NCBI GenBank assembly: GCA_903813345.2
Contig: CAIIXF020000007.1
Coordinates: forward strand, 11,961,031 to 12,025,030
DNA from: Owenia fusiformis
Taxonomy: Eukaryota > Annelida > Polychaeta > Sabellida > Oweniidae
Direction: 5' to 3'
Length of the DNA: 64,000 nucleotides
The notes beneath the pieces are model-generated. The model saw only the letters and a program-made list of their open reading frames with translations. It was not told the DNA's origin and made no database searches. The position numbers were made by a program, and so were the translations under genes. This document shows positions 1-64,000 of this stretch, piece by piece; the stretch's first letter is position 1; every line of letters starts with the position of its first letter.

Positions 1-1000
1 AACCGGGTGTGGACTGTAACATTTTGAAGAAAAATGATTTTAATTTTAAACGAAAAATGAAGATTACTTTTTCATTTCTCAATGGATCTTTCTCCAATTT
101 TCACAATATTAAAATTCACCTTTTTTAAGAGATAAACATATTCTTTGTGATGACGTCATAGTATAATATACTAACTAAACGCTTAAATTAATGCTAAAAA
201 GTGTGGTCAGGCAGAATTTCGTGCGAGCAAGATATATGTTTTGATCAATCAAACATTAAATCGTTTGAAAGGTAAATTTTTTATTCCTTTCTTTATTTTT
301 ATCAAAAAGATATCATTCCGATTAAAATTCAGTTTGTAAGGAATATAAATTGAAAGAAATATAAAGTGAAGCAATGTGAAAAATTCATAAATTACGTTTC
401 ATTTTTTGGGTTCAAATATTTCTAATAAGGGGATAAACATTCAAAACATTCCAACGTTGCAGCATGTTCTTTTAAATACACCCCTTACTACATGTAATTA
501 CTTTTATTTTATTTTAACCACTATACAGGGTGTCCCGAAAGTATTCCCCCGTCCCCTAGGCAGACATATACTAGTGTTTTCATAGAATGTATTATTTTAA
601 AGTTTATCCAAGGTTGATTTGCCAAGAATCATGGTTCAACTCTCAAATGTGAAAAATGACAGGCATTTTAGAATTTAGTGTTAGGCCAAAATTAAGTTCA
701 AATTTACGCCAAATCACTGGCCAATGTGTTCTTCCGGGCCATCTAAACAGCAGCAATTATTTTCGTGTCAGAGGGATATTGAGTTAGAAAACGAAAACGG
801 TGAGGGTAGATACTCCAAGAAAGCTCTTCAAAGTGCCTCAATAGAGACTTACAAAATTCCATTGCCTTATTTGAAGGGCCTTAAGGTAGTATCTGAAAAG
901 AATTGCTGCTGTAACATGGCCAAGAGAGGACACATTGACTAGTTATGTGGTGTAAATTAAAATTAATATCGCCGAGTGTACATTACAGTAAACCCATTGA
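1..1000. other. AT-rich sequence, no gene recognised
   Basis: No convincing coding region or RNA gene is visible. A stretch near 531 reads CAGGGTGTCCCGAAAGT, which resembles the outer end of a Tc1/mariner-type element, but I found no partner end. The 72-codon open frame at 724-942 is lysine and glutamate rich and matches no family I recognise; I do not call it a gene. Confidence 0.5.
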
Positions 1001-1169
1001 TCACAAGGACGATAAACAATGGTGAAGCGCTAACATGCCGTGTACAGAGAATAATAAAATCCCGAAAAAAAGGTACTTTGTGAATGATATGAAAAAAGAC
1101 ATTCTGGATAGCGAAAACTTCAGATCAGGAATCTCAAGTATGATTACAAGATAAGACGATTATGATTCA

Positions 1170-3725
1170 ATGAACAGTTCTATAAATGAAATTGTTGGTG
1201 AAATTTTAGATATAATTCATTCTGAAATGGATGAAAGCTTACCATTCAAAGAAGTAAAACCCAAATCAAAGAAACGTTTAATAAAAAGAAATAAACCATG
1301 GTGGGATGCTGAACTATCTGAGATGAGAAAAAAACTTGTCAATGTTGAAAGACTGTATTCAAAGACTAGAAAGCATGAAGATAAGCAAAACCTTAGAATG
1401 CGTTATATACAAATCAGAAAAGATTTTGATAAGCTATTACGACAGAAGGAGCGGCAGCATTATTCTAATATACGTAACAATTTGTCTAATTTTAGACACG
1501 ATGGATCGTCATTTTGGAAATACTTAAATGAGACTTTTCCAAAAAAGAAATCGACGAATACTTTTGCATCTGTGTTACTGGAAAATAATGAAGTTTCAAC
1601 AGATAAGAATGTTATATTGGAAAAGTGGAAACAAGATTTTGAAACAGTTTACAAGAAAGATGATAATGATAAAATTGAAGTAGATAATATTAACGCGTTG
1701 TTTGAGCTTGACGAAAATAAGCATATAGCAAAAGAGAATATTCAAGAAGACGAGTTGTTAAACAGTACCATTACTCTAGAAGAGGTTGGGTATGCCATAT
1801 CGAAGTTGAAAAATAAGAAAAGTACTGGTATGGATAATATTCCAAATGAGATACTGAAACTACCATCGCTGAAAATGTTATTGTATAAACTTTTTAATGT
1901 TTGTTTTACAAACAACATTATTCCAGATGTTTGGTTATATTCTATCATTCATCCTATATTAAAAAAAGGAAAGGACAGTAAAGTTCCATTAAATTATAGA
2001 GCAATATGCTTATTATCAACTGTTGCTAAAGCATTTACATCTATTTTAAAAAGCCGAATAGTGAGGTTTCTTAATGAGCACAAGATACTTTGTATAGAGC
2101 AAAATGGATTCAGAAAGTTTCGTTCATGCATAGAACATATTTTTACATTAACGACTGTGGCTAGAATACGAAAATAGTTTAATATGGATACTTATTTCTG
2201 TTTCGTCGACTTCAAATGTGCATTTGATTCTGTAAATAGGGATCTATTGTTTCATAAAATGAAGATGAAAGGTATAAACGGAAAAATGTTAGATATTATA
2301 ATGACCCTGTATTCAAATGTAAAAGGTTGCATTAAACTAAATGACACAGAAACTGATTGGTTTGAGATGGAAAAGGGTATAAGACAAGGTGATAGCGTTT
2401 CATCGACCCTATTTTCTATCTATATCGATGATTTAAGTGAAAGTATTAACAACCTAAAATGTGGTGTACACATGGGTAATGAAGGCATGTTAAGCTTGTT
2501 AATGTATGCAGATGATGTTGTTTTGATATCGAGTAGTAAAGATGGTTTGCAAAAACAGATAGATACATTATATCGTTGGTCAAATACTTGGAAGTTGAAA
2601 ATTAATACTGATAAAACCAAGGTGATGGTGGTAGCAAAGAAGAAATATGAAAACTTTGAAAGTTTAGAGTTCAAATATGGTAAATCTTCACTTGATGTAA
2701 CAGATAAATATCACTATCTTGGTATAGATATTACATATAACTTAGATTTTTCGTTAACTGCTGAAAAAGTAAGTTATTCTGGAAGTAAAGCGCTTGGAGC
2801 TATGAGGTCAAAGTACCTACAATTGAAGGGTTTACACTTTGATATTTACACAAAATTATATCACAGCACAGTCGCATCGGTAATGGATTATGCATCTGGA
2901 ATCTGGGGTCTGCATAGAAAAACTCATAGTTTTACCAATAAAATACAATTTAATGCCATAAGGACCTTCTTGAGTGTCAGTAAAAAATGCCCTATCAGCT
3001 TTTTAGAAGGCGAGTGTGGATGGACCCCAAATTATATAAGACATTATATAGAAGGTATTCGATTATTGTATAGATTAGTTGTTAATTGTGAAGAGGCCAA
3101 TATGGCAAAGAAAGCATTTAGATGGGATTTAAGCTTAGCCAAATTGAAATGTGATTTTACCTGGAACGAAGAAATCCAGAGCATATGTAAAAGTGTTGAC
3201 ATGCTGAATATGTATGATGATATAAAAAAATGTAAAGATTTTAAAAAATTTGTGAATCAAATGAAAGGAAAATTAATGAAATTACATGAAACTCAATGGT
3301 TGGAGACAATTAGGGAAAAAAGAAAATTGACTTTTTATAAGAGCTTTAAATTATCTGTTCAAAGGTCTGAATATTTATTTTGTAATTTTTTGAGTAGAAA
3401 ACAAAGATCTGTTTTAGCTAAATTTCGATCTGGCACTTTACCTTTAGAGATTGAAACGGGTAGGTGGCAGAATATACCAAGTCAAGAGAGATATTGTAGG
3501 CAATGTAAGAATGAAATAGGTGATGAGTTTCATTTTTTATTCAAGTGTAAAGTTAATCATAAATTAAGAGAGGAAATGTTTTGTAAAGTAAAAGGTATAT
3601 ATGATCTATTTGAGTCTTGTGATAATGAAAAGAAAACAATGTACTTATTGAATTCTAAATCACTCTGTAAATATGTTTCAAATTTTTTGCTTTTGTCTTT
3701 GGAGGCTAAAGATAGATTAAAGTAA
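1170..3725 (+). pseudogene. LINE reverse transcriptase, ORF2-like, interrupted
   Basis: A reading frame of about 852 codons is broken by one in-frame TAG at 2175-2177 and has another in-frame TAA just upstream at 1152-1154. Visible RT landmarks, in order, are a linker (RNKPWWDAEL), the RT entry block (KSTGMDNIPNEILK), a palm block (FVDFKCAFDSVNRDLL), GIRQGDSVSSTLFSIYIDDL, the catalytic YADD within LLMYADDVVLISSS, and WKLKINTDKTKVMVV. Downstream lies a thumb region and, near the end, a CCHC-like zinc knuckle (CRQCKNEIGDEFHFLFKC). No RNase H domain is evident. The frame is otherwise long and clean, so the copy is fairly young but no longer makes one intact protein. Upstream coding remnants run back to about 1060 (KIPKKRYFVNDMKKDIL). 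Confidence 0.85.
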
Positions 3726-3816
3726 GTGTTAATTCGGACTTATCTGCTTATAATATGATTGTAATTGTGTCTCATAAGCCTTTGGAGGCTGGCCGTATAA
3801 TTACGGGTGACACTGT

Positions 3817-3818
3817 AA

Positions 3819-3885
<67 letters not shown>

Positions 3886-3889
3886 AATA
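3817..3889 (+). repeat. (AATA)n microsatellite, LINE tail
   Basis: About 18 copies of a four-base AATA unit follow the short LINE 3' UTR (whose end reads ATTACGGGTGACACTGTAAT). It serves as the LINE 3' tail. Because it is a low-complexity run of T on the opposite strand, minus-strand open frames here are artefacts. Confidence 0.9.
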
Positions 3890-4039
3890 TAGTCCCTGAT
3901 CTGGACTTCCCTCTTAAAGAAAACACCTCTTCTATTGATGTAAACAGGGGCAAAAGGCACCAAAACGGGGTTAGACAAGGTGACATTCTAAAGTCTCACT
4001 TCCTTGTCATCACGATTCCAGGTAAACCATCAGACAGAT

Positions 4040-4860
4040 TTACTTCAAGTTTTCACACATGTTGCATGGTAAGAAGTTCTAGAGCTGATTAACTTTGCGG
4101 CGGCCATCTTGCATTCTGGCGGCCATCTTGGAATTTTTTTCAGATAAATTTTGTCATCGCAATTCCACAAAAATCACATAACAGATGTACTTCAAATGTT
4201 CACACATGTTACATGGTAAAAAGTCCTAGACCTAGTCCTAGGCCATCTTGCATTCTGGCAGCCATCTTGGAAGTTTAAAGATAAATCTTGTCATCATGAT
4301 TTCAGGAAATCCAAACGGATTTACTTCAAATTTCCACACATGTTACATGGTAAGAAAATATAGAGGTGAATAACTTTTCGGCAGCCATCTTGCATTCTGG
4401 CGGCCATCTTGGAAATTTTGGGATAAATCATGTCATCGTGATTCCAGGAAAACAACCTGACAGATTAACTTCAAATTTTCACACATGTTACATGGTATGA
4501 AGTTCTAGAGCTGATTAACCTTTCAGTGGCCATCTTGCATCTTGGCGGCCATTTTGGAAGGTTTATAGATAAATTTTGTAATCACGATTCCAGAAAAACC
4601 ACTTCACAGTTTTACTTTGAATTTTCACACATGTTACATGGTACGACGTTCTAGAGCTGACTAACTTTTCGGTGGCCATGTTGCATTCCGTCGGCCATCT
4701 TGGAAGTTTTTAGATAAATCTTGTCATCATGATTTCAGAAAACCACGTAACAGTTTTACTTCAAATTTTCACACATGTTACATGGTAAGAAGTTATAGAG
4801 CTGATTAACTTTCCGATAGCCATCTTGCATTCCGGTGGCCATCTTGGAAGTTTGTAGATA
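4040..4860. repeat. ~145 bp tandem array (left arm)
   Basis: Six units can be counted from the anchor CACATGTTACATGGTAAGAAG at about 4053, 4203, 4337, 4482, 4628 and 4769, a spacing of 134-150 bp. Each unit carries GCGGCCATCTTGCATTCTGG followed by a second GGCCATCTTGGAA. The same units occur inverted at 7580-8075. Confidence 0.9.
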
Positions 4861-4874
4861 AATATAAAATACAG

Positions 4875-5351
4875 TCAAAGCATTTACCACCAACAAAGGA
4901 TGCTCTCATTCTCCATATAAATAGAGCCAACTATCAGGCCTATATTTGGCGAAACGCAGGGAAATCAATGATTGATTATCAATCCCCCACATTACATGGT
5001 TGGACATTCAAAGGGAATAAACTACAAATTAAGTGGATGGAAAACGGTCCTGCCCCACAAGAAATAATGGAGCTTGTTGCTTGTAGTTGTAAAGGAGCGT
5101 GTGACTCAATGAGATGTAGTTGTAAGAAACAGGATCTCATTTGTGGAAGTTCATGTAAGTGCCGCAAAGGTGTGTGTGAGAACTGTCCAACCCATCACCA
5201 CAATGATGTTGATGAGAGCGACAATGAATTTGAACCAGTTGATGACACCATTACACCAAACGTTGAAGATCAGGAAGAAAATGAATTACCTGAAAATCTC
5301 TTACCTGACAACTGGATGAACCAACTTGTCAAAGTTGATGCCATAATATGA
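4875..5351 (+). CDS. Probable terminal exon of a CXC (tesmin/TSO1-like) cysteine-rich protein
   Basis: An open frame of 158 codons plus stop follows a plausible splice acceptor (AAATATAAAATACAG, 4874). The start reads SKHLPPTKDALILHINRANY and continues into W-R-N, a GW-containing block (LHGWTFKGNKLQIKW), the motif GPAPQEIMELVACSCKGACD, and a cluster of about 13 cysteines (CSCKGACDSMRCSCKKQDLI then CGSSCKCRKGVCENC). An acidic tail follows (DVDESDNEFEPVDD). From memory, the order LPPT...HI.RANYQ...GW...GPAP...L.SC.C...C.C is the C-terminus of a multicopy invertebrate family of unknown function. CXC domains bind zinc and, in tesmin/TSO1, DNA. The in-frame ATG at 4968 is probably internal. Lying between transposon arms, it may be transposon-borne or a captured gene piece. 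No upstream exons were found. Confidence 0.6.
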   Translation, partial: SKHLPPTKDALILHINRANYQAYIWRNAGKSMIDYQSPTLHGWTFKGNKLQIKWMENGPAPQEIMELVACSCKGACDSMRCSCKKQDLICGSSCKCRKGVCENCPTHHHNDVDESDNEFEPVDDTITPNVEDQEENELPENLLPDNWMNQLVKVDAII

Positions 5352-5372
5352 ATTATCTCACCCTGTATATAC

Positions 5373-5845
5373 ACTGGTGATCCGCTCGATTACAGGTACG
5401 ATTTGTCCTTATTCCTTATTTCATGCGTTGTAGGCAGAATGCTCTCGACGTTTTTTCTCACAAACGTGAATCAGTATCATTTGTCTTAGAAAATGTACAT
5501 GTTTGCGAAAAATAGCTCAGAAGACGACAGAATCGTCAATTTAATTCCCAACTTAGTTACATAAAGGTTTGGGTTAAAAGTGCAGATCTGAACTGTTTTT
5601 TCGAAGTACCGTTTATGTAACTTAAGTGAGGAATTAAATGTACGATTATGTTGTCTTCTGAACTATTTGTTTGCAAATATGCACATTTTCTTAAACATAT
5701 GATACTGATACACGTTTGTGAGAAAAAATGTCTTGGGAATTCTGCCTACAAAGTGTGAAAGGAAAAATCATACCTTCGATGTTCCCACATTTTGTTACCG
5801 AAACAAACCGTTTAGGTAACCAGCATAATCGAGTGGATCACTATA
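5373..5845. mobile_element. Foldback MITE, ~470 bp
   Basis: The sequence is an almost continuous inverted repeat. The left end GTGATCCGCTCGATTA (5377-5392) is matched by TAATCGAGTGGATCAC (5826-5841). Further in, GGCAGAATGCTCTCGACG pairs with the region around GTCTTGGGAATTCTGCC, and TCAGAAGACGACAGAATCGT pairs with the region around ACGATTATGTTGTCTTCTGA. No coding region is present. It is a non-autonomous DNA element nested in the 3892-8260 element, just after the CXC exon. Confidence 0.8.
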
Positions 5846-5959
5846 ATATACTTTAGTAGTATTTTAATAATGTTAGGGAGGATGAGTTGTAAGGCATACT
5901 ATGTCATATTAGATCATGATCTATACTATTTTTATTACAATTTACCAGTTACACTTTCT

Positions 5960-6040
5960 CCATTCTAGGTTCTGTTATAACTTTTGTTCCGTTTCCTATG
6001 GCATCCGTGCTTTATACATTTACATTCACATTGGTCCCTT
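5960..6040 (+). repeat. Dispersed repeat R1, short copy
   Basis: GGTTCTGTTATAACTTTTGT and the following CCTATGGCATCCGTGC match the tail of the R1 dispersed family seen at 36503-36840 and 53825-54010 (GGTTCTGCAACAATTTTTGT, then CTTTGGCACTTGTGCATACA). The similarity is partial. Confidence 0.5.
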
Positions 6041-6063
6041 CCTGGTATATTTTTTTAGGTTTC

Positions 6064-6187
6064 ATGACTGTTAAATTCTATAGTCTTGTTAAGACCACTT
6101 TATAAACAGGTTTATTATTACTTTTATGACTGTTAAATTATATAGTCTAGTTAACACCACTTTATAAACAGGTTTATTATTACTGGT
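6064..6187 (+). repeat. 62 bp tandem duplication (two copies)
   Basis: Two adjacent copies of a 62 bp unit start with ATGACTGTTAAATT at 6064 and 6126 and both contain CACTTTATAAACAGGTTTAT. They differ at only a few positions, so the duplication is recent. Confidence 0.9.
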
Positions 6188-6649
6188 GTAACTAACACAA
6201 CAAAAAAAATATATAATTAATTTATTTGATTTTATATAACATGAAATTATTTTTTCTTTTCGATAAAACATTGCTTATTAGAAATATATTTAGTTGAAAA
6301 CTTAGAGTAAACAATCAGTTCTTCTATCATAAAGTTTATTTTGGTTCAGTAGATTTTTTTATACATTATTTTTATGTCACCACCACTAGTGATTGGGTGA
6401 CATATTGTAATAGCTTCGAACGTTTATCTTGACACTGTTCAGTAGTTAATGTGTACTGTATACTTAACAAGGTGTGGTGACATTTTGCATGTTTCTGCAT
6501 CGTCACTACTATTGAAAGCTTATGTTGATATTGTAGCAGTGTTTTTTAAGTTCTTTTTGTTGGTACAATTAGTTTCCAAACCCTATACTTATATCGATCT
6601 GACACACAGTTTTAGTGCAGGTTTAAGTGATTTTTGTTGATTATTAAAC

Positions 6650-6740
6650 GCAAAGAGCACATGTGTCTCGAACTCGCAACATTGTGGATACGGATTCACA
6701 TAGTTTGGCATGCTGGTGCTCTGAACCAGCTCGTTAGTTA
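6650..6740 (-). repeat. tRNA-like sequence (SINE head or tRNA pseudogene)
   Basis: On the minus strand AGCTGGTTCAGAGC (6718-6731) resembles a Pol III box A and GCGAGTTCGAGACAC (6664-6678) a box B, about 40 bases apart as in tRNA genes. A clean acceptor stem and anticodon arm cannot be drawn, so this is a tRNA-derived repeat rather than a working tRNA. No SINE body was defined. Confidence 0.4.
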
Positions 6741-6799
6741 ATATCTGACTAAGAGACAGCTTGCTTTCCCGATGAAGAAACGTTATCTGCAGCTTTTAT

Positions 6800-7060
6800 G
6801 AGTACTATAGTATCTACAACTATTTTTGATCTTATGAGTATTGGATATCATTATTTTCAATTTTTCTTCAACATGTATTTTAATGACTTCAGTGTGAATG
6901 GAATGTCCCTCGGAGATGTGGTCGTTGATGAGGAATTGGTCATTGAACGGTGTGGATGCTGTTTATTCCCATATGGGATATTCAGGTTTGATTTTTGTTT
7001 GCCAGTTTTACACTTTACAGTTTGCCTTTTCCACTAGGTTGCTTTACACTTTTTTCCTTT
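6800..7060 (+). repeat. Dispersed repeat R1 copy
   Basis: ATTTTTGATCTTATGAGTAT, ATTGGATATCA, CTTCAACATGTATTTTAATG and GAATGGAATGTCCC recur in the same order at 36503-36840 and 59215-59525. R1 is noncoding; no ends or target duplications could be fixed. Confidence 0.7.
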
Positions 7061-7351
7061 CTCATTTGTCATTTTTTATATTTAGTAAGGATATGATACG
7101 CAGGTCTCTCCTGTGTGATCACCTGTACAGAAGATAATTGAACTGCATGAAGAACAGTTCGTTGACATGATGCACAGTGAAAGGTTTTCCACACAATTAC
7201 ATTTTCGTTTAAAAGAGCTTTAATTCCGTTATATACTCAGATCAAGGCCAATTTAGCATACATTTCGCTCTCAAAAATCACTGTGGAATAATGGATTTCA
7301 AAGAAGTGTTTGACGTTTTCAATAATCTTTAAAGTAAAAATATGTATTTTA

Positions 7352-7552
7352 GAATAGCACCATGTGTTACCCCATTGTAGCGCCTCTTGCCCATGTTTCT
7401 ATCAATATAAAACATGATATCATACACCAAATATGCATTTATGTCAAATTATGTGGTTTAAAATACAGAAAAATAGATAACATTCTCCTTAGAATACCAC
7501 CTTGTGTAACCCCACTTTACTGCCTTTTGCCCCTGTTTATATCAATATAAAG
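7352..7552 (+). repeat. Two copies of a ~60 bp motif also found at the element's ends
   Basis: AGAATAGCACCATGTGTTAC at 7352 and AGAATACCACCTTGTGTAAC at 7491 are each followed by CCTCTTGCCCATGTTTCTATC or CCTTTTGCCCCTGTTTATATC. The same motif sits near the right end (about 8083-8140) and inverted near the left end (3928-3990), giving four copies in the element. Confidence 0.8.
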
Positions 7553-7579
7553 GTAGCATGTAACCTTCCTTGTTACATG

Positions 7580-8075
7580 TGTAAAAGTTTCAAGAAAATC
7601 AGTAAAGTGGTTTTCCTGGAATCACAATGACAAGATTTATCCAAAAAACTTCCAAGATGGCCGCTAGAATGCAAGATGGCCACCGAAAGGTTAATTAGCT
7701 CTAGAACTTCTTACCATGTAATATGTGTGAAAATTTGAAGTAAATCCGTTTGGTTTTCCTGAAATCGTGATGACAAGATTTATCTTTAAACTTCCAAGAT
7801 GGCTGCCAGAATGCAAGATTGCCACCGAAAATATAATGAGGTCTAGGACTTTTTACCATGTTACATGTGTGAACATTTGAAGTACATCTGTTATGTGGTT
7901 TTTGTGGAATCGCGATGACAATATTTATCTGAAAAAAATTCCAAGATGGCCGCCAGAATGCAAAATGGCCGCCGCAAAGTTAATCAGCTCTAGAACTTCT
8001 TACCATGTAACATGTGTGAAAATTTGAAGTAAATCCGTCTAATGGTTTACCTGGAATCGTGATGACAAGAAAGTG
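7580..8075. repeat. ~145 bp tandem array (right arm, inverted)
   Basis: Anchors ACCATGTAATATGTGTG (7714), ACCATGTTACATGTGTG (7856) and ACCATGTAACATGTGTG (8002), plus a weaker one at 7585, give units of 142-146 bp. These are the inverted counterpart of 4040-4860 and form the right arm of the 4.4 kb element. Confidence 0.9.
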
Positions 8076-8262
8076 AGACTTCAGAATGCCACCTTGTCTA
8101 ACCCCGTTTTGGTGCCTTTTGCCCCTGTTTACATCAATAGAAGAGGTGTTTTCTTTAAGAGGGAAGTCTGTTCTTTCAAACGGTACAATCATTTTATGTG
8201 GGAAAGTATCGGACAACAAAACCCCTTTTCTAGAGCCCTTTTGGAAATCAGATCGGGGACTA

Positions 8263-9030
8263 ATACATTTACAATCATTTTGTATTATTTTCTGTTGCAT
8301 GGTGTACTCCAAATTGTGAAAAAATGCCACCTTTGAATTTTTAGTTTTTTTGCAAAACAATGATGAACACACGTCGCTTCCGCTATCCACCAAAATCCCA
8401 TAGATAACAAAAGCTACCGATGTGCACCGGATTATATAATAAAAAACCCTTAAAATAATACCTACAATCTTATAGTGAAGACTACAGTAATGATAAGAGG
8501 TGCAGCGTTCCCCAGAGTATCCACGTCAAAATTTCGGATCACCAAGGGTATGATCAGTGACACTGGACACAGTATATAAAGGGTAAGTTGGATGTAGCGT
8601 CTTATTCTTCTTTTTCGCAACTCCTCATTTGCCAGTATAGTGACAAAATATAACCTCCTAATTAAAAGAAGAAAATGATTTTATTCCATAATAACATGTT
8701 TTCCCTGGGAAAATAACAGGGAATAAAAGTGTTATTTGAAAAATCCCGTATCAGATCCCGTATCAGCCAAAATCCCGTATCAGATCCCGTATTGGATCCC
8801 GTATCAGCAAAAATCCCGTATCAGATCCCGTATCAGAAATATTCCCGGTAATTTCTCTTGAGTTTTACGCTTTTCGTCTAGCACATCTCTACAGGAAGTA
8901 AAAAAATCGTTTGGAAAATTGAAATTATTGAAATTATTATCATCTAGTTTACGTCTATTACTGTGACAAAGGTCTATTACTGTGACAAATATGTCTAGGT
9001 ATGCAACAGAGGATGTTGAAAAAATATTAT
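8263..9030. other. Intergenic, no gene; short repeats only
   Basis: The stretch holds a 50 bp segment (8272-8320, ATTTTGTATTATTTTCTGTT) repeated at about 10540-10590, and the short tandem run listed separately at 8742. A TATA-like GTATATAAAGG at 8572 has no recognisable exon downstream. Confidence 0.5.
8742..8836 (+). repeat. Short tandem repeat, unit ATCCCGTATCAG
   Basis: About seven copies of a 12-13 bp unit ATCCCGTATCAG occur, some separated by CAAAA spacers. It is a small GC-richer minisatellite in AT-rich DNA. Confidence 0.9.
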
Positions 9031-9032
9031 GA

Positions 9033-9231
9033 AATAAATAGGTTATTGATGGTCGTGATGGAATATGGATTTATTTCTTGAGAAAATATGATATTGGCCT
9101 CAGAAAATATCATATTGACACTCGGGCTATCGCCCTCGGTCAATATGATATTTTCCTTGGCCAATATCATATTTTCCCTCGGAATAAAATCCATATTCCA
9201 TCCCTCCCATTAAATAACCTCTATTTATTTG
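9033..9231. repeat. ~200 bp palindrome with internal repeats
   Basis: The left arm (AAATAGGTTATTGATGG...GGAATATGGAT) pairs with the right arm (ATCCATATTCC...ATTAAATAACCTCTATTTAT). The core holds four alternating copies of AAAATATGATATTGGCC and its complement around a loop CGGGCTATCGCCCTCGG. It is a perfect-looking hairpin and probably a miniature foldback element. A half copy lies at 12797-12878. Confidence 0.85.
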
Positions 9232-9391
9232 CATGAATGTTTTTACTTATTGAAAGTAGAGTGTGACCTAACATTCTAACAAAAAACAAATGAATGAAAT
9301 AACTCAGTTATTCACCATGGATTTAAAATAAAGGTTGGCACAATCAAACCAAGATCTTTCACCCTACTAGTTCTATTGATGTTTCGCAATT

Positions 9392-9598
9392 TTACGGCCA
9401 TTCACTAAACATGCTCAAAACGTCGTGTGGTTGTCCATGTATGACTTCCGAATATGCAGGATCCGTAGCACACTGTAGCGCAGCAACATTTGAAGCAATA
9501 TTTATGAAGGTGTATATGTCTTGATTCTTTTGAAATACCATTTGCTGAAAAAACTTCCGGCTTTCGGGTCGAAAATGTCTTTCATCACAAGGGGTCAT
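9392..9598 (-). CDS. Unidentified protein-like open frame
   Basis: The 68-codon frame reads like real protein rather than AT-rich noise: it contains DERHFRPESRKFFQQMVFQ, then DIYTFINIASNVAALQCATD and VIHGQPHDVLSMFSEWP before the stop. The frame continues a further 11 codons upstream without a stop (KFQTKYLRF). I do not recognise the family. It has no signal peptide or clear splice sites and lies alone between two transposons, so it may be the C-terminus of a decayed transposon protein or of a broken host gene. Confidence that it is coding-derived is modest. Confidence 0.3.
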   Translation of the reverse strand: MTPCDERHFRPESRKFFQQMVFQKNQDIYTFINIASNVAALQCATDPAYSEVIHGQPHDVLSMFSEWP

Positions 9599-9599
9599 A

Positions 9600-10790
9600 A
9601 AACGTAAATATTTTGTTTGGAACTTTTATACGTTTTATAAGACACAGACCGTCATTCTAAGCATACGAACAAAAAATAAACTATCATAATGTAAAAATAT
9701 ACTATAATTTTACTGTAAATGTTGGTGTTTAATTAATTTAATTACGCAATTGATTTTATTTGATTTTTCAAATATGAGCCAAGCCGATTCAACAAAACTG
9801 TGTGGAATATTTAGATAATTTATAATAAGGCACATATTAGTTTTCTTGCAATTTAATACCAGAATTTTCCTATAGAATCGCAAGGGGTCTAACAAGAAAT
9901 TATTCTACTTGTTTTATAAAACATAATACAATAAGAAAAAGGTAAGATTTATATCCAATTAAAGGTTACAGACTGAGGTATTGGGGTGTTCATATATTTC
10001 AAGGGCATGTCTAATAATCAGTTAGAGTAATATGCAATCGAACGCCTTACAATTCTCCTCGACGTTATTTGTGGATATCATTAAGTTGTCTGAGGACTGT
10101 TTCTTTTTTTGACCTTACCGCTGGATACAATCAAAATTTAGGAAGATAATGGTAACGATTTTTCTCAATTATTCATGAACTCGACCAAGTCTTGATCGTT
10201 GTTTTATAAGCAACTGGGCTATATCTAACTACGAGAAATAGAATTTTAGCTGTAGTCCCAATTAGTCAAGGAAGAGCAATAGGCCCTCCTTTATTGATAA
10301 TTGTCACCGCTGAGTAAAAGCCCATATCTCAAAACGTATTGAGACCCATTTTGTGAAAAGCTAGCATAATTTAAGCATTTGTCAGTCTAATATAAAAGTG
10401 ATTCATTTGTAGCATTTATCTTATTAATACCTGAGAAACAATACAAAACGTCGATACACTGATTACATTTTTTTGGGTATTGATAAGAAAAAATAACCTC
10501 AAACTCATAGCTTAGAAACACAAATCATATATTTAAAATCATTTTGTATTATTTTCTGTTGCATTGTGTACTCCACGATGTGAAAAATTGGGATTTTATT
10601 TTTTGGTAATTTTTTGACCTCTGTTAATGGCAGGCATAATTCAACCTAAAAGCCGAAAGTATATTAAACGGTTATAATAAAAATTATTAGGGGAAATATG
10701 TAGGTATGTTAATGTTAGGTCAAATATGGCTGTGCTATAGTGTGCTATCAGCTCCTTTATAAGACGTCCTAGAGATTTCATATCATGGAC
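9600..10790. other. Intergenic, no gene recognised
   Basis: Nothing convincing is seen apart from a ~50 bp segment near 10540-10590 shared with 8272-8320. Confidence 0.5.
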
Positions 10791-11869
10791 TATTAGTGGG
10801 CTGTATAGCAAGGTTGGTCGGGGTCGGGAGCTGGGGATAATTTTATTGCTTACATATAACCATATAATCATCCTACATTAGAATCCACTCAGTCTAACAT
10901 CAATTTCTGCTGCGAAAGTTGTCATTTTTGAGTTTTACCCCCCTTGACGACAAATTCTTGGGGGTACTATGACAAATGGTTATAACTAAAGAAGGATTTA
11001 TTTGATCATCTTCATTTTTGGCATGGGTAATTAACAGGTATGTAAAAGTAAAATTTGAAAAATTCATACAAATTGGATGATTGATCCATTCTAAAGATAA
11101 TAATTCAGGTATTTTCAAGGGTCAATTTCAACATTTTCTGAATGTCGACATGAAGTAAAAATAACATTATGACCCAATGACATATTTATTGAATGTTTTT
11201 AGGCTTTAGAAAACAATTTGACTATATAAGCTAAAATAATAACATAAGAATGGTATCATATTGATAATTCTTCATCGCCATCCAGGCACAAATAACCCCC
11301 CCCCCCCATTTTCGAATGGTTATACTTTAAACTTCCTCAAATAGCTATATTTCAGAAACTATTACAGCCTACATTCCAAAATTTCTCATGGTGATTATAC
11401 ACATCATACTCTGCATAATAGACATGTAATTGAGATTTATCCATTCTATAGCTAATAATTAAGGTATTTTCAAGGTTCAATTTCAGCATTTTCGGAATGA
11501 CGCCATGAGGTAAAAATTACATGACCCAATGACATATTTATTAAATGTTTTTAGGCTTTAGAAAATAATTTGACTATATAAGCTAAGATAATAACATAAA
11601 AATTGTACAATATTGATAATTCTTCATCGCCATCCAGGGATTAATGCCCCACCCCATTTGCGAAAACAAAATAGCTATATTTAATTTGTATTTGCTAATT
11701 TTAAAGGAAATTTATAGATCTAATCAATTTAATTGTGATTTTACATGATATCTTACATATTTTCCCATTTGTTCCAGGAATTTCAGGCTGAAACAGTTAA
11801 AATAATTAAAAATATTTGATTTTTTCCCTTCCAGTATACAACTGCGCATTGTTCAAATATAGCAATAGG

Positions 11870-12450
11870 TGCACATGTAATGATTGGATTATTACTAAAA
11901 CTTCCAAATATGTTTAATGGAATATGAACAGCAGAGAAGTACCATAGGTAATATATTTGGTCTATACGAAATGACATTACTCTATATTATAGATGTAGTA
12001 TGGTACCCCTACCCCATTCCTCTAAAATAGTGATTTTCAAGAAACATACACGTATAAATGATATATAATAGCTTTTATCACATTGATTTGTGTTTATAAT
12101 GCTCATATGTACTTTTTAATGTGTAATGATCAATTAACATCTAAAGTTATCATGATTTGTCTAAATATAATTACATTTGGTCAAATTTATGTGGTGCCTA
12201 CCCTATTTTTGAAGTAAAATAGCTATACAAATAAGATTTCATATTCTCTTTACCAAGGACTAATATATTTATAATGACTGGATTATTCCTAAAACTTCCA
12301 AATATCATAAATGAAGTGCAAACAGTAGATAAATACCATGGGTTACATATGTAGTCTCTCCAAAATGATATTACTTCATAATATAGATAAAGTATGGTAC
12401 CCCTACCCCATTTTTATAAAATATTGATTTTCAAGAAAAATACATATATC
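11870..12450 (+). repeat. Two diverged ~395 bp tandem units
   Basis: ATGATTGGATTATTACTAAA (11879) recurs as ATGACTGGATTATTCCTAAA (12274). Each is followed by ACTTCCAAATAT, a block ending ATAGATG/AAGTATGGTACCCC, and ATTTTCAAGAAA. The unit is about 395 bp and lies inside the long-inverted-repeat element. Confidence 0.8.
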
Positions 12451-12607
12451 AATGATTCAATATACATAACTCTTTTTAGCAGGCTGGTTTATCTCTAAAA
12501 TTCTCACATGTGATAAGTAGTGTGTAATGATCAATTAGCATCCATAGTTATCATGCTTGGTGTTACGTGGTAAACTCGATAAAAATATAATTATGTCATA
12601 TTCCGTG

Positions 12608-12676
12608 ACAAATATGGCATATTCACTTGCGGTGTATGACAGATTCACCTGCGGTATATGGCATACTCACTTACCA
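12608..12676 (+). repeat. Short ~22 bp tandem repeat
   Basis: ATGGCATATTCACTTGCGGT, ATGACAGATTCACCTGCGGT and ATGGCATACTCACTTACC follow one another at 22 bp spacing, giving three copies. Confidence 0.8.
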
Positions 12677-12796
12677 ATGAGAATTTGATACGGAAGTACG
12701 CAATTGTCAATTACATTGATTGAGGGCAAAGGGCAAAAGTTTATAATATATCATACTGGCTACTGAATCAACAGGCCCGTACATTGGATGTATAGA

Positions 12797-12878
12797 GGTT
12801 ATCTAATGGTTGGAATGGAATATGAATTTTATTCCAAGGGAAAATATGATATTGGCCAAGGAAAATATCATATTGATG
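12797..12878 (+). repeat. Half copy of the 9033-9231 palindrome
   Basis: GAGGTTATCTAATGGTTGG, GGAATATGAATTTTATTCC and AAAATATGATATTGGCCAAG match one arm of the palindrome at 9033-9231. The second arm is missing. Confidence 0.75.
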
Positions 12879-13412
12879 TCACAGCGTTTGCTTAGCAACC
12901 ACCTATCAATTGTTTAAAAAACATCCCTTGATGAAATGTTAATGCCATACATGTATTTGGCCCTGTGGAAAGGGCCTGAAGGCTTTTATGAGGTTACACG
13001 TCTCAGTTACTCAGTTACTTAGTAATCTTTCCCATCACTTGACATCGCTTGACTAACAGTAAACCATTATAAGTATGCACAATGGAAACAGGTGACATCA
13101 CACTTATTACCTAGCAACTACATAGAAAAACAACCCAAAAAGTATACCTTTTCGCACCATTGATACCATTATTCATAAGGCACACACGTTAGGTTGAAGC
13201 AAAATGATATGATTTACATATCCATTTGTAGCGCATCTCTTTTGTGAAGCCAATGTTTTTTTTTACTTAGCATGTGTATCCTTATTCATATTCTTTATCG
13301 TTGTCGAGGTATGCTTACAAATAGTGTTTGGGATTTCTTGGCTTAAAAGCATTTTAGGCCAATTTTCGCATTGCTAGGTAGGTGGTCGTTGAGCAACTTC
13401 TGTGATGCCAAA
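12873..13412. mobile_element. MITE with ~33 bp terminal inverted repeats
   Basis: The left end GTCACAGCGTTTGCTTAGCA then ACCACCTA pairs with the right-end complement ATCACAGAAGTTGCTCAACG then ACCACCTAC. The ~540 bp interior is noncoding. It is nested inside the 10796-15267 element and ends where the minisatellite begins. Confidence 0.55.
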
Positions 13413-14312
13413 ACTAAGGGAGCTACTAGGGGCAACAAGAGAAACATTAAAGTCTATTAGAAAACCGCTTGGGCCCTATAGGGAAAACAAAAGCCTACCA
13501 GTGAACCACTGGCAGCTACTAGTGAACCACTAGGGTGCCAATAGGGGATACTCAAGAACCAATTGGGGTAATTAGAGCATCACCAGGGGCTACTAGAGAA
13601 TCAATTGGGACAACTAGGGCACCACCAGGGGCCATAAGAGAACCAATTTGGGTAACTAAGGTGCCACTAGGGGATACTCAAGAACCAATTTGGGTAACTA
13701 GAGTGCCACTGGGGGCAACAAGAGAACTGATTTGGGTAACTAGGGTGCCACTAGAGGGCGCTAGAGAACTAATTCGGATAATTAGAGTACCACCAGGGGC
13801 TACTAGAAAACCAATTGGGGTAACTAGGGTATTATTAGGGGCTACTAATTTAGGTAACTAAGGTGCTATATGGGCCTACTAGAGAACCAATTTGGGTAAC
13901 TAGGGGGTTACTAGAGAACCAATTGGGGTAACCAAGGTGCTACTAGGGGCTACTAGAAAACCAACTTGGGTAACTAAGGTGCTATAAGGGCCTACTAGAG
14001 AACCAAATGGGGTAACTAGGATGCTACTAGGGGCTACTAGAGAACTAATTTTGGTAACTAAGGTGCTATATGGGCCTACTAGAGAACCAATTTAGGTAAC
14101 TAAGGGGCTACTAAAGAACCAATTAGGGTAACTAAGGTGCTACCAGGGGCTACAAGAGAACCAATTGGGGTAACTAAGGTGCTATAGGGGCCTATTAGAG
14201 AAACAAATTGGGTAACTAGGGTGCTACTAGAGAACCAATTTTGGTAATTAAGGTGCAACAGGGGCCTAATAGAGAACCAATTGGGGTAACTAGGGTGCTT
14301 CTAGGGGCTACT
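13412..14312 (+). repeat. 42 bp minisatellite (~20 units)
   Basis: The unit is approximately GGTGCCACTAGGGGCTACTA then GAGAACCAATTTGGGTAACTAG, a period of 42 bp with variants and some deletions. Because 42 is a multiple of three, a 108-codon frame stays open at 13535-13861 as a 14-residue peptide repeat (PLGATRELIWVTRV type). I read this as a by-product of the period, not a gene: there is no context for translation and the frame closes as units diverge. The array sits between the arms of the long-inverted-repeat element. Confidence 0.9.
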
Positions 14313-15269
14313 ACTACATTAATTTTGGAATGGAGGCTGTAATAGTTTCTGAAATATAGCTATTTGAAAAGGTTTCGGGTGAAAACTTTTATTTTCGCAA
14401 ATGGGGTGGGGTATTTATCCCTGGATGGCGATGAAGAATTATCAATATCGTACAATTCTTATGGTATTATCTTAGCTTATATAGTCAAATTATTTTCTAA
14501 AGTCTAAAAACATTTAATAAATATGACATTGGGTCATGTAATTTTTACTTCATGGCGACATTCCGAAAATCCTAAAATTGAACCTTGAAAATACCTTTAT
14601 TATTAGGTATAGAATGGATAAATCTCAATTATATGTCTATTATGCAGAGTATGATGTGTATAATCACCATGAGAAATTTTGGAATGTAGGCTGTAAAAGT
14701 TTCTGAAATATAGCTATTTGAGGAAGTTTCAGGTAAAGACCTTTATATTCGAAAATGGGGGGGGGGGTTATTTGTGCCTGGATGGCGATGAAGAATTATC
14801 AATATGGTACAATTCTTATATTATTATTTTAGCTTATATAGTCAAATTATTTTCTAAAGCCTAAAAACATTCAATAAATATGTCATTGGGTCATAATGTT
14901 ATTTTTAGTTCATGTCGACATTCAGAAAATGTTGAAATTGACCCTTGAAAATACCTGAATTATTATCTTTAGAATGGATCAATCACCCGATTTGTATGAA
15001 TTTTTCAAATTTTACTTTTACATACCTGTTAATTACCCATGCCAAAAATGAAGATGATCAAATAAATCCTTCTTTAGTTATAAGCATTTGTCATAGTACC
15101 CCCAAGAATTTGTCGTCAAGGGGGGTAAAACTCAAAAATGACAACTTTCGCACCAGAAATTGATGTTAGACTGAGTGGATTCTAATGTAGGATGATGATA
15201 TGGTTATATTTAAGCAATAAAATTATCCCCAGCTCCCGACCCCGACCAACCTTGCTATACAGCCCACTA

Positions 15270-15909
15270 TATGGGGCTAATTGCTTTGGTCAGTTGGAGC
15301 CTACAATCGATCTAGGCCCGTACAGCTTTCTTGAAAATGCTAAGGGCCAATCAAATCAATTAAAGAGATCAACTTGCCAATGAGATTATTTTAGAGATTA
15401 TAAACACTTTGATGGATATCCTTATCTCACCCTAATTGGGGTCACACCACTTGAGACACTAACAAAGTGAAAAATCAATAATATGTAACACTTGTAATAC
15501 GTCAACATTAAGGGCCATAAATACTCGATAACTATCAAAATGTTGTTCCCCCCAATCTGTTGATATCAGATTACAAATTGTAACAAACTAAATAATAAAT
15601 AATTTTAGTTGAAGACAGAAAGGTGTGATGAGTATCAGAATGCCATATACCGACGCACATTATACTGAAACCCATTTCACCAACGTGCATTGTATCGAAA
15701 TGCGCTATATCGAATACCATAATACCGACGCGCATTGTACTGAAATGTTTAACTGCGTCTAACTGTGCAAAACTGGAAGATGTAGACAGTGTGGGGAAGG
15801 AGTGATTCATGTTTGAAAAACAAAATGTGACTCAATTGAGAAATGCAGAAAATTTCCGAACATGCCCCCTGACCTTAATTAAACCTACACAAACTCCGAC
15901 ATAGAATAC
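15270..15909. other. Intergenic spacer with a small tandem repeat
   Basis: No gene is seen. At 15645-15750 three diverged ~40 bp units contain CCGACGCACATTATACTGAA, CCAACGTGCATTGTATCGAA and CCGACGCGCATTGTACTGAA. Confidence 0.6.
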
Positions 15910-16091
15910 ATAGATTTTCTAACGTTTGAGTGTAACGAATCAGTTTGAAAATTACTTTAAGTATTACGGAAGGCGAAATGTTTATTGCGTAGCAGGGTAT
16001 TCACGCTTGGAGTATTTCATTTGGACATGTGATTTATGTATGTAATGTAAGGTCATTCTCGGTTTCCACGCAAGCGAGGTATGACAAAGTT
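15910..16091 (+). repeat. Split direct repeat A1 of the DIRS-order element
   Basis: It matches A2 (22176-22392) from ATAGATTTTCTAACG to GAGGTATGACAAAGTT. A2 carries about 36 bp absent here. It marks the 5' end of the retroelement. Confidence 0.85.
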
Positions 16092-16153
16092 TTGAACCGT
16101 CTACAATTTATCATCCAAAATGGCACACGAACAAATGCCTCAAATAGTGGACA

Positions 16154-16169
16154 TATTAGAAACTCTTTT
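16154..16169 (+). repeat. Target-site duplication, left copy
   Basis: TATTAGAAACTCTTTT here is repeated exactly at 18265-18280, bracketing the minus-strand LINE. The left copy runs into the LINE's poly(T), so its inner edge is uncertain by a few bases. Confidence 0.9.
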
Positions 16170-17254
16170 TTTTTTTTTTTTTTTATTCATTACTTTATTT
16201 ATTTATATCAGTAAAATATTTTACACAAGAACTCCTCGATCGCCTTTCAGCATTATAGAGGAGCAAATAAGCACAAATAATGTAATACAATAGCAAATGT
16301 GTGCTGGTCAGGCACATAAGTTTCCTGGGTCTTGGGTGATATCAGGTCTGGAAGCCGGGTCGGTACTTGTTAGGTTTTGAGAGCCAAGTTGTTGGTGTGA
16401 AGAAAAGTTGCAACAGTTGTCAAAATAAGTGAATTTTTATCTAAGGAGATGTCAAGACTTCCATGCTTAAATAAGTTCAAGTAATAATTTTGATTTCTCT
16501 GTTCAATTTGTGCTATTTCATTGATATCTTTAAATAACTTTTCTCTCTCTGCAGTTAATAGTAGGCAGTGAAAGAAAACATGTTTCAAGGTCTGGGGAAG
16601 TCCACATGTACAATTAGGAGTATCAATAAAATTAAAGTTGTGAGCATATAACTGGGCTTTTAACAGGAGATCAGCTCTAAGTCGATTAATGATAATTTCA
16701 TGACTTCTTGAGATGTTGAGTTGGCTTGTAGTTATAGTTTGAGGTTGATCCGAAAAAAATAACTTTTGTTTATGTTTGAAGGTTTGAAGAGTTTTACAAA
16801 GTTTGATCTTATTTGGAAGGCTAAGCCAGCTAGAAATAGCAGCTGGAACTGCTGATTTACGATAGGTTTCTGAGCATCGGACAGGTAATCTGAATTCACG
16901 GTGTTCACGAAGATCACGACCCCTAGGGTTACGGAATTTTTCAAAAATTTCATCAATGTATATTGGAACAGGGCCATTAACTATTTTGAACATTTGATTA
17001 TTTATTTGAATTTTTCGCCGGGTTTCCAGAGTGGGCCACTGAAGTAAAGAAAGCACCTTTTCGAAACTACTTCCATGGAGACAGCCAGAGCAAGATAGTG
17101 CAGCTTGATAGTATAATCTGTCTAGTCTTTGAAGGAGGTACTTAGGAGCTGTATTGTAAAGGACAGTTCCATATTCAAAATGTGGACGAATGAAAGAATT
17201 AAAAATAGTTTCAATGTGTTTAGAAGTCATCATATTTTTGAGTGCCTTTAAAGC

Positions 17255-17745
17255 TGGACTTCGCTCCGAAACGCAATCTTGGGTTGTTTCGGGGGTGAAC
17301 TTTATCATTTGGAGCTTAATGAAAGATTATAGAATGATGAACAAATGGGGCAAATCTTGTGAAGAAATACTTACGATAAATGTGTCATTTCAAAGATTTT
17401 TCATTGAATTTGCTTCGATCGGAGCCGGTGATATGATTTTGGAAAGGTTTCTAAATGAAGAACGTGACGTCACTTCCGAATCATAGCATTCAAAATAAGT
17501 AGCGTTTAATTACACCCACCCTGACCATTCATAGTAATACCGTGGTCTAGCGGTCGAATCCTCGCTTAGCACGCGGGAGGCCAGGGTTCGAATCCCACAC
17601 TCGCCTTTTTATTTTTTTAACTAAATGATTGTTCTTTGATATTACGCAGAAAAAAAACTATTTTTATTTACATAAACTTTATATTAGAGCTTGAAAATGT
17701 AAAAACAATATATGTCAACATATTGCGTTTTGGAGCGATGTGCAG
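17255..17745. mobile_element. MITE nested in the LINE, carrying a tRNA-like sequence
   Basis: CGCTCCGAAACGCAAT (about 17261) is mirrored by ATTGCGTTTTGGAGCG (about 17725-17740), giving terminal inverted repeats around a ~490 bp noncoding body that interrupts the LINE reading frame. The body includes the tRNA-like segment at 17539-17605. Exact ends and target duplication are not resolved. Confidence 0.6.
17539..17605 (+). tRNA. tRNA-Ala(AGC)-like sequence, probably a pseudogene
   Basis: A box A-like TGGTCTAGCGG (17543-17553) and a perfect box B GGTTCGAATCC (17585-17595) are present, with an anticodon stem CTCGC/GCGGG enclosing loop TTAGCAC (anticodon AGC at 17568-17570). A T-rich Pol III terminator follows at once (TTTTTATTTTTTT). 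The 5' acceptor strand does not pair with the 3' CACTCGC and the outer T stem is mismatched, so a functional tRNA is unlikely. It may still be transcribed by Pol III. Confidence 0.45.
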
Positions 17746-18332
17746 GTTTAATGGACCAAGCATTTTACTAATTTTGTCAAAAATATCATTTATATGCTGT
17801 CTATGAGTTAGACAAGGGTCAAAAGTATAACCAAGATGTTTGTGCACATTGACTCTCTCAATTTCCATATTATTTAGAGTAGATGAACTAACATTGTCTA
17901 GTTTCATTTTGGATCCATGAAAAATGATTTCACAACTTTTTTCAGGCTTAAACTGTAAGCCCCATGTTTTCGACCAAAGCTCAATATTCTGGAGACTCGA
18001 GTTCACAATATTATCAATTTGGTGAGGATTCTTAGGATCAAATGAAAAATGAAGAGAAGTATCATCCGCATAGATGTAACACTGTCCGTTTAAGTTATCA
18101 GGAAGGTCATTTATATAGAGGATGAAGAAAAGAGGACCAAGTATGGAGCCCTGAGGTACTCCACAGTTTATAAATCCAGATTCAGATGAGACTGATGAAT
18201 CACCACTAATATTTACAAACATCTTTCTATCACTAAGATAAGATTCAATAATTTTGAATAGCTGTATTAGAAACTCTTTTAGACAAAAAAACCAACACGC
18301 TCAAGCGGGAGATAAAGGAAGATACAAAACAA

Positions 18333-18945
18333 ATGACGAAGAAGGCAAAGACGGAAACCAAGCTCACAAAGAAAGGAAATCAAAAGCAGTTTGACCACAA
18401 CACGGAGGTGCTGGACGTCATGAAAGACGTTAAAGATTTACTGGCAGACAGAGAACAAGAGGCTGCAGCCAAGCTGGGTGAAGGTATTGCTTTAATTTCT
18501 TATAGAAATAAATGCATTCAAATAGCGGACGACTCAACACTTGGTTGGGCCGCGGTCGAGGAATATATGAAAGATGAGTACGCTAGTGATAGCGACGATG
18601 ACAAAAAGATTCGTAGTGCAAGGGTTAATGCGGGTAGAAAAGCTAGAGAGAAAAAGATAACTGTAAGAACCGGGTCACGTAATAACCAGAGAGAAAGTTT
18701 CAATTTCAGCAGAAATGGGCAGGACCGGGGTAACCAACAATCCGGTAGGTGGCAGGAACGCCAGCAAAGGCAACAAAGGGAACAGCAACTTCAACAGCGG
18801 TCCGTACTACAACGCCAGAAGCAGAGCAAATGACGTCTGTAGGAACTGTTCCCAGACAGGACATTGGGCACGTGACTGCAAGCAAGGTGCCTCGTTCCAA
18901 CAAAACTCCTACGACTCAAGTAGCCAGAACAACAACAGATCATAA
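18333..18945 (+). other. Gag-like region of the DIRS-order element (fossil)
   Basis: The region is basic and glutamine-rich and ends in a CCHC zinc knuckle (CRNCSQTGHWARDC) typical of nucleic-acid-binding gag products. Frames overlap with the start of the polymerase region, as is common in the family. It is part of the broken copy at 15910-23250. Confidence 0.7.
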
Positions 18946-18949
18946 GTTG

Positions 18950-20870
18950 AGTAAGACTTTATCACATATTGTATCTGAAAAATCTGTAAAAGATAGTTTG
19001 AAGAAAAACGTTAGCTTTTGGGGAGAAATCGGTGCTTCACAGTACGTAGTCAATACGATCAAACACGTGTATAGAATACCATTTGAACAAGAACCAACAA
19101 AAGCAATTCTAAAAAACAATCAATCTGCTTTAAAGAAACGTGAGTTTGTAGAAAAATCAATAAACGAATTATTGCAAGACGGTCGTATCAAAGAGGTAAA
19201 ATATCCTTCACATGTAGTAAATCCCCTCACTGTGGCATCAACTGCAGAAAAGGACAGGTTAGTGTTAGATTTAAGACATGTCAACCCTTTCATCAATTTA
19301 GATAGAGCCAAGTTTGAAGATTTGCAAGTTGCCAAAGAATATTTAGTACCAGGGGGATATATGTTCGTGTTTGATATCAAAAATGGCTACCATCATTTGA
19401 ACATACTACCAGAACATAAGAAATTCTTAGGGTTTTCATGGGAACTTCATGGAAAAACCAGGTATTTTGAATACACAGTATTACCCTTTGGTATTAGCAC
19501 AGGAGGTCTCATATTCACAAAAGTTGTTAGGCAACTTGTAAAACACTGGCGTAGTCAAGGTATACGAATTATAGTATTCCTGGATGATGGGCTTTGTTTC
19601 CACGAGAGTGTTTCACTTTGCATAGAGCATTCCAACCAGGTCAGATCAGATCTGATCAAAGCTGGCTTTATTCCAAACGATAAGAAGTCAAAATGGCAGC
19701 CTGAACAGGTACAACAGTGGTTAGGTTTTAAATTGGATCTGTCACAGGGTAAAATTTTAGTACCAGAAAGTAAAGTCTCAGATGTGCATGAAAAGGTTAG
19801 TAAGTTACTCAGTAATGCAAACAGAACAACTGCTAGAGCAGTCGCAGCGGTAGTAGGGAAAGTGGTCGCACTAAGGCATGCCATAGGTGATATATGTATC
19901 CTTAAAACGAGATCGTTACAAGTTGTTGTAGCATGTAGGCCAAACTGGGACAATTGTATTCGTTTACGAACTGACGCAATAGGCGAGTTAGAATTTTGGT
20001 TACAGGGTTTATACACGTTGAACGGGACATCGTTGGTAAGAGAATATAAACATTCCAGGGTCGTGTACTCGGACGCTAGCAATAGTGGATGTGGTGGGTA
20101 TGTGGTCAATTTTGAGAATGAGGTATGTCACAAAACATGGTCGAATGCAGAGAGTCAGAGAAGTTCAACTTGGAGAGAGTTAATGGGAGTGTTCACAACA
20201 TTACTGTCCCTCATGCATTTGTTAAATAATCAAGAAATCAAATGGTTCAGAGACAATAAAAATGTAAGCTCAATCATTTTGAAAGGAAGTATGAAATCAG
20301 ATCTTCAAAGTTTAGCTCTAAGAATACACAGAGTTTGTAAAGAGAAAAATGTGAAGTTGAACGTAGAGTGGGTGCCTAGGGAACATAACGTTCTGATGAA
20401 ATCAGTAAATATGTAGATTTCGACGACTGGGGAATTCGTTTGAATGTTTTTAACTATCTTAACATTAGATGGGGGCCTTTCACGGTAGACAGGTTTGCTG
20501 ATGTGCATAATACGAAATTACCAAGATTCAATTCCAGATTTCACTGCCCAGAGGCAGAAGCAGCAGACGCTTTTACTCAATGCTGGAAGCATGAGAATAA
20601 TTGGTTAGTACCGCCATGCTGCCTGGTGGCAAAAGCATTTAGGTATTTAGTAGAGCAGAGACGTCGAGGTACGTTGGTCGTACCAAAATGGCTGTCAGCA
20701 GTGTATTGGCCAGTATTACATGATGGTAGGAAGTATCATTCTAGCATAAAAAGCGTTATTGAATTCCCCAAAGGAGGGCATTATTTCACAAAAAGCTCAC
20801 AGAAAAACAGCGTTTTTGATAGTGCACAGGGGTTCAGTAGCCCGCTCATAGCTTTGCAAATCAGTCATGA
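18950..20870 (+). other. Reverse transcriptase and RNase H region of the DIRS-order element (fossil)
   Basis: RT landmarks include DRLVLDLRHVNPFI, FVFDIKNGYHHLNI, LPFGISTGG and the catalytic FLDDG, a form common in DIRS-order RTs. RNase H-type landmarks follow (VVYSDASNSGCGGY), then the DIRS-typical RNase H extension (GPFTVDRFADVHNTKLPRF). These place it with PAT/Ngaro-type elements rather than LTR retrotransposons. The region is broken in this copy. Confidence 0.8.
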
Positions 20871-20972
20871 CTGATTAATGTGGCATCTGAGGCACATGCG
20901 TGTTGTGTTGTATATATTATGTGCAAATCAAACGCTGTGCTTCTATGAGCAAAAACGGTCAAAATGTAATCT

Positions 20973-22025
20973 GTGTCATCCAATGTATTTTCAGGCTACA
21001 GTGATACGGTGTTTAACAGCAAAGCTTGGACAGATGTAACAGACGTTTGCTCAAAACAAGAAGCATTTAAAGACTTTCCAAACAAGTTGAAGGACTTTGC
21101 GATAAGAAGCAGGGAACCAAATACGGTTACAAAATATTCTGCAGGTTTTGAAAAATTCAAAAACTGGTGTAACGCACTTGGCTTACAATTTCTTCCAGCA
21201 AATCATATACATGTTTCAATTTATCTTTTGAGTATTTTTCAAAATTCAAATCAGAGTTACAGTCAAGTAATTTCGGCAAAATACAGTATTGCTTGGGCTC
21301 ATAACATGGCATGCATTGACAATCCATGCGAGCATAACATGGTAAAACTGGTTACAGAAGGGTCACTTCGTCTTTCTAGCAAAAAGGTCAGCAAGAAAGC
21401 GCCAATTACAGTAAAACACTTAGAAGATATAATAGATTTTGCTGGAGAAAATGCAAGCGTTTTGGAGCTAAGCACGGCCACTCTTATGATATTGGCATTT
21501 GCAGGTTTTTTTAGGTTTGACGAAATGTCAAGATTGAAGTTCACAGATGTCAGTTTCAAAGAGTATTACCTAGATATTTTTGTAGAGAAATCAAAAACGG
21601 ATTGTTATCGTAACGGTGCAAATGTTTTAATAGCCAAATCAAACAACAAGACATGTCCATTCTCATTGTTGCAAAGATAAATGAGAGAACTTGGTGTTAA
21701 CTCACAAACTGACAAATTCATTTTTGGAGCACTTTCATTTTTTAAAAGCAAAATAAAACACCAATTGAAAGAATGTAATAAACCAATCAGTTACACAACT
21801 TGTAGAGATATGGTCAAAGCTGCCTTGGACAAAATTGGGGTAGATAGTAAGGTTTACGGGTTGCATTCCTTACGTTCTGGGGGTGCCACTAAGGCTGCCA
21901 ACGCAGGTGTTTCAGACAGGCTTTTTAAGGCGCATGGGAGATGGCAAAGTGAAACTGCAAAAGACGGTTACGTTGAAAGTGACATCAGCCAAAGGCTTTC
22001 AGTTACATTAAGTCTGGGACTTTAA
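20973..22025 (+). other. Tyrosine recombinase region of the DIRS-order element (fossil)
   Basis: An N-terminal core-binding-like part (REPNTVTKYSAGFEKFKNWC) is followed by a catalytic part with GFFRFDEMSRL, and near the end HSLRSGGATKAANAG and HGRWQSETAKDGYV. These fit the R...HxxR...H/W...Y layout of tyrosine recombinases, which integrate the circular DNA of DIRS elements in place of a DDE integrase. The region is broken in this copy. Confidence 0.8.
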
Positions 22026-22086
22026 GCGAAATCATACATTAAGCAATATGCAATTTTAAACATTTACGCCATCTTTAGCCTCGGTG

Positions 22087-22175
22087 ATACTCGCCCACAA
22101 GGCCATTACTATTTGAAAGTTAATTTGGTAGTTGTGTTCTATGTTTTTGGTAAACGTGGAGTTTAGTTTACTTAA
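22087..22175 (+). repeat. Split direct repeat B1
   Basis: It is identical by eye to B2 (23162-23250), from ATACTCGCCCACAAGGCC to GTTTAGTTTACTTAA. It abuts A2, the junction expected from a circular intermediate. Confidence 0.9.
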
Positions 22176-22392
22176 ATAGATTTTCTAACGTTTGAGTGTA
22201 ACGAATCAGTTTGAAAATTACTTTAAGTATTACGGAAGGCGAAATGTTTATTGCGTAGCATTTTTATTAGGGTGATCGTAGGTGGTAAGTGAGTAGGGTA
22301 TTCACGCTTGGAGTATTTCATTTGGACATGTGATTTATGTATGTAATGTAAGCTCATTCTCGGTTTTCACTCAAGCGAGGTATGACAAAGTT
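22176..22392 (+). repeat. Split direct repeat A2
   Basis: It is a second copy of A1 (15910-16091) with about 36 additional bases (TTTTTATTAGGGTGATCG region). Together with B1 it recreates the joined ends of the element. Confidence 0.85.
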
Positions 22393-22793
22393 ACACAGGC
22401 AAATGTTTTTAAGATATTTCATATTTGTTAAAATTTTCAAAATGCCAAACATTTCATTGTTAAGAACAGGTGTATCGTTTATCGAAGTCCTCGTATGTAA
22501 CTCTGCTTCATTTCGGATCACGAGGCCGACTTTAAGTCGAGTACCTCCTCCCTCCTTAAAAAGGGGGTTAAGGTTGGGTCACCGGAAGTTGAGAGATTTT
22601 CGATTTCACCTAGTTTATTTCATGTAAGAATAACATTTGTTTTATTATTACGAGCTTACCGTAAGTGTAGGAATGATAATAGCTTACCAATCACTTTAGA
22701 ATAAATGTAAGGCTGTCTCGCCTGTTACTAAGGGTATTTACATAGTAAAAAACATTTAGATATTATGTTAGAACTGATTTGTAAAAGTACACT

Positions 22794-23066
22794 AACGCTG
22801 TCGGTCAGCTTAGTATAACGCTGTCGGTCAGATTGGCTACTACGCCTTTACTTATTGCTCAGAGCAAATATCGAGATTCACAGTTTTTCATAGAGTGTAA
22901 CGCTGTCGGTCAGCTAGGCTACTACGCCCTTACGTATTGCTCAGAACAAAATATTATGATTTATAGATTTAGAGTTTAACGCTGTCGGCCAGCCTGACTG
23001 CCGAGCAAAGCGAATATTAAAGAATTTGATATTGACATTGTTCATGTACGATGCTGTCGGTCAGCA
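22794..23066 (+). repeat. Five short repeats AACGCTGTCGGTCAGC inside the DIRS-order 3' region
   Basis: Copies start near 22794, 22816, 22898, 22979 and 23051. Three are followed within 40 bp by TTGCTCAGAGCAA-type or TTGCTCAGAACAA palindromes. They lie between A2 and B2 in the noncoding 3' part of the retroelement. Their role is unknown; protein-binding sites are one possibility. Confidence 0.85.
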
Positions 23067-23161
23067 AAAATGTTGCTCAGAGTAACATTCAGATGTTGAG
23101 ATTTGTGATATGGAACGGGATGTATAGTTGCTTGATGTAAATGGACTGATGAATAAATGTC

Positions 23162-23250
23162 ATACTCGCCCACAAGGCCATTACTATTTGAAAGTTAATT
23201 TGGTAGTTGTGTTCTATGTTTTTGGTAAACGTGGAGTTTAGTTTACTTAA
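23162..23250 (+). repeat. Split direct repeat B2, 3' end of the DIRS-order element
   Basis: It is the second copy of B1. After it (GGTATAATATGC onward) the sequence no longer matches the element, so the 3' boundary is at about 23250. Confidence 0.9.
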
Positions 23251-23454
23251 GGTATAATATGCAGCTACGTTTACCCGAGATACGGTATAACGCAAATTCA
23301 TTCCTTTTGTTGTGCCTCACCGTTAGCGCACGTTATATTCATTACATCAAAAATAAATCTTGCAGATTTGTTAATTTTTTAGGGATTAGTATTATGTAAT
23401 GAGGCCTCAGTTCAAGTATTTTAATATCGCGCTTTTTATGCGCTTTTCGGATTT

Positions 23455-23655
23455 TAATTGTTCGATTTATTCTTCAACGTGTATTGCAATGTCGGTCTGG
23501 ATTGAATGCCCCTTGGTCTTGGATTGTGATATTGGTACTTCGATTGTGGATTGTAATAGGGAGGGTATCAAACACTGTTTCTTTTTACCCCAAGTTGTGA
23601 TCTGAGAAAATTGCGGCTTTCTATGATTTGTGTACTCTTAGACGTTTTCATGCCC
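23455..23655 (+). repeat. Dispersed repeat R1 copy
   Basis: TTATTCTTCAACGTGTATTG, GAATGCCCCTTGG, GATTGTGATA, and GTGTACTCTTAGACGTTTTC match the R1 family in order. It passes directly into the tandem array that follows. Confidence 0.65.
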
Positions 23656-23659
23656 ACCA

Positions 23660-25200
23660 TATCGTCGGCCTAGGTGCGTCCGTCTGTCTGTCCGTCCGTA
23701 CGTCCGGGATTTTATCCAAAACCGCTACAGATATCACCTTCAAATTTTCAGGGATGAAAATTTAATTCGAAACCTACTTCCTGTCGGCCATTTTGAAGTC
23801 AAATGCTAAAATCCTTGTCTGCAAACTTTTAGAAAAACGGCTTCACAGTTGCTTTTAAAAATTTAACATCTTGTTCAGCTCACTTCATTCTACATCTGAT
23901 TGGGTTTTGAACCTGTTAGCTCAGTCAAGGCAGCCACTTTGAATGTCTTAAGAAAAGTTAGAGCGCGATAATACTTTGTATCATATTGAATGGTGTTTTT
24001 GAGTCTTATACTTTAACTATTTAGTAGCTTTATAAATAATTCCAGATGTACTTTCTTGTAAAAGCCTATGTTATTGTGAACAGTAGTTATATGTGATAAT
24101 TGTGTAAAGAGAAATCAGCAAAAACTCATGTTCACTTTTTTGTTGTCGGCCATTTTGGATTTTTCCGTCCTAAAATCTTGTCTGCGAAGTCTTGTCTGCA
24201 TGTTTTCAGGTGAACCATTTGGTGGATCAATTTCAAATTTTCAGGGATGATATTTAGTATAAAAATCTAGATCTGGTTAGTTTTTTGGCATTCTTGGTAA
24301 ATGCCAAAGCAGCCATTTTAGATTTTCCGTCCTAAAATCTTGTCTCTAGAGTCTTGTCTACGCGTTTTCAGGTGAACCGTTTGGTAGATCAATTTCAAAT
24401 TTTCAGGGATATTTCTTAATAAGAAAATCTAGATCTGATTAGTTTTTTTGGCATTCTGGGTAAATGTCAAGGTAGCCGTTTTGGATGTCCCGTCCTAAAA
24501 TCTTGTCTGTAAAGTCTTGTCTACACATTTCCAGGTGAACCGTTCTGTAGATCAATATTTAAATTTCAGGGATGATTCTTAGTATGAAAATCTAGATCTG
24601 ATGAGTTTTTCGGCATTCTGGATAAATGTCAAGGCAGCCATTTCGGATTTTCCGTCTTAAAATCTTGCCTGTTAAGTCTTGTATATGCGTTTTAGGTGTA
24701 CCGTTTGGTAGATCAATTTCAAATTTTCAGGGATGATTCTTTGTATGAACATTTACATCTTATTAGTTTTTTTGCATTCTGTGTCAATGTCAAGGCAGCC
24801 ATTTTGGATTTTCTTTCCAAAAGTCTTGTCTGTAAAGTCTTGTCTACACGTTTTCAGGTGAATCCTTCGGTAGATCAATTTCATATTTTCAGGGATGATT
24901 CTTAGTATGAAAATCTCGAAACAGATTAGTTTTTAGACTTTTTTGGTAAATGTCAACGCAGCCATTTTGGATTTTCCATCCTAAAATCTTGTCTGTAAAG
25001 TCTTGTTTACACGTTTTCTGGTAAACTGTGACAGATCAATTTCAAATTTCCATGGGTGCTTCTTGGTATGAAAATGTAGAACTGACTAAACCTTTGGCAT
25101 TCTGGTTAATTTTAAGGTGGCCATTTTGGATTTTTCGTCCTCAAATTGTGTTGGTAAAGTCTTGTCTACTCATTTTCAGGATAACCATTTGATGAGATCA
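23660..25200. repeat. ~163 bp tandem array (about 9 units)
   Basis: It opens with a CGTCCG-rich run (CCGTCTGTCTGTCCGTCCGT near 23680). Units are anchored by GATCAATTTCAAATTTTCAGGG at about 24224, 24389, 24550, 24713, 24875 and 25036, with weaker ones before. Each holds GCAGCCATTTTGGATTTTCC and AAATCTTGTCTGTAAAGTC. The layout (CGG-rich tag, then units with GCCATTTTGGA) parallels the 28848, 37938 and 40550 elements in the opposite orientation. Confidence 0.85.
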
Positions 25201-25412
25201 CCAATTGGTGGGGACATTTTGTACACATTTGTGTTCTTGTCTTTTTCTTGCTGTGTTGTGTAACTATTTTGATACTTTCTCATCTGCTTTTACGCATGTA
25301 TATTAACCACCACTAGTCAGTGTCAGCCAACCCTGTCAACATTGATAAATGACAGCATACACTCCATTGACTGCTCAAGTACATTATTATGTTGAAGGTT
25401 GTCTATACTTAC

Positions 25413-25649
25413 GTCATGATGAATGATGACAGCATCAAAGTGAGTGGAATTCCACTGAATGATACGATAGTAAAGATGTTAAACTTGTAGCTCTCCTCAC
25501 CGTTACCAAAGTATATCCCCAACGTGTTGATATAAATCCCTATGCATGCAACCAGAATTGCTACTGTAATGCCGTTAACAATTGACACACCAACACGTCG
25601 TTTAGTATTTCTTTTATTTTTGTACACGGCGATGGAATCAAACGCAAAC
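25413..25649 (-). CDS. Internal exon of an unidentified multi-pass membrane protein
   Basis: The exon is 237 bp, bounded by an acceptor (TTGATTTGCTTTTAG) and a perfect donor (GTAAGTATAG). It is open throughout and enters and leaves in the same phase (two bases into a codon). It starts FAFDSIAVYKNKRNTKRR, a basic loop, then a strong membrane segment (SIVNGITVAILVACIGIYI), a short polar loop with GNGEES, and a second hydrophobic segment (FTIVSFSGIPLTLMLSSFI). The KR-rich loop before the first segment would favour the cytoplasm. I do not recognise the family; a transporter or receptor is possible. Other exons were not found, and those towards lower coordinates would have to lie beyond the transposon block. 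It runs the same way as the allatotropin gene. Confidence 0.65.
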
Positions 25650-26065
25650 CTAAAAGCAAATCAACTGGTGTAGTGAAGATCCAAAACAACCTATTAAATA
25701 TGTCATTTTCCTATTACTTGTTTTGTTGCCATTTCTACGGAACAATTACTGATTATATTTAAGTAAAAATTGTGACCTTATCTTACCAAAAATGAGATTG
25801 TTTTTCACAGCAAGTGTAGTCTCAAGGGAATAGACAACAAAAACGCCGATAGGTCAAATGACCTTGGAGCTAACGAAACAAAATGGTGGATTCAGAAGCT
25901 TCCTGGTCATCTCAACCCCGTCAAACTAAACCCCAAATCATATCAACCCTGGTAAAACTCAACCCCAAGTCAACTCGACTCTGTAAAACTCAACCCCAGT
26001 AAAACTCAACCCCTATATTTTTATTTATCGATAATTGAAATTATAAACCTTTATCCCACATTATA
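25650..26065. other. Intronic/intergenic, with an AAAACTCAACCCC repeat
   Basis: No coding sequence is seen. At 25912-26012 the words CTCAACCCC, CTAAACCCC and AAAACTCAACCCC recur about six times at irregular 10-25 bp spacing. Confidence 0.5.
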
Positions 26066-26069
26066 TGAA

Positions 26070-26485
26070 CCTTTGCTTTCATTAGGAGGACCCCCGACAG
26101 GGGGCTCCTATAGATTTTATAGATATTATTTATCATTAATATTATTTTTCCTTATTATTTATTCTTCTCTGCACTTTTTCTCCTACTTCTAGCTAGCTTT
26201 TTTTTATGTAGTCCTATCAGGGACTTTAGTTGAAATTGATGGGAAAGAAATTTTTATCAAGGTCAAAGGTCCAAATCTAGGTCAAATCAAAGATTTTTTT
26301 AAGTTTCTATATGTTCGCGTTAATTTTTTACAGTTTTTTAGATAATTGAAGTCAAAAAACGGTAAAAATTGGTCATTTTTCAAGCTGGTGTTAATATATG
26401 ACCCTAGATTTGAAATTTGACCTTTGGCTGACCTTCAAATTGCCAAAAACGCCTACAGGGCCTCCGTAAGATTGCTTGCAATCTT
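26070..26485. repeat. Repeat with CCCCCGACAGGGGG hairpin and GGTCAAA-rich body
   Basis: TAGGAGGACCCCCGACAGGG GGCTCCTATAG (26085-26115) forms a hairpin at the left. The body has several copies of GGTCAAA/TTTGACC (for example AGGTCAAAGGTCCAAATC), and the right end holds AAGATTGCTTGCAATCTT, another hairpin. The composition resembles the array at 61620-63770. Confidence 0.45.
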
Positions 26486-26586
26486 AAATCTCTCGTTATT
26501 TATGATGCTGAGACGTTTTTTATATTCTTAGACCTGCCTTTTGCAGTTAATTATGAGTTGATCTACAAAATGTCAACATGATACTT

Positions 26587-27053
26587 TAAAGGCCCACTTT
26601 GCGTATTTTCAACGTTTTGGGCAAAATAGAGACTTAGATTTGAATTCCATATATATGTCCAATGTAGTGATAAGAACCTTATCTTTCATTTGACGCCAAC
26701 AACTCAAACGGACCTAATCAAAGCTTACAGTGAACTATCAAAAATTATTGTTATTTTATATAAATAGTTATCGACGTAATTGAAAGATAGAAAACTATTT
26801 GTATTATATGATACATTCATTTTAATAGAAGTGTTGCCATCTTTTAAATCAACAGTAATTTAAAACATGAACTTCGTTTAATAGCGCATGCACTTCTTTT
26901 GATCTCTGAACTTCAAATGCTTTTACTATGTGAGTAATTTTTTTCTTGGTTCAATATTAAGGCTAATCAAACTTTGCGTCATATTTGAGTGAGTGTGTGA
27001 GTAACATGTTTCAATGATTATTTTTTAGTCTAAGTTAAGTTTAGTGGGCCTTT
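26587..27053. mobile_element. Possible MITE with short inverted ends
   Basis: AAAGGCCCAC at the left and GTGGGCCTTTT at the right bound ~465 bp of noncoding sequence; AACTTTGCGTCA near 26969 also echoes the left ACTTTGCGT. The inverted repeat is short, so this is tentative. Confidence 0.4.
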
Positions 27054-27256
27054 TCAATAATATGATTACAATATGGGTCATTTTATTAATCTTACTAATA
27101 CATTTGTTTTGCTGTAATCCCTCTGAGGTTGATACTAGTGATCATACTGGAACATGAGTATTACTACTTATTAGTATAAGTTAATGATTTCAATAATGCA
27201 TGTACATATAGATAAAAAATTATATTAAATCATATTGCTAATTATTTACAATCATA

Positions 27257-27966
27257 TCAAAGGATCAGTGTCGATGTGGTGAACTTTTTGAACACTCGTT
27301 TCTCTTAAACCTGTCATCAACAATTCTGAAAATTTTACACATCGTCAATTTAATGGTAATCTTTTAAATGGTAACAATATAATTTGAAAAACATATATAT
27401 ACTTTTCTCTATATTGCTTTAGAAAACACATCGGACACTACTTTTGTTCTTTGTATCATATGTTCGGGATGAAATGAAACATCTATCCGAACCTCACAGG
27501 AACAAAGCGATATAAACAAAACGTGTTTAGGTCTCTCAATATTGTAATTGAACAAAGGAAAGTCAGGTTGATTTTTAAAAAGTATCTTGTTAATGAACGA
27601 AAAGGGTTATCTTAGTTTTTTACTTTTTTATTTTTCAAATACTCTTTGTTAAATCAACCAACATTTTCATTGGCATAACTATAACATTAATAGGTTTAAA
27701 TATTGTAAATGCTTCTTTGTTCAAACAAGGTTCATTCTGTCGAATTGGAAGAAAGGAAAAAACAAATGCACTGTAAAATGAAAATGCTAATAAAACAGTT
27801 ATATGAAATACATATAAATAAGCTTCGCATGAAATTGTTGTCAATTAGTCAGCATTACATAAAGGGTCGTATTTTTTACAGATTTTTTTCAATAATTGGT
27901 TTAAGAGAAAAACATTGTTTAATTTAGTTCACCATATCAACTGTGATATCGGTACCTATCCTTTGA
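27257..27966. mobile_element. ~0.71 kb foldback MITE (family F1, copy 1)
   Basis: The ends TCAAAGGAT and ATCCTTTGA bound inverted arms (GGTGAACTTTTTGAACA and TTTAGTTCACC; TTTCTCTTAAACC and GGTTTAAGAGAAA). A second copy of the family lies at 38980-39714 with the same order of landmarks. It has no coding capacity. Confidence 0.75.
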
Positions 27967-28183
27967 TTCCAAAAGATGTGTTAAATAGTGACAACTTGAT
28001 GAATTATCCTTGAGCTTAACTGCTTTTTGAATATTTCAAAAATACTTTCTATTCAAAGTGTCATACAAAATGCTAGATTTTCAGAAATCAATGACTTAAA
28101 TTACTCATTTATAATTAAAAAAGGCATCACAGGATTGAATTTTACTGGGGAACAGTATTACTGAATAGAGTTGCCTTGGGGTT

Positions 28184-28683
28184 NNNNNNNNNNNNNNNNN
28201 NNNNNNNNNNNNNNNNNNNNNNNNNNNNNNNNNNNNNNNNNNNNNNNNNNNNNNNNNNNNNNNNNNNNNNNNNNNNNNNNNNNNNNNNNNNNNNNNNNNN
28301 NNNNNNNNNNNNNNNNNNNNNNNNNNNNNNNNNNNNNNNNNNNNNNNNNNNNNNNNNNNNNNNNNNNNNNNNNNNNNNNNNNNNNNNNNNNNNNNNNNNN
28401 NNNNNNNNNNNNNNNNNNNNNNNNNNNNNNNNNNNNNNNNNNNNNNNNNNNNNNNNNNNNNNNNNNNNNNNNNNNNNNNNNNNNNNNNNNNNNNNNNNNN
28501 NNNNNNNNNNNNNNNNNNNNNNNNNNNNNNNNNNNNNNNNNNNNNNNNNNNNNNNNNNNNNNNNNNNNNNNNNNNNNNNNNNNNNNNNNNNNNNNNNNNN
28601 NNNNNNNNNNNNNNNNNNNNNNNNNNNNNNNNNNNNNNNNNNNNNNNNNNNNNNNNNNNNNNNNNNNNNNNNNNNNNNNNNNN
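28184..28683. other. Assembly gap, 500 N
   Basis: Exactly 500 unknown bases. The round number suggests a placeholder of unknown true size. Open frames across it are meaningless. Confidence 1.
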
Positions 28684-28847
28684 CATGAAGCTTGATTTCT
28701 ATATTTGAGTAGACTATAGACATGCTGCATTTCTAATCATGAGGGCAATTAATTCACCTTTGCAGTAAAACCTACATACATGTATTCAAGGACATCCTCT
28801 AACAATAACATGAACACTTTTTTCTATTTTTGGGAGTTTCAAGAATC

Positions 28848-29677
28848 AAACTAGAAAAACAGCAACTCCATGGAGTAGCAAATCCCACCGAACAAAACAT
28901 ATTATGCTTATTATAGCTAGTGTAAATGTTGAAATGTTTGTGCACTTTGTGATAGAAGCATGAAATTTGGCACAAAGTTAGTTTATACCATTGTGAACTA
29001 GGCATCATCATATAAAATTTGAACCAAATCCGTTCACTGGTATATGAGTTATCAAAGATTACATATTTTTACGAAAAATGGCCGCCATTTTGAAAATTAT
29101 TTCTTGAACAGAGCTACTGTGTCCCTAGGCATAATCATATAAAATTTCAACCAAATCTGTTCACTGGTATTTGAGTTATCAAAGATTATGTTTTTTACGA
29201 AAAATTGCCGCCATTTTGAAATTAAGCGGCCATCTTGAAAAAATTTGGTCGAACATAGCTACTATGTCCCTAAGCATCATCATATAAAATTTGAACCAAA
29301 TCCGTTCACTGGTATTTGAGTTATCAAAGATTACATATTTTTACGAAAAATGGCCACCATTTTGAAATTAAGCGGCCATCTTAAAAATCTCTTTTTGTGC
29401 AAAACTCCTTTGTCCCTAGGCATCAGCATATAAAATCTCAACCAAATCTGTCAACTTGTATTTGAGTTATCAACGATTACATTTTTTACGAAAAATGGCG
29501 GCCTTTTTGAATTTAGTGGCCATATTGAAAATTCCTTCTCGAGCAGAGGTCCTACACTCATAAGGCATAAGCCTATAAAATTTGAACCAAATCCGTCAAC
29601 CGGTATTGGAGTTACCGCCCGGACGAACGGACGGACGGCTTCTCTATATCCCCCTCGAACTTCGTTCGGTGGGATAA
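28848..29677 (+). mobile_element. ~146 bp array element, copy 1
   Basis: It starts AAACTAGAAAAACAGCAACT then CCATGGAGTAGCAAATCCCACCGAAC, and ends with CGGACGGACGG, CCCCCTCGAACTTCGTTCGG and TGGGATAA. ATCCCACCGAAC near the start and GTTCGGTGGGAT at the end are inverted copies. In between, about five ~146 bp units repeat GGTATTTGAGTTATCAAAGA, AATGGCCGCCATTTTGAAAT and ATAAAATTTGAACCAAATCC (anchors 29033, 29159, 29305, 29450, 29596). Copies at 40550-41538 and 37938-38715 make it a dispersed element rather than a local satellite. No ORF is present. Confidence 0.8.
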
Positions 29678-29679
29678 CT

Positions 29680-32600
29680 AATTCATGTAAATAATTTTAG
29701 TTTGAGCAGTGTTCAATTTAGACAGGTTTTTAAGTACCTTACATGTATTTAGTACTGTAAATGTGAGGTTGCACTTTTTAGCAAGTCAGATCAGTAGATA
29801 CAGGAAGTGACATCTGAAGAATTACACAAATCCCAGTATCTAAAATGGTTTCCTATTTTTATGAAATCAAATATTGGTTCAGATTGCTTCAGTTTTGTGC
29901 ACTCATCTTGAGAGTCACCAATACTATCTGTTTACCAGGCATTGTTCTCTAATACTCCAAAAAGTTTTATCCATCATCTATTAAATGGAGCCTATATTCT
30001 TGTAATCTTTAACTTCAGACCAAGTTGGTTCTTGCAACCTAATTGAATACTAAATAGGATTTATTGACGATAATACTGATAACGTCAGAAATTGTGGGCT
30101 AAGTCTGGTTATAAGCCAGCTGAGTTATTCAAATTCAGAGAATAAATAGCTGAATTAATAGATGATGCTATAGGTGATCCATAAATCTACCAGTTTATTA
30201 AGATACAATTACATGATGTTAGTACAAATTATTATAAAACAGTATTGAGTAAAGAAAATGAAAAAATCTCATGGTCAAAACTTATGTTTTCCAACTGAAG
30301 ACATTTTTGCTCAAATTATAATAAAAATAAAATTCCACTTAACTAACTTGCTTATTAAATTTTATGAAGGAAACATCATAATAGTCTGTAGTGTTGACCA
30401 AGCTGAAATACTTTTTGTCCAAATCATGATGAAATAACTCTTGTATGTGTATCATGTTTATGGAAATTAATAATAGAAAAGATCTCTTAAATAATTACTG
30501 TCTCTGTCAATAGTCATTAAATGCCTAAAGCTTGTTTGACCATTAGAGAACCTTTCTAGATTATTTGCAATAAAAGCCACTTAAGTTGGATTTTTTATGC
30601 CTTTGGGGTAGTGTTTGTCCCAGGTGGAAACATGAAGTTGTTGTTCATATGTACTTATAGCCCTAAAGCCAATTTGTGTATATCTGTATGTCTGATGTAG
30701 GGCATATTTACAAGATAACAATATATTAGTACATGTACATATAACTGTCTTAAATATTTTTGTGTTTTTATGTTTCTCTGTTATTATGAAACACCAGTAT
30801 GAACAAAACTTGAAATCACAATAACAGATCCATGCAGTCCACATCAACCAAAAGAATCAGCCATTATTCATTAAAAATGGTCACTTTAAAAAACATAAAG
30901 CAAAAGTGTGTCTAAAGATACGTTGATCATTTCATTATGGATGAAGACAACATTAATAGACTATAAAACATGGGTAGACTTATAACACCAAAAGACTATT
31001 GTAAATGAATTATCGGTGGGAGTACGCTATCACCCTCAACTCCCTCAAGGCATACAGTTCTCTTTACATATCCACTTAAGATTCACTCATCGTCACATGC
31101 ATGTAAATCTGCTACAATTACTTTAATGAAATTAACTCCGGTAGCTACACTCTTATGTGTAATAGCAAAAATTAAATGTATTATCCATCCTAGAGAAGAT
31201 GTTTTGTTCCCTGAAGTGGGTATTTTATCATCAATATTGTGGGTTAAGAACTAAGGATAAGGTCCTCCCTGTTAGTAGCCTCTGATATAATCTAGTGAAA
31301 CAATGAGGGGAGCGTGTGTTCATTTGATCATATCTTCTCTTTCTATTATAGGTCCAAATTCGATTTTGCTTCATCATTCATATTTTGTTTTATATTTTTG
31401 AGTTTGATAACTATATATTTGTAAACTGAATATTTATCATTTGTTCCTAGTGTTTTCTGTTTATTAAACTGAGTATTAACATATTCACTGCTTGTACGTT
31501 TTTTTCATTATTCAACTAATTTCTTGTACATGTTTTTCTTATGCAATCAAGAACATCAAACACATTAAATAATGACAATTAAAACATAAAAATTCATATT
31601 TTAACAAATTATCATGAATTCTTCAAGCGCATTTGTTAAAGAAAGGCATATTAACAGCAAGAATAAATTTGGATTGATTTTGTAATCAATTTAATTGTTT
31701 GCTGGATTAAATATATATTTGTTCTTTGTTTTTTCTTATTTAGAAATGTTATATAAAATTCTGCATTGATCATAAAGAAAACATCACACTACTCTACTTA
31801 GCAGATATATAAAGCTTCCCGAATTACTAAGTTATGATGTTCACAAACGATACTAAAGTAATGCAACATAACTTTATTTTTGTAGGACAGCAAATATTTT
31901 TATACTTGTCTACAATAAACCTTATTTCTGTCAAATAAGATGAAAATGACAATGCTACAGTCTTTGTTTATTATCCATAAATGCCAGATGGACATTATTT
32001 ATTATCTGGTTTATGTAGAAGTGGGAGGATTTCCATCTTTTCAAACTCCTTAAGACAAAAGTCACCATACCAACATTACTGCATAAATGTAGGAGGGGGT
32101 TATATAATGATTTCAGTGTCAATCAAATTGGGAGAATGGGTTTCCTTAGGAAGTATGCAGACAGAAGATGAAGACTGAGGTGGGGAGAAATCAAAGAGAT
32201 TGGAAATTGGGGATTGGTACACTGGAAGACATCCTATTAATTGATTAGGGTTAACTGAATTTTGTCTAAAACCTAAGTGGTACAGATAAATGTAACGTGA
32301 CAGGAGTACACAAACAATTTTAATGATGCCTGACATCTTAATTGTGATAAATACAGTCTGCGGCAAAATCTACATGTTAAATGTGGGAAGTTAAAAAACA
32401 TACAATATTGAATTTTGATCTTCAATCTATGGCCTGCCGCTTTAGGGACATTATCTCTGTAAAACAATTTTTTGATTAAAGTAAATTGAGAGATCAATGG
32501 CTTGCACTCTCAGCCAATATCCATTAACTGAACAATCTTGTACAATCTGGCCAGATAAACGGATTGTACTTTTCAATTTTGTGACAACTCCGATTCCCTT

Positions 32601-32775
32601 TGATAAGCATTGCTACTTTCCCACCATGCATGACTTACTAGAATGATCTTGTATTATGCAAAATAGACAGATTGTACTTTACATATTTGTATCAACTCTA
32701 ATTCCTCTAGATAGTTAATATGGATATGTAAATACAAATGCCAAAAGAGTATGTAAAAGTAAAATGGCAAAAAAG
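29680..32775. other. Unannotated AT-rich intergenic sequence
   Basis: I see no coding exon, RNA gene or clear repeat. Open frames at 30581-30847 (minus), 31981-32178 (plus) and 32100-32366 (minus) lack protein character and splice sites. Exons of the membrane-protein gene at 25413-25649 could lie here undetected. Confidence 0.5.
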
Positions 32776-32777
32776 AA

Positions 32778-33821
32778 CAGGCCCGTAGCCAGGGGGGGGG
32801 GGGGGGGGGGTTCGGGTGAACCCCCCCCCCTTGGCCAAAGGTTTTTTCAAAATCATGCAGTTTTTGACCATTTTGAGCACTTCTCTAGTCACAGGCTGGT
32901 ATCGAAATATTTTTCCGCTGTGACGGAGCATACTATTTTTCATAAAAACACTAAGAATACTTCACGATTTATTTTTTAACTCATATGTTTCGTTATACCA
33001 TACAAAATTACTTACTCCATGCAATGGATATATCATTTGCGGGTAACTTTCACTTCTGTTTGAAGTCCAATTACGCTGGGAAGAAAAGCTATTGAAAATG
33101 GCGCCGGAGTATCATACTTCAAAATGTACCATTTCTTGTTTAACTTTCTAATGGCACGATATAGTGACACGATAATATTTACACATGGTTTCAGCATAAC
33201 TATGAAGGTATAAATGAGATGTTGATGTATATTTGGTCTTTTTAATTATTTTATAAAAAATAATGTTTAATTTTTTTGTCCGCTGTGACGGAGCAGTTGC
33301 AAATGTGAACTGTGAAAATGCTCCGTCACAGCGGACAAAAAATATTAATATTATCAAAAATTAAAAAGACCCAATGCATTAATATCTCATTAATACATTC
33401 AGAGTTATGCTGAAAACATATGTTAATATTATCGTGTCACTATATCATGCTATTAAAAAGTTAAAAAAGAAATGGTACATTTTAGAGTTTGATACTCTGG
33501 CGCCGTTTTCAATAGATTTTACTCCTAGCGTTATTGGACTTCAAACAGAAGTGAAGATTACACGCAAATGATATATCCATTGCATGGAGTAAGTAATTAT
33601 CTTTGATATAGTGAAACATATGAGTTAAAAAATAAATCGTGAAGCATTCTTAGTGTTTTTATGAAAAATAGCATGCTCCGTCACAGCGGACAAATCTTTC
33701 GATACCAGCCTGTGCTAGTGATTTTAGCCTAATTTGGGCCAAAATTGTCAAATGTGAACCCCCCCCTTGAAATTTTTGAAAATTGAACCCCCCCCCTTGG
33801 CAAATCCTGGCTACGGGCCTG
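32778..33821. mobile_element. 1.04 kb hAT-like foldback element
   Basis: The termini CAGGCCCGTAGCCAGG and CCTGGCTACGGGCCTG are perfect inverted repeats, each followed inward by a G or C homopolymer run. Nearly the whole element is palindromic, for example CAAACAGAAGTGAA and TTCACTTCTGTTTG, or ATATATCATTTGCG and CGCAAATGATATAT. Four copies of CCGCTGTGACGGAGCA in alternating orientation mark the outer arms and the loop (about 32910, 33281, 33322, 33674). CAGG...CCTG ends of this type are known from hAT elements. No exact 8 bp target duplication is seen, though AAGAA flanks both sides. No transposase is present. Confidence 0.8.
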
Positions 33822-33824
33822 AAG

Positions 33825-35735
33825 AATCATAACCAGTTATAAGGAAAACAAATCCCAAATATACCAAACTATGATCTGATGCCCAAAGAACAATGTTGGG
33901 CACTTTGTTGCCATTCAGGAATAAGTTATTTGCATCATTCAACCATTATTACTGCATCAGAATATACAAACTACCTTTATGTGTATTAGTCTATATACAT
34001 GTATTTGGTGATGGCATTTCAATTTTCTAGTTACATCTGTCAATGTGCATAACTTTTATAAACTCTTTAATTGAAGCAGAGCTTGTTTTTCCATTTTTCT
34101 TCTCTGCCATTTCTTGTAACATGTTGATAACACAGCACTCTAACATCATGGTATTTATGTAAGCACATTAGGTATTCTTGCTGCTCCCCTTAGTGGAATG
34201 GTAATTGAAAGATCCAATCCACAAGGGAGGATTTAAAGACAAATCTGTTTTTAATTTCTCGAGTGACCATATTTAGACCAATCAAAAACGGTTTGATGAT
34301 CTTATTATTCCAAACAAAACATCTTTTTAAGTTATGGTTTTTGCATTGACGTCATAAAGCAAAATAGTAAGAAATCCAGGAACTCAAGTTATAGCCACAA
34401 ATGTTAGATTTCTGCATAAAAGGGATGTCAATACATTTTGAATGCAGAGGTAGTAATTGGGCTATAAAATTTGAATCAAATCTAGTGACTGATATTTGTT
34501 ATCAACCAGACAGAAGGATGGACAGATAAATGATTGAATGGCTTCTCAATATCCCTATTTAAACTTTATGTGATAGAATTATTACATATTCAATATGTGA
34601 CAATAATGTCATCTCTTGATTTTGACACCCAACCTGCAGATCAGAAAAAACAATCCATATGTGGTATATATGAAAAATAGTAACTTAAAAAGCACTAAGG
34701 AAAAATTATAAAACCACCACAAACCCCTAGAAGTTATCAAAGTTAAACAAGAAGAGTATAATCCATCTGAATGTATGCATTTTCATCCTAAGGCTATTGA
34801 AGAACTAGTTCATACACTTAGTGAAAGCATCTGAATGTTACCTTAAAATTGTGGGTTTATGGAAATTATTTCTGTAGATTCCATGCCTGTTATGACAATC
34901 ACATTCTCAATATTGACGCCTCTTATTGGGTAAATAGACCATAAATAGTGCTGTAATCTAATCGTAAACCTCATTGAATAAACTGACCCACTCATTGTAT
35001 GAGTAATCATCATCAGAGGGCTTAGGCCAATAAAACCATTGGATAGAATACTCTCAAAACTGTCACTTGAGCAAAGTTGTTATTTCAGATTTTCTCTTTT
35101 ATGAGCAAAAGAAGGAGATAACTGCAAAAGGGATTGTATAAAAGGACAATGAACTCAGAATGCCAATTAGCCTGAGGGTTCTCAAAATGCTCACCATAAT
35201 AGTTCCTCCTGGTACCATTTGGTCAAAAAACATAAGAAAATGATGTACTGAAGATATTTTATTTAGATCTTTTTATTAAATGAAAGAAGTTAATCATTTA
35301 TTTTTATTTTTATTATAACATTTCTTTATTTCAAAATAATTTAATATGCATGCAGAAAATATTTGACAATCCTTATGTCACCAAAATGAGAATGAACAAG
35401 GGGAAAGCTGTTGTTGTAGTAGAAAGTGGAAAGTGGAAAGAAATGAGGGTAACTTGTAAAAGTATTGAGGTGTCACTGAGTGATCTGACACTACCAACTT
35501 GACTCTACTTTGATCTCATAGTTTGACATTAACTTTCTTTGTTCACTTTCTCAAACAAGATAACGCTTTCTGTAGGGGACCAATTGCAAACGTCAAATCT
35601 CACAAATTAGTCACATACTCAATCTCCAAAGAGAATTAATTGAGAAGTACAACTCGTTTTTCAATTAGACCATGTAAGGCTTGTTGTACATACTTGAAAG
35701 TTATCGATTACAGACTGACTACAAAAAGTTTGCAA
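33825..35735. other. Downstream flank of the allatotropin gene, nothing recognised
   Basis: No exon or repeat could be supported. A 40-codon minus-strand frame near 34040-34160 was considered and rejected. Confidence 0.5.
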
Positions 35736-35741
35736 TTTATT
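35736..35741 (-). promoter_or_regulatory. Poly(A) signal AATAAA of the allatotropin gene
   Basis: AATAAA on the minus strand lies 217 bases past the stop codon at 35959-35961, giving a 3' UTR of plausible length. It is inferred from position only. Confidence 0.5.
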
Positions 35742-35958
35742 CCTGTTTGCCAAGCTATCAAAAGGCCTCCAATACACACTGGGAGTTTGCATTTCGAGAC
35801 CCCCAATTTCCTGCTCTTTTCTGCTCATCATGTCCATGCATTCATTAGGAATTAGCAACTGATTCATATCAGTGCAAGTCAGTTGTATGGGCAATGTTAA
35901 GCATAAAGCGTTGAACTCATATTTCAATGACGCATTTAGCTTGGAGCTCATGCTAAAT

Positions 35959-36008
35959 TCACTTCACATCGATGAAGATGTTCATCTCTTCATTCAATGA
36001 CATTGTTC
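35959..36008 (-). other. Allatotropin gene exon 4 (last coding exon)
   Basis: The acceptor TGTTTTCCTCTAAAG precedes the exon, which begins GA to complete a glycine codon. It encodes GTMSLNEEMNIFIDVK and a TGA stop (35961-35959). The MSLNEE block matches the SSEEL end of other allatotropin precursors, which supports this otherwise very short exon. The 3' UTR continues to about 35720. Confidence 0.75.
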
Positions 36009-39000
36009 CTTTAGAGGAAAACACCTTAAATAAAATTTATATGCTCTTCAAGCTTTGGTTTATTCATTTGTTGCAGTGACTAATAGAAACAAAAGAAATG
36101 GACTACAGAACCATTATCCAAGTGTACAAAACTACAGAATGACCAGGATTTTTTAAACAATTGTCAAAAATCAGAAAATCCTCCTGATTTGCCTAGACTA
36201 GATAAGGTGATTTATTGTATATGTGAAGTAATTTATAGTATATGATTTAATTTCAGTCGAGACATACTCTTACATCAAGCAGTTCCAATACAAAAGTTGT
36301 GAAATTTGGGTCATTTCTCTCTTCTATAATTTGACATTGGTTGCTTTCTATTATATAAAGTATCATATTTGAAATTTGGATTATGGCAATGGCTTTGTGG
36401 ATGGATTTTGACACTTTGATACATTTATGGACTTCAAAACTGGATTTTGTCTGTCCCACATCATACAAGACTGAGTGCCCTATCTTGTATGTTAGTATGT
36501 ATGTATCTAGTATAGTATCTACAGCTATTTTTGATGTTATGAGTATTGGTTATCAATTTATATTTATTCTTCAACATGTACTCTTATGGTTTATGTATGA
36601 ATGAAATGTCTCTTGGAGTTATTGTCCTGAATTGTGATAATAATGCTTGAATAATGGGGGAAGGATATAAGATATTGTTTCTTTTCACTCAACTTTAATT
36701 TTTCATAACTGGGATAATTGTGTTTTTTTCATTATGACTGGTGTGCATTTAGATGCTTTCTTTCTTTTGCTGGGTTCTGCAACAATTTTTGTCCTTCTCC
36801 TTTGGCACTTGTGCATACATGTATTGACACATCTGTTGATCAGAAAAAATGAATGGAGGGGGAGTAACTGATTTATATTAGAAAATTTACTGCCCCCTCC
36901 GTTCACTTTCCCTTACATTCAATTCTAATTATTTTCAATTATTTTTTCTATAACATATGGAAACTTATTCTAAAAAGCCAGAAATGACATCATTTTTTGA
37001 TAATACCATCAGTTACAAAATCACATACTCACCATTGGTGTCTATATATGTTTCCACAAAGGCCTTTGCTAATTCATCACTTTTAGTTAACAGTTGAGCC
37101 AGTTCATCTGTTGTAAAAATATGTTTGCTGAAATCAGAATAAGTTGGAATATAAATTAAGTATATTTAAAACCATTAAAATAGTATAATTAAAAAGCAGA
37201 TTTTTTCGTCACCTGCAGGTTCCCAAGGGATTTTATTTGTGACAATTATATCCGGTGCTCTGGATATTAACGAGAGAAAATATCAAACCCATAAACAAGT
37301 CAATGAGTCTACCCATATTATCCAACTGTCACAATGACCATCTTATAGTTGAATCCTTTTAGTTGAGTAATAGCTTTTATGCCACAATTGCATGACCAGA
37401 CCAGAAAACAAGCAATAGTGTCAAAGTGTTTTATGTTTCATGTCAATGTGTGTAAATACATCGACCTTGACCTTGAAATTTTTTTACTTTTTCCGACCTA
37501 AAGTATAGGGATTTTGTGATTAAGCTGAATAAAATTTGTATATAATTATATTAAACAAAGAGAAAGGGGAACAAAATTCAAAGTAACCATGACATATAAA
37601 CAATTCGAACATGACATAATGGCAGACCATATAATGAATATTCGAGTTTTCATGTTCGAATCATAATATAGACCTCAGAGCAGGTGTAATATCATCGAAT
37701 ACACCCCTTGGGGCTAGGCACAAAAGCTTTTGAATCTTTCAGCATTCCTTTTTATGTTCTTCTCCTCAAGCATCATCCCTTTTCCACTGGGTCTAGAGAC
37801 CCTGTGGTATAAAAGGTCAATTTGTTTCTCAGATTCATATGTGGTGGTTCATGGTCTGGTGTTAAGTCCACGGACCCAATCAGAACGCTCTGCTTCGTCA
37901 TGTGACAAAATATTGAAAATGTCAATACAGACTAAAATAACTAGACAACAGCAATGCCAAAGCGCAGCAAATCCCATCGAACAGCCATTACTGGCATTTT
38001 TATGAACAAAATATGTAGCAAAAATGGCCGCCATTTTTCAAAATGGCCGCCTTCTACCAAAAGTGTCATAAGCCAGTGTGCCATGCTTATAGTATTCACA
38101 TACCAAATGCATGGTTTACTATATGACCGCAGTCGACGGTCTATTACCGGCGACTCTTGCAGTTAGCCTGGTCCACTGACAAGGAAAAATCAAAAATCGA
38201 AGACTAAAACACCTCAAATCCACATTCAAGGTCTTCTTGACACGCGTATGGTATATAGGAAGCAGAATGTTGGATAGAACGTTAGGTGAAAATGGGGCTG
38301 GAATCCAATGACAATATCACCGGGAAATCATTAAAAGGTACGTGAGCATTTTTCTATCAATGTCGGGAAAAGATTCCCGGGGATTTAGGATACCAGTGAT
38401 TGTGAATATCGGCAGAAATTAGGTACATCCGGGGGTTTTCTTTGTAGCTAATGAAAATAGATGTTAGCCTTGTTGAAATATCCAAACTTCGATCTATTTT
38501 GACATCAGGTCCATGATCGTTGGATACGTCTATGCACTATTTACTCAACCTTTAAATGAGCGGCCATTTTGAAAATCGGCTCTCGATCAGAACTTCTACC
38601 CCCATAGGGTATATGTGTAGAAATATGAACAAAATCGGGCCAACGGTATTTGAGTTATTGCCTGGACGGACGGAGGCATTCCCTATATCCCTCTGAACTT
38701 CGTTCGGTGGGATAAATATTACATCATTGATTGGCTGATTGGTTTTGTGGTGTCTAAGATTTATCTGGTGAGGTAGGAACAATTGAAACCTTGTGAATCA
38801 AGACGCTCCTGAAATCCAATTTAAACTTCTGGGAACTTTTAATAATTTTTTAAAAATTGGTCAATTTGAAGCAATTTGATAAAATACCTTTTCGACTTGG
38901 AGAAAGTAATTGAAGGTCAAATCTAAAGTCAGATTTGAACTTCTGAGAACTTGTACCATTAAATTTGTACTTGGTAGATAAAGGAGTGGTATCGATATGG

Positions 39001-42000
39001 AGAACTGAATTCAACAATGTTTTTCTCTTAAACCAATCATTGAAAACATTCTGTAAAAAACACGGTATTTTATGTAATGTTGACTGATTGGCAACAATTT
39101 AATGAGAAAATTATTTAGAAATATTTTATATAACTGTTTTGGTTAACATTTTTTGTTTTTCTAGTGCAATTGTTTTTGCTCCTTTCTACCAATTCTTGAG
39201 AATGAAATAAAATGTCTTTCCGAACCTTGTTGGAACAAAATAGCATATACAACATGTTTTTAGACCTCTCAATATTATAGTTATATAAAGGAATTTTTGG
39301 TTGATTTTAAAAAAGTATTCAAAAAGTTAAAACAAAATCCCTCCAAAATAGATAAAAATAAAGATAAACCTTTTATTTCATTAACAAGATACTTTTTTAA
39401 AATCAACCAAAATTTCCTTTGTACAATTACAATATTGAGAGACCTAAACATGTTGTGTTTATGTTGTTTTGTTCCAATGGGGTTCGGAAAGATGTTTCAT
39501 TTCACTCTGGAAACATGATACCAAGAACAAAACAAGTGTTTGATGTGTTTTCTAAAACAAGATGAAAGTATATATATATTTTTCCAATTATATTGTTACC
39601 ATTCAAAAGATGACCATTAAATTGACAATGTGTAAAATTTTCAGAATTTTTTGATGACTGGTTTAAGAGAAATGTGTGTTCAAAAAGTTCGCCATATCGA
39701 TACCCATCCTTTGAGTCTAAACAGTACTAGTTAAGTTATTGGAAGTTTTAAGAATTTGTTACAAATAGGAAACATCAGATACCAACCAATGAACACTGTC
39801 AAAAAAAAGATGGAGAACATAACACTTTTGGTGGTGACATAAAAATGCCTAAAAACTAAACAACTCTAGATTCTTAGAAATTTAAAATCAATCAATCAAG
39901 TTGTTAAGACAAGGAAAATCAGATGCCCCCCTATCCACATGATTGACAACAATTTAATCCCTTTAGAGGTATGAAAATGGCTCAGATGGTGATTTGTATA
40001 ATCTTGAAGAGCCAATGGTGTAAATTAGTGCATTTAGTTGAGATGACTATCTAAATGTCACCCATTCCTTTACAGGCACATCTGGATTCTACATAAAAAG
40101 TGTCACATAGCCTTTTTAACATTACTTTGTTTGTGTCATGCAGTACAACCTTTTGCCAACTTGAAACTAAAACTAATATGCATTTACCATTTCAAAACTT
40201 TTCATTTCATTTCAAATATTGTAAGAGACATTTCAAACAATTCCTTTTTTATTTTCAGTCAAAAGAGAATTGATCAATAGGACTTGAACAAAAAAGATTA
40301 TTGCTATGAGGATTCAGACTAATATTTTTATCTGACCAATTAGAAATTGGATAAAGAAGCATTGGAATTTGGAGGAATGGATTTTGGATGGGTGAGTTTT
40401 GGAAAAATAGAATTCCAGCCAATGGAATATGTTCAAAGAGGGGAAAAAACAGCAAAAGAGATGTTGACCACCATACTTAAGATCCTGCCTCTAATGCCAG
40501 AGATCTTGACCCAAAAATTGGAAATCTTAAAATGTTGATTATCCTGACAAAACTAGAAAAACAGCAACTCCACGGAGTAGCAAATCCCACCGAACAAAAC
40601 ATATTATGCTTATTATAGCTAGTGTAAATGTTGAAATGTTTGTGCACTTTGTGATAGAAGCATGAAATTTGGCACAAAGTTAGTTTATACCATTGAACCA
40701 AATCCGTTCACTGGTATATGAGTTATCAAAGATTACGTTTTTTACAAAAATTGGCCCCCATCTTGAAAATTATTTCTTGAACAAAGTTACTGTGTCCCTA
40801 GACATAATCATATAAAATTTCAACCAAATCTGTTCACTGGTAATTGAATTATCAAAAATTACGTTTTTTACGAAAAATTGCCGCCATTTTGAAATTAAGC
40901 GGCCATCTTGAAAATTTTTTGTCGAACATAGCTACTGTGTCCCTAAGCATCATCATATAAAATTTGAACCAAATCAGTTCACTGGTATTTGAGTTATCAA
41001 AGATTACATATTTTTACGAAAAATGGCCACCATTTTGAAATTAAGTGGCCATCTTGAAAATCTCTTTTTGTGCGAAACTCCTTTGTCCCTAGGCATCAGC
41101 ATATAAAATTTGAACCAAATCCGTCAACTTGTATTTGAGTTATCAACGATTACATTTTTTATGAAAAATGGCGGCCATTTTGAATTGAGCGGCCATATTG
41201 GAAATTCCTTCTCAAGCAGAGGTCCTACACTCATAAGACATAAGCCTATAAAATTTGAACCAAATCCGTCAACCGGTATTGGAGTTATCGCCCGGACACA
41301 CAGACAAACGAACGGACGTCATTTGTTGTTGCTGCATTGGTTTCTTCATTCATTTTCTTCTTGCTTTGTCTTGATTTGATTGCGATGTTACTTATCTTTC
41401 TTCAGGGTCCACAGACTTGAGACTGCGCATAGGTGGGTTAAACGTTTTGATTCGGCCGGAAAACTCTCCCCTTCCCCTTACTGTTGGTACGGACGGACGG
41501 CTTCTCTATATCCCCCTCGAACTTCGTTCGGTGGGATAATGAGATCTGTACCAAATAGGCCTGCTGAAGATCTTAAAAGTATATGAGGTAGTCTCTGTGG
41601 ACAGGGAAATTTTGCAGCTAATGTTTTTGACTTTGTGATAATACATTCCTCTGCACTCAATTTATTTCTATAATGAAAGGACAAGTCTTGGTTTGGATAT
41701 AACTGGGCTAATAATTTTTTTATAAAAAATAGAAAGAAATAACACCCAAATTAAATTGTGAATATTCAAAAGAGGACATTAAAACCTACATTATGTAAAA
41801 ATATCAAAATTGTCCGAAGCAGGCGTAACGTGCAGTAGACTGATTCAATAAAGGACAATTCTCGGTTTGGAGAATGAAGTTCACCAGTCTACTGCACTAA
41901 TTATCTTTTTATGAAAAATATAATTAAATTACGGATATTCAAAATATCAAAATTGTCTAAAGCAGGCATAATGTGCGGTAGGCTGATGAATTTCGTTCTC

Positions 42001-42716
42001 CAAACCGAGACGTCTTTTATAATAGTTGACCTATGAATGGTACTTCGATAACTGAGGGAGCCATTAGCCAACTGATCAGTTAGGTTATAATAATATAATT
42101 ACAAATCATTGCCAAATTGCTTTGAAGTAACAAATCAATAGAGCACAATCAGAACAGCAGAACAGTGCTTGTTAAATCAGTGAACATCAATGACACACAT
42201 ATCACCAGTTACACTGTCACACACAGTAGAGTGACATATAGATATTTAGCCATTTATATTGAAATTTTTCATCTCAATATATACACTATTTCAGTCACCA
42301 TAATGTCAAAAGAATGGCAGGTCATTGTGACATATTTATTTATTTAGAAAATTATGACTTTGGGCAAGGTAAGAAGAAGTCATTGTGACATATTTCTTCA
42401 TTTGAAAAATTATGACTTTGGGCAAAATAAAAGTCTAAAAGTTAGAATCCAAGCTAGGACAAGTTCATCTGTATATATCAGCTCACTAATTAACTCTGCC
42501 ACCTGCTATCAATACTTGTAGAAGGGGCAACAAGTCAACTCACCTATTTTTGGTATTATAATCATATGGGAAGCCATCATTACGTTTGCCATAGCCGTGA
42601 CTGAATCGTGTACCTGCGCCTGACCTGAATCCACGTTTCTGTCTGTTTGGTGCGGGCACTGCCTCTATGGCTAGCACAAGGACTCCAATCACCAGGAAAC
42701 ATAGTCCTATCTTCAT
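35959..42716 (-). CDS. Allatotropin/orexin-type neuropeptide precursor (spliced, 3 coding exons)
   Basis: The precursor has 105 residues from exons 42716-42544, 37127-37033 and 36008-35959 (minus strand). It opens with a signal peptide (MKIGLCFLVIGVLVLAIEA). A short spacer ending QKR precedes the peptide GFRSGAGTRFSHGY, then G-K-R: convertase sites on both sides and a glycine for C-terminal amidation. The 14-residue GFR...HGY-amide form matches lophotrochozoan allatotropin-related peptides; insect allatotropin is GFKNVEMMTARGF-amide. The C-terminal flank (FTTDELAQLLTKSDELAKAF, then VETYIDTNGTMSLNEE) aligns with the conserved tail of insect precursors (FVNEML...FIDLNQDGMLSSEEL). Secreted from neurons, it would act on an orexin-like GPCR. 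Exon phases agree at both junctions (AG|C giving Ser, G|GA giving Gly). It looks intact. Confidence 0.88.
36503..36840 (+). repeat. Dispersed repeat R1 copy, in intron 3 of the allatotropin gene
   Basis: ATTTTTGATGTTATGAGTAT, TTATTCTTCAACATGTA, GAATGAAATGTC, AATTGTGATAA and GGTTCTGCAACAATTTTTGT occur in order. This is the fullest copy of R1 in the window. Confidence 0.75.
37033..37127 (-). other. Allatotropin gene exon 3
   Basis: A 95 bp exon sits between acceptor TTATTCTGATTTCAG and donor GTGAGTATG. With AG from the previous exon its first C makes Ser, followed by KHIFTTDELAQLLTKSDEL and AKAFVETYIDTN; its last G starts the glycine completed by exon 4. It encodes the conserved C-terminal flanking peptide. 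Confidence 0.85.
37938..38715 (+). mobile_element. ~146 bp array element, copy 3, interrupted
   Basis: It begins CTAGACAACAGCAATGCC then AGCAAATCCCATCGAAC and ends CCTCTGAACTTCGTTCGGTG then GGATAA, matching copies 28848-29677 and 40550-41538. Only single starting and closing array units remain (AATGGCCGCCATTTTTCAAA and GCGGCCATTTTGAAAATCGG), separated by the ~455 bp repeat at 38100-38556. It lies in intron 2 of the allatotropin gene. Confidence 0.7.
38100..38556 (-). repeat. ~455 bp dispersed repeat R2, copy 1
   Basis: The segment from CCAAATGCATGG to ACTCAACCTTTAAATG matches the reverse complement of 54597-55062 along its length. Shared words include ACTCTTGCAGTTAGCCTGG, ATAGAACGTTAGGTGAAAA, CACCGGGAAATCATTAAAAG and GTGATTGTGAATATCGGCAG. 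No terminal repeat or long ORF is seen. It sits inside the array element at 37938-38715. Confidence 0.85.
38980..39714. mobile_element. ~0.73 kb foldback MITE (family F1, copy 2)
   Basis: The ends AAAGGAGTGGTATCGATATG and CATATCGATACCCATCCTTT are inverted, and the interior folds (GGTTGATTTTAAAAAAGTAT with ATACTTTTTTAAAATCAACC; GACCTCTCAATATT with AATATTGAGAGACC). It matches 27257-27966 and lies in intron 2 of the allatotropin gene. It has no coding capacity. Confidence 0.85.
40550..41538 (+). mobile_element. ~146 bp array element, copy 2
   Basis: It is closely similar to copy 1 (28848-29677), with the same start (AACTAGAAAAACAGCAACTC), the same order of five units and the same end (TTCGTTCGGTGGGATAAT). 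It differs by an extra ~180 bp at about 41315-41495, inserted in the CGGACGGACGG tract. It lies in intron 2 of the allatotropin gene. Confidence 0.85.
41676..42015. mobile_element. Foldback MITE family F2, copy 1 (diverged)
   Basis: GAAAGGACAAGTCTTGGTTT at the left, GGACAATTCTCGGTTTGGAG in the middle and TCTCCAAACCGAGACGTC at the right match the F2 element at 45489-45885. Internal AATATTCAAAAGAGGACATT is also shared, inverted. It lies in intron 2 of the allatotropin gene. Confidence 0.65.
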
Positions 42717-42725
42717 TGCTCAACC
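42544..42725 (-). other. Allatotropin gene exon 2 (start codon, signal peptide, mature peptide)
   Basis: The acceptor CTTTACATCTTCCAG is followed by GGTTGAGCA and the ATG at 42716-42714. Fifty-seven full codons end with DYNTKN and AG, then donor GTGAGT. The start is chosen because it is the first ATG after the acceptor and opens directly into a hydrophobic signal peptide. The whole amidated peptide and both KR sites lie in this one exon. Confidence 0.9.
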
Positions 42726-43074
42726 CTGGAAGATGTAAAGCAACAAGGTATGTTTTAATCATAACGATAAAGAAATTGCAAACAGTTGATATCTTGTCAT
42801 ACATATTTTCAAAGGAAAGAAATAATTCTGACTGCTTTTGATCTTTCAGATTATTTTACAATAATGTCATCCCAATTCTAACGAATTTAGACATTTCTTC
42901 ATCTTAATTCTTCAAATTCAGTTTCAGGTATGAACATGTTTAGAGATAAGTAGTAAGGTGACATAAAAATTACACCAAACATACAGAACATCTAATAAAA
43001 AAATCATTAAAGTATAAGGCCTATTTTTGATAATGTGACCTAAAAAGGCCTAAAAGGCCAAATTATGCCCAAAA

Positions 43075-43160
43075 AGGCCTATATTTCTTTAAATATATTT
43101 TTTCTGGGCCTAAAGGGGGGGGGGGGGGGGCATGGACCCCTCTGGATCCACCAGTGATAC
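43075..43160 (-). repeat. Solo hAT-like transposon end
   Basis: Read on the minus strand, CACTGGTGGATCCAGAGGGG TCCATG followed by a poly(C) run resembles the CAGTGGCGGATCCAGGGGG terminus of animal hAT elements. The opposite end was not found. Several AAAAGGCCTA words lie alongside. Confidence 0.45.
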
Positions 43161-43725
43161 ATAACATTTAATTTAAACTGATCATAATGTTCCCATATTT
43201 AACCTAGATAAGTAAACTGTTTCATTTCTAGCAGATACACAGAATGGACACTTAACAAATAATGAGATTTCCAAGTGGCCAGGATAATAATCATTATTTA
43301 TCGGTCAAAGACAATTGTCTTTTACGTAAAATGGACACACATAAAAGTACTAAACTTTCTCTATTGCATGTAAGACAGCACTGCCAATTAAATCCCAAAT
43401 GAATATGGTCCATTCAATGATCATTTGGGTGAAGCAAACCTGTACCAACTATGCAAAGTTTAACCTCAGATTCCACAAGCCAAGGCCTGAATTAATTTGT
43501 TTGTTAAGGCAGTAGTCTTTTTGCTCTGATTAAAATGCAGTCACCATTCATAGACAAATTGATTCATCTATGAGAGACATATAATGACAATTTCAATCAC
43601 ATTTTTTCACTACTATGTTTTCCTTTTCAATTTTGTTATAGAGCAGTAGAAAATTAAATTAAAAAACAGGTTACATATACACTGGATGCTTTTGCATTGA
43701 ACAATAATAACACAATTAAGGCCAA

Positions 43726-43830
43726 CATTTTGGAGGTAAACATCCAAAGCAAAACCATTAACAACAATAGCGAGAAACAATACAAAACAATAGCGGGATA
43801 TAAGAAACTGCAAGGGATCACCTATCCTGG
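43726..43830 (+). repeat. ~105 bp direct duplication, copy 1
   Basis: CATTTTGGAGGTAAACATCC through GGATCACCTATCCTGG recurs at 44327-44431 with about two differences, 601 bp away. No transposon features are seen. Confidence 0.9.
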
Positions 43831-44326
43831 ATTAATCAAAAGAAGTCATTAACATTGATTACAACTATGTTTAATAACTGAAGCAAAACTTCCAGATTTG
43901 TCAGAAAAGATGTGACAAGTAATTATATCTCAATGATTCTCATCTTTATTGACTTCAGAACTGATTTAACTCAAACTTAAGCACTTTTTCTTGTAAAATC
44001 CTTCTGGGATACCCAGTTAGTGCAACTTAAGGCAACCAATGCATTTACACATTAAAAAGGTTCAGACATCTCCAAGTTATGTTTCCATAAGCACAAAGTT
44101 ATAACTATACAGATCCCAAAATTTTCTATTTCAAAGATATATAACTTAACTTAAAATGTTCATCTCTCATTCAGAATGAATAGCAGGTTTAAACATCTCC
44201 AATATGTTTTCGTAAGCACAAAGTTATAACTATACTAAGAAGAAACCTAAAAGACAAGATTAACTTTGAAAACATGAGAAAATATGAATAACAGATCCAA
44301 CAATATCACGCGGTACTAACTCACAT

Positions 44327-44431
44327 CATTTTGGAGGTAAACATCCAAAGCAAAACCATTAACAACAATAGCGAGAAACAATACAAACCAATAGGGGGAT
44401 ATAAGAAACTGCAAGGGATCACCTATCCTGG
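44327..44431 (+). repeat. ~105 bp direct duplication, copy 2
   Basis: It is the second copy of 43726-43830. It ends exactly where the inverted-repeat element at 44430 begins, so that element probably inserted at this point or mobilised with it. Between the copies a smaller near-duplication occurs (GCACAAAGTTATAACTATAC at about 44091 and 44216). Confidence 0.9.
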
Positions 44432-45323
44432 CGTATCGGACCCAAAACGCCCCGCAAAACCATTAATTTGAATTTTAAACCTACCCTTTCTTTTGAAAAT
44501 CAATGATTGTGAGTCTCACAGTACACCATTTTTCTTCAAACTTGTTCCATTAAAACCTTCACCGAAATACCTTTCACTCGAGACATTGCTTTTGTGTACA
44601 GAGTCGCTCGTTTAGCGGCGTTTTGGTCCCCAGCTGTGAGAAGATGCAAATCTTCAGAGATTTCAACCAAAAGCCGCGATATATCTCGAGTTCTTTTATT
44701 ATTCTCCCCTATTTTGCACAAGGACTTCCATTACAACCATCCATCTCTGCATCAACATATTTATTACATTAAACGCAGCAATTTCCAAAAGTCCGACACA
44801 TCTGTTCGAAATTGATCAAAAAGCCCCATTCTCTTCCAAAACGCCCCGTTGGATCTATACACCTTGAAACTACACGTTTGTAGTCATAGACTCTGCGGGG
44901 CGTTTTGGAAGACAACGGGGCATTTTGGTCAATTTCGAACAGTTGCGTAGGACTTTTCAGAATTGCTGCGTCTCATGTAATAAACATGTTGATGCAGCCA
45001 TGGAGGGTTGTAATGGGAGTCCTTGCGCAGAATATGGGGGAGAGTGATACAAGAACTGGCGAGATACATGTATCAAGGATTGTGGTTGAAATCTCTGAGG
45101 ATTTGCAACTTCTCACATCTGGGGACCAAAACGTCGCTAAATCGAGGGACTTTGTAAACAAAAGCAATGTCCCAACTGAAAGGTATTTCTGTGAAGGTTT
45201 TAATAGAATAAGTTTGAAGAAAAACGGTGTAGTGTGAGACTCACAATCATTGATTTTCCAAAGACAGGGTAGATTTGAAATTCAAATTAACGGTTTTGCG
45301 GGGGGTTTTGGTTTCGATACGCC
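44430..45323. mobile_element. 0.9 kb foldback element with ~400 bp arms
   Basis: The ends GGCGTATCGGACCC and GGTTTCGATACGCC are inverted, as are AAAACGCCCCGCAAAACC and GGTTTTGCGGGGGGTTTT. Inside, mirrored blocks include TCAATGATTGTGAGTCTCAC with its complement near 45235, and GATGCAAATCTTCAGAGATTTC with its complement near 45090. Open frames in both arms (44536-44721 minus, 44905-45237 plus) are mirror images (GDQNVAK), so a short conserved frame may once have been coding, but no family is recognised. It lies in intron 1 of the allatotropin gene. Confidence 0.8.
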
Positions 45324-45488
45324 CCGGTTAGTAAGTACTGTGTGAATATGTTCTATTTCAAAGATAACTGTACTTGTAATGTTCAGCAGTCATTCAGAAT
45401 TGATAGCAGGCTTAAAGAAAATATACGTAATAATAAAACCTAGTTGAGCCCTGATGACCCGAATGGAAATGTATTTGTTTTTGGATTA

Positions 45489-45885
45489 CAAAGGACGATT
45501 CTCGGTTTGGAGAACGAAGTTCATCAATCTAAATGAGCATTATCCCTGCTTCGGACAAATTTGATTTTTTTTACATAATATAGATTTGAATGTCCTCTTT
45601 TGAATAGTCATAATTTAATTTGGGTAATATTTCTAGATTTTTCTCAAAAAAATATTAGCGCAGTACACTGATGAACTTCTTTCCCAAAATCGAGACTTGT
45701 ATTTTATTAAAATCGGTCTAATTGAGCGTTATCCCTGCTCCAGACCAATTTGATATTTTTACATCTTGTAGATTTAAATGTCCTCTTTTAAATATTCATA
45801 GTTTAATTTGGGTAATATTTCTATATTTTTCATGAAAAAAATATTAGCCCAGGAGACTGTTCTCCAAACCGAGAATCGTCCTTTG
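45489..45885. mobile_element. Foldback MITE family F2, copy 2
   Basis: CAAAGGACGATTCTCGGTTT GGAGAAC at the left and GTTCTCCAAACCGAGAATCG TCCTTTG at the right are perfect 27 bp inverted ends of a 397 bp element. An internal, less perfect copy (CCCAAAATCGAGACTTGTATT) near 45690 divides it into two half units. Its relative is 41676-42015. Confidence 0.85.
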
Positions 45886-46142
45886 GCTATTGATTTCAGT
45901 CTGAGAATGGATTCAAACTGACATTTATGCTATTTATGTGCACAGATATGAGAAACACCATGGCTATCATGGTATTTGTCTGATATTGAATTTTGATCTC
46001 TTGTAGCAGGACTTCCCATAGGTGGTGTGTTTTTTCTATTATTGGACAGACCTTTCCAACTTGAACCTATTTTGGGATTCTCTTGTGAATAAAATGTCAA
46101 TGTTGTGACTTTGAATTATATAATTTAATTTTGCGATATAAG

Positions 46143-46620
46143 GTGAATGAACTTATCAAAGAGCAGAGACTTTGCATTAAAATCTGTGTAAAACAAGGAA
46201 AAGACTTTGAGGACACTGTAAGAACATGTAGAGCAACATATGAAGACACCTGTTGTTCCTATCCCATGATAAGAAGCTGGTTCAACAAGTTCAAGAAAGG
46301 CATCTCAACCAGCGAGGATTGGCCAAGAAGCGGGTGAAAAAGGACAGAGATAATAAAAGAAAACATTGACTTAGTGAAGGCAATAATTGAACAGGAAAAT
46401 GCCTAATTATGGATTGGATACGGAGGTTTAGAAAGTGTATTCTATTTGGGGGAGAATACTTTGAAGGAGATATAGAGCCATGGCTTAGGCCCTCTGGCTT
46501 AATGTTGTGGGAAAGATAAGATAGGTCCATGGACTGCACATTGTGGTTGGATACATTGATGGTGACGTAAAAGTATCCACATTCAAACTGCTCCGCGGTA
46601 TCAATCAAACGGATGTAAAA
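46143..46620 (+). pseudogene. mariner-type transposase fragment (N-terminal helix-turn-helix)
   Basis: The frame ELIKEQRLCIKICVKQGKDF followed by RATYEDTCCSYPMIRSWFNK and FKKGISTSEDWPRSG is the classic N-terminal DNA-binding region of mariner transposases (EQR...K.G....E......YG......V..WF.RFK.G..S..D..RSGRP). An in-frame TGA at 46335-46337 is followed by a further readable piece (KRTEIIKENIDLVKAIIEQE) ending at a TAA. Beyond about 46410 only scraps resembling the catalytic half remain. The DDE catalytic domain is not intact, so this is a dead remnant in intron 1 of the allatotropin gene. Confidence 0.7.
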
Positions 46621-46624
46621 CTGT

Positions 46625-49600
46625 GGCTATAATATATTACATGCTATAACTTTCACAGCTTAATAATAAATATTCAAACTATACATCCTGGAAGTTTTGT
46701 CTTGTTCTGATCATTCCTCGTATTTTTAGAGCAAAAAGAAAGGAACTTTTCAAATTTGCCCTCGTATTTATGTAAATTTAATATCCACCCCATTAGTTGA
46801 TGTACTTTAGTGAGATTGATTTCTAACACATATATACTTTCCTCTGTTGCTGCCATTAATGTTTTCCAAAACATAATTTTCATAGCTTATTTAAATGTTC
46901 TGTACATACTTTCATTACAAAGACAGCAACAATGTGAGAAACAAATGCCATTGAAGAACCACTATGTAAAATACACAGATTAATACAATATCAGGAACAA
47001 ATGAAAATTGACTGACATGTAAATGTTTCATCCTTTTATTATCATATTTTAATATCTTCATTAATTACAATGATCCTTTAATAATCCTTTCCTTGGTGGA
47101 ATCATGGATACAGCTGAGTTAATTAAAGAACTACACTGACACAATTAAAGGACAGGATAATAAATTGGTGGGGACCAGTTTGGTCATAGCAGATAAAGGT
47201 TAACCAGATTGTCTGTGAAGCAATCAACACCAGACACATTTCATGTCCTCCAAAATCAAAGCTTATTAAGAAATACATCTGTCACACCTGTTTCAATAGA
47301 ACAAGATATTGAAGTCTCCAAATTACCATCCAATTATTTTTGGCAGGTATCATAAAATGTTGAACACTAAAAAGACATGCTCTAAGATCTACAACAATGA
47401 TACATCTGATTCAGTGTTCACTAGACACAGGATAATTCAATAGATTTTGCCAAGCTTTAGTGTTCACTGAAGGAATGTACTTCAGTGGAGTCGATGGGAG
47501 AAAAAGGCTGAGGAAAATGCACACTGTTAAAGAGGGGTTCACTAATACAATTTTTAAAGTATATACTCTGCAAAATCTTTCTGTAATTAGACTATTAGAA
47601 TTGTTAGAATGTTGAAATGACCATTGCGAATATTGCCTTCCTTAGAGGAGATACAATGTAATGGACAATGAAGCATGATTTATATCCTTTTAAAGTGACT
47701 GAGCTAAGTAATTATTTCTAAATAATAATTTCTACACATTGCTTTATAGACTCTTTTATCATCTCCAGTCTTCTATATTTCCTGGATTATCATAATGTTT
47801 TTGAAGAATCTTAATTAATGAGAGAAGTCAACCTTAGACTTGGACTTTCTTGAACTAGCTTAAAATGTTTTATAATACTAAAAATAGCTTGGTCAAATAA
47901 CCTAGTATATAAATCCAGATGATGACAAATAACACCAAATAAATACAAAACTAATCAATGTTCTCTTGGAGGGAGGGCATTATCAGGTAAACTGTAAACA
48001 CTGATATAATTAAAACAATGTAATAGAATGATGACTAATCAGGTAAAGTAAGTTGATTAGCTCATTTAAAGTATTTCCCTTATCCTCAGAACTAGCAATA
48101 GGTACAGCTTATAACTTAGAGATACAGCCCTTTCTCATAATAATTGCCTCAGTATATTGTCTAAATATATTGAAAATGTAGATTATTACTGTCTTGCAAA
48201 CCACTAAGAGTACTTGGAATTGCCAGTCCCAACATATGCCTTATGGGGTCATGATCCTTAACCACTAGTGATGATATTTCAATAGAAGAGGCTTTATGAC
48301 ACATAATACTAATATTTGTGAAATATTGATATCTATAAGTACTTTCTACTACTATCACTTATGTTCCCAATCAATGATCAATTATCCTGTGCAATGAATT
48401 CAGACTTTATAGTTTACATTTCAATTCAAATAATAATTAATAAAATAAAATATTTAATCTGTTTATCAATTATGGGATAATAATCTAAATTCAACAAGAA
48501 ATTATTATTCATACTTTATGTTTGAGGGGAAAGTACTAAAATCACTTCAAAACTGTTAACCTTTACAATCACTTGGTCACTTATTAAAAAAAATGTGGCA
48601 TTCCTGAGTCATTGATTTGGGGATAAAATTAAACATGTGGGAGATTGGTTCAGCCTAATTGATATTCAGTATACATATTAGACAACAGTTGAATATTCCA
48701 AACATGAAACCTTTGTTTCCAAGGGAAGCTGGGAAATAGTCGATGTTGTTAAAAAATCTTGTCTCTACCTGTTGAAGTTTAAACAAACAAAACATATCGA
48801 CTTTCTAGAAGGGAGCATCCATAATAAAGCAACTTGACTTATCAAGCATTCTGGTATTCATCATATTTGAGACACATTCAATTTTGTTTCTTAATTTATT
48901 ACTACTTTTGTTTGCCATTTTCAAATATTCTTCATTTTGGTAAATCAATGGATATCATGACATTGCAGTCAGAAGTAGAATTATATATTCTTAATTTCAG
49001 GAAATCTTTTGGTAACACTGATATCTATAAGTTACACAAAAATGGGCCCAGAAATATCCTTGTCAAGTGTAATTGATTCTGGTCTATACAAAAATGATAT
49101 TTCCAAATAAAATGGTATGCGATACACTTTATGGACTTAATGCATTAGTAATACAGAGGACAAATGGCAACATGTAGTAAGTAAACAATATGAATATCCA
49201 GAAAATAAAACAAACATTTAATTTGTATTCTTTTTTACTTTTAACATACTCTATTGACCAAATGATGGTTTTATATTAGTTGCCATGGCTTTTTAAATGG
49301 TTTTTCATTGTACTTTTCCCAGCATGGGAAACTCAGTGGGGGAGAATTATTGTCACAAATACCATATATTGATTAGAAATTATTAAAATAAATATGACAC
49401 TCACACCGTTAAAGAATCAATGTGAAGAGACAGTATACACTCTTTGCATATTATAGTTTATATTGCCATAGGCCAATACTGACATGTTAGTATACCTGGT
49501 TCAGTTGTTGTCTGTGGTTCTAGTTATTTACTTTATATCAATGTCCAAAGTGAACAACAATTTATACATTTACATTATTCAAAAGTTATCAGACACCTAC

Positions 49601-50200
49601 TTGTTATTTGGGAATTCTATGCTATATTCATCATCAATTATGAATATTTCTAAATGGAATTATAAGATTACGAGTAAATGAAACTATACTCATATATGAC
49701 TTACTCTTCATTGATTGTATATTTTTTCAAAATGTTTCACATACTGTAATGAATAATGATCCATTGTGTGCTGGCATTTTGAAATTATTTTTATATATTT
49801 AGAAATTGAAATATAAATGTATAAAACTGGGAAAAACATATTCAATACAATATTCTTCTACCGACATATTCATTTTTTACATATTTCTTCATTGAAGAAT
49901 GGATGTATTTTAAAAGAAAATTCCCCTTGCCTCACATTTCACCGGAATCACTAGGAATCCACAAAATTAAGCATGTATATGAAAAATATGCATGCACTAA
50001 TTCACGCATAACACTAAAACATAAAGTGCATTTTTCACAAAAGTCATTTCTTTTGAAAAATACTTGTTTTAATATTAAACTTAGTCTATTAATTTACTAA
50101 TTTAGTATACTATTAAATTAAGTGATATTTAATTTCATATGATTACCTTCATTAAAATCAAAAAAAATTTAACCAAAGTTGGAAAGTTAAAATTATTTCA
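46625..50200. other. Intron 1 of the allatotropin gene, nothing further recognised
   Basis: AT-rich sequence without coding character or clear repeats; short open frames here look random. Confidence 0.5.
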
Positions 50201-50206
50201 ACTTAC

Positions 50207-50298
50207 ACGTTTATCCTTCTCAACACTTTGTGTGTTAGTATCCAAATCTCTCCTCTTGTTGCGTACTGTACTTAGTAGCAACTGTGCTTGAAAGGAAT
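50207..50298 (-). other. Probable 5' non-coding exon 1 of the allatotropin gene
   Basis: The exon runs from a TCATTCC initiator-like sequence to a donor GTAAGT (50206-50201) and contains no ATG. It is joined to the gene by inference: same strand, a consensus donor, and a coding exon 7.5 kb downstream that starts with an acceptor nine bases before its ATG, which requires an upstream exon. Confidence 0.5.
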
Positions 50299-50326
50299 GA
50301 CTAACTCCTTTTGGTTGCTTATAAAG
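50294..50326 (-). promoter_or_regulatory. Candidate core promoter (TATA plus initiator) of the allatotropin gene
   Basis: On the minus strand ACTTTATAAGC (50316-50326) is followed about 25 bases later by the initiator-like TCATTCC (50300-50294). The spacing fits a TATA-type core promoter. There is no transcript evidence. Confidence 0.45.
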
Positions 50327-50329
50327 TTT

Positions 50330-53300
50330 GACTGCTAGAAATTACTTGTATGATGTAGATAGAGTTAGAGAATATGCCTGTATGTCACATTATTGAGTGG
50401 TACAACAGTGTTCTATTAGATTTATATGATTGGCTTAGTCAGTAGCCATTGCAATGATGTCATGAATGTGTAGGAGTCTGGTGCAATAATTTCCATGTAG
50501 CATTGGACATTTGACAGACAGATTGACAAGCTTGGCTGATATTTAACAATTTTATTGTTCTAATTAAAGAATTTTATTGTTTTATTTTATTGTACGTTGA
50601 ATGCCTCGGTGAGTCAAGACAATTTTGAGAAAATGTTTTCACTTATCCTTTTGTATTATTAATGAGCCAAATTCTAACTCAAATCTTCAATTTTTTTTAT
50701 CCATTGATGTCATGAATCCTTATATCTTTTGAAACTATTACTACTCAGCATACTCTATAATTATCTTCTACAAAGAGCTTAGTAGTAGTTAGCAAGTTCA
50801 TCTTAAATCGTCATTTCCTTCGAATTGGCCACAGTTGCTTAAGAGATCCAAACCAAATGAAAAATAAACTCAAAATGTCCTTTCTTTTGAGGAAAGATTG
50901 TTTGAACTTATAACAAGACAATATCTTACAAAGTCTCATCAAATCATCAATGGCACTTATAAAAACATGTATCTACATAATGTTTACAGGGTTTTCTACT
51001 AAAAATAACTTGCTTCATCAATATGGAAATAACATTTCAGTAATTAAGTTATGGATGTTACCAAAATAAATTGACTAAATGTGTGAAAAAATCAAACCCA
51101 CATCAATATTTTGGAGAGTGATTACTGGAGGTCCATAAAATATTATTCTCTATATTTATAGAGCACACATATTTTTGCAAGATGTAACACACTGAATTTC
51201 TAATGTCTGTAGAAATGGCATTCAACAAATTGGAATAATACTATACAATATAACAAATGAGATTTTTACCAATTTAGTAAACAAATCACATTGCCCATTG
51301 TTTGGTTGGTCACACAATAAAATATTATGAACATATTATATCTAGTTTTGGCATGGATGTGTTTTAAAATCATAGACTTGAAATTACACATTTATATAGG
51401 TATATAGGTAAGTACCTATTTGCTAAGTATGAAAGAGAGCATATTATGTGGTCAATTCATTTACTAAACATGTCATCTCTTGTATCCATAACTATCATGG
51501 GCTTTGAAGTGGTCTGCTTTCCATAACTTCCAGTGATAAAATTGCACCTTAATATGACATACATGTAAGGCAACACTGTCTGCATTTCTTGACATATCCT
51601 GCGAAACTGTAAACATAACAATGAGATAAGTTTGGAAGGTTCCAGTTTGTTGTGCCCATTTTATATTGTATCTTAAACAGATATATCACCTTATATGCTT
51701 CAAACATTGCCAATTGATTCAAACACATTTTAATTAAAAAACTAAAAATTTTCATTTTGACTCAACTTATTTTCAATTTTCATAAAAATGAAAATAGGTG
51801 TAATTTCTTACGTTAAGAGTACTGGATTTGCACTTGATTACAATGGTATTCTGTGATTGAGCTGAAGGCCTATTAAAAGGGTTATTGTCTAACTATCAGA
51901 TGCTTCATCTTTTGGGGTCCAATAATCTGAGACTATGTCAATATAATCAAATGAAGAATATCATTAATCAGGGTTAAACTCCATGAAGGTTTGAGAGGCA
52001 TACAACATGCATATCATGATCAAATGTAATTTACTAGCCATATAACATTTCAGCCCAATGCCTGTTAAATACATATGAAATATACCAATCACAACTTTAT
52101 TTGATAGTTGACTGCATCTTGGATTACCTAGGTATGCAATTGTCTGATGTTCAGCCTACAATATGATAATTCTTATGTATTAGGTAAGTAGAAAAACAGT
52201 CTACTGATACTAGTGTGATTGATAATCAAACTGGTGAGTATGAGTTGACTGGTGACTCATTATAATCAAAGTTGAATAAGTTACCATATATGTATGTATA
52301 ATGCTAAGTTTTAGGACAATGGAATGTTATATCATTGGTAAGAGCAAAAAGTCATTATCATAGAGGTTTATGACCCAGTTTTTACTGTCTTATTCAATTA
52401 TCCGTAGGATTTAAAAGTCATAATAGATGTGGGATTTACATACAGTAGCTCATTGTTAGAGTTATTACAATCAAGAAAGTGGCAATTCCAGCAAATCCCC
52501 AAAAAATGATATGAAAATGAATGAAAGCCACCTATGAATAAAGCACATCAAATAATGGAGCATTTCAAATGATTGATATTGGAACAAAAATGAAGTGTAT
52601 TTGAACAACAGGGGGGTCATTAGCCTAAAGAATTAGTGTTCCACAATGAAGTAAAACTATTCTAAACAATGACCCTTTTGAACCCCATCTATGCCAATCT
52701 AATTAACAAATACAAATGTTTTGTCAATGGGATCTGGTCAGAGTGTATTACATATTATTATGCTAAATATAGTGTTACATCACAGTTATGAGGGGGAAGG
52801 TGAGTCACAGATTAACTGTTCAAATACATTTAGTAATCCTACATTGTACTTTTGAGAAGCTCCCTAATCTAGATTGACTTTCTGTATAATGTTATTAAAA
52901 TGGTACAACTAAAAATATATGTAATTGTATTTCCAAATTTAGTTGGTAGATGTATCATAGTGTTGGTTTTTGTTCATCAGCACCATATTTGTGATTTTTA
53001 AGACTAAACAGTGTGATACTCTCCCGAGAATCCTATCTCTTAAAAAATGTCACATACAATGCCTGAAATGAGTTGAACGTTTCAAAATTTACACAGACGA
53101 AATAGATTCACATGTTTTCTGATAACTTCATGGTAATTGAGTTGTCACACAATCAGATACATCTGAGAATCATAAAGTAGGTGATGACATTATACATATC
53201 CTGTGAATCAACACATAAAATATGTACCAGCAATACAAATAACTTCATTGTGTTTGCATGATGAATGCACTAACATCCAGATATATCACTTACTGCTATA

Positions 53301-53820
53301 TTGCAAATATTCCTCAGATAACTAATTAATGGGAAGGCCTTGTGTATGGAATGCCATATTTACTGTTTAAAGGCCCAATATAAATTTAAACCACTATGGC
53401 TTAATCTTAAAACTAAATCATAGAGGTCACATGTATCTTTTATTCAAACATGACCGTGCTCTATTCGAATTTCTCAACCAATCAGAATGCAGCATAGCCA
53501 ATATAGAACGTTCTCTAATTCTCCATAGATGCACGACCATGCTCTATTCAATCTGCAAATTGCATTGTTTTGAGTGACGTCACATAGGTGCACAATTTTT
53601 TGATATGCTAAAACATCTAGTCGCACATTAGAGTATTGAAATAGTGGCCTTTGTTCAAATTCCACAAGTGGTAAGTGTAGTTAAAATTTTCAAGTTTCAT
53701 TTATAAAATGGGGGTAAATTTGAATATTTAAGAAATAAAAAGCTGACAATGTTTTTCAAAAATCTCAAAATAGCTTTTAAGGTCACGAAAAATAGTAAAT
53801 GAGTAACAAAAAAAATTATC
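50330..53820. other. Unannotated AT-rich sequence upstream of the allatotropin gene
   Basis: No exon, RNA gene or well-defined repeat was found. Confidence 0.5.
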
Positions 53821-53824
53821 AAAC

Positions 53825-54010
53825 CTTCCACTGTAATAATGGAATATGAATGGTGGGAAGGGGGTTCTTTACACATTGGATTATGATTTGGCATTTTTAG
53901 CTTTTTTCTGATGACTTGTGTACACTTAGATGTTTAATATTTTCATGCTGGGCTCTGTAACAAGTTTGTCCTTTCCATTTGGCTCTTGTGTATACATTTT
54001 ATATCAATTG
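53825..54010 (+). repeat. Dispersed repeat R1 copy (3' part)
   Basis: GAATGGTGGGAAGGGGGTTC, GATGACTTGTGTACACTTAG, GGGCTCTGTAACAAGTTTGT and TTGGCTCTTGTGTATACATT match the second half of R1. Confidence 0.65.
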
Positions 54011-54596
54011 ATTAACTAAAATATCAGGTATTGAAGGCAGCTTAACAAGTCAACATGCTCTGTATTCCTATCTATTTACCTCTACTTGCCCCTGGTGCTG
54101 TCACATTTTAAACTGGTACTCTTAGTTTCAGAGGAAATGTATTGTGCTTCTCTCATATTGCACTTATATATATTATTAGTTCATCATAAATAAAAGCAGT
54201 TTACTGTTATGAATTGTTGATATTAACTCTGTACCCAAAAAAAAATTTTATTACATAATATGATACACATTACACATAATAAGACACAAGAATGTAATTT
54301 ATTTCACAAATTGATAGTAATTATAGATATCCAGCTAATGGGTGTTATAGGTACTCCTGGATTTCTACAAAACATCTACATACTAATACAGATCGATGAC
54401 AATATTTTTACATACAATGAAAATAAATAGTTCACATGGTATAGCATCAGGTAGAATGCCATTTACTTTATTCTATTTTAGTTCTAACTTTTTTATTCTT
54501 GTCTATAGTTTATGCAACCACCTACATATTATCAGGTTGCAAGTATATAGGTAAGATGACATTTGTAAAATCAGGTGAGTGCAATCATAAAATATC

Positions 54597-55062
54597 ATTT
54601 AAAGGTTGAGTAAACAGTGCAGAGACGTATTTGCAACGATCATGGACCTGGTGTCAAAATATATCGAAGTTTGGATATTTCATCAAGGCTAACATCTATT
54701 TTCACGAGCTACAAAGAAAACCCCCAAATACCTAATTTCTGCCGATATTCACAATCACTAATCATCCTAAATCCCCGGGAATCTTCTCCGGAAACCATTA
54801 AACATAGACAGAAAAAATGCTCACGCACCTTTTAATGATTTCCCGGTGATATTGTCAGTGGATTCCAGCCCTGTTTTCACCTAACGTTCTATCCAACATT
54901 TTGTTTGATATACCATGCGTGTGTCAAGAAGACCTTGACTATGGGTAGATGTTTTAGTCTTCGATTTTTTTATTTTTCTTCGTCAGTGAGCCAGGCTAAC
55001 TGCAAGAGTCGTCGGTAGTAGACTGTCGACAGCGGTCATATCGTGTACCATGCATATGGTTA
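54597..55062 (+). repeat. ~465 bp dispersed repeat R2, copy 2
   Basis: It is the reverse-complement partner of 38100-38556, beginning CATTTAAAGGTTGAGTAAAC and ending near ACCATGCATATGG. Here R2 stands alone, so it is an independent repeat and not part of the array element. Confidence 0.85.
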
Positions 55063-55064
55063 TA

Positions 55065-57900
55065 TCAGACAACTGCGGTTATACTGTAAACATGCTGACA
55101 TACGGTGTTATCTTATCTCAGCTGCAGTAAGAATCTTAATGGCGGAGATTCAGAAATGTTTCAAAAAACAAAATGCGGGGCGTCCATCCTTTCAATTGCT
55201 TATTCAGAAGTCTTTTTGCAAGTCTGATTGGTGGTATTCAACAAGTGCATATATTTTAAGAAAATAGGTATGGCAAAGAAGACATTAGGCCAAACGTTGC
55301 ACTAATAGCTCGGGAAAGGTAAAAAAAATGACTCTCAAATTTCTTCTATGGTCTCTATTGAACCTTTAAGTTAAGGTGATATGATAACATCAGGTGTATC
55401 GTATGCAAATCTGTCAAGAAATTAAAATGAACACATTCCATTTTCAAATTTCTCATTTGGGATGTTGTGTTTCACTAAAAAGGTTATGGATTAAGGTAAC
55501 AAAGTAAATTTGTAATTCCCTAAACTGTCTATCAGTATACCTGATAAAAGATACTTAAGTGACATAACAGATGTGCTTTGTGCATTCTCATCAATTTGTG
55601 TAAAAGCAACGTTTATAGTAATATAGCAAAGTTGTCCTGGTACACTGTGTAACACAATAGTTTGTCCCAACAAGGGACTGACTGATAGCATTGCGTGGCA
55701 TCAATTTAATAAAATTGGTGTCAGTTAGTAAAAAAAAGCTTAACAATCCTGGACTTATTTTTATCAGTGAACAAAAATTTGATAAACAGAAAAAGCGATA
55801 TATCCAATATCTTTATTGCAGTAATTTATGAATATTACAATGGAGCCCTGTACTCTTATGTGTACTCTTACATAGACATACAAGAATACAATATAGCCTT
55901 TTTACACAAATTGAGAAGCATTCGATCATACCATTTTCTTCATAAATGCACTGCAAATATTTCATCAGTACCAGATGACCAGATACACCAGCGACACTTA
56001 GCCAACTTATTAAATGAGCCAGAAACAATTATTCAAATCTAGAAATGTAGCATTCCAGAAGTGCACAGATATATCTGGTGGAACATTATGGTACAAACAT
56101 GACAAATGGACATTCAATAAGGGCTCAACGTTATTCATTTTCAATGATTTAACATTATTGAAAAGAAAGCACAAAAGGCAAACATTTGACAAACAAAGCA
56201 GCAAACCAGTATCCACTGTAGAAATTATTTTTGCTTTTCAACAATTCTTTAAATATCACAGTTTCAGTGCATTGCTAGGGACAATGGCTATAGGGAAAGA
56301 GCAAGGGATTTAAAACATAATTAATAAGAAAAGAAACATCTAATAGTACAACCATAAGGAAACAAGCCCAAATCCTAAAAATGATCCAAGGCTTTTAATC
56401 ACTAATTTCATCGGTTGATCTACTGGCCTTTATGCTTTCTGATGATGAAACACATCTATGAGGATTTGTAATCCATTCCAACTGAATCATCATAGTGCAC
56501 TATATTTACTCAATAGAACTGAATGAAAAGGCTAACTATTTAGTAGTCACTCTACATTTGAAAGAACAATTCCCTTAAAATATTCATTCAAGAGGTGTAG
56601 TGATGGTACTCACTGATGTCTCAATATCATGATTAAACATATCTTCATAGATGAAGGTCTCATCAATAGCATCTAAATGACTCTTCATGCAATGACTCAG
56701 GGGAAGCTTAAAAGTTGCAATTTTGGATATGAATCTAATCATTTAGGTAGAGAGGCCCACTTTGACCTGTTATTTAGAATTATTCTCGCGAAATGCGAAA
56801 ATGTGGAAAACGCACAAACAGCTAATAAGTTGGATTATAACTTAATTTAAGTTGTTTATTGTATGAGTGCTTAAGTGTTTAAAACTATTTTGATAATGTA
56901 TTTGGATTTCTTTTTATTTATTCTTCAACATGTATTAAACATGACTTACACGTAGTATACCTACAATAGCATAGTATTGTGGCTCAGGATTGTGATAATA
57001 GTTCCCCAAAAAATGGGAAATGGGGTGAAGGATACTATTTCAGGGTATTTTCTATGGTTATACATGTATATCTGAGATTATAATCAACTTCATTTATGTT
57101 TAGATTAGATGGAAGGTCAATCATGAAATCAAAATTCTATGAGACATTGCGCTTCAGACACTTCCCCATATAAAGTTCTATTTGGTAAATAGTAAACCTA
57201 CATAAATGGTTATAATATAATTTTTATCCATTTGTAATGTAGGATTATGCAATTGTAGGAAACACAATGAAGGCACAAGATTGTTAAGGAGGTGTTAAAT
57301 AACGCATTACAATAAAGAGATCAATAGAGCATAGAGACCCCATTTGTTAAATAGATTCCACGAGAAGATTCCTATAAAAATTTATATGGTCTTTAATAAT
57401 GTCAAACCAATTATCAAGCATTGTGATCATGTGTAAGAAAGTCATTTTGTAAGATTTAAGAATGACAATTTGCAATAGGTAGCATCTTGGATTATTATCA
57501 TTGAAGAGTGTGATAACAGGTTTTATTTTTGCAAGAATAACTAGAATTGATACATTTGAAATTTGAATGAATATAAAAGTAGATGAAGAAGTTGTTGCAT
57601 ATATGTGTTCAAATATATCAACAACCATTACACCCACTACGTAAGACCCAATCTATATATTAATATTAATTAATGCTACAACAGGCTATAAATATACTTG
57701 GAATATGATTAAGCTAACTAATCGCATCATTTGAGAATTAGTTGACATATTGACTGATTCCAGCCATATGCATGTTGTCAAATAAAACATTTTAGTCCAT
57801 ACTTAGACGTGATTGAGGTACATTAAGCAGGTTTGTAAAATGTTGTATTTTCAACATTGGGAAGAATATATCTTAACTTCCTGGCTGAGCTGACAAATAT
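55065..57900. other. AT-rich sequence with one R1 copy, no gene recognised
   Basis: A weak R1 copy lies at 56885-57060 (TTATTCTTCAACATGTATTA, GATTGTGATAATAG). Open frames at 55767-56042, 56014-56313 and 57347-57637 lack protein character. Confidence 0.5.
56885..57060 (+). repeat. Dispersed repeat R1 copy (diverged)
   Basis: TTATTCTTCAACATGTATTA and GGATTGTGATAATAG followed by GGGTGAAGGATACTATTTCA match R1 in order; the remainder is diverged. Confidence 0.55.
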
Positions 57901-57904
57901 ATTA

Positions 57905-59000
57905 CAGGGTGGTTCAAAAAAAATTGGAACATTTGTTAATTGAACGCAAAACCTTTATTTTTTCTCTAAAATGCACCAAAATTTTACTGAGTATTGTTCA
58001 GTCACTCATTTATCTGATGTAAAGTTTATAGGTGAAAACAACAAAGTTTATGGATTAAACTAGACAATGTTTGATATGACCCCTCTTCTCCTGAATTACA
58101 AGTTCAAGCCTGGGACTCCGTTTTGAAATGATTAATTCTGTTTGCTGTTTGTTTTTGTCCAAGCAATCTTGATTAAAAAATTCAACTTGACCAAACTTCT
58201 TACATATTTGCCTTGGAAGATCAAATCTAGTTACATATTCAACATTTGTTTACCAAAATGTATGGGTATCAAGCATATTTTGATGGTTATTAATGGGTGT
58301 ATTACTGATTGAATATTCTCAACAAGGACCAGGGCAGTCCGTTTTGACTGGTAAATGAAGCCCCATCCCCTTTCTTGTTCTAATAATAATAATATTCATT
58401 GAATATATCAAAATATGTATATCAATATCATAAAGGAGTCTCCCAGAACACAAATGATATATTATATGTGCTTAGAGTTGGTCTCTAATAAAGCCTCTCT
58501 AATAAAGCCTTGTAAATAACTTGTCAGTTGCCTTTTTACTGAAAATGGAAACAATGATTTTGTCAGTTTAGTGGCTGTACAGGTTATGCAATCGCTCACC
58601 TCTGACATGTTCTTTCTTTCCTACTCTTAAATAAAAATAATGGTTTGGGATATTAAGTTGACAATAACAAAATAGTTTTCTTGTAAACCAGAGATGTAAA
58701 TACCTCTTGTCAAGTGAATATGATTTTATAAAATGTATATAGCAATCATCATGTTCATTAGAGCTTTGAATAAAGAATACTTGGAAAAGTAGCAGCAAAA
58801 CTGACAAGTGTATATTTAAGAAAAGGGGGTCGAAACATTGACTAGTTTAATGCATTAACTTTGTGGTTTTCACATATAAAATTTACATCAGATAAATAAG
58901 TTACTGAACTATGCTCAGTAAAATTTTGGTGCATTTTAGAGAAAAAATAAAGGTTTTGCGTTCAGTTACTAAATGTTCCAATTATTTTTGGACCACCCTG
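57905..59000. mobile_element. 1.1 kb Tc1/mariner-superfamily-like element with ~180 bp inverted repeats
   Basis: The ends CAGGGTGGTTCAAAAAAAAT and ATTTTTGGACCACCCTG are inverted and flanked by TA (57903-57904, 59001-59002), the signature of Tc1/mariner insertion. The arms stay similar for about 180 bp (TTATCTGATGTAAAGTTTAT and its counterpart near 58880). On the minus strand at 58055-58250 an open stretch ends SKRSPRLELVIQEKRGHIKH then CLV-stop, which resembles transposase C-termini of this superfamily (R...I...GGHI..L). The rest of a transposase is absent, so it is a non-autonomous deletion derivative. Confidence 0.8.
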
Positions 59001-59214
59001 TATATATGCCTGCTACACTAGAATTCAAAAATAAAAATCTTAGATAAAAAGGTGTCTGATATAAATACATATAAGTACTGCTCATGCAGGAAAATTCCCT
59101 AGACTTGCACCAGAGGTAAGTCAAGTTGTTGAACGTTCATGTTGGATGTTGTATTGAACCTTTGATATGCTTATGGACTGAATTTTTGTCAATTCAAAAT
59201 AATTTGAGGCTGAA

Positions 59215-59525
59215 TGCTTATAATCTACTATTTTTGATGTTATTAGTATCGGATATCAATTTATTCCTTAATATGTTTTGTAATGGCTCCAGTATGAATG
59301 AAATGTCACCTGGTACTATGGTTCTGGGTTGTGATAACAGAACTTGAATGGTGGGGAGGTAGATATTAGACCTTGTTTACTTTCACAATAGATTATTGTT
59401 TCAGATGGTTGGGATTTGTCTTCCTAATGATTGGTGTACAGATAAATATTTTTTGGGGTTGCTGTTTTTTTTTAAAATTCTTGTCCTTTCCCTTCGCCAT
59501 ATGCGCATAAATATTTAGTTGCTTA
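59215..59525 (+). repeat. Dispersed repeat R1 copy
   Basis: ATTTTTGATGTTATTAGTAT, GGATATCAATTTATTCC, GAATGAAATGTCACC, GGTTGTGATAACAG and TTCTTGTCCTTTCCCTTCGC follow the R1 order. Confidence 0.75.
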
Positions 59526-59654
59526 TGATGCACGAAAATCAAAAATCAACACAACAGAAGGTTAAATAAGTAGATAAGTGGGAGGAAAAGTTGTTGCAAA
59601 TGTGTAATACACTCCCACATCTATTACCGTTAATCTATATCCTAAGATTAATGA

Positions 59655-60330
59655 GGGCAGGCCCGTAAGACACTTTTCTCTAAGGGTGGTGCAGTTTTAA
59701 CTAGAAATAAAATAAAAATGTCAAATTTGTTGCCGCGTAAATCAAATTACGTAAGTCAGAGGGGGGGGGGGGGGGCGGTTACTCCCTATATCGGGGCCAC
59801 TCAGCCTATTTTGTAGTATTTTATTGTTTTCGTATTGTTTTGAGACTAAATATTGTACTACCAGTTCAATATTTGTTTGAACTGGTAAAACAATATTCAA
59901 ATATTGTTTTACCAGTTCAAGATCACATTCAGTGATTTCTGGACCCTTTCAAGGTGTTTTAATTGAAATAGAATCAATTCATAAGAATCAATCATTTTCT
60001 TCTTAGGGGAGCGAGGGGGCAGCAAGGAAAATTTTACTCATTCAAGATGCTGTCTGGTTAATTATGAGCACTTTTAATGTGTTTAATGCTTTAGTTTTTG
60101 GGGTGCTGCCAGAAATTTTTATGATTTCATTATGTCACTTGGTGACTTCTAGGCACTTTTTAAGTGTCTAAAATTAACAAATGCAACTTCCAAACTTGTG
60201 AGGAGTGACCCACTCCCCCTAAACAATTTTCTACTTTTGAGATGCTATTTGGTGCTTTCTGGGCACTTTTAAAGTGAATGAGTCAATAAAAAAATATGAT
60301 TTTTTTCAAAAACAGAATAGCCTTCTTGAA
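59655..60330. repeat. Decayed repeat with a poly(G) tract and ~100 bp units
   Basis: GCAGGCCCGTAAGACAC at 59657 recalls a hAT-type end, followed by a 17-base G run (59761). Downstream, four diverged units contain TTTCTGGACCCTTTCAAGG, GAGCACTTTTAATGTG, ACTTCTAGGCACTTTTTAAG and CTTTCTGGGCACTTTTAAAG. No right end was found. Confidence 0.45.
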
Positions 60331-60334
60331 TGCT

Positions 60335-61250
60335 TTTAGGCGTAGAGACCATAAAAATATTGATCTAAAGATGAGAGGTAATCAACACTGAATAAAACCA
60401 CTTCTCTAAGCCACCATTTATTAACTGTAAACTACTTTCCCCGATATCTAATAAATGTCCTCATTTATTTGTTGCCATAAATTTACCAATAAAATATCAA
60501 TATTAAGAAAGACATCAGTGGTCTAGGAAACCGCTATAAAAACATGTAAATATTGACTTACATGATTATCAGGAGTGAAATTATAAATCCTTCATGAATG
60601 AATCTAGTGTGATGTCCCAACCTCAAGGCCTAATTAAACTGTTTTTGGTCATTTTAAAATCACAACAAACATGACATATACTGGACTAGGGGCGGGAATG
60701 GCATGCCAAAGGTGTAACTAGAACATGCTATGTATATGGTTTATATAATGTTTGTAGGAATATAATCTACCAAAAATAAAAAGGAATGATTGCAGCCCAA
60801 ACAGAATCTAAAATTTTAGGATCATTTTTGTTTACTGAATCTTCCTTAAACCAAAATATTGATAGATCATTCTTTGATGCCAGTCTGACGTCAAAGAGTC
60901 ATTATAGACAAGGCTACTATTTCATTTCATACATAAAATCTTTATAAATGTTCGATTCTTGACTTTTTACCATTTTATATGTCCTTCCTTTTATGCTCTT
61001 TAGATATCAATTCAGTAGAACTTCCTTTTAACCACGGGAAAATAAAATAGTTTTCACAAATCCATACTCTATAGCTCCATAGGCACCAATTTAATTTCAA
61101 ATAGTCTGTATGTTGACATCAAATCATCAATGGATCAAGCCAAACATTGGAGGTCAAACAATTATCTATATAACTAGACTTTGGAAATTGAACGAGTTCA
61201 ATTTCAGACTCCAGATCTAGACTTTTTTAAGCCCAGTCATCCAGAATAAG
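60335..61250. other. AT-rich sequence, no gene recognised
   Basis: Nothing is supported except a small hairpin at 61176-61202 (GGAAATTGAACGAGTTCAAT TTC). Confidence 0.5.
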
Positions 61251-61294
61251 CTGAGTCATCAAAAATAAGCTGAGTCATCCAGAAAAAGATTGAT

Positions 61295-61590
61295 GGGCGG
61301 ATTGAATAGGAAGGAAGAATAGGATAGAATAGGAAGGAAAAATAGGATAGAATAGGAAAGAAGGATAGGATAGGATAGAATAAGAAAGAAGGATAGGATA
61401 GGATAGGTTATGAAGGATAGGAAGGAAATGATGAGAAGGAAGGATAGGTAGAAGGGAAAGGAAAGAATAGGAAGGAACGATAGGATAGAATAGGAAAGAA
61501 GGATACGATAGGATAGAATAGGGAGGAAGGAAGGATAGGATAGGAAGGAAGGGTAGATAGGAAGGATAGGAACAGACAGAATAGGAGGGA
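61295..61590 (+). repeat. Purine-rich minisatellite, AGGATAGAATAGGAAGGA type
   Basis: Irregular GGATA, GAATA and GGAAGGA units run for about 300 bp, almost purely purine on the plus strand. The long minus-strand open frame here (proline, serine, leucine and tyrosine only) is an artefact of this. Confidence 0.9.
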
Positions 61591-63073
61591 AGACGGGTGC
61601 ATTTTTCAATATTTTCTTCGCTACTCTTGACTCTCTATCAGGATACCATCAGATCAATTTTTCCCGAAATTTCAAAATGACACAACTTTCCAACCGGAAA
61701 TTGGATCGAAATTTGGTTTGCAGATTCGGATTCCTGGGGAAATTCTATCCTTAATTTATAACTCATGCGTCCAATTTGGAGAACTTTTTATTTTGACCTA
61801 CATTTCGGACACTATATCTCAAAAGTGTGTTGAAATACTTTATGACGGCAAAAAGCTAACACTATTAGCACACTCTTTCCTACCTGTATACAAAATTTTG
61901 AAGCAAATCATGAAAATATAGTGTCAAAATCGCAAAAATAAAGAAAAGCTATGAATTTGACCTAGATTTTGACCTAGGCATTTTGCTGACCAAATTTTGA
62001 TTCTAAGTGGCTTTGAGGTCTTATTCTTTTAAAAGCTTTCATTATATTAAGCTGTATTCAGTCAATATCTTGTATTGTACACTTCAAAAAAAACTTTTTT
62101 CCATTGACTTAACATGGGGCACCAAATTTAGCGATTTTGAGCTTTCAAAACGCCGAACCGGAAGTCGGATCGAAATTTGGTTTGCAGAATCGGATTCCTG
62201 AGAAAATTCTATCCTTAATTCATAACTCATACGTTGAATTTGGAGAACTTTTTATTTTGACCTACTTTTCGGACACCATATCTCAAAAGTGGGTCAAAAT
62301 ACTTTCTGACGGCAAAAGGCTAACACTATTAACACATTCTTGGCTACATGTATACAACATTTCGAGGAATATGATTAAAGTGTAGTGTCAGAATCGCAAA
62401 AATAAGGAAAAACTTTGAATTTGACCTAGATTTTGACCTAGGCCCTGGACTGGATTTAGACCTAGACTTGACTTGAACCTGGACCAACACTGGACTTGGA
62501 CCTGGACTGTTCATTCACTTGGACCTGGAAATGGACTGGACTGGTATTTTTTCATTTTTTTCACTTTTCTTGACTTTCTATAAGGGTACCATCAGATTGA
62601 TTTTTGTCGAACTTTCAAAAAGTCATAACACTTGAACCGGAAGTCGGATTATAATTCGGTTTTCAGATTCGGAATCCTGAGAAAATTTCCTATAAGGCTA
62701 ATACCCTTGACATTGAATTCGGAGAACTTTTTTTCTGACCTCGTTTTCGGACACTGATATCTCGAAATCGGTTCGAGATATTAAAAAACTAAATCGACAT
62801 ACGCTATCCTACTTTTTAATGAAGAACACAATGAAAAAAACCTGGATCGAAAATATTGAAGGACGACTGAGAAAATCGAAAAAAGTGACAAAGTACTGGA
62901 TTTGACCCAGTTCCTGACCTTTGACCTAGATAAAAATTTGACCCAATTTCCCACCAACTAGATACTGAACCTAGATGAACTGTATAATGGTCTTTACTGG
63001 ATACCTTATAGTTGTTGAGAAAACGTGGGCAGTAAAATAAGAAAAAGAATAATAAGAATAGAGGCAAAAACAA

Positions 63074-63149
63074 TAGACTCCAGATTTCATCTGGAGTCTA
63101 ATAAGAAAACTGACGAAAACAATAGACTCCAGATTTCATCTGGAGTCTA
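63074..63149 (+). repeat. Duplicated hairpin CTCCAGATTTCATCTGGAG
   Basis: A perfect hairpin with stem AGACTCCAGAT and loop TTC occurs twice, about 49 bp apart, each preceded by AACAATAG. They lie just before the 133 bp direct repeat. Confidence 0.9.
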
Positions 63150-63150
63150 A

Positions 63151-63283
63151 TAATAGGATTTGCCCATACGCGTATAGAGGGAAATGGCTCTACGGACGCT
63201 CTGAGGGCCTATAATGGTCGATTAAAGGTCGGGGAATCTAGGGAGGTAGTTGGGGAGAATGCCTGGCTCGTGCTTCGCGGATC
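63151..63283 (+). repeat. 133 bp direct repeat, copy 1
   Basis: TAATAGGATTTGCCCATACG through GCTTCGCGGATC is identical by eye to 63868-64000. The GC content is well above that of the window. Confidence 0.95.
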
Positions 63284-63867
63284 CGTCGAGGTCAAAAAAT
63301 AGTCCTTCAAAAAATAGGCCTTCCAGACGTTTATATAGAGCTTTCGACGTAGATTCGAGCAGCGTACGTGTCGTTCTACATTCCGCAATCGTTAGTTTGA
63401 CGAAGGGAATCGTTGTTTTAGAAATGCTCTAGTCATCCTTCGGGCCTATTTTCTTTCAAATGTCTGTTGTTCGCAGAGATACGTATACCAAGTGTATACC
63501 AGGTGTCGTCTAGATATACGGCAACGGTGGCCCGTACGCGAACTTCAAACGCGTATATCTCGATAACTAATGGTCGGATTGAAATTTGGTTCACTGTTTT
63601 TTTAATGCTCGGAAAACTGTCTTTCCGACCAGCTAGTTTTCCTCCGATTCTGACTTCTTAAGGAGGCTCGAGAGGCCAAAATAGCGGAAATGCAGATTTC
63701 GACCTAGATTTCGACCTTTGACCCAGATAAGGATTTGACCTAATTTCCCACCAACTACGCCTAGCCCCCTAACAACGTGTATGAGTAGATTTATCCAAAT
63801 ATCTCTCGTTGGTGAGAACGTGTGTGAGGAGGATTTTTGCTTTTTGCACATACGAAAGCAAAAATCA

Positions 63868-64000
63868 TAATAGGATTTGCCCATACGCGTATAGAGGGAA
63901 ATGGCTCTACGGACGCTCTGAGGGCCTATAATGGTCGATTAAAGGTCGGGGAATCTAGGGAGGTAGTTGGGGAGAATGCCTGGCTCGTGCTTCGCGGATC
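63868..64000 (+). repeat. 133 bp direct repeat, copy 2 (cut by the window edge)
   Basis: It is the second copy of 63151-63283, offset by 717 bp, and matches right up to the last base of the window, so the repeat is longer than seen here. Confidence 0.95.

Follow-up and report, generated by a model that had tools for sequence, protein, structure and literature searches.

The window analysed here, a stretch of 64,000 nucleotides from the annelid Owenia fusiformis (33.6% G+C, with 500 N), carries on its minus strand a gene that, judged by its sequence, is very probably a single-peptide allatotropin precursor gene of the allatotropin/orexin family, lophotrochozoan-like in character (Table 1). This degree of confidence covers the identity of the gene and not its exact outer exons. 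Joining the exons in silico at 42544/37127 and 37033/36008 yields a single open frame of 105 codons closed by a TGA stop, whose translation is MKIGLCFLVIGVLVLAIEAVPAPNRQKRGFRSGAGTRFSHGYGKRNDGFPYDYNTKNSKHIFTTDELAQLLTKSDELAKAFVETYIDTNGTMSLNEEMNIFIDVK. Exon 2 contributes 173 coding bases (ATG 42716 to 42544) and exon 3 contributes 95 (37127-37033), with intron phases of 2 after exon 2 and 1 after exon 3. The borders read AATAG/GTGAGT at the end of exon 2 (42544), TTTCAG/CAAAC and CAATG/GTGAGT at the start and end of exon 3, and CTAAAG/GAACA at the start of exon 4 (36008). The distance from the start to the stop codon is about 6.8 kb in the genome, and the whole gene spans about 14.6 kb, provided that the proposed first exon is right. 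The coordinates, the phases and the 105-codon join of the original prediction were all reproduced when the sequence was read and joined anew.

Table 1 Elements of the predicted allatotropin-type gene and their positions in the window
Feature	Position	Strand	Content
Exon 1, conjectural (non-coding, 5' UTR)	50207..50298	-	donor CGT/GTAAGT at 50206; TATA-like TTATAAG at 50324
Exon 2	42544..42725	-	9 nt of 5' UTR, ATG 42716, signal peptide, QKR, 14-residue peptide, GKR, spacer
Exon 3, likely	37033..37127	-	SKHIFTTDELAQLLTKSDELAKAFVETYIDTN plus first base of the next codon; predicted C-terminal flank of the precursor
Exon 4, plausible	35736..36008	-	TMSLNEEMNIFIDVK-stop, then 3' UTR as far as AATAAA
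Predicted amidated allatotropin	42591..42632	-	GFRSGAGTRFSHGY; GKR next (42590-42582)

Other elements are also present in the window. A DIRS-like retroelement, so named by eye from its ORF order, lies on the plus strand at 18333-22025; it includes a possible gag, a reverse transcriptase (RVT_1, 6.1e-16), a weak RNase H match below the cut-off and a weak Dam-methylase match that narrowly misses its own cut-off (PF05869, 2.9e-6), as well as two same-frame ORFs separated by a stop that resemble a tyrosine recombinase by eye and have no Pfam match. Beside this element, a 42-nt direct repeat occurs at 22084 and 23159. Two LINE-like elements, also named by eye, are present in pieces at 1170-3725 (plus strand) and 16370-18222 (minus strand), with reverse transcriptase matches within 2184-3725 and 17668-18222. 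Tandem arrays whose units measure 145-162 bp are dispersed over five places, 4003-4863, 7571-8070, 24149-25200, 29084-29614 and 40758-41289, the last of them inside intron 2 of the allatotropin gene. Intron 1 contains long nested inverted repeats at 44430-45323 (184 nt at 89% and 156 nt at 84%), which suggest an insertion of the foldback or MITE type. A cysteine-rich ORF of 127 residues (CSCKGACDSMRCSCKKQ...) at 4968-5351 on the plus strand has no Pfam match at E 0.001. Scanning the window for Rfam families and tRNAs returned nothing.

The peptide exon is the firmest part of the gene. Exon 2 encodes KR-GFRSGAGTRFSHGY-GKR, and the peptide is preceded by the N-terminus MKIGLCFLVIGVLVLAIEAVPA, whose hydrophobic core (12-residue mean hydropathy up to 3.31) is signal-peptide-like as judged by hydropathy. 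With BLOSUM62, the peptide reaches a mean score of 41.2 against five printed lophotrochozoan allatotropins, compared with 17.8 for the runner-up among the 51,503 stop-free 14-mers of the window. The window contains the bounded peptide pattern a single time and 60 simulated windows do not contain it at all, and none of the six frames of the window holds a further copy of the peptide. The Pfam family PF08187 (myoactive tetradecapeptides) aligns over positions 1-14 of 14 with 12.2 bits for the precursor and 14.7 bits for a 29-residue piece, both below the 25-bit cut-off; this cut-off is unfair for so short a motif, because none of three known allatotropins set in the same flank reaches it (Platynereis 21.0 bits, Aplysia 12.3, C. 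gigas no match). The predicted precursor has the allatotropin-type layout of a signal peptide with one amidated peptide close behind, after which a spacer leads on to a C-terminal flank. The assignment to the allatotropin/orexin type in the original prediction is the best reading and is supported by the signal peptide, the dibasic sites, the amidation glycine, the 14-residue length and the GFR.....R..HGY frame.

Support for the exons weakens outward from exon 2, which is secure beyond reasonable doubt. Splice sites were scored with approximate consensus tables and ranked among the 3,283 GT and 3,102 AG sites of the minus strand. Exon 2 has the 3rd-ranked donor and the 11th-ranked acceptor, and exon 3 has the 7th-ranked donor, in agreement with the good splice consensus claimed for the gene at the outset; that claim is too generous for three other sites, the acceptor of exon 3 (265th), the acceptor of exon 4 (187th) and the donor of exon 1 (57th on the strand, 14th among the 1,128 upstream GT sites), which are only moderate. 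Exon 3 is likely to be part of the predicted gene, and it is the third of six open phase-2 internal-exon candidates downstream of exon 2 when the thresholds are set 2 bits under its own scores.

The C-terminal tail of allatotropin-family precursors, such as that of Manduca, is conserved and EF-hand-like, with loop patterns of the form D-G-x-[ILVM]-[ST]... and D-x-[ND]-x-D-G. A tail motif has its sole match in the window in exon 3 and none in 60 simulated windows; the match is supportive and not independent, because the motif was composed from the Manduca precursor after exon 3 had been seen. When simply aligned with the Manduca tail, exon 3 scores 30 and the joined precursor 34, which is not significant against a background in which the best unrelated segment of the window scores 34 and the best scores of shuffled tails have a mean of 38.6 and a maximum of 49. 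The EF-hand-like loop patterns are absent from the six unspliced frames of the window, a search that would miss any loop interrupted by an intron, and exon 4 is without D-G.

Of the coding parts, exon 4 is the least certain, a plausible and best local choice that is unproven. Its acceptor is followed by AATAAA at 35741-35736, the first such signal past that site. Ranked as a continuation by similarity to the Manduca tail, it is 14th among 1,131 open candidates overall, 3rd among the 206 within 6 kb and 4th among the 100 whose acceptor scores at least 1.0. Two continuations inside that 6 kb score higher, both from poor acceptors (36799 and 34766); of the candidates with good acceptors, the three listed above exon 4 (one of them tied in score) lie some 18 to 23 kb further on. 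This ranking is a fairer measure than the single regular-expression match of exon 4, which is not independent evidence because its pattern was composed after exon 4 had been seen. There is perhaps one chance in four that the precursor is an allatotropin precursor with another 3' end, through retention of intron 3 (ending YIDTNGEYVIL-stop) or use of another terminal exon, with the peptide unaltered. The reading frame of exon 3 does stay open past its donor into GEYVIL-stop, and the modest overall rank of exon 4 by tail score and that of its acceptor point the same way; against such an ending, few donors of the strand are stronger than that of exon 3, the read-through scores 7 against the tail where exon 4 scores 19, and exon 4 is followed by an AATAAA. 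The 5' end is looser still, and the exon placed at 50298-50207, the weakest of the four, is a guess. The acceptor of exon 2 sits 9 bases ahead of the ATG, and an upstream exon is therefore required if that acceptor is used. It is an even bet whether the first exon lies somewhere other than the proposed site: 13 upstream donors equal or beat the score of the candidate, and a non-coding exon is beyond the reach of similarity tests. In favour of the proposed exon, a TATA-like box, an initiator-like site and a GTAAGT donor follow in order at 50324-50206, one of only two such combinations found upstream among 25 TATA-like sites, with the caveat that the pattern list was composed after the site at 50324 had been seen and includes the pattern of that site.

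Two further readings are far less likely. The locus could be an allatotropin copy that has decayed or is not transcribed, or an open frame that resembles a peptide by chance, as the repeats and tandem arrays in the introns might suggest; we consider this very improbable, given the intact frame over three exons, the strong donors and the failure of the peptide pattern to appear in any simulated window. Less credible again is a precursor of another family with HGY-amide peptides, such as the molluscan FCAP. Scallop FCAP-like peptides do end in HGY or HGF, for example SLDRLGGAFIHGY as printed in PMC5996578, whereas the two scallop FCAP genes described there carry 21 and 13 copies against the one found here, and the FCAP peptides printed there do not begin with GFR as the allatotropins do.

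Database searches added no relative of the gene. All 18 pattern matches in viral contigs went unconfirmed, and one of 78 in non-eukaryotic genome contigs was confirmed, a stretch in a Rhizobiaceae record with 40% identity over query residues 8-47 and an E value of 1e-6, calculated against the candidate stretches alone. We reject it as a chance match, because the stretch lies opposite an ORF of 331 residues on the complementary strand and depends on the string HGYGKRND. A search of PDB sequences gave no match, and a Pfam match to MRP-S28 (E 0.13) was set aside as weak, below the cut-off and biologically odd. A search that covered the main text of the open-licence literature found neither the exact peptide nor RFSHGY-type strings.

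From the coding sequence, the processing sites and the resemblance seen here, we infer the following route for the allatotropin precursor. Splicing of the pre-mRNA would join an upstream non-coding exon to most likely three coding exons, and the signal peptide would direct the 105-residue product to the secretory pathway. Convertase cleavage at KR and GKR, followed by conversion of the glycine to an amide, would release GFRSGAGTRFSHGY-amide, which may act on a G-protein-coupled receptor of the allatotropin/orexin type. By analogy with Aplysia, where the peptide is reported to raise the excitability of feeding motor neurons (PMC9082908), and with the locust, where allatotropin is described as causing gut contraction (PMC4357254), such an action could excite feeding circuits or visceral muscle. 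The allatotropin and orexin types are regarded as homologous on the grounds of receptor orthology and precursor structure (PMC4772807). The gene looks genuine but ordinary, an added member of an already known family that leaves knowledge of the allatotropins unchanged. Annotation based on ORFs would miss a neuropeptide gene of this kind, with its 105 codons spread over three small coding exons, and the gene yields a specific peptide sequence that is open to test, its amide having calculated masses of 1498.730 for [M+H]+ and 749.869 for [M+2H]2+.

Allatotropin is on record from molluscs, annelids (Platynereis), nemerteans, brachiopods and phoronids, according to PMC6425005, PMC3890597 and PMC8557429. 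Our comparison set comprises the five printed peptides of Platynereis, Aplysia, the scallop P. yessoensis and two oysters, C. gigas (Crassostrea) and P. fucata (Pinctata). The bivalve allatotropins, printed as GFRQSIVDRMGHGFa and GFRQSIIDRMGHGFa for the oyster pair (PMC4200219) and as GFRQGIVMRIGHGFamide for the scallop P. yessoensis (Patinopecten; PMC5996578), share their length and frame with GFRSGAGTRFSHGY and are identical to it at 6, 6 and 7 of 14 positions, respectively; unlike it, they end in HGF and have a different middle. The Aplysia allatotropin-related peptide, given as GFRLNSASRVAHGY-NH2 (PMC9082908), likewise has 14 residues, a GFR start, an arginine at position 9 and, in common with GFRSGAGTRFSHGY, an HGY-amide end; the two are identical at 7 of 14 positions, and Aplysia has LNSAS and VA where GFRSGAGTRFSHGY has SGAGT and FS. 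The string RVAHGY also occurs in three cone-snail papers. The idea that the predicted peptide mixes annelid and molluscan features is weak, because the three bivalve peptides, out of four molluscan ones, end in HGF as the annelid one does, and only that of Aplysia ends in HGY. It is conceivable, though we would not favour it, that the gene represents a lophotrochozoan lineage with no published allatotropin and that the peptide, with its annelid-like RFSHG core and tyrosine-amide end, retains a state ancestral for spiralians, the precursor tail having been shortened and its EF-hand-like loop lost. The allatotropin of Platynereis dumerilii, printed as GFRTGAYDRFSHGFamide (PMC4749568), is also an amidated peptide of 14 residues with the pattern GFR.GA..RFSHG, and it is identical to GFRSGAGTRFSHGY at 10 of 14 positions; the two differ at positions 4, 7, 8 and 14, where Platynereis has T, Y, D and F and the Owenia peptide has S, G, T and Y.
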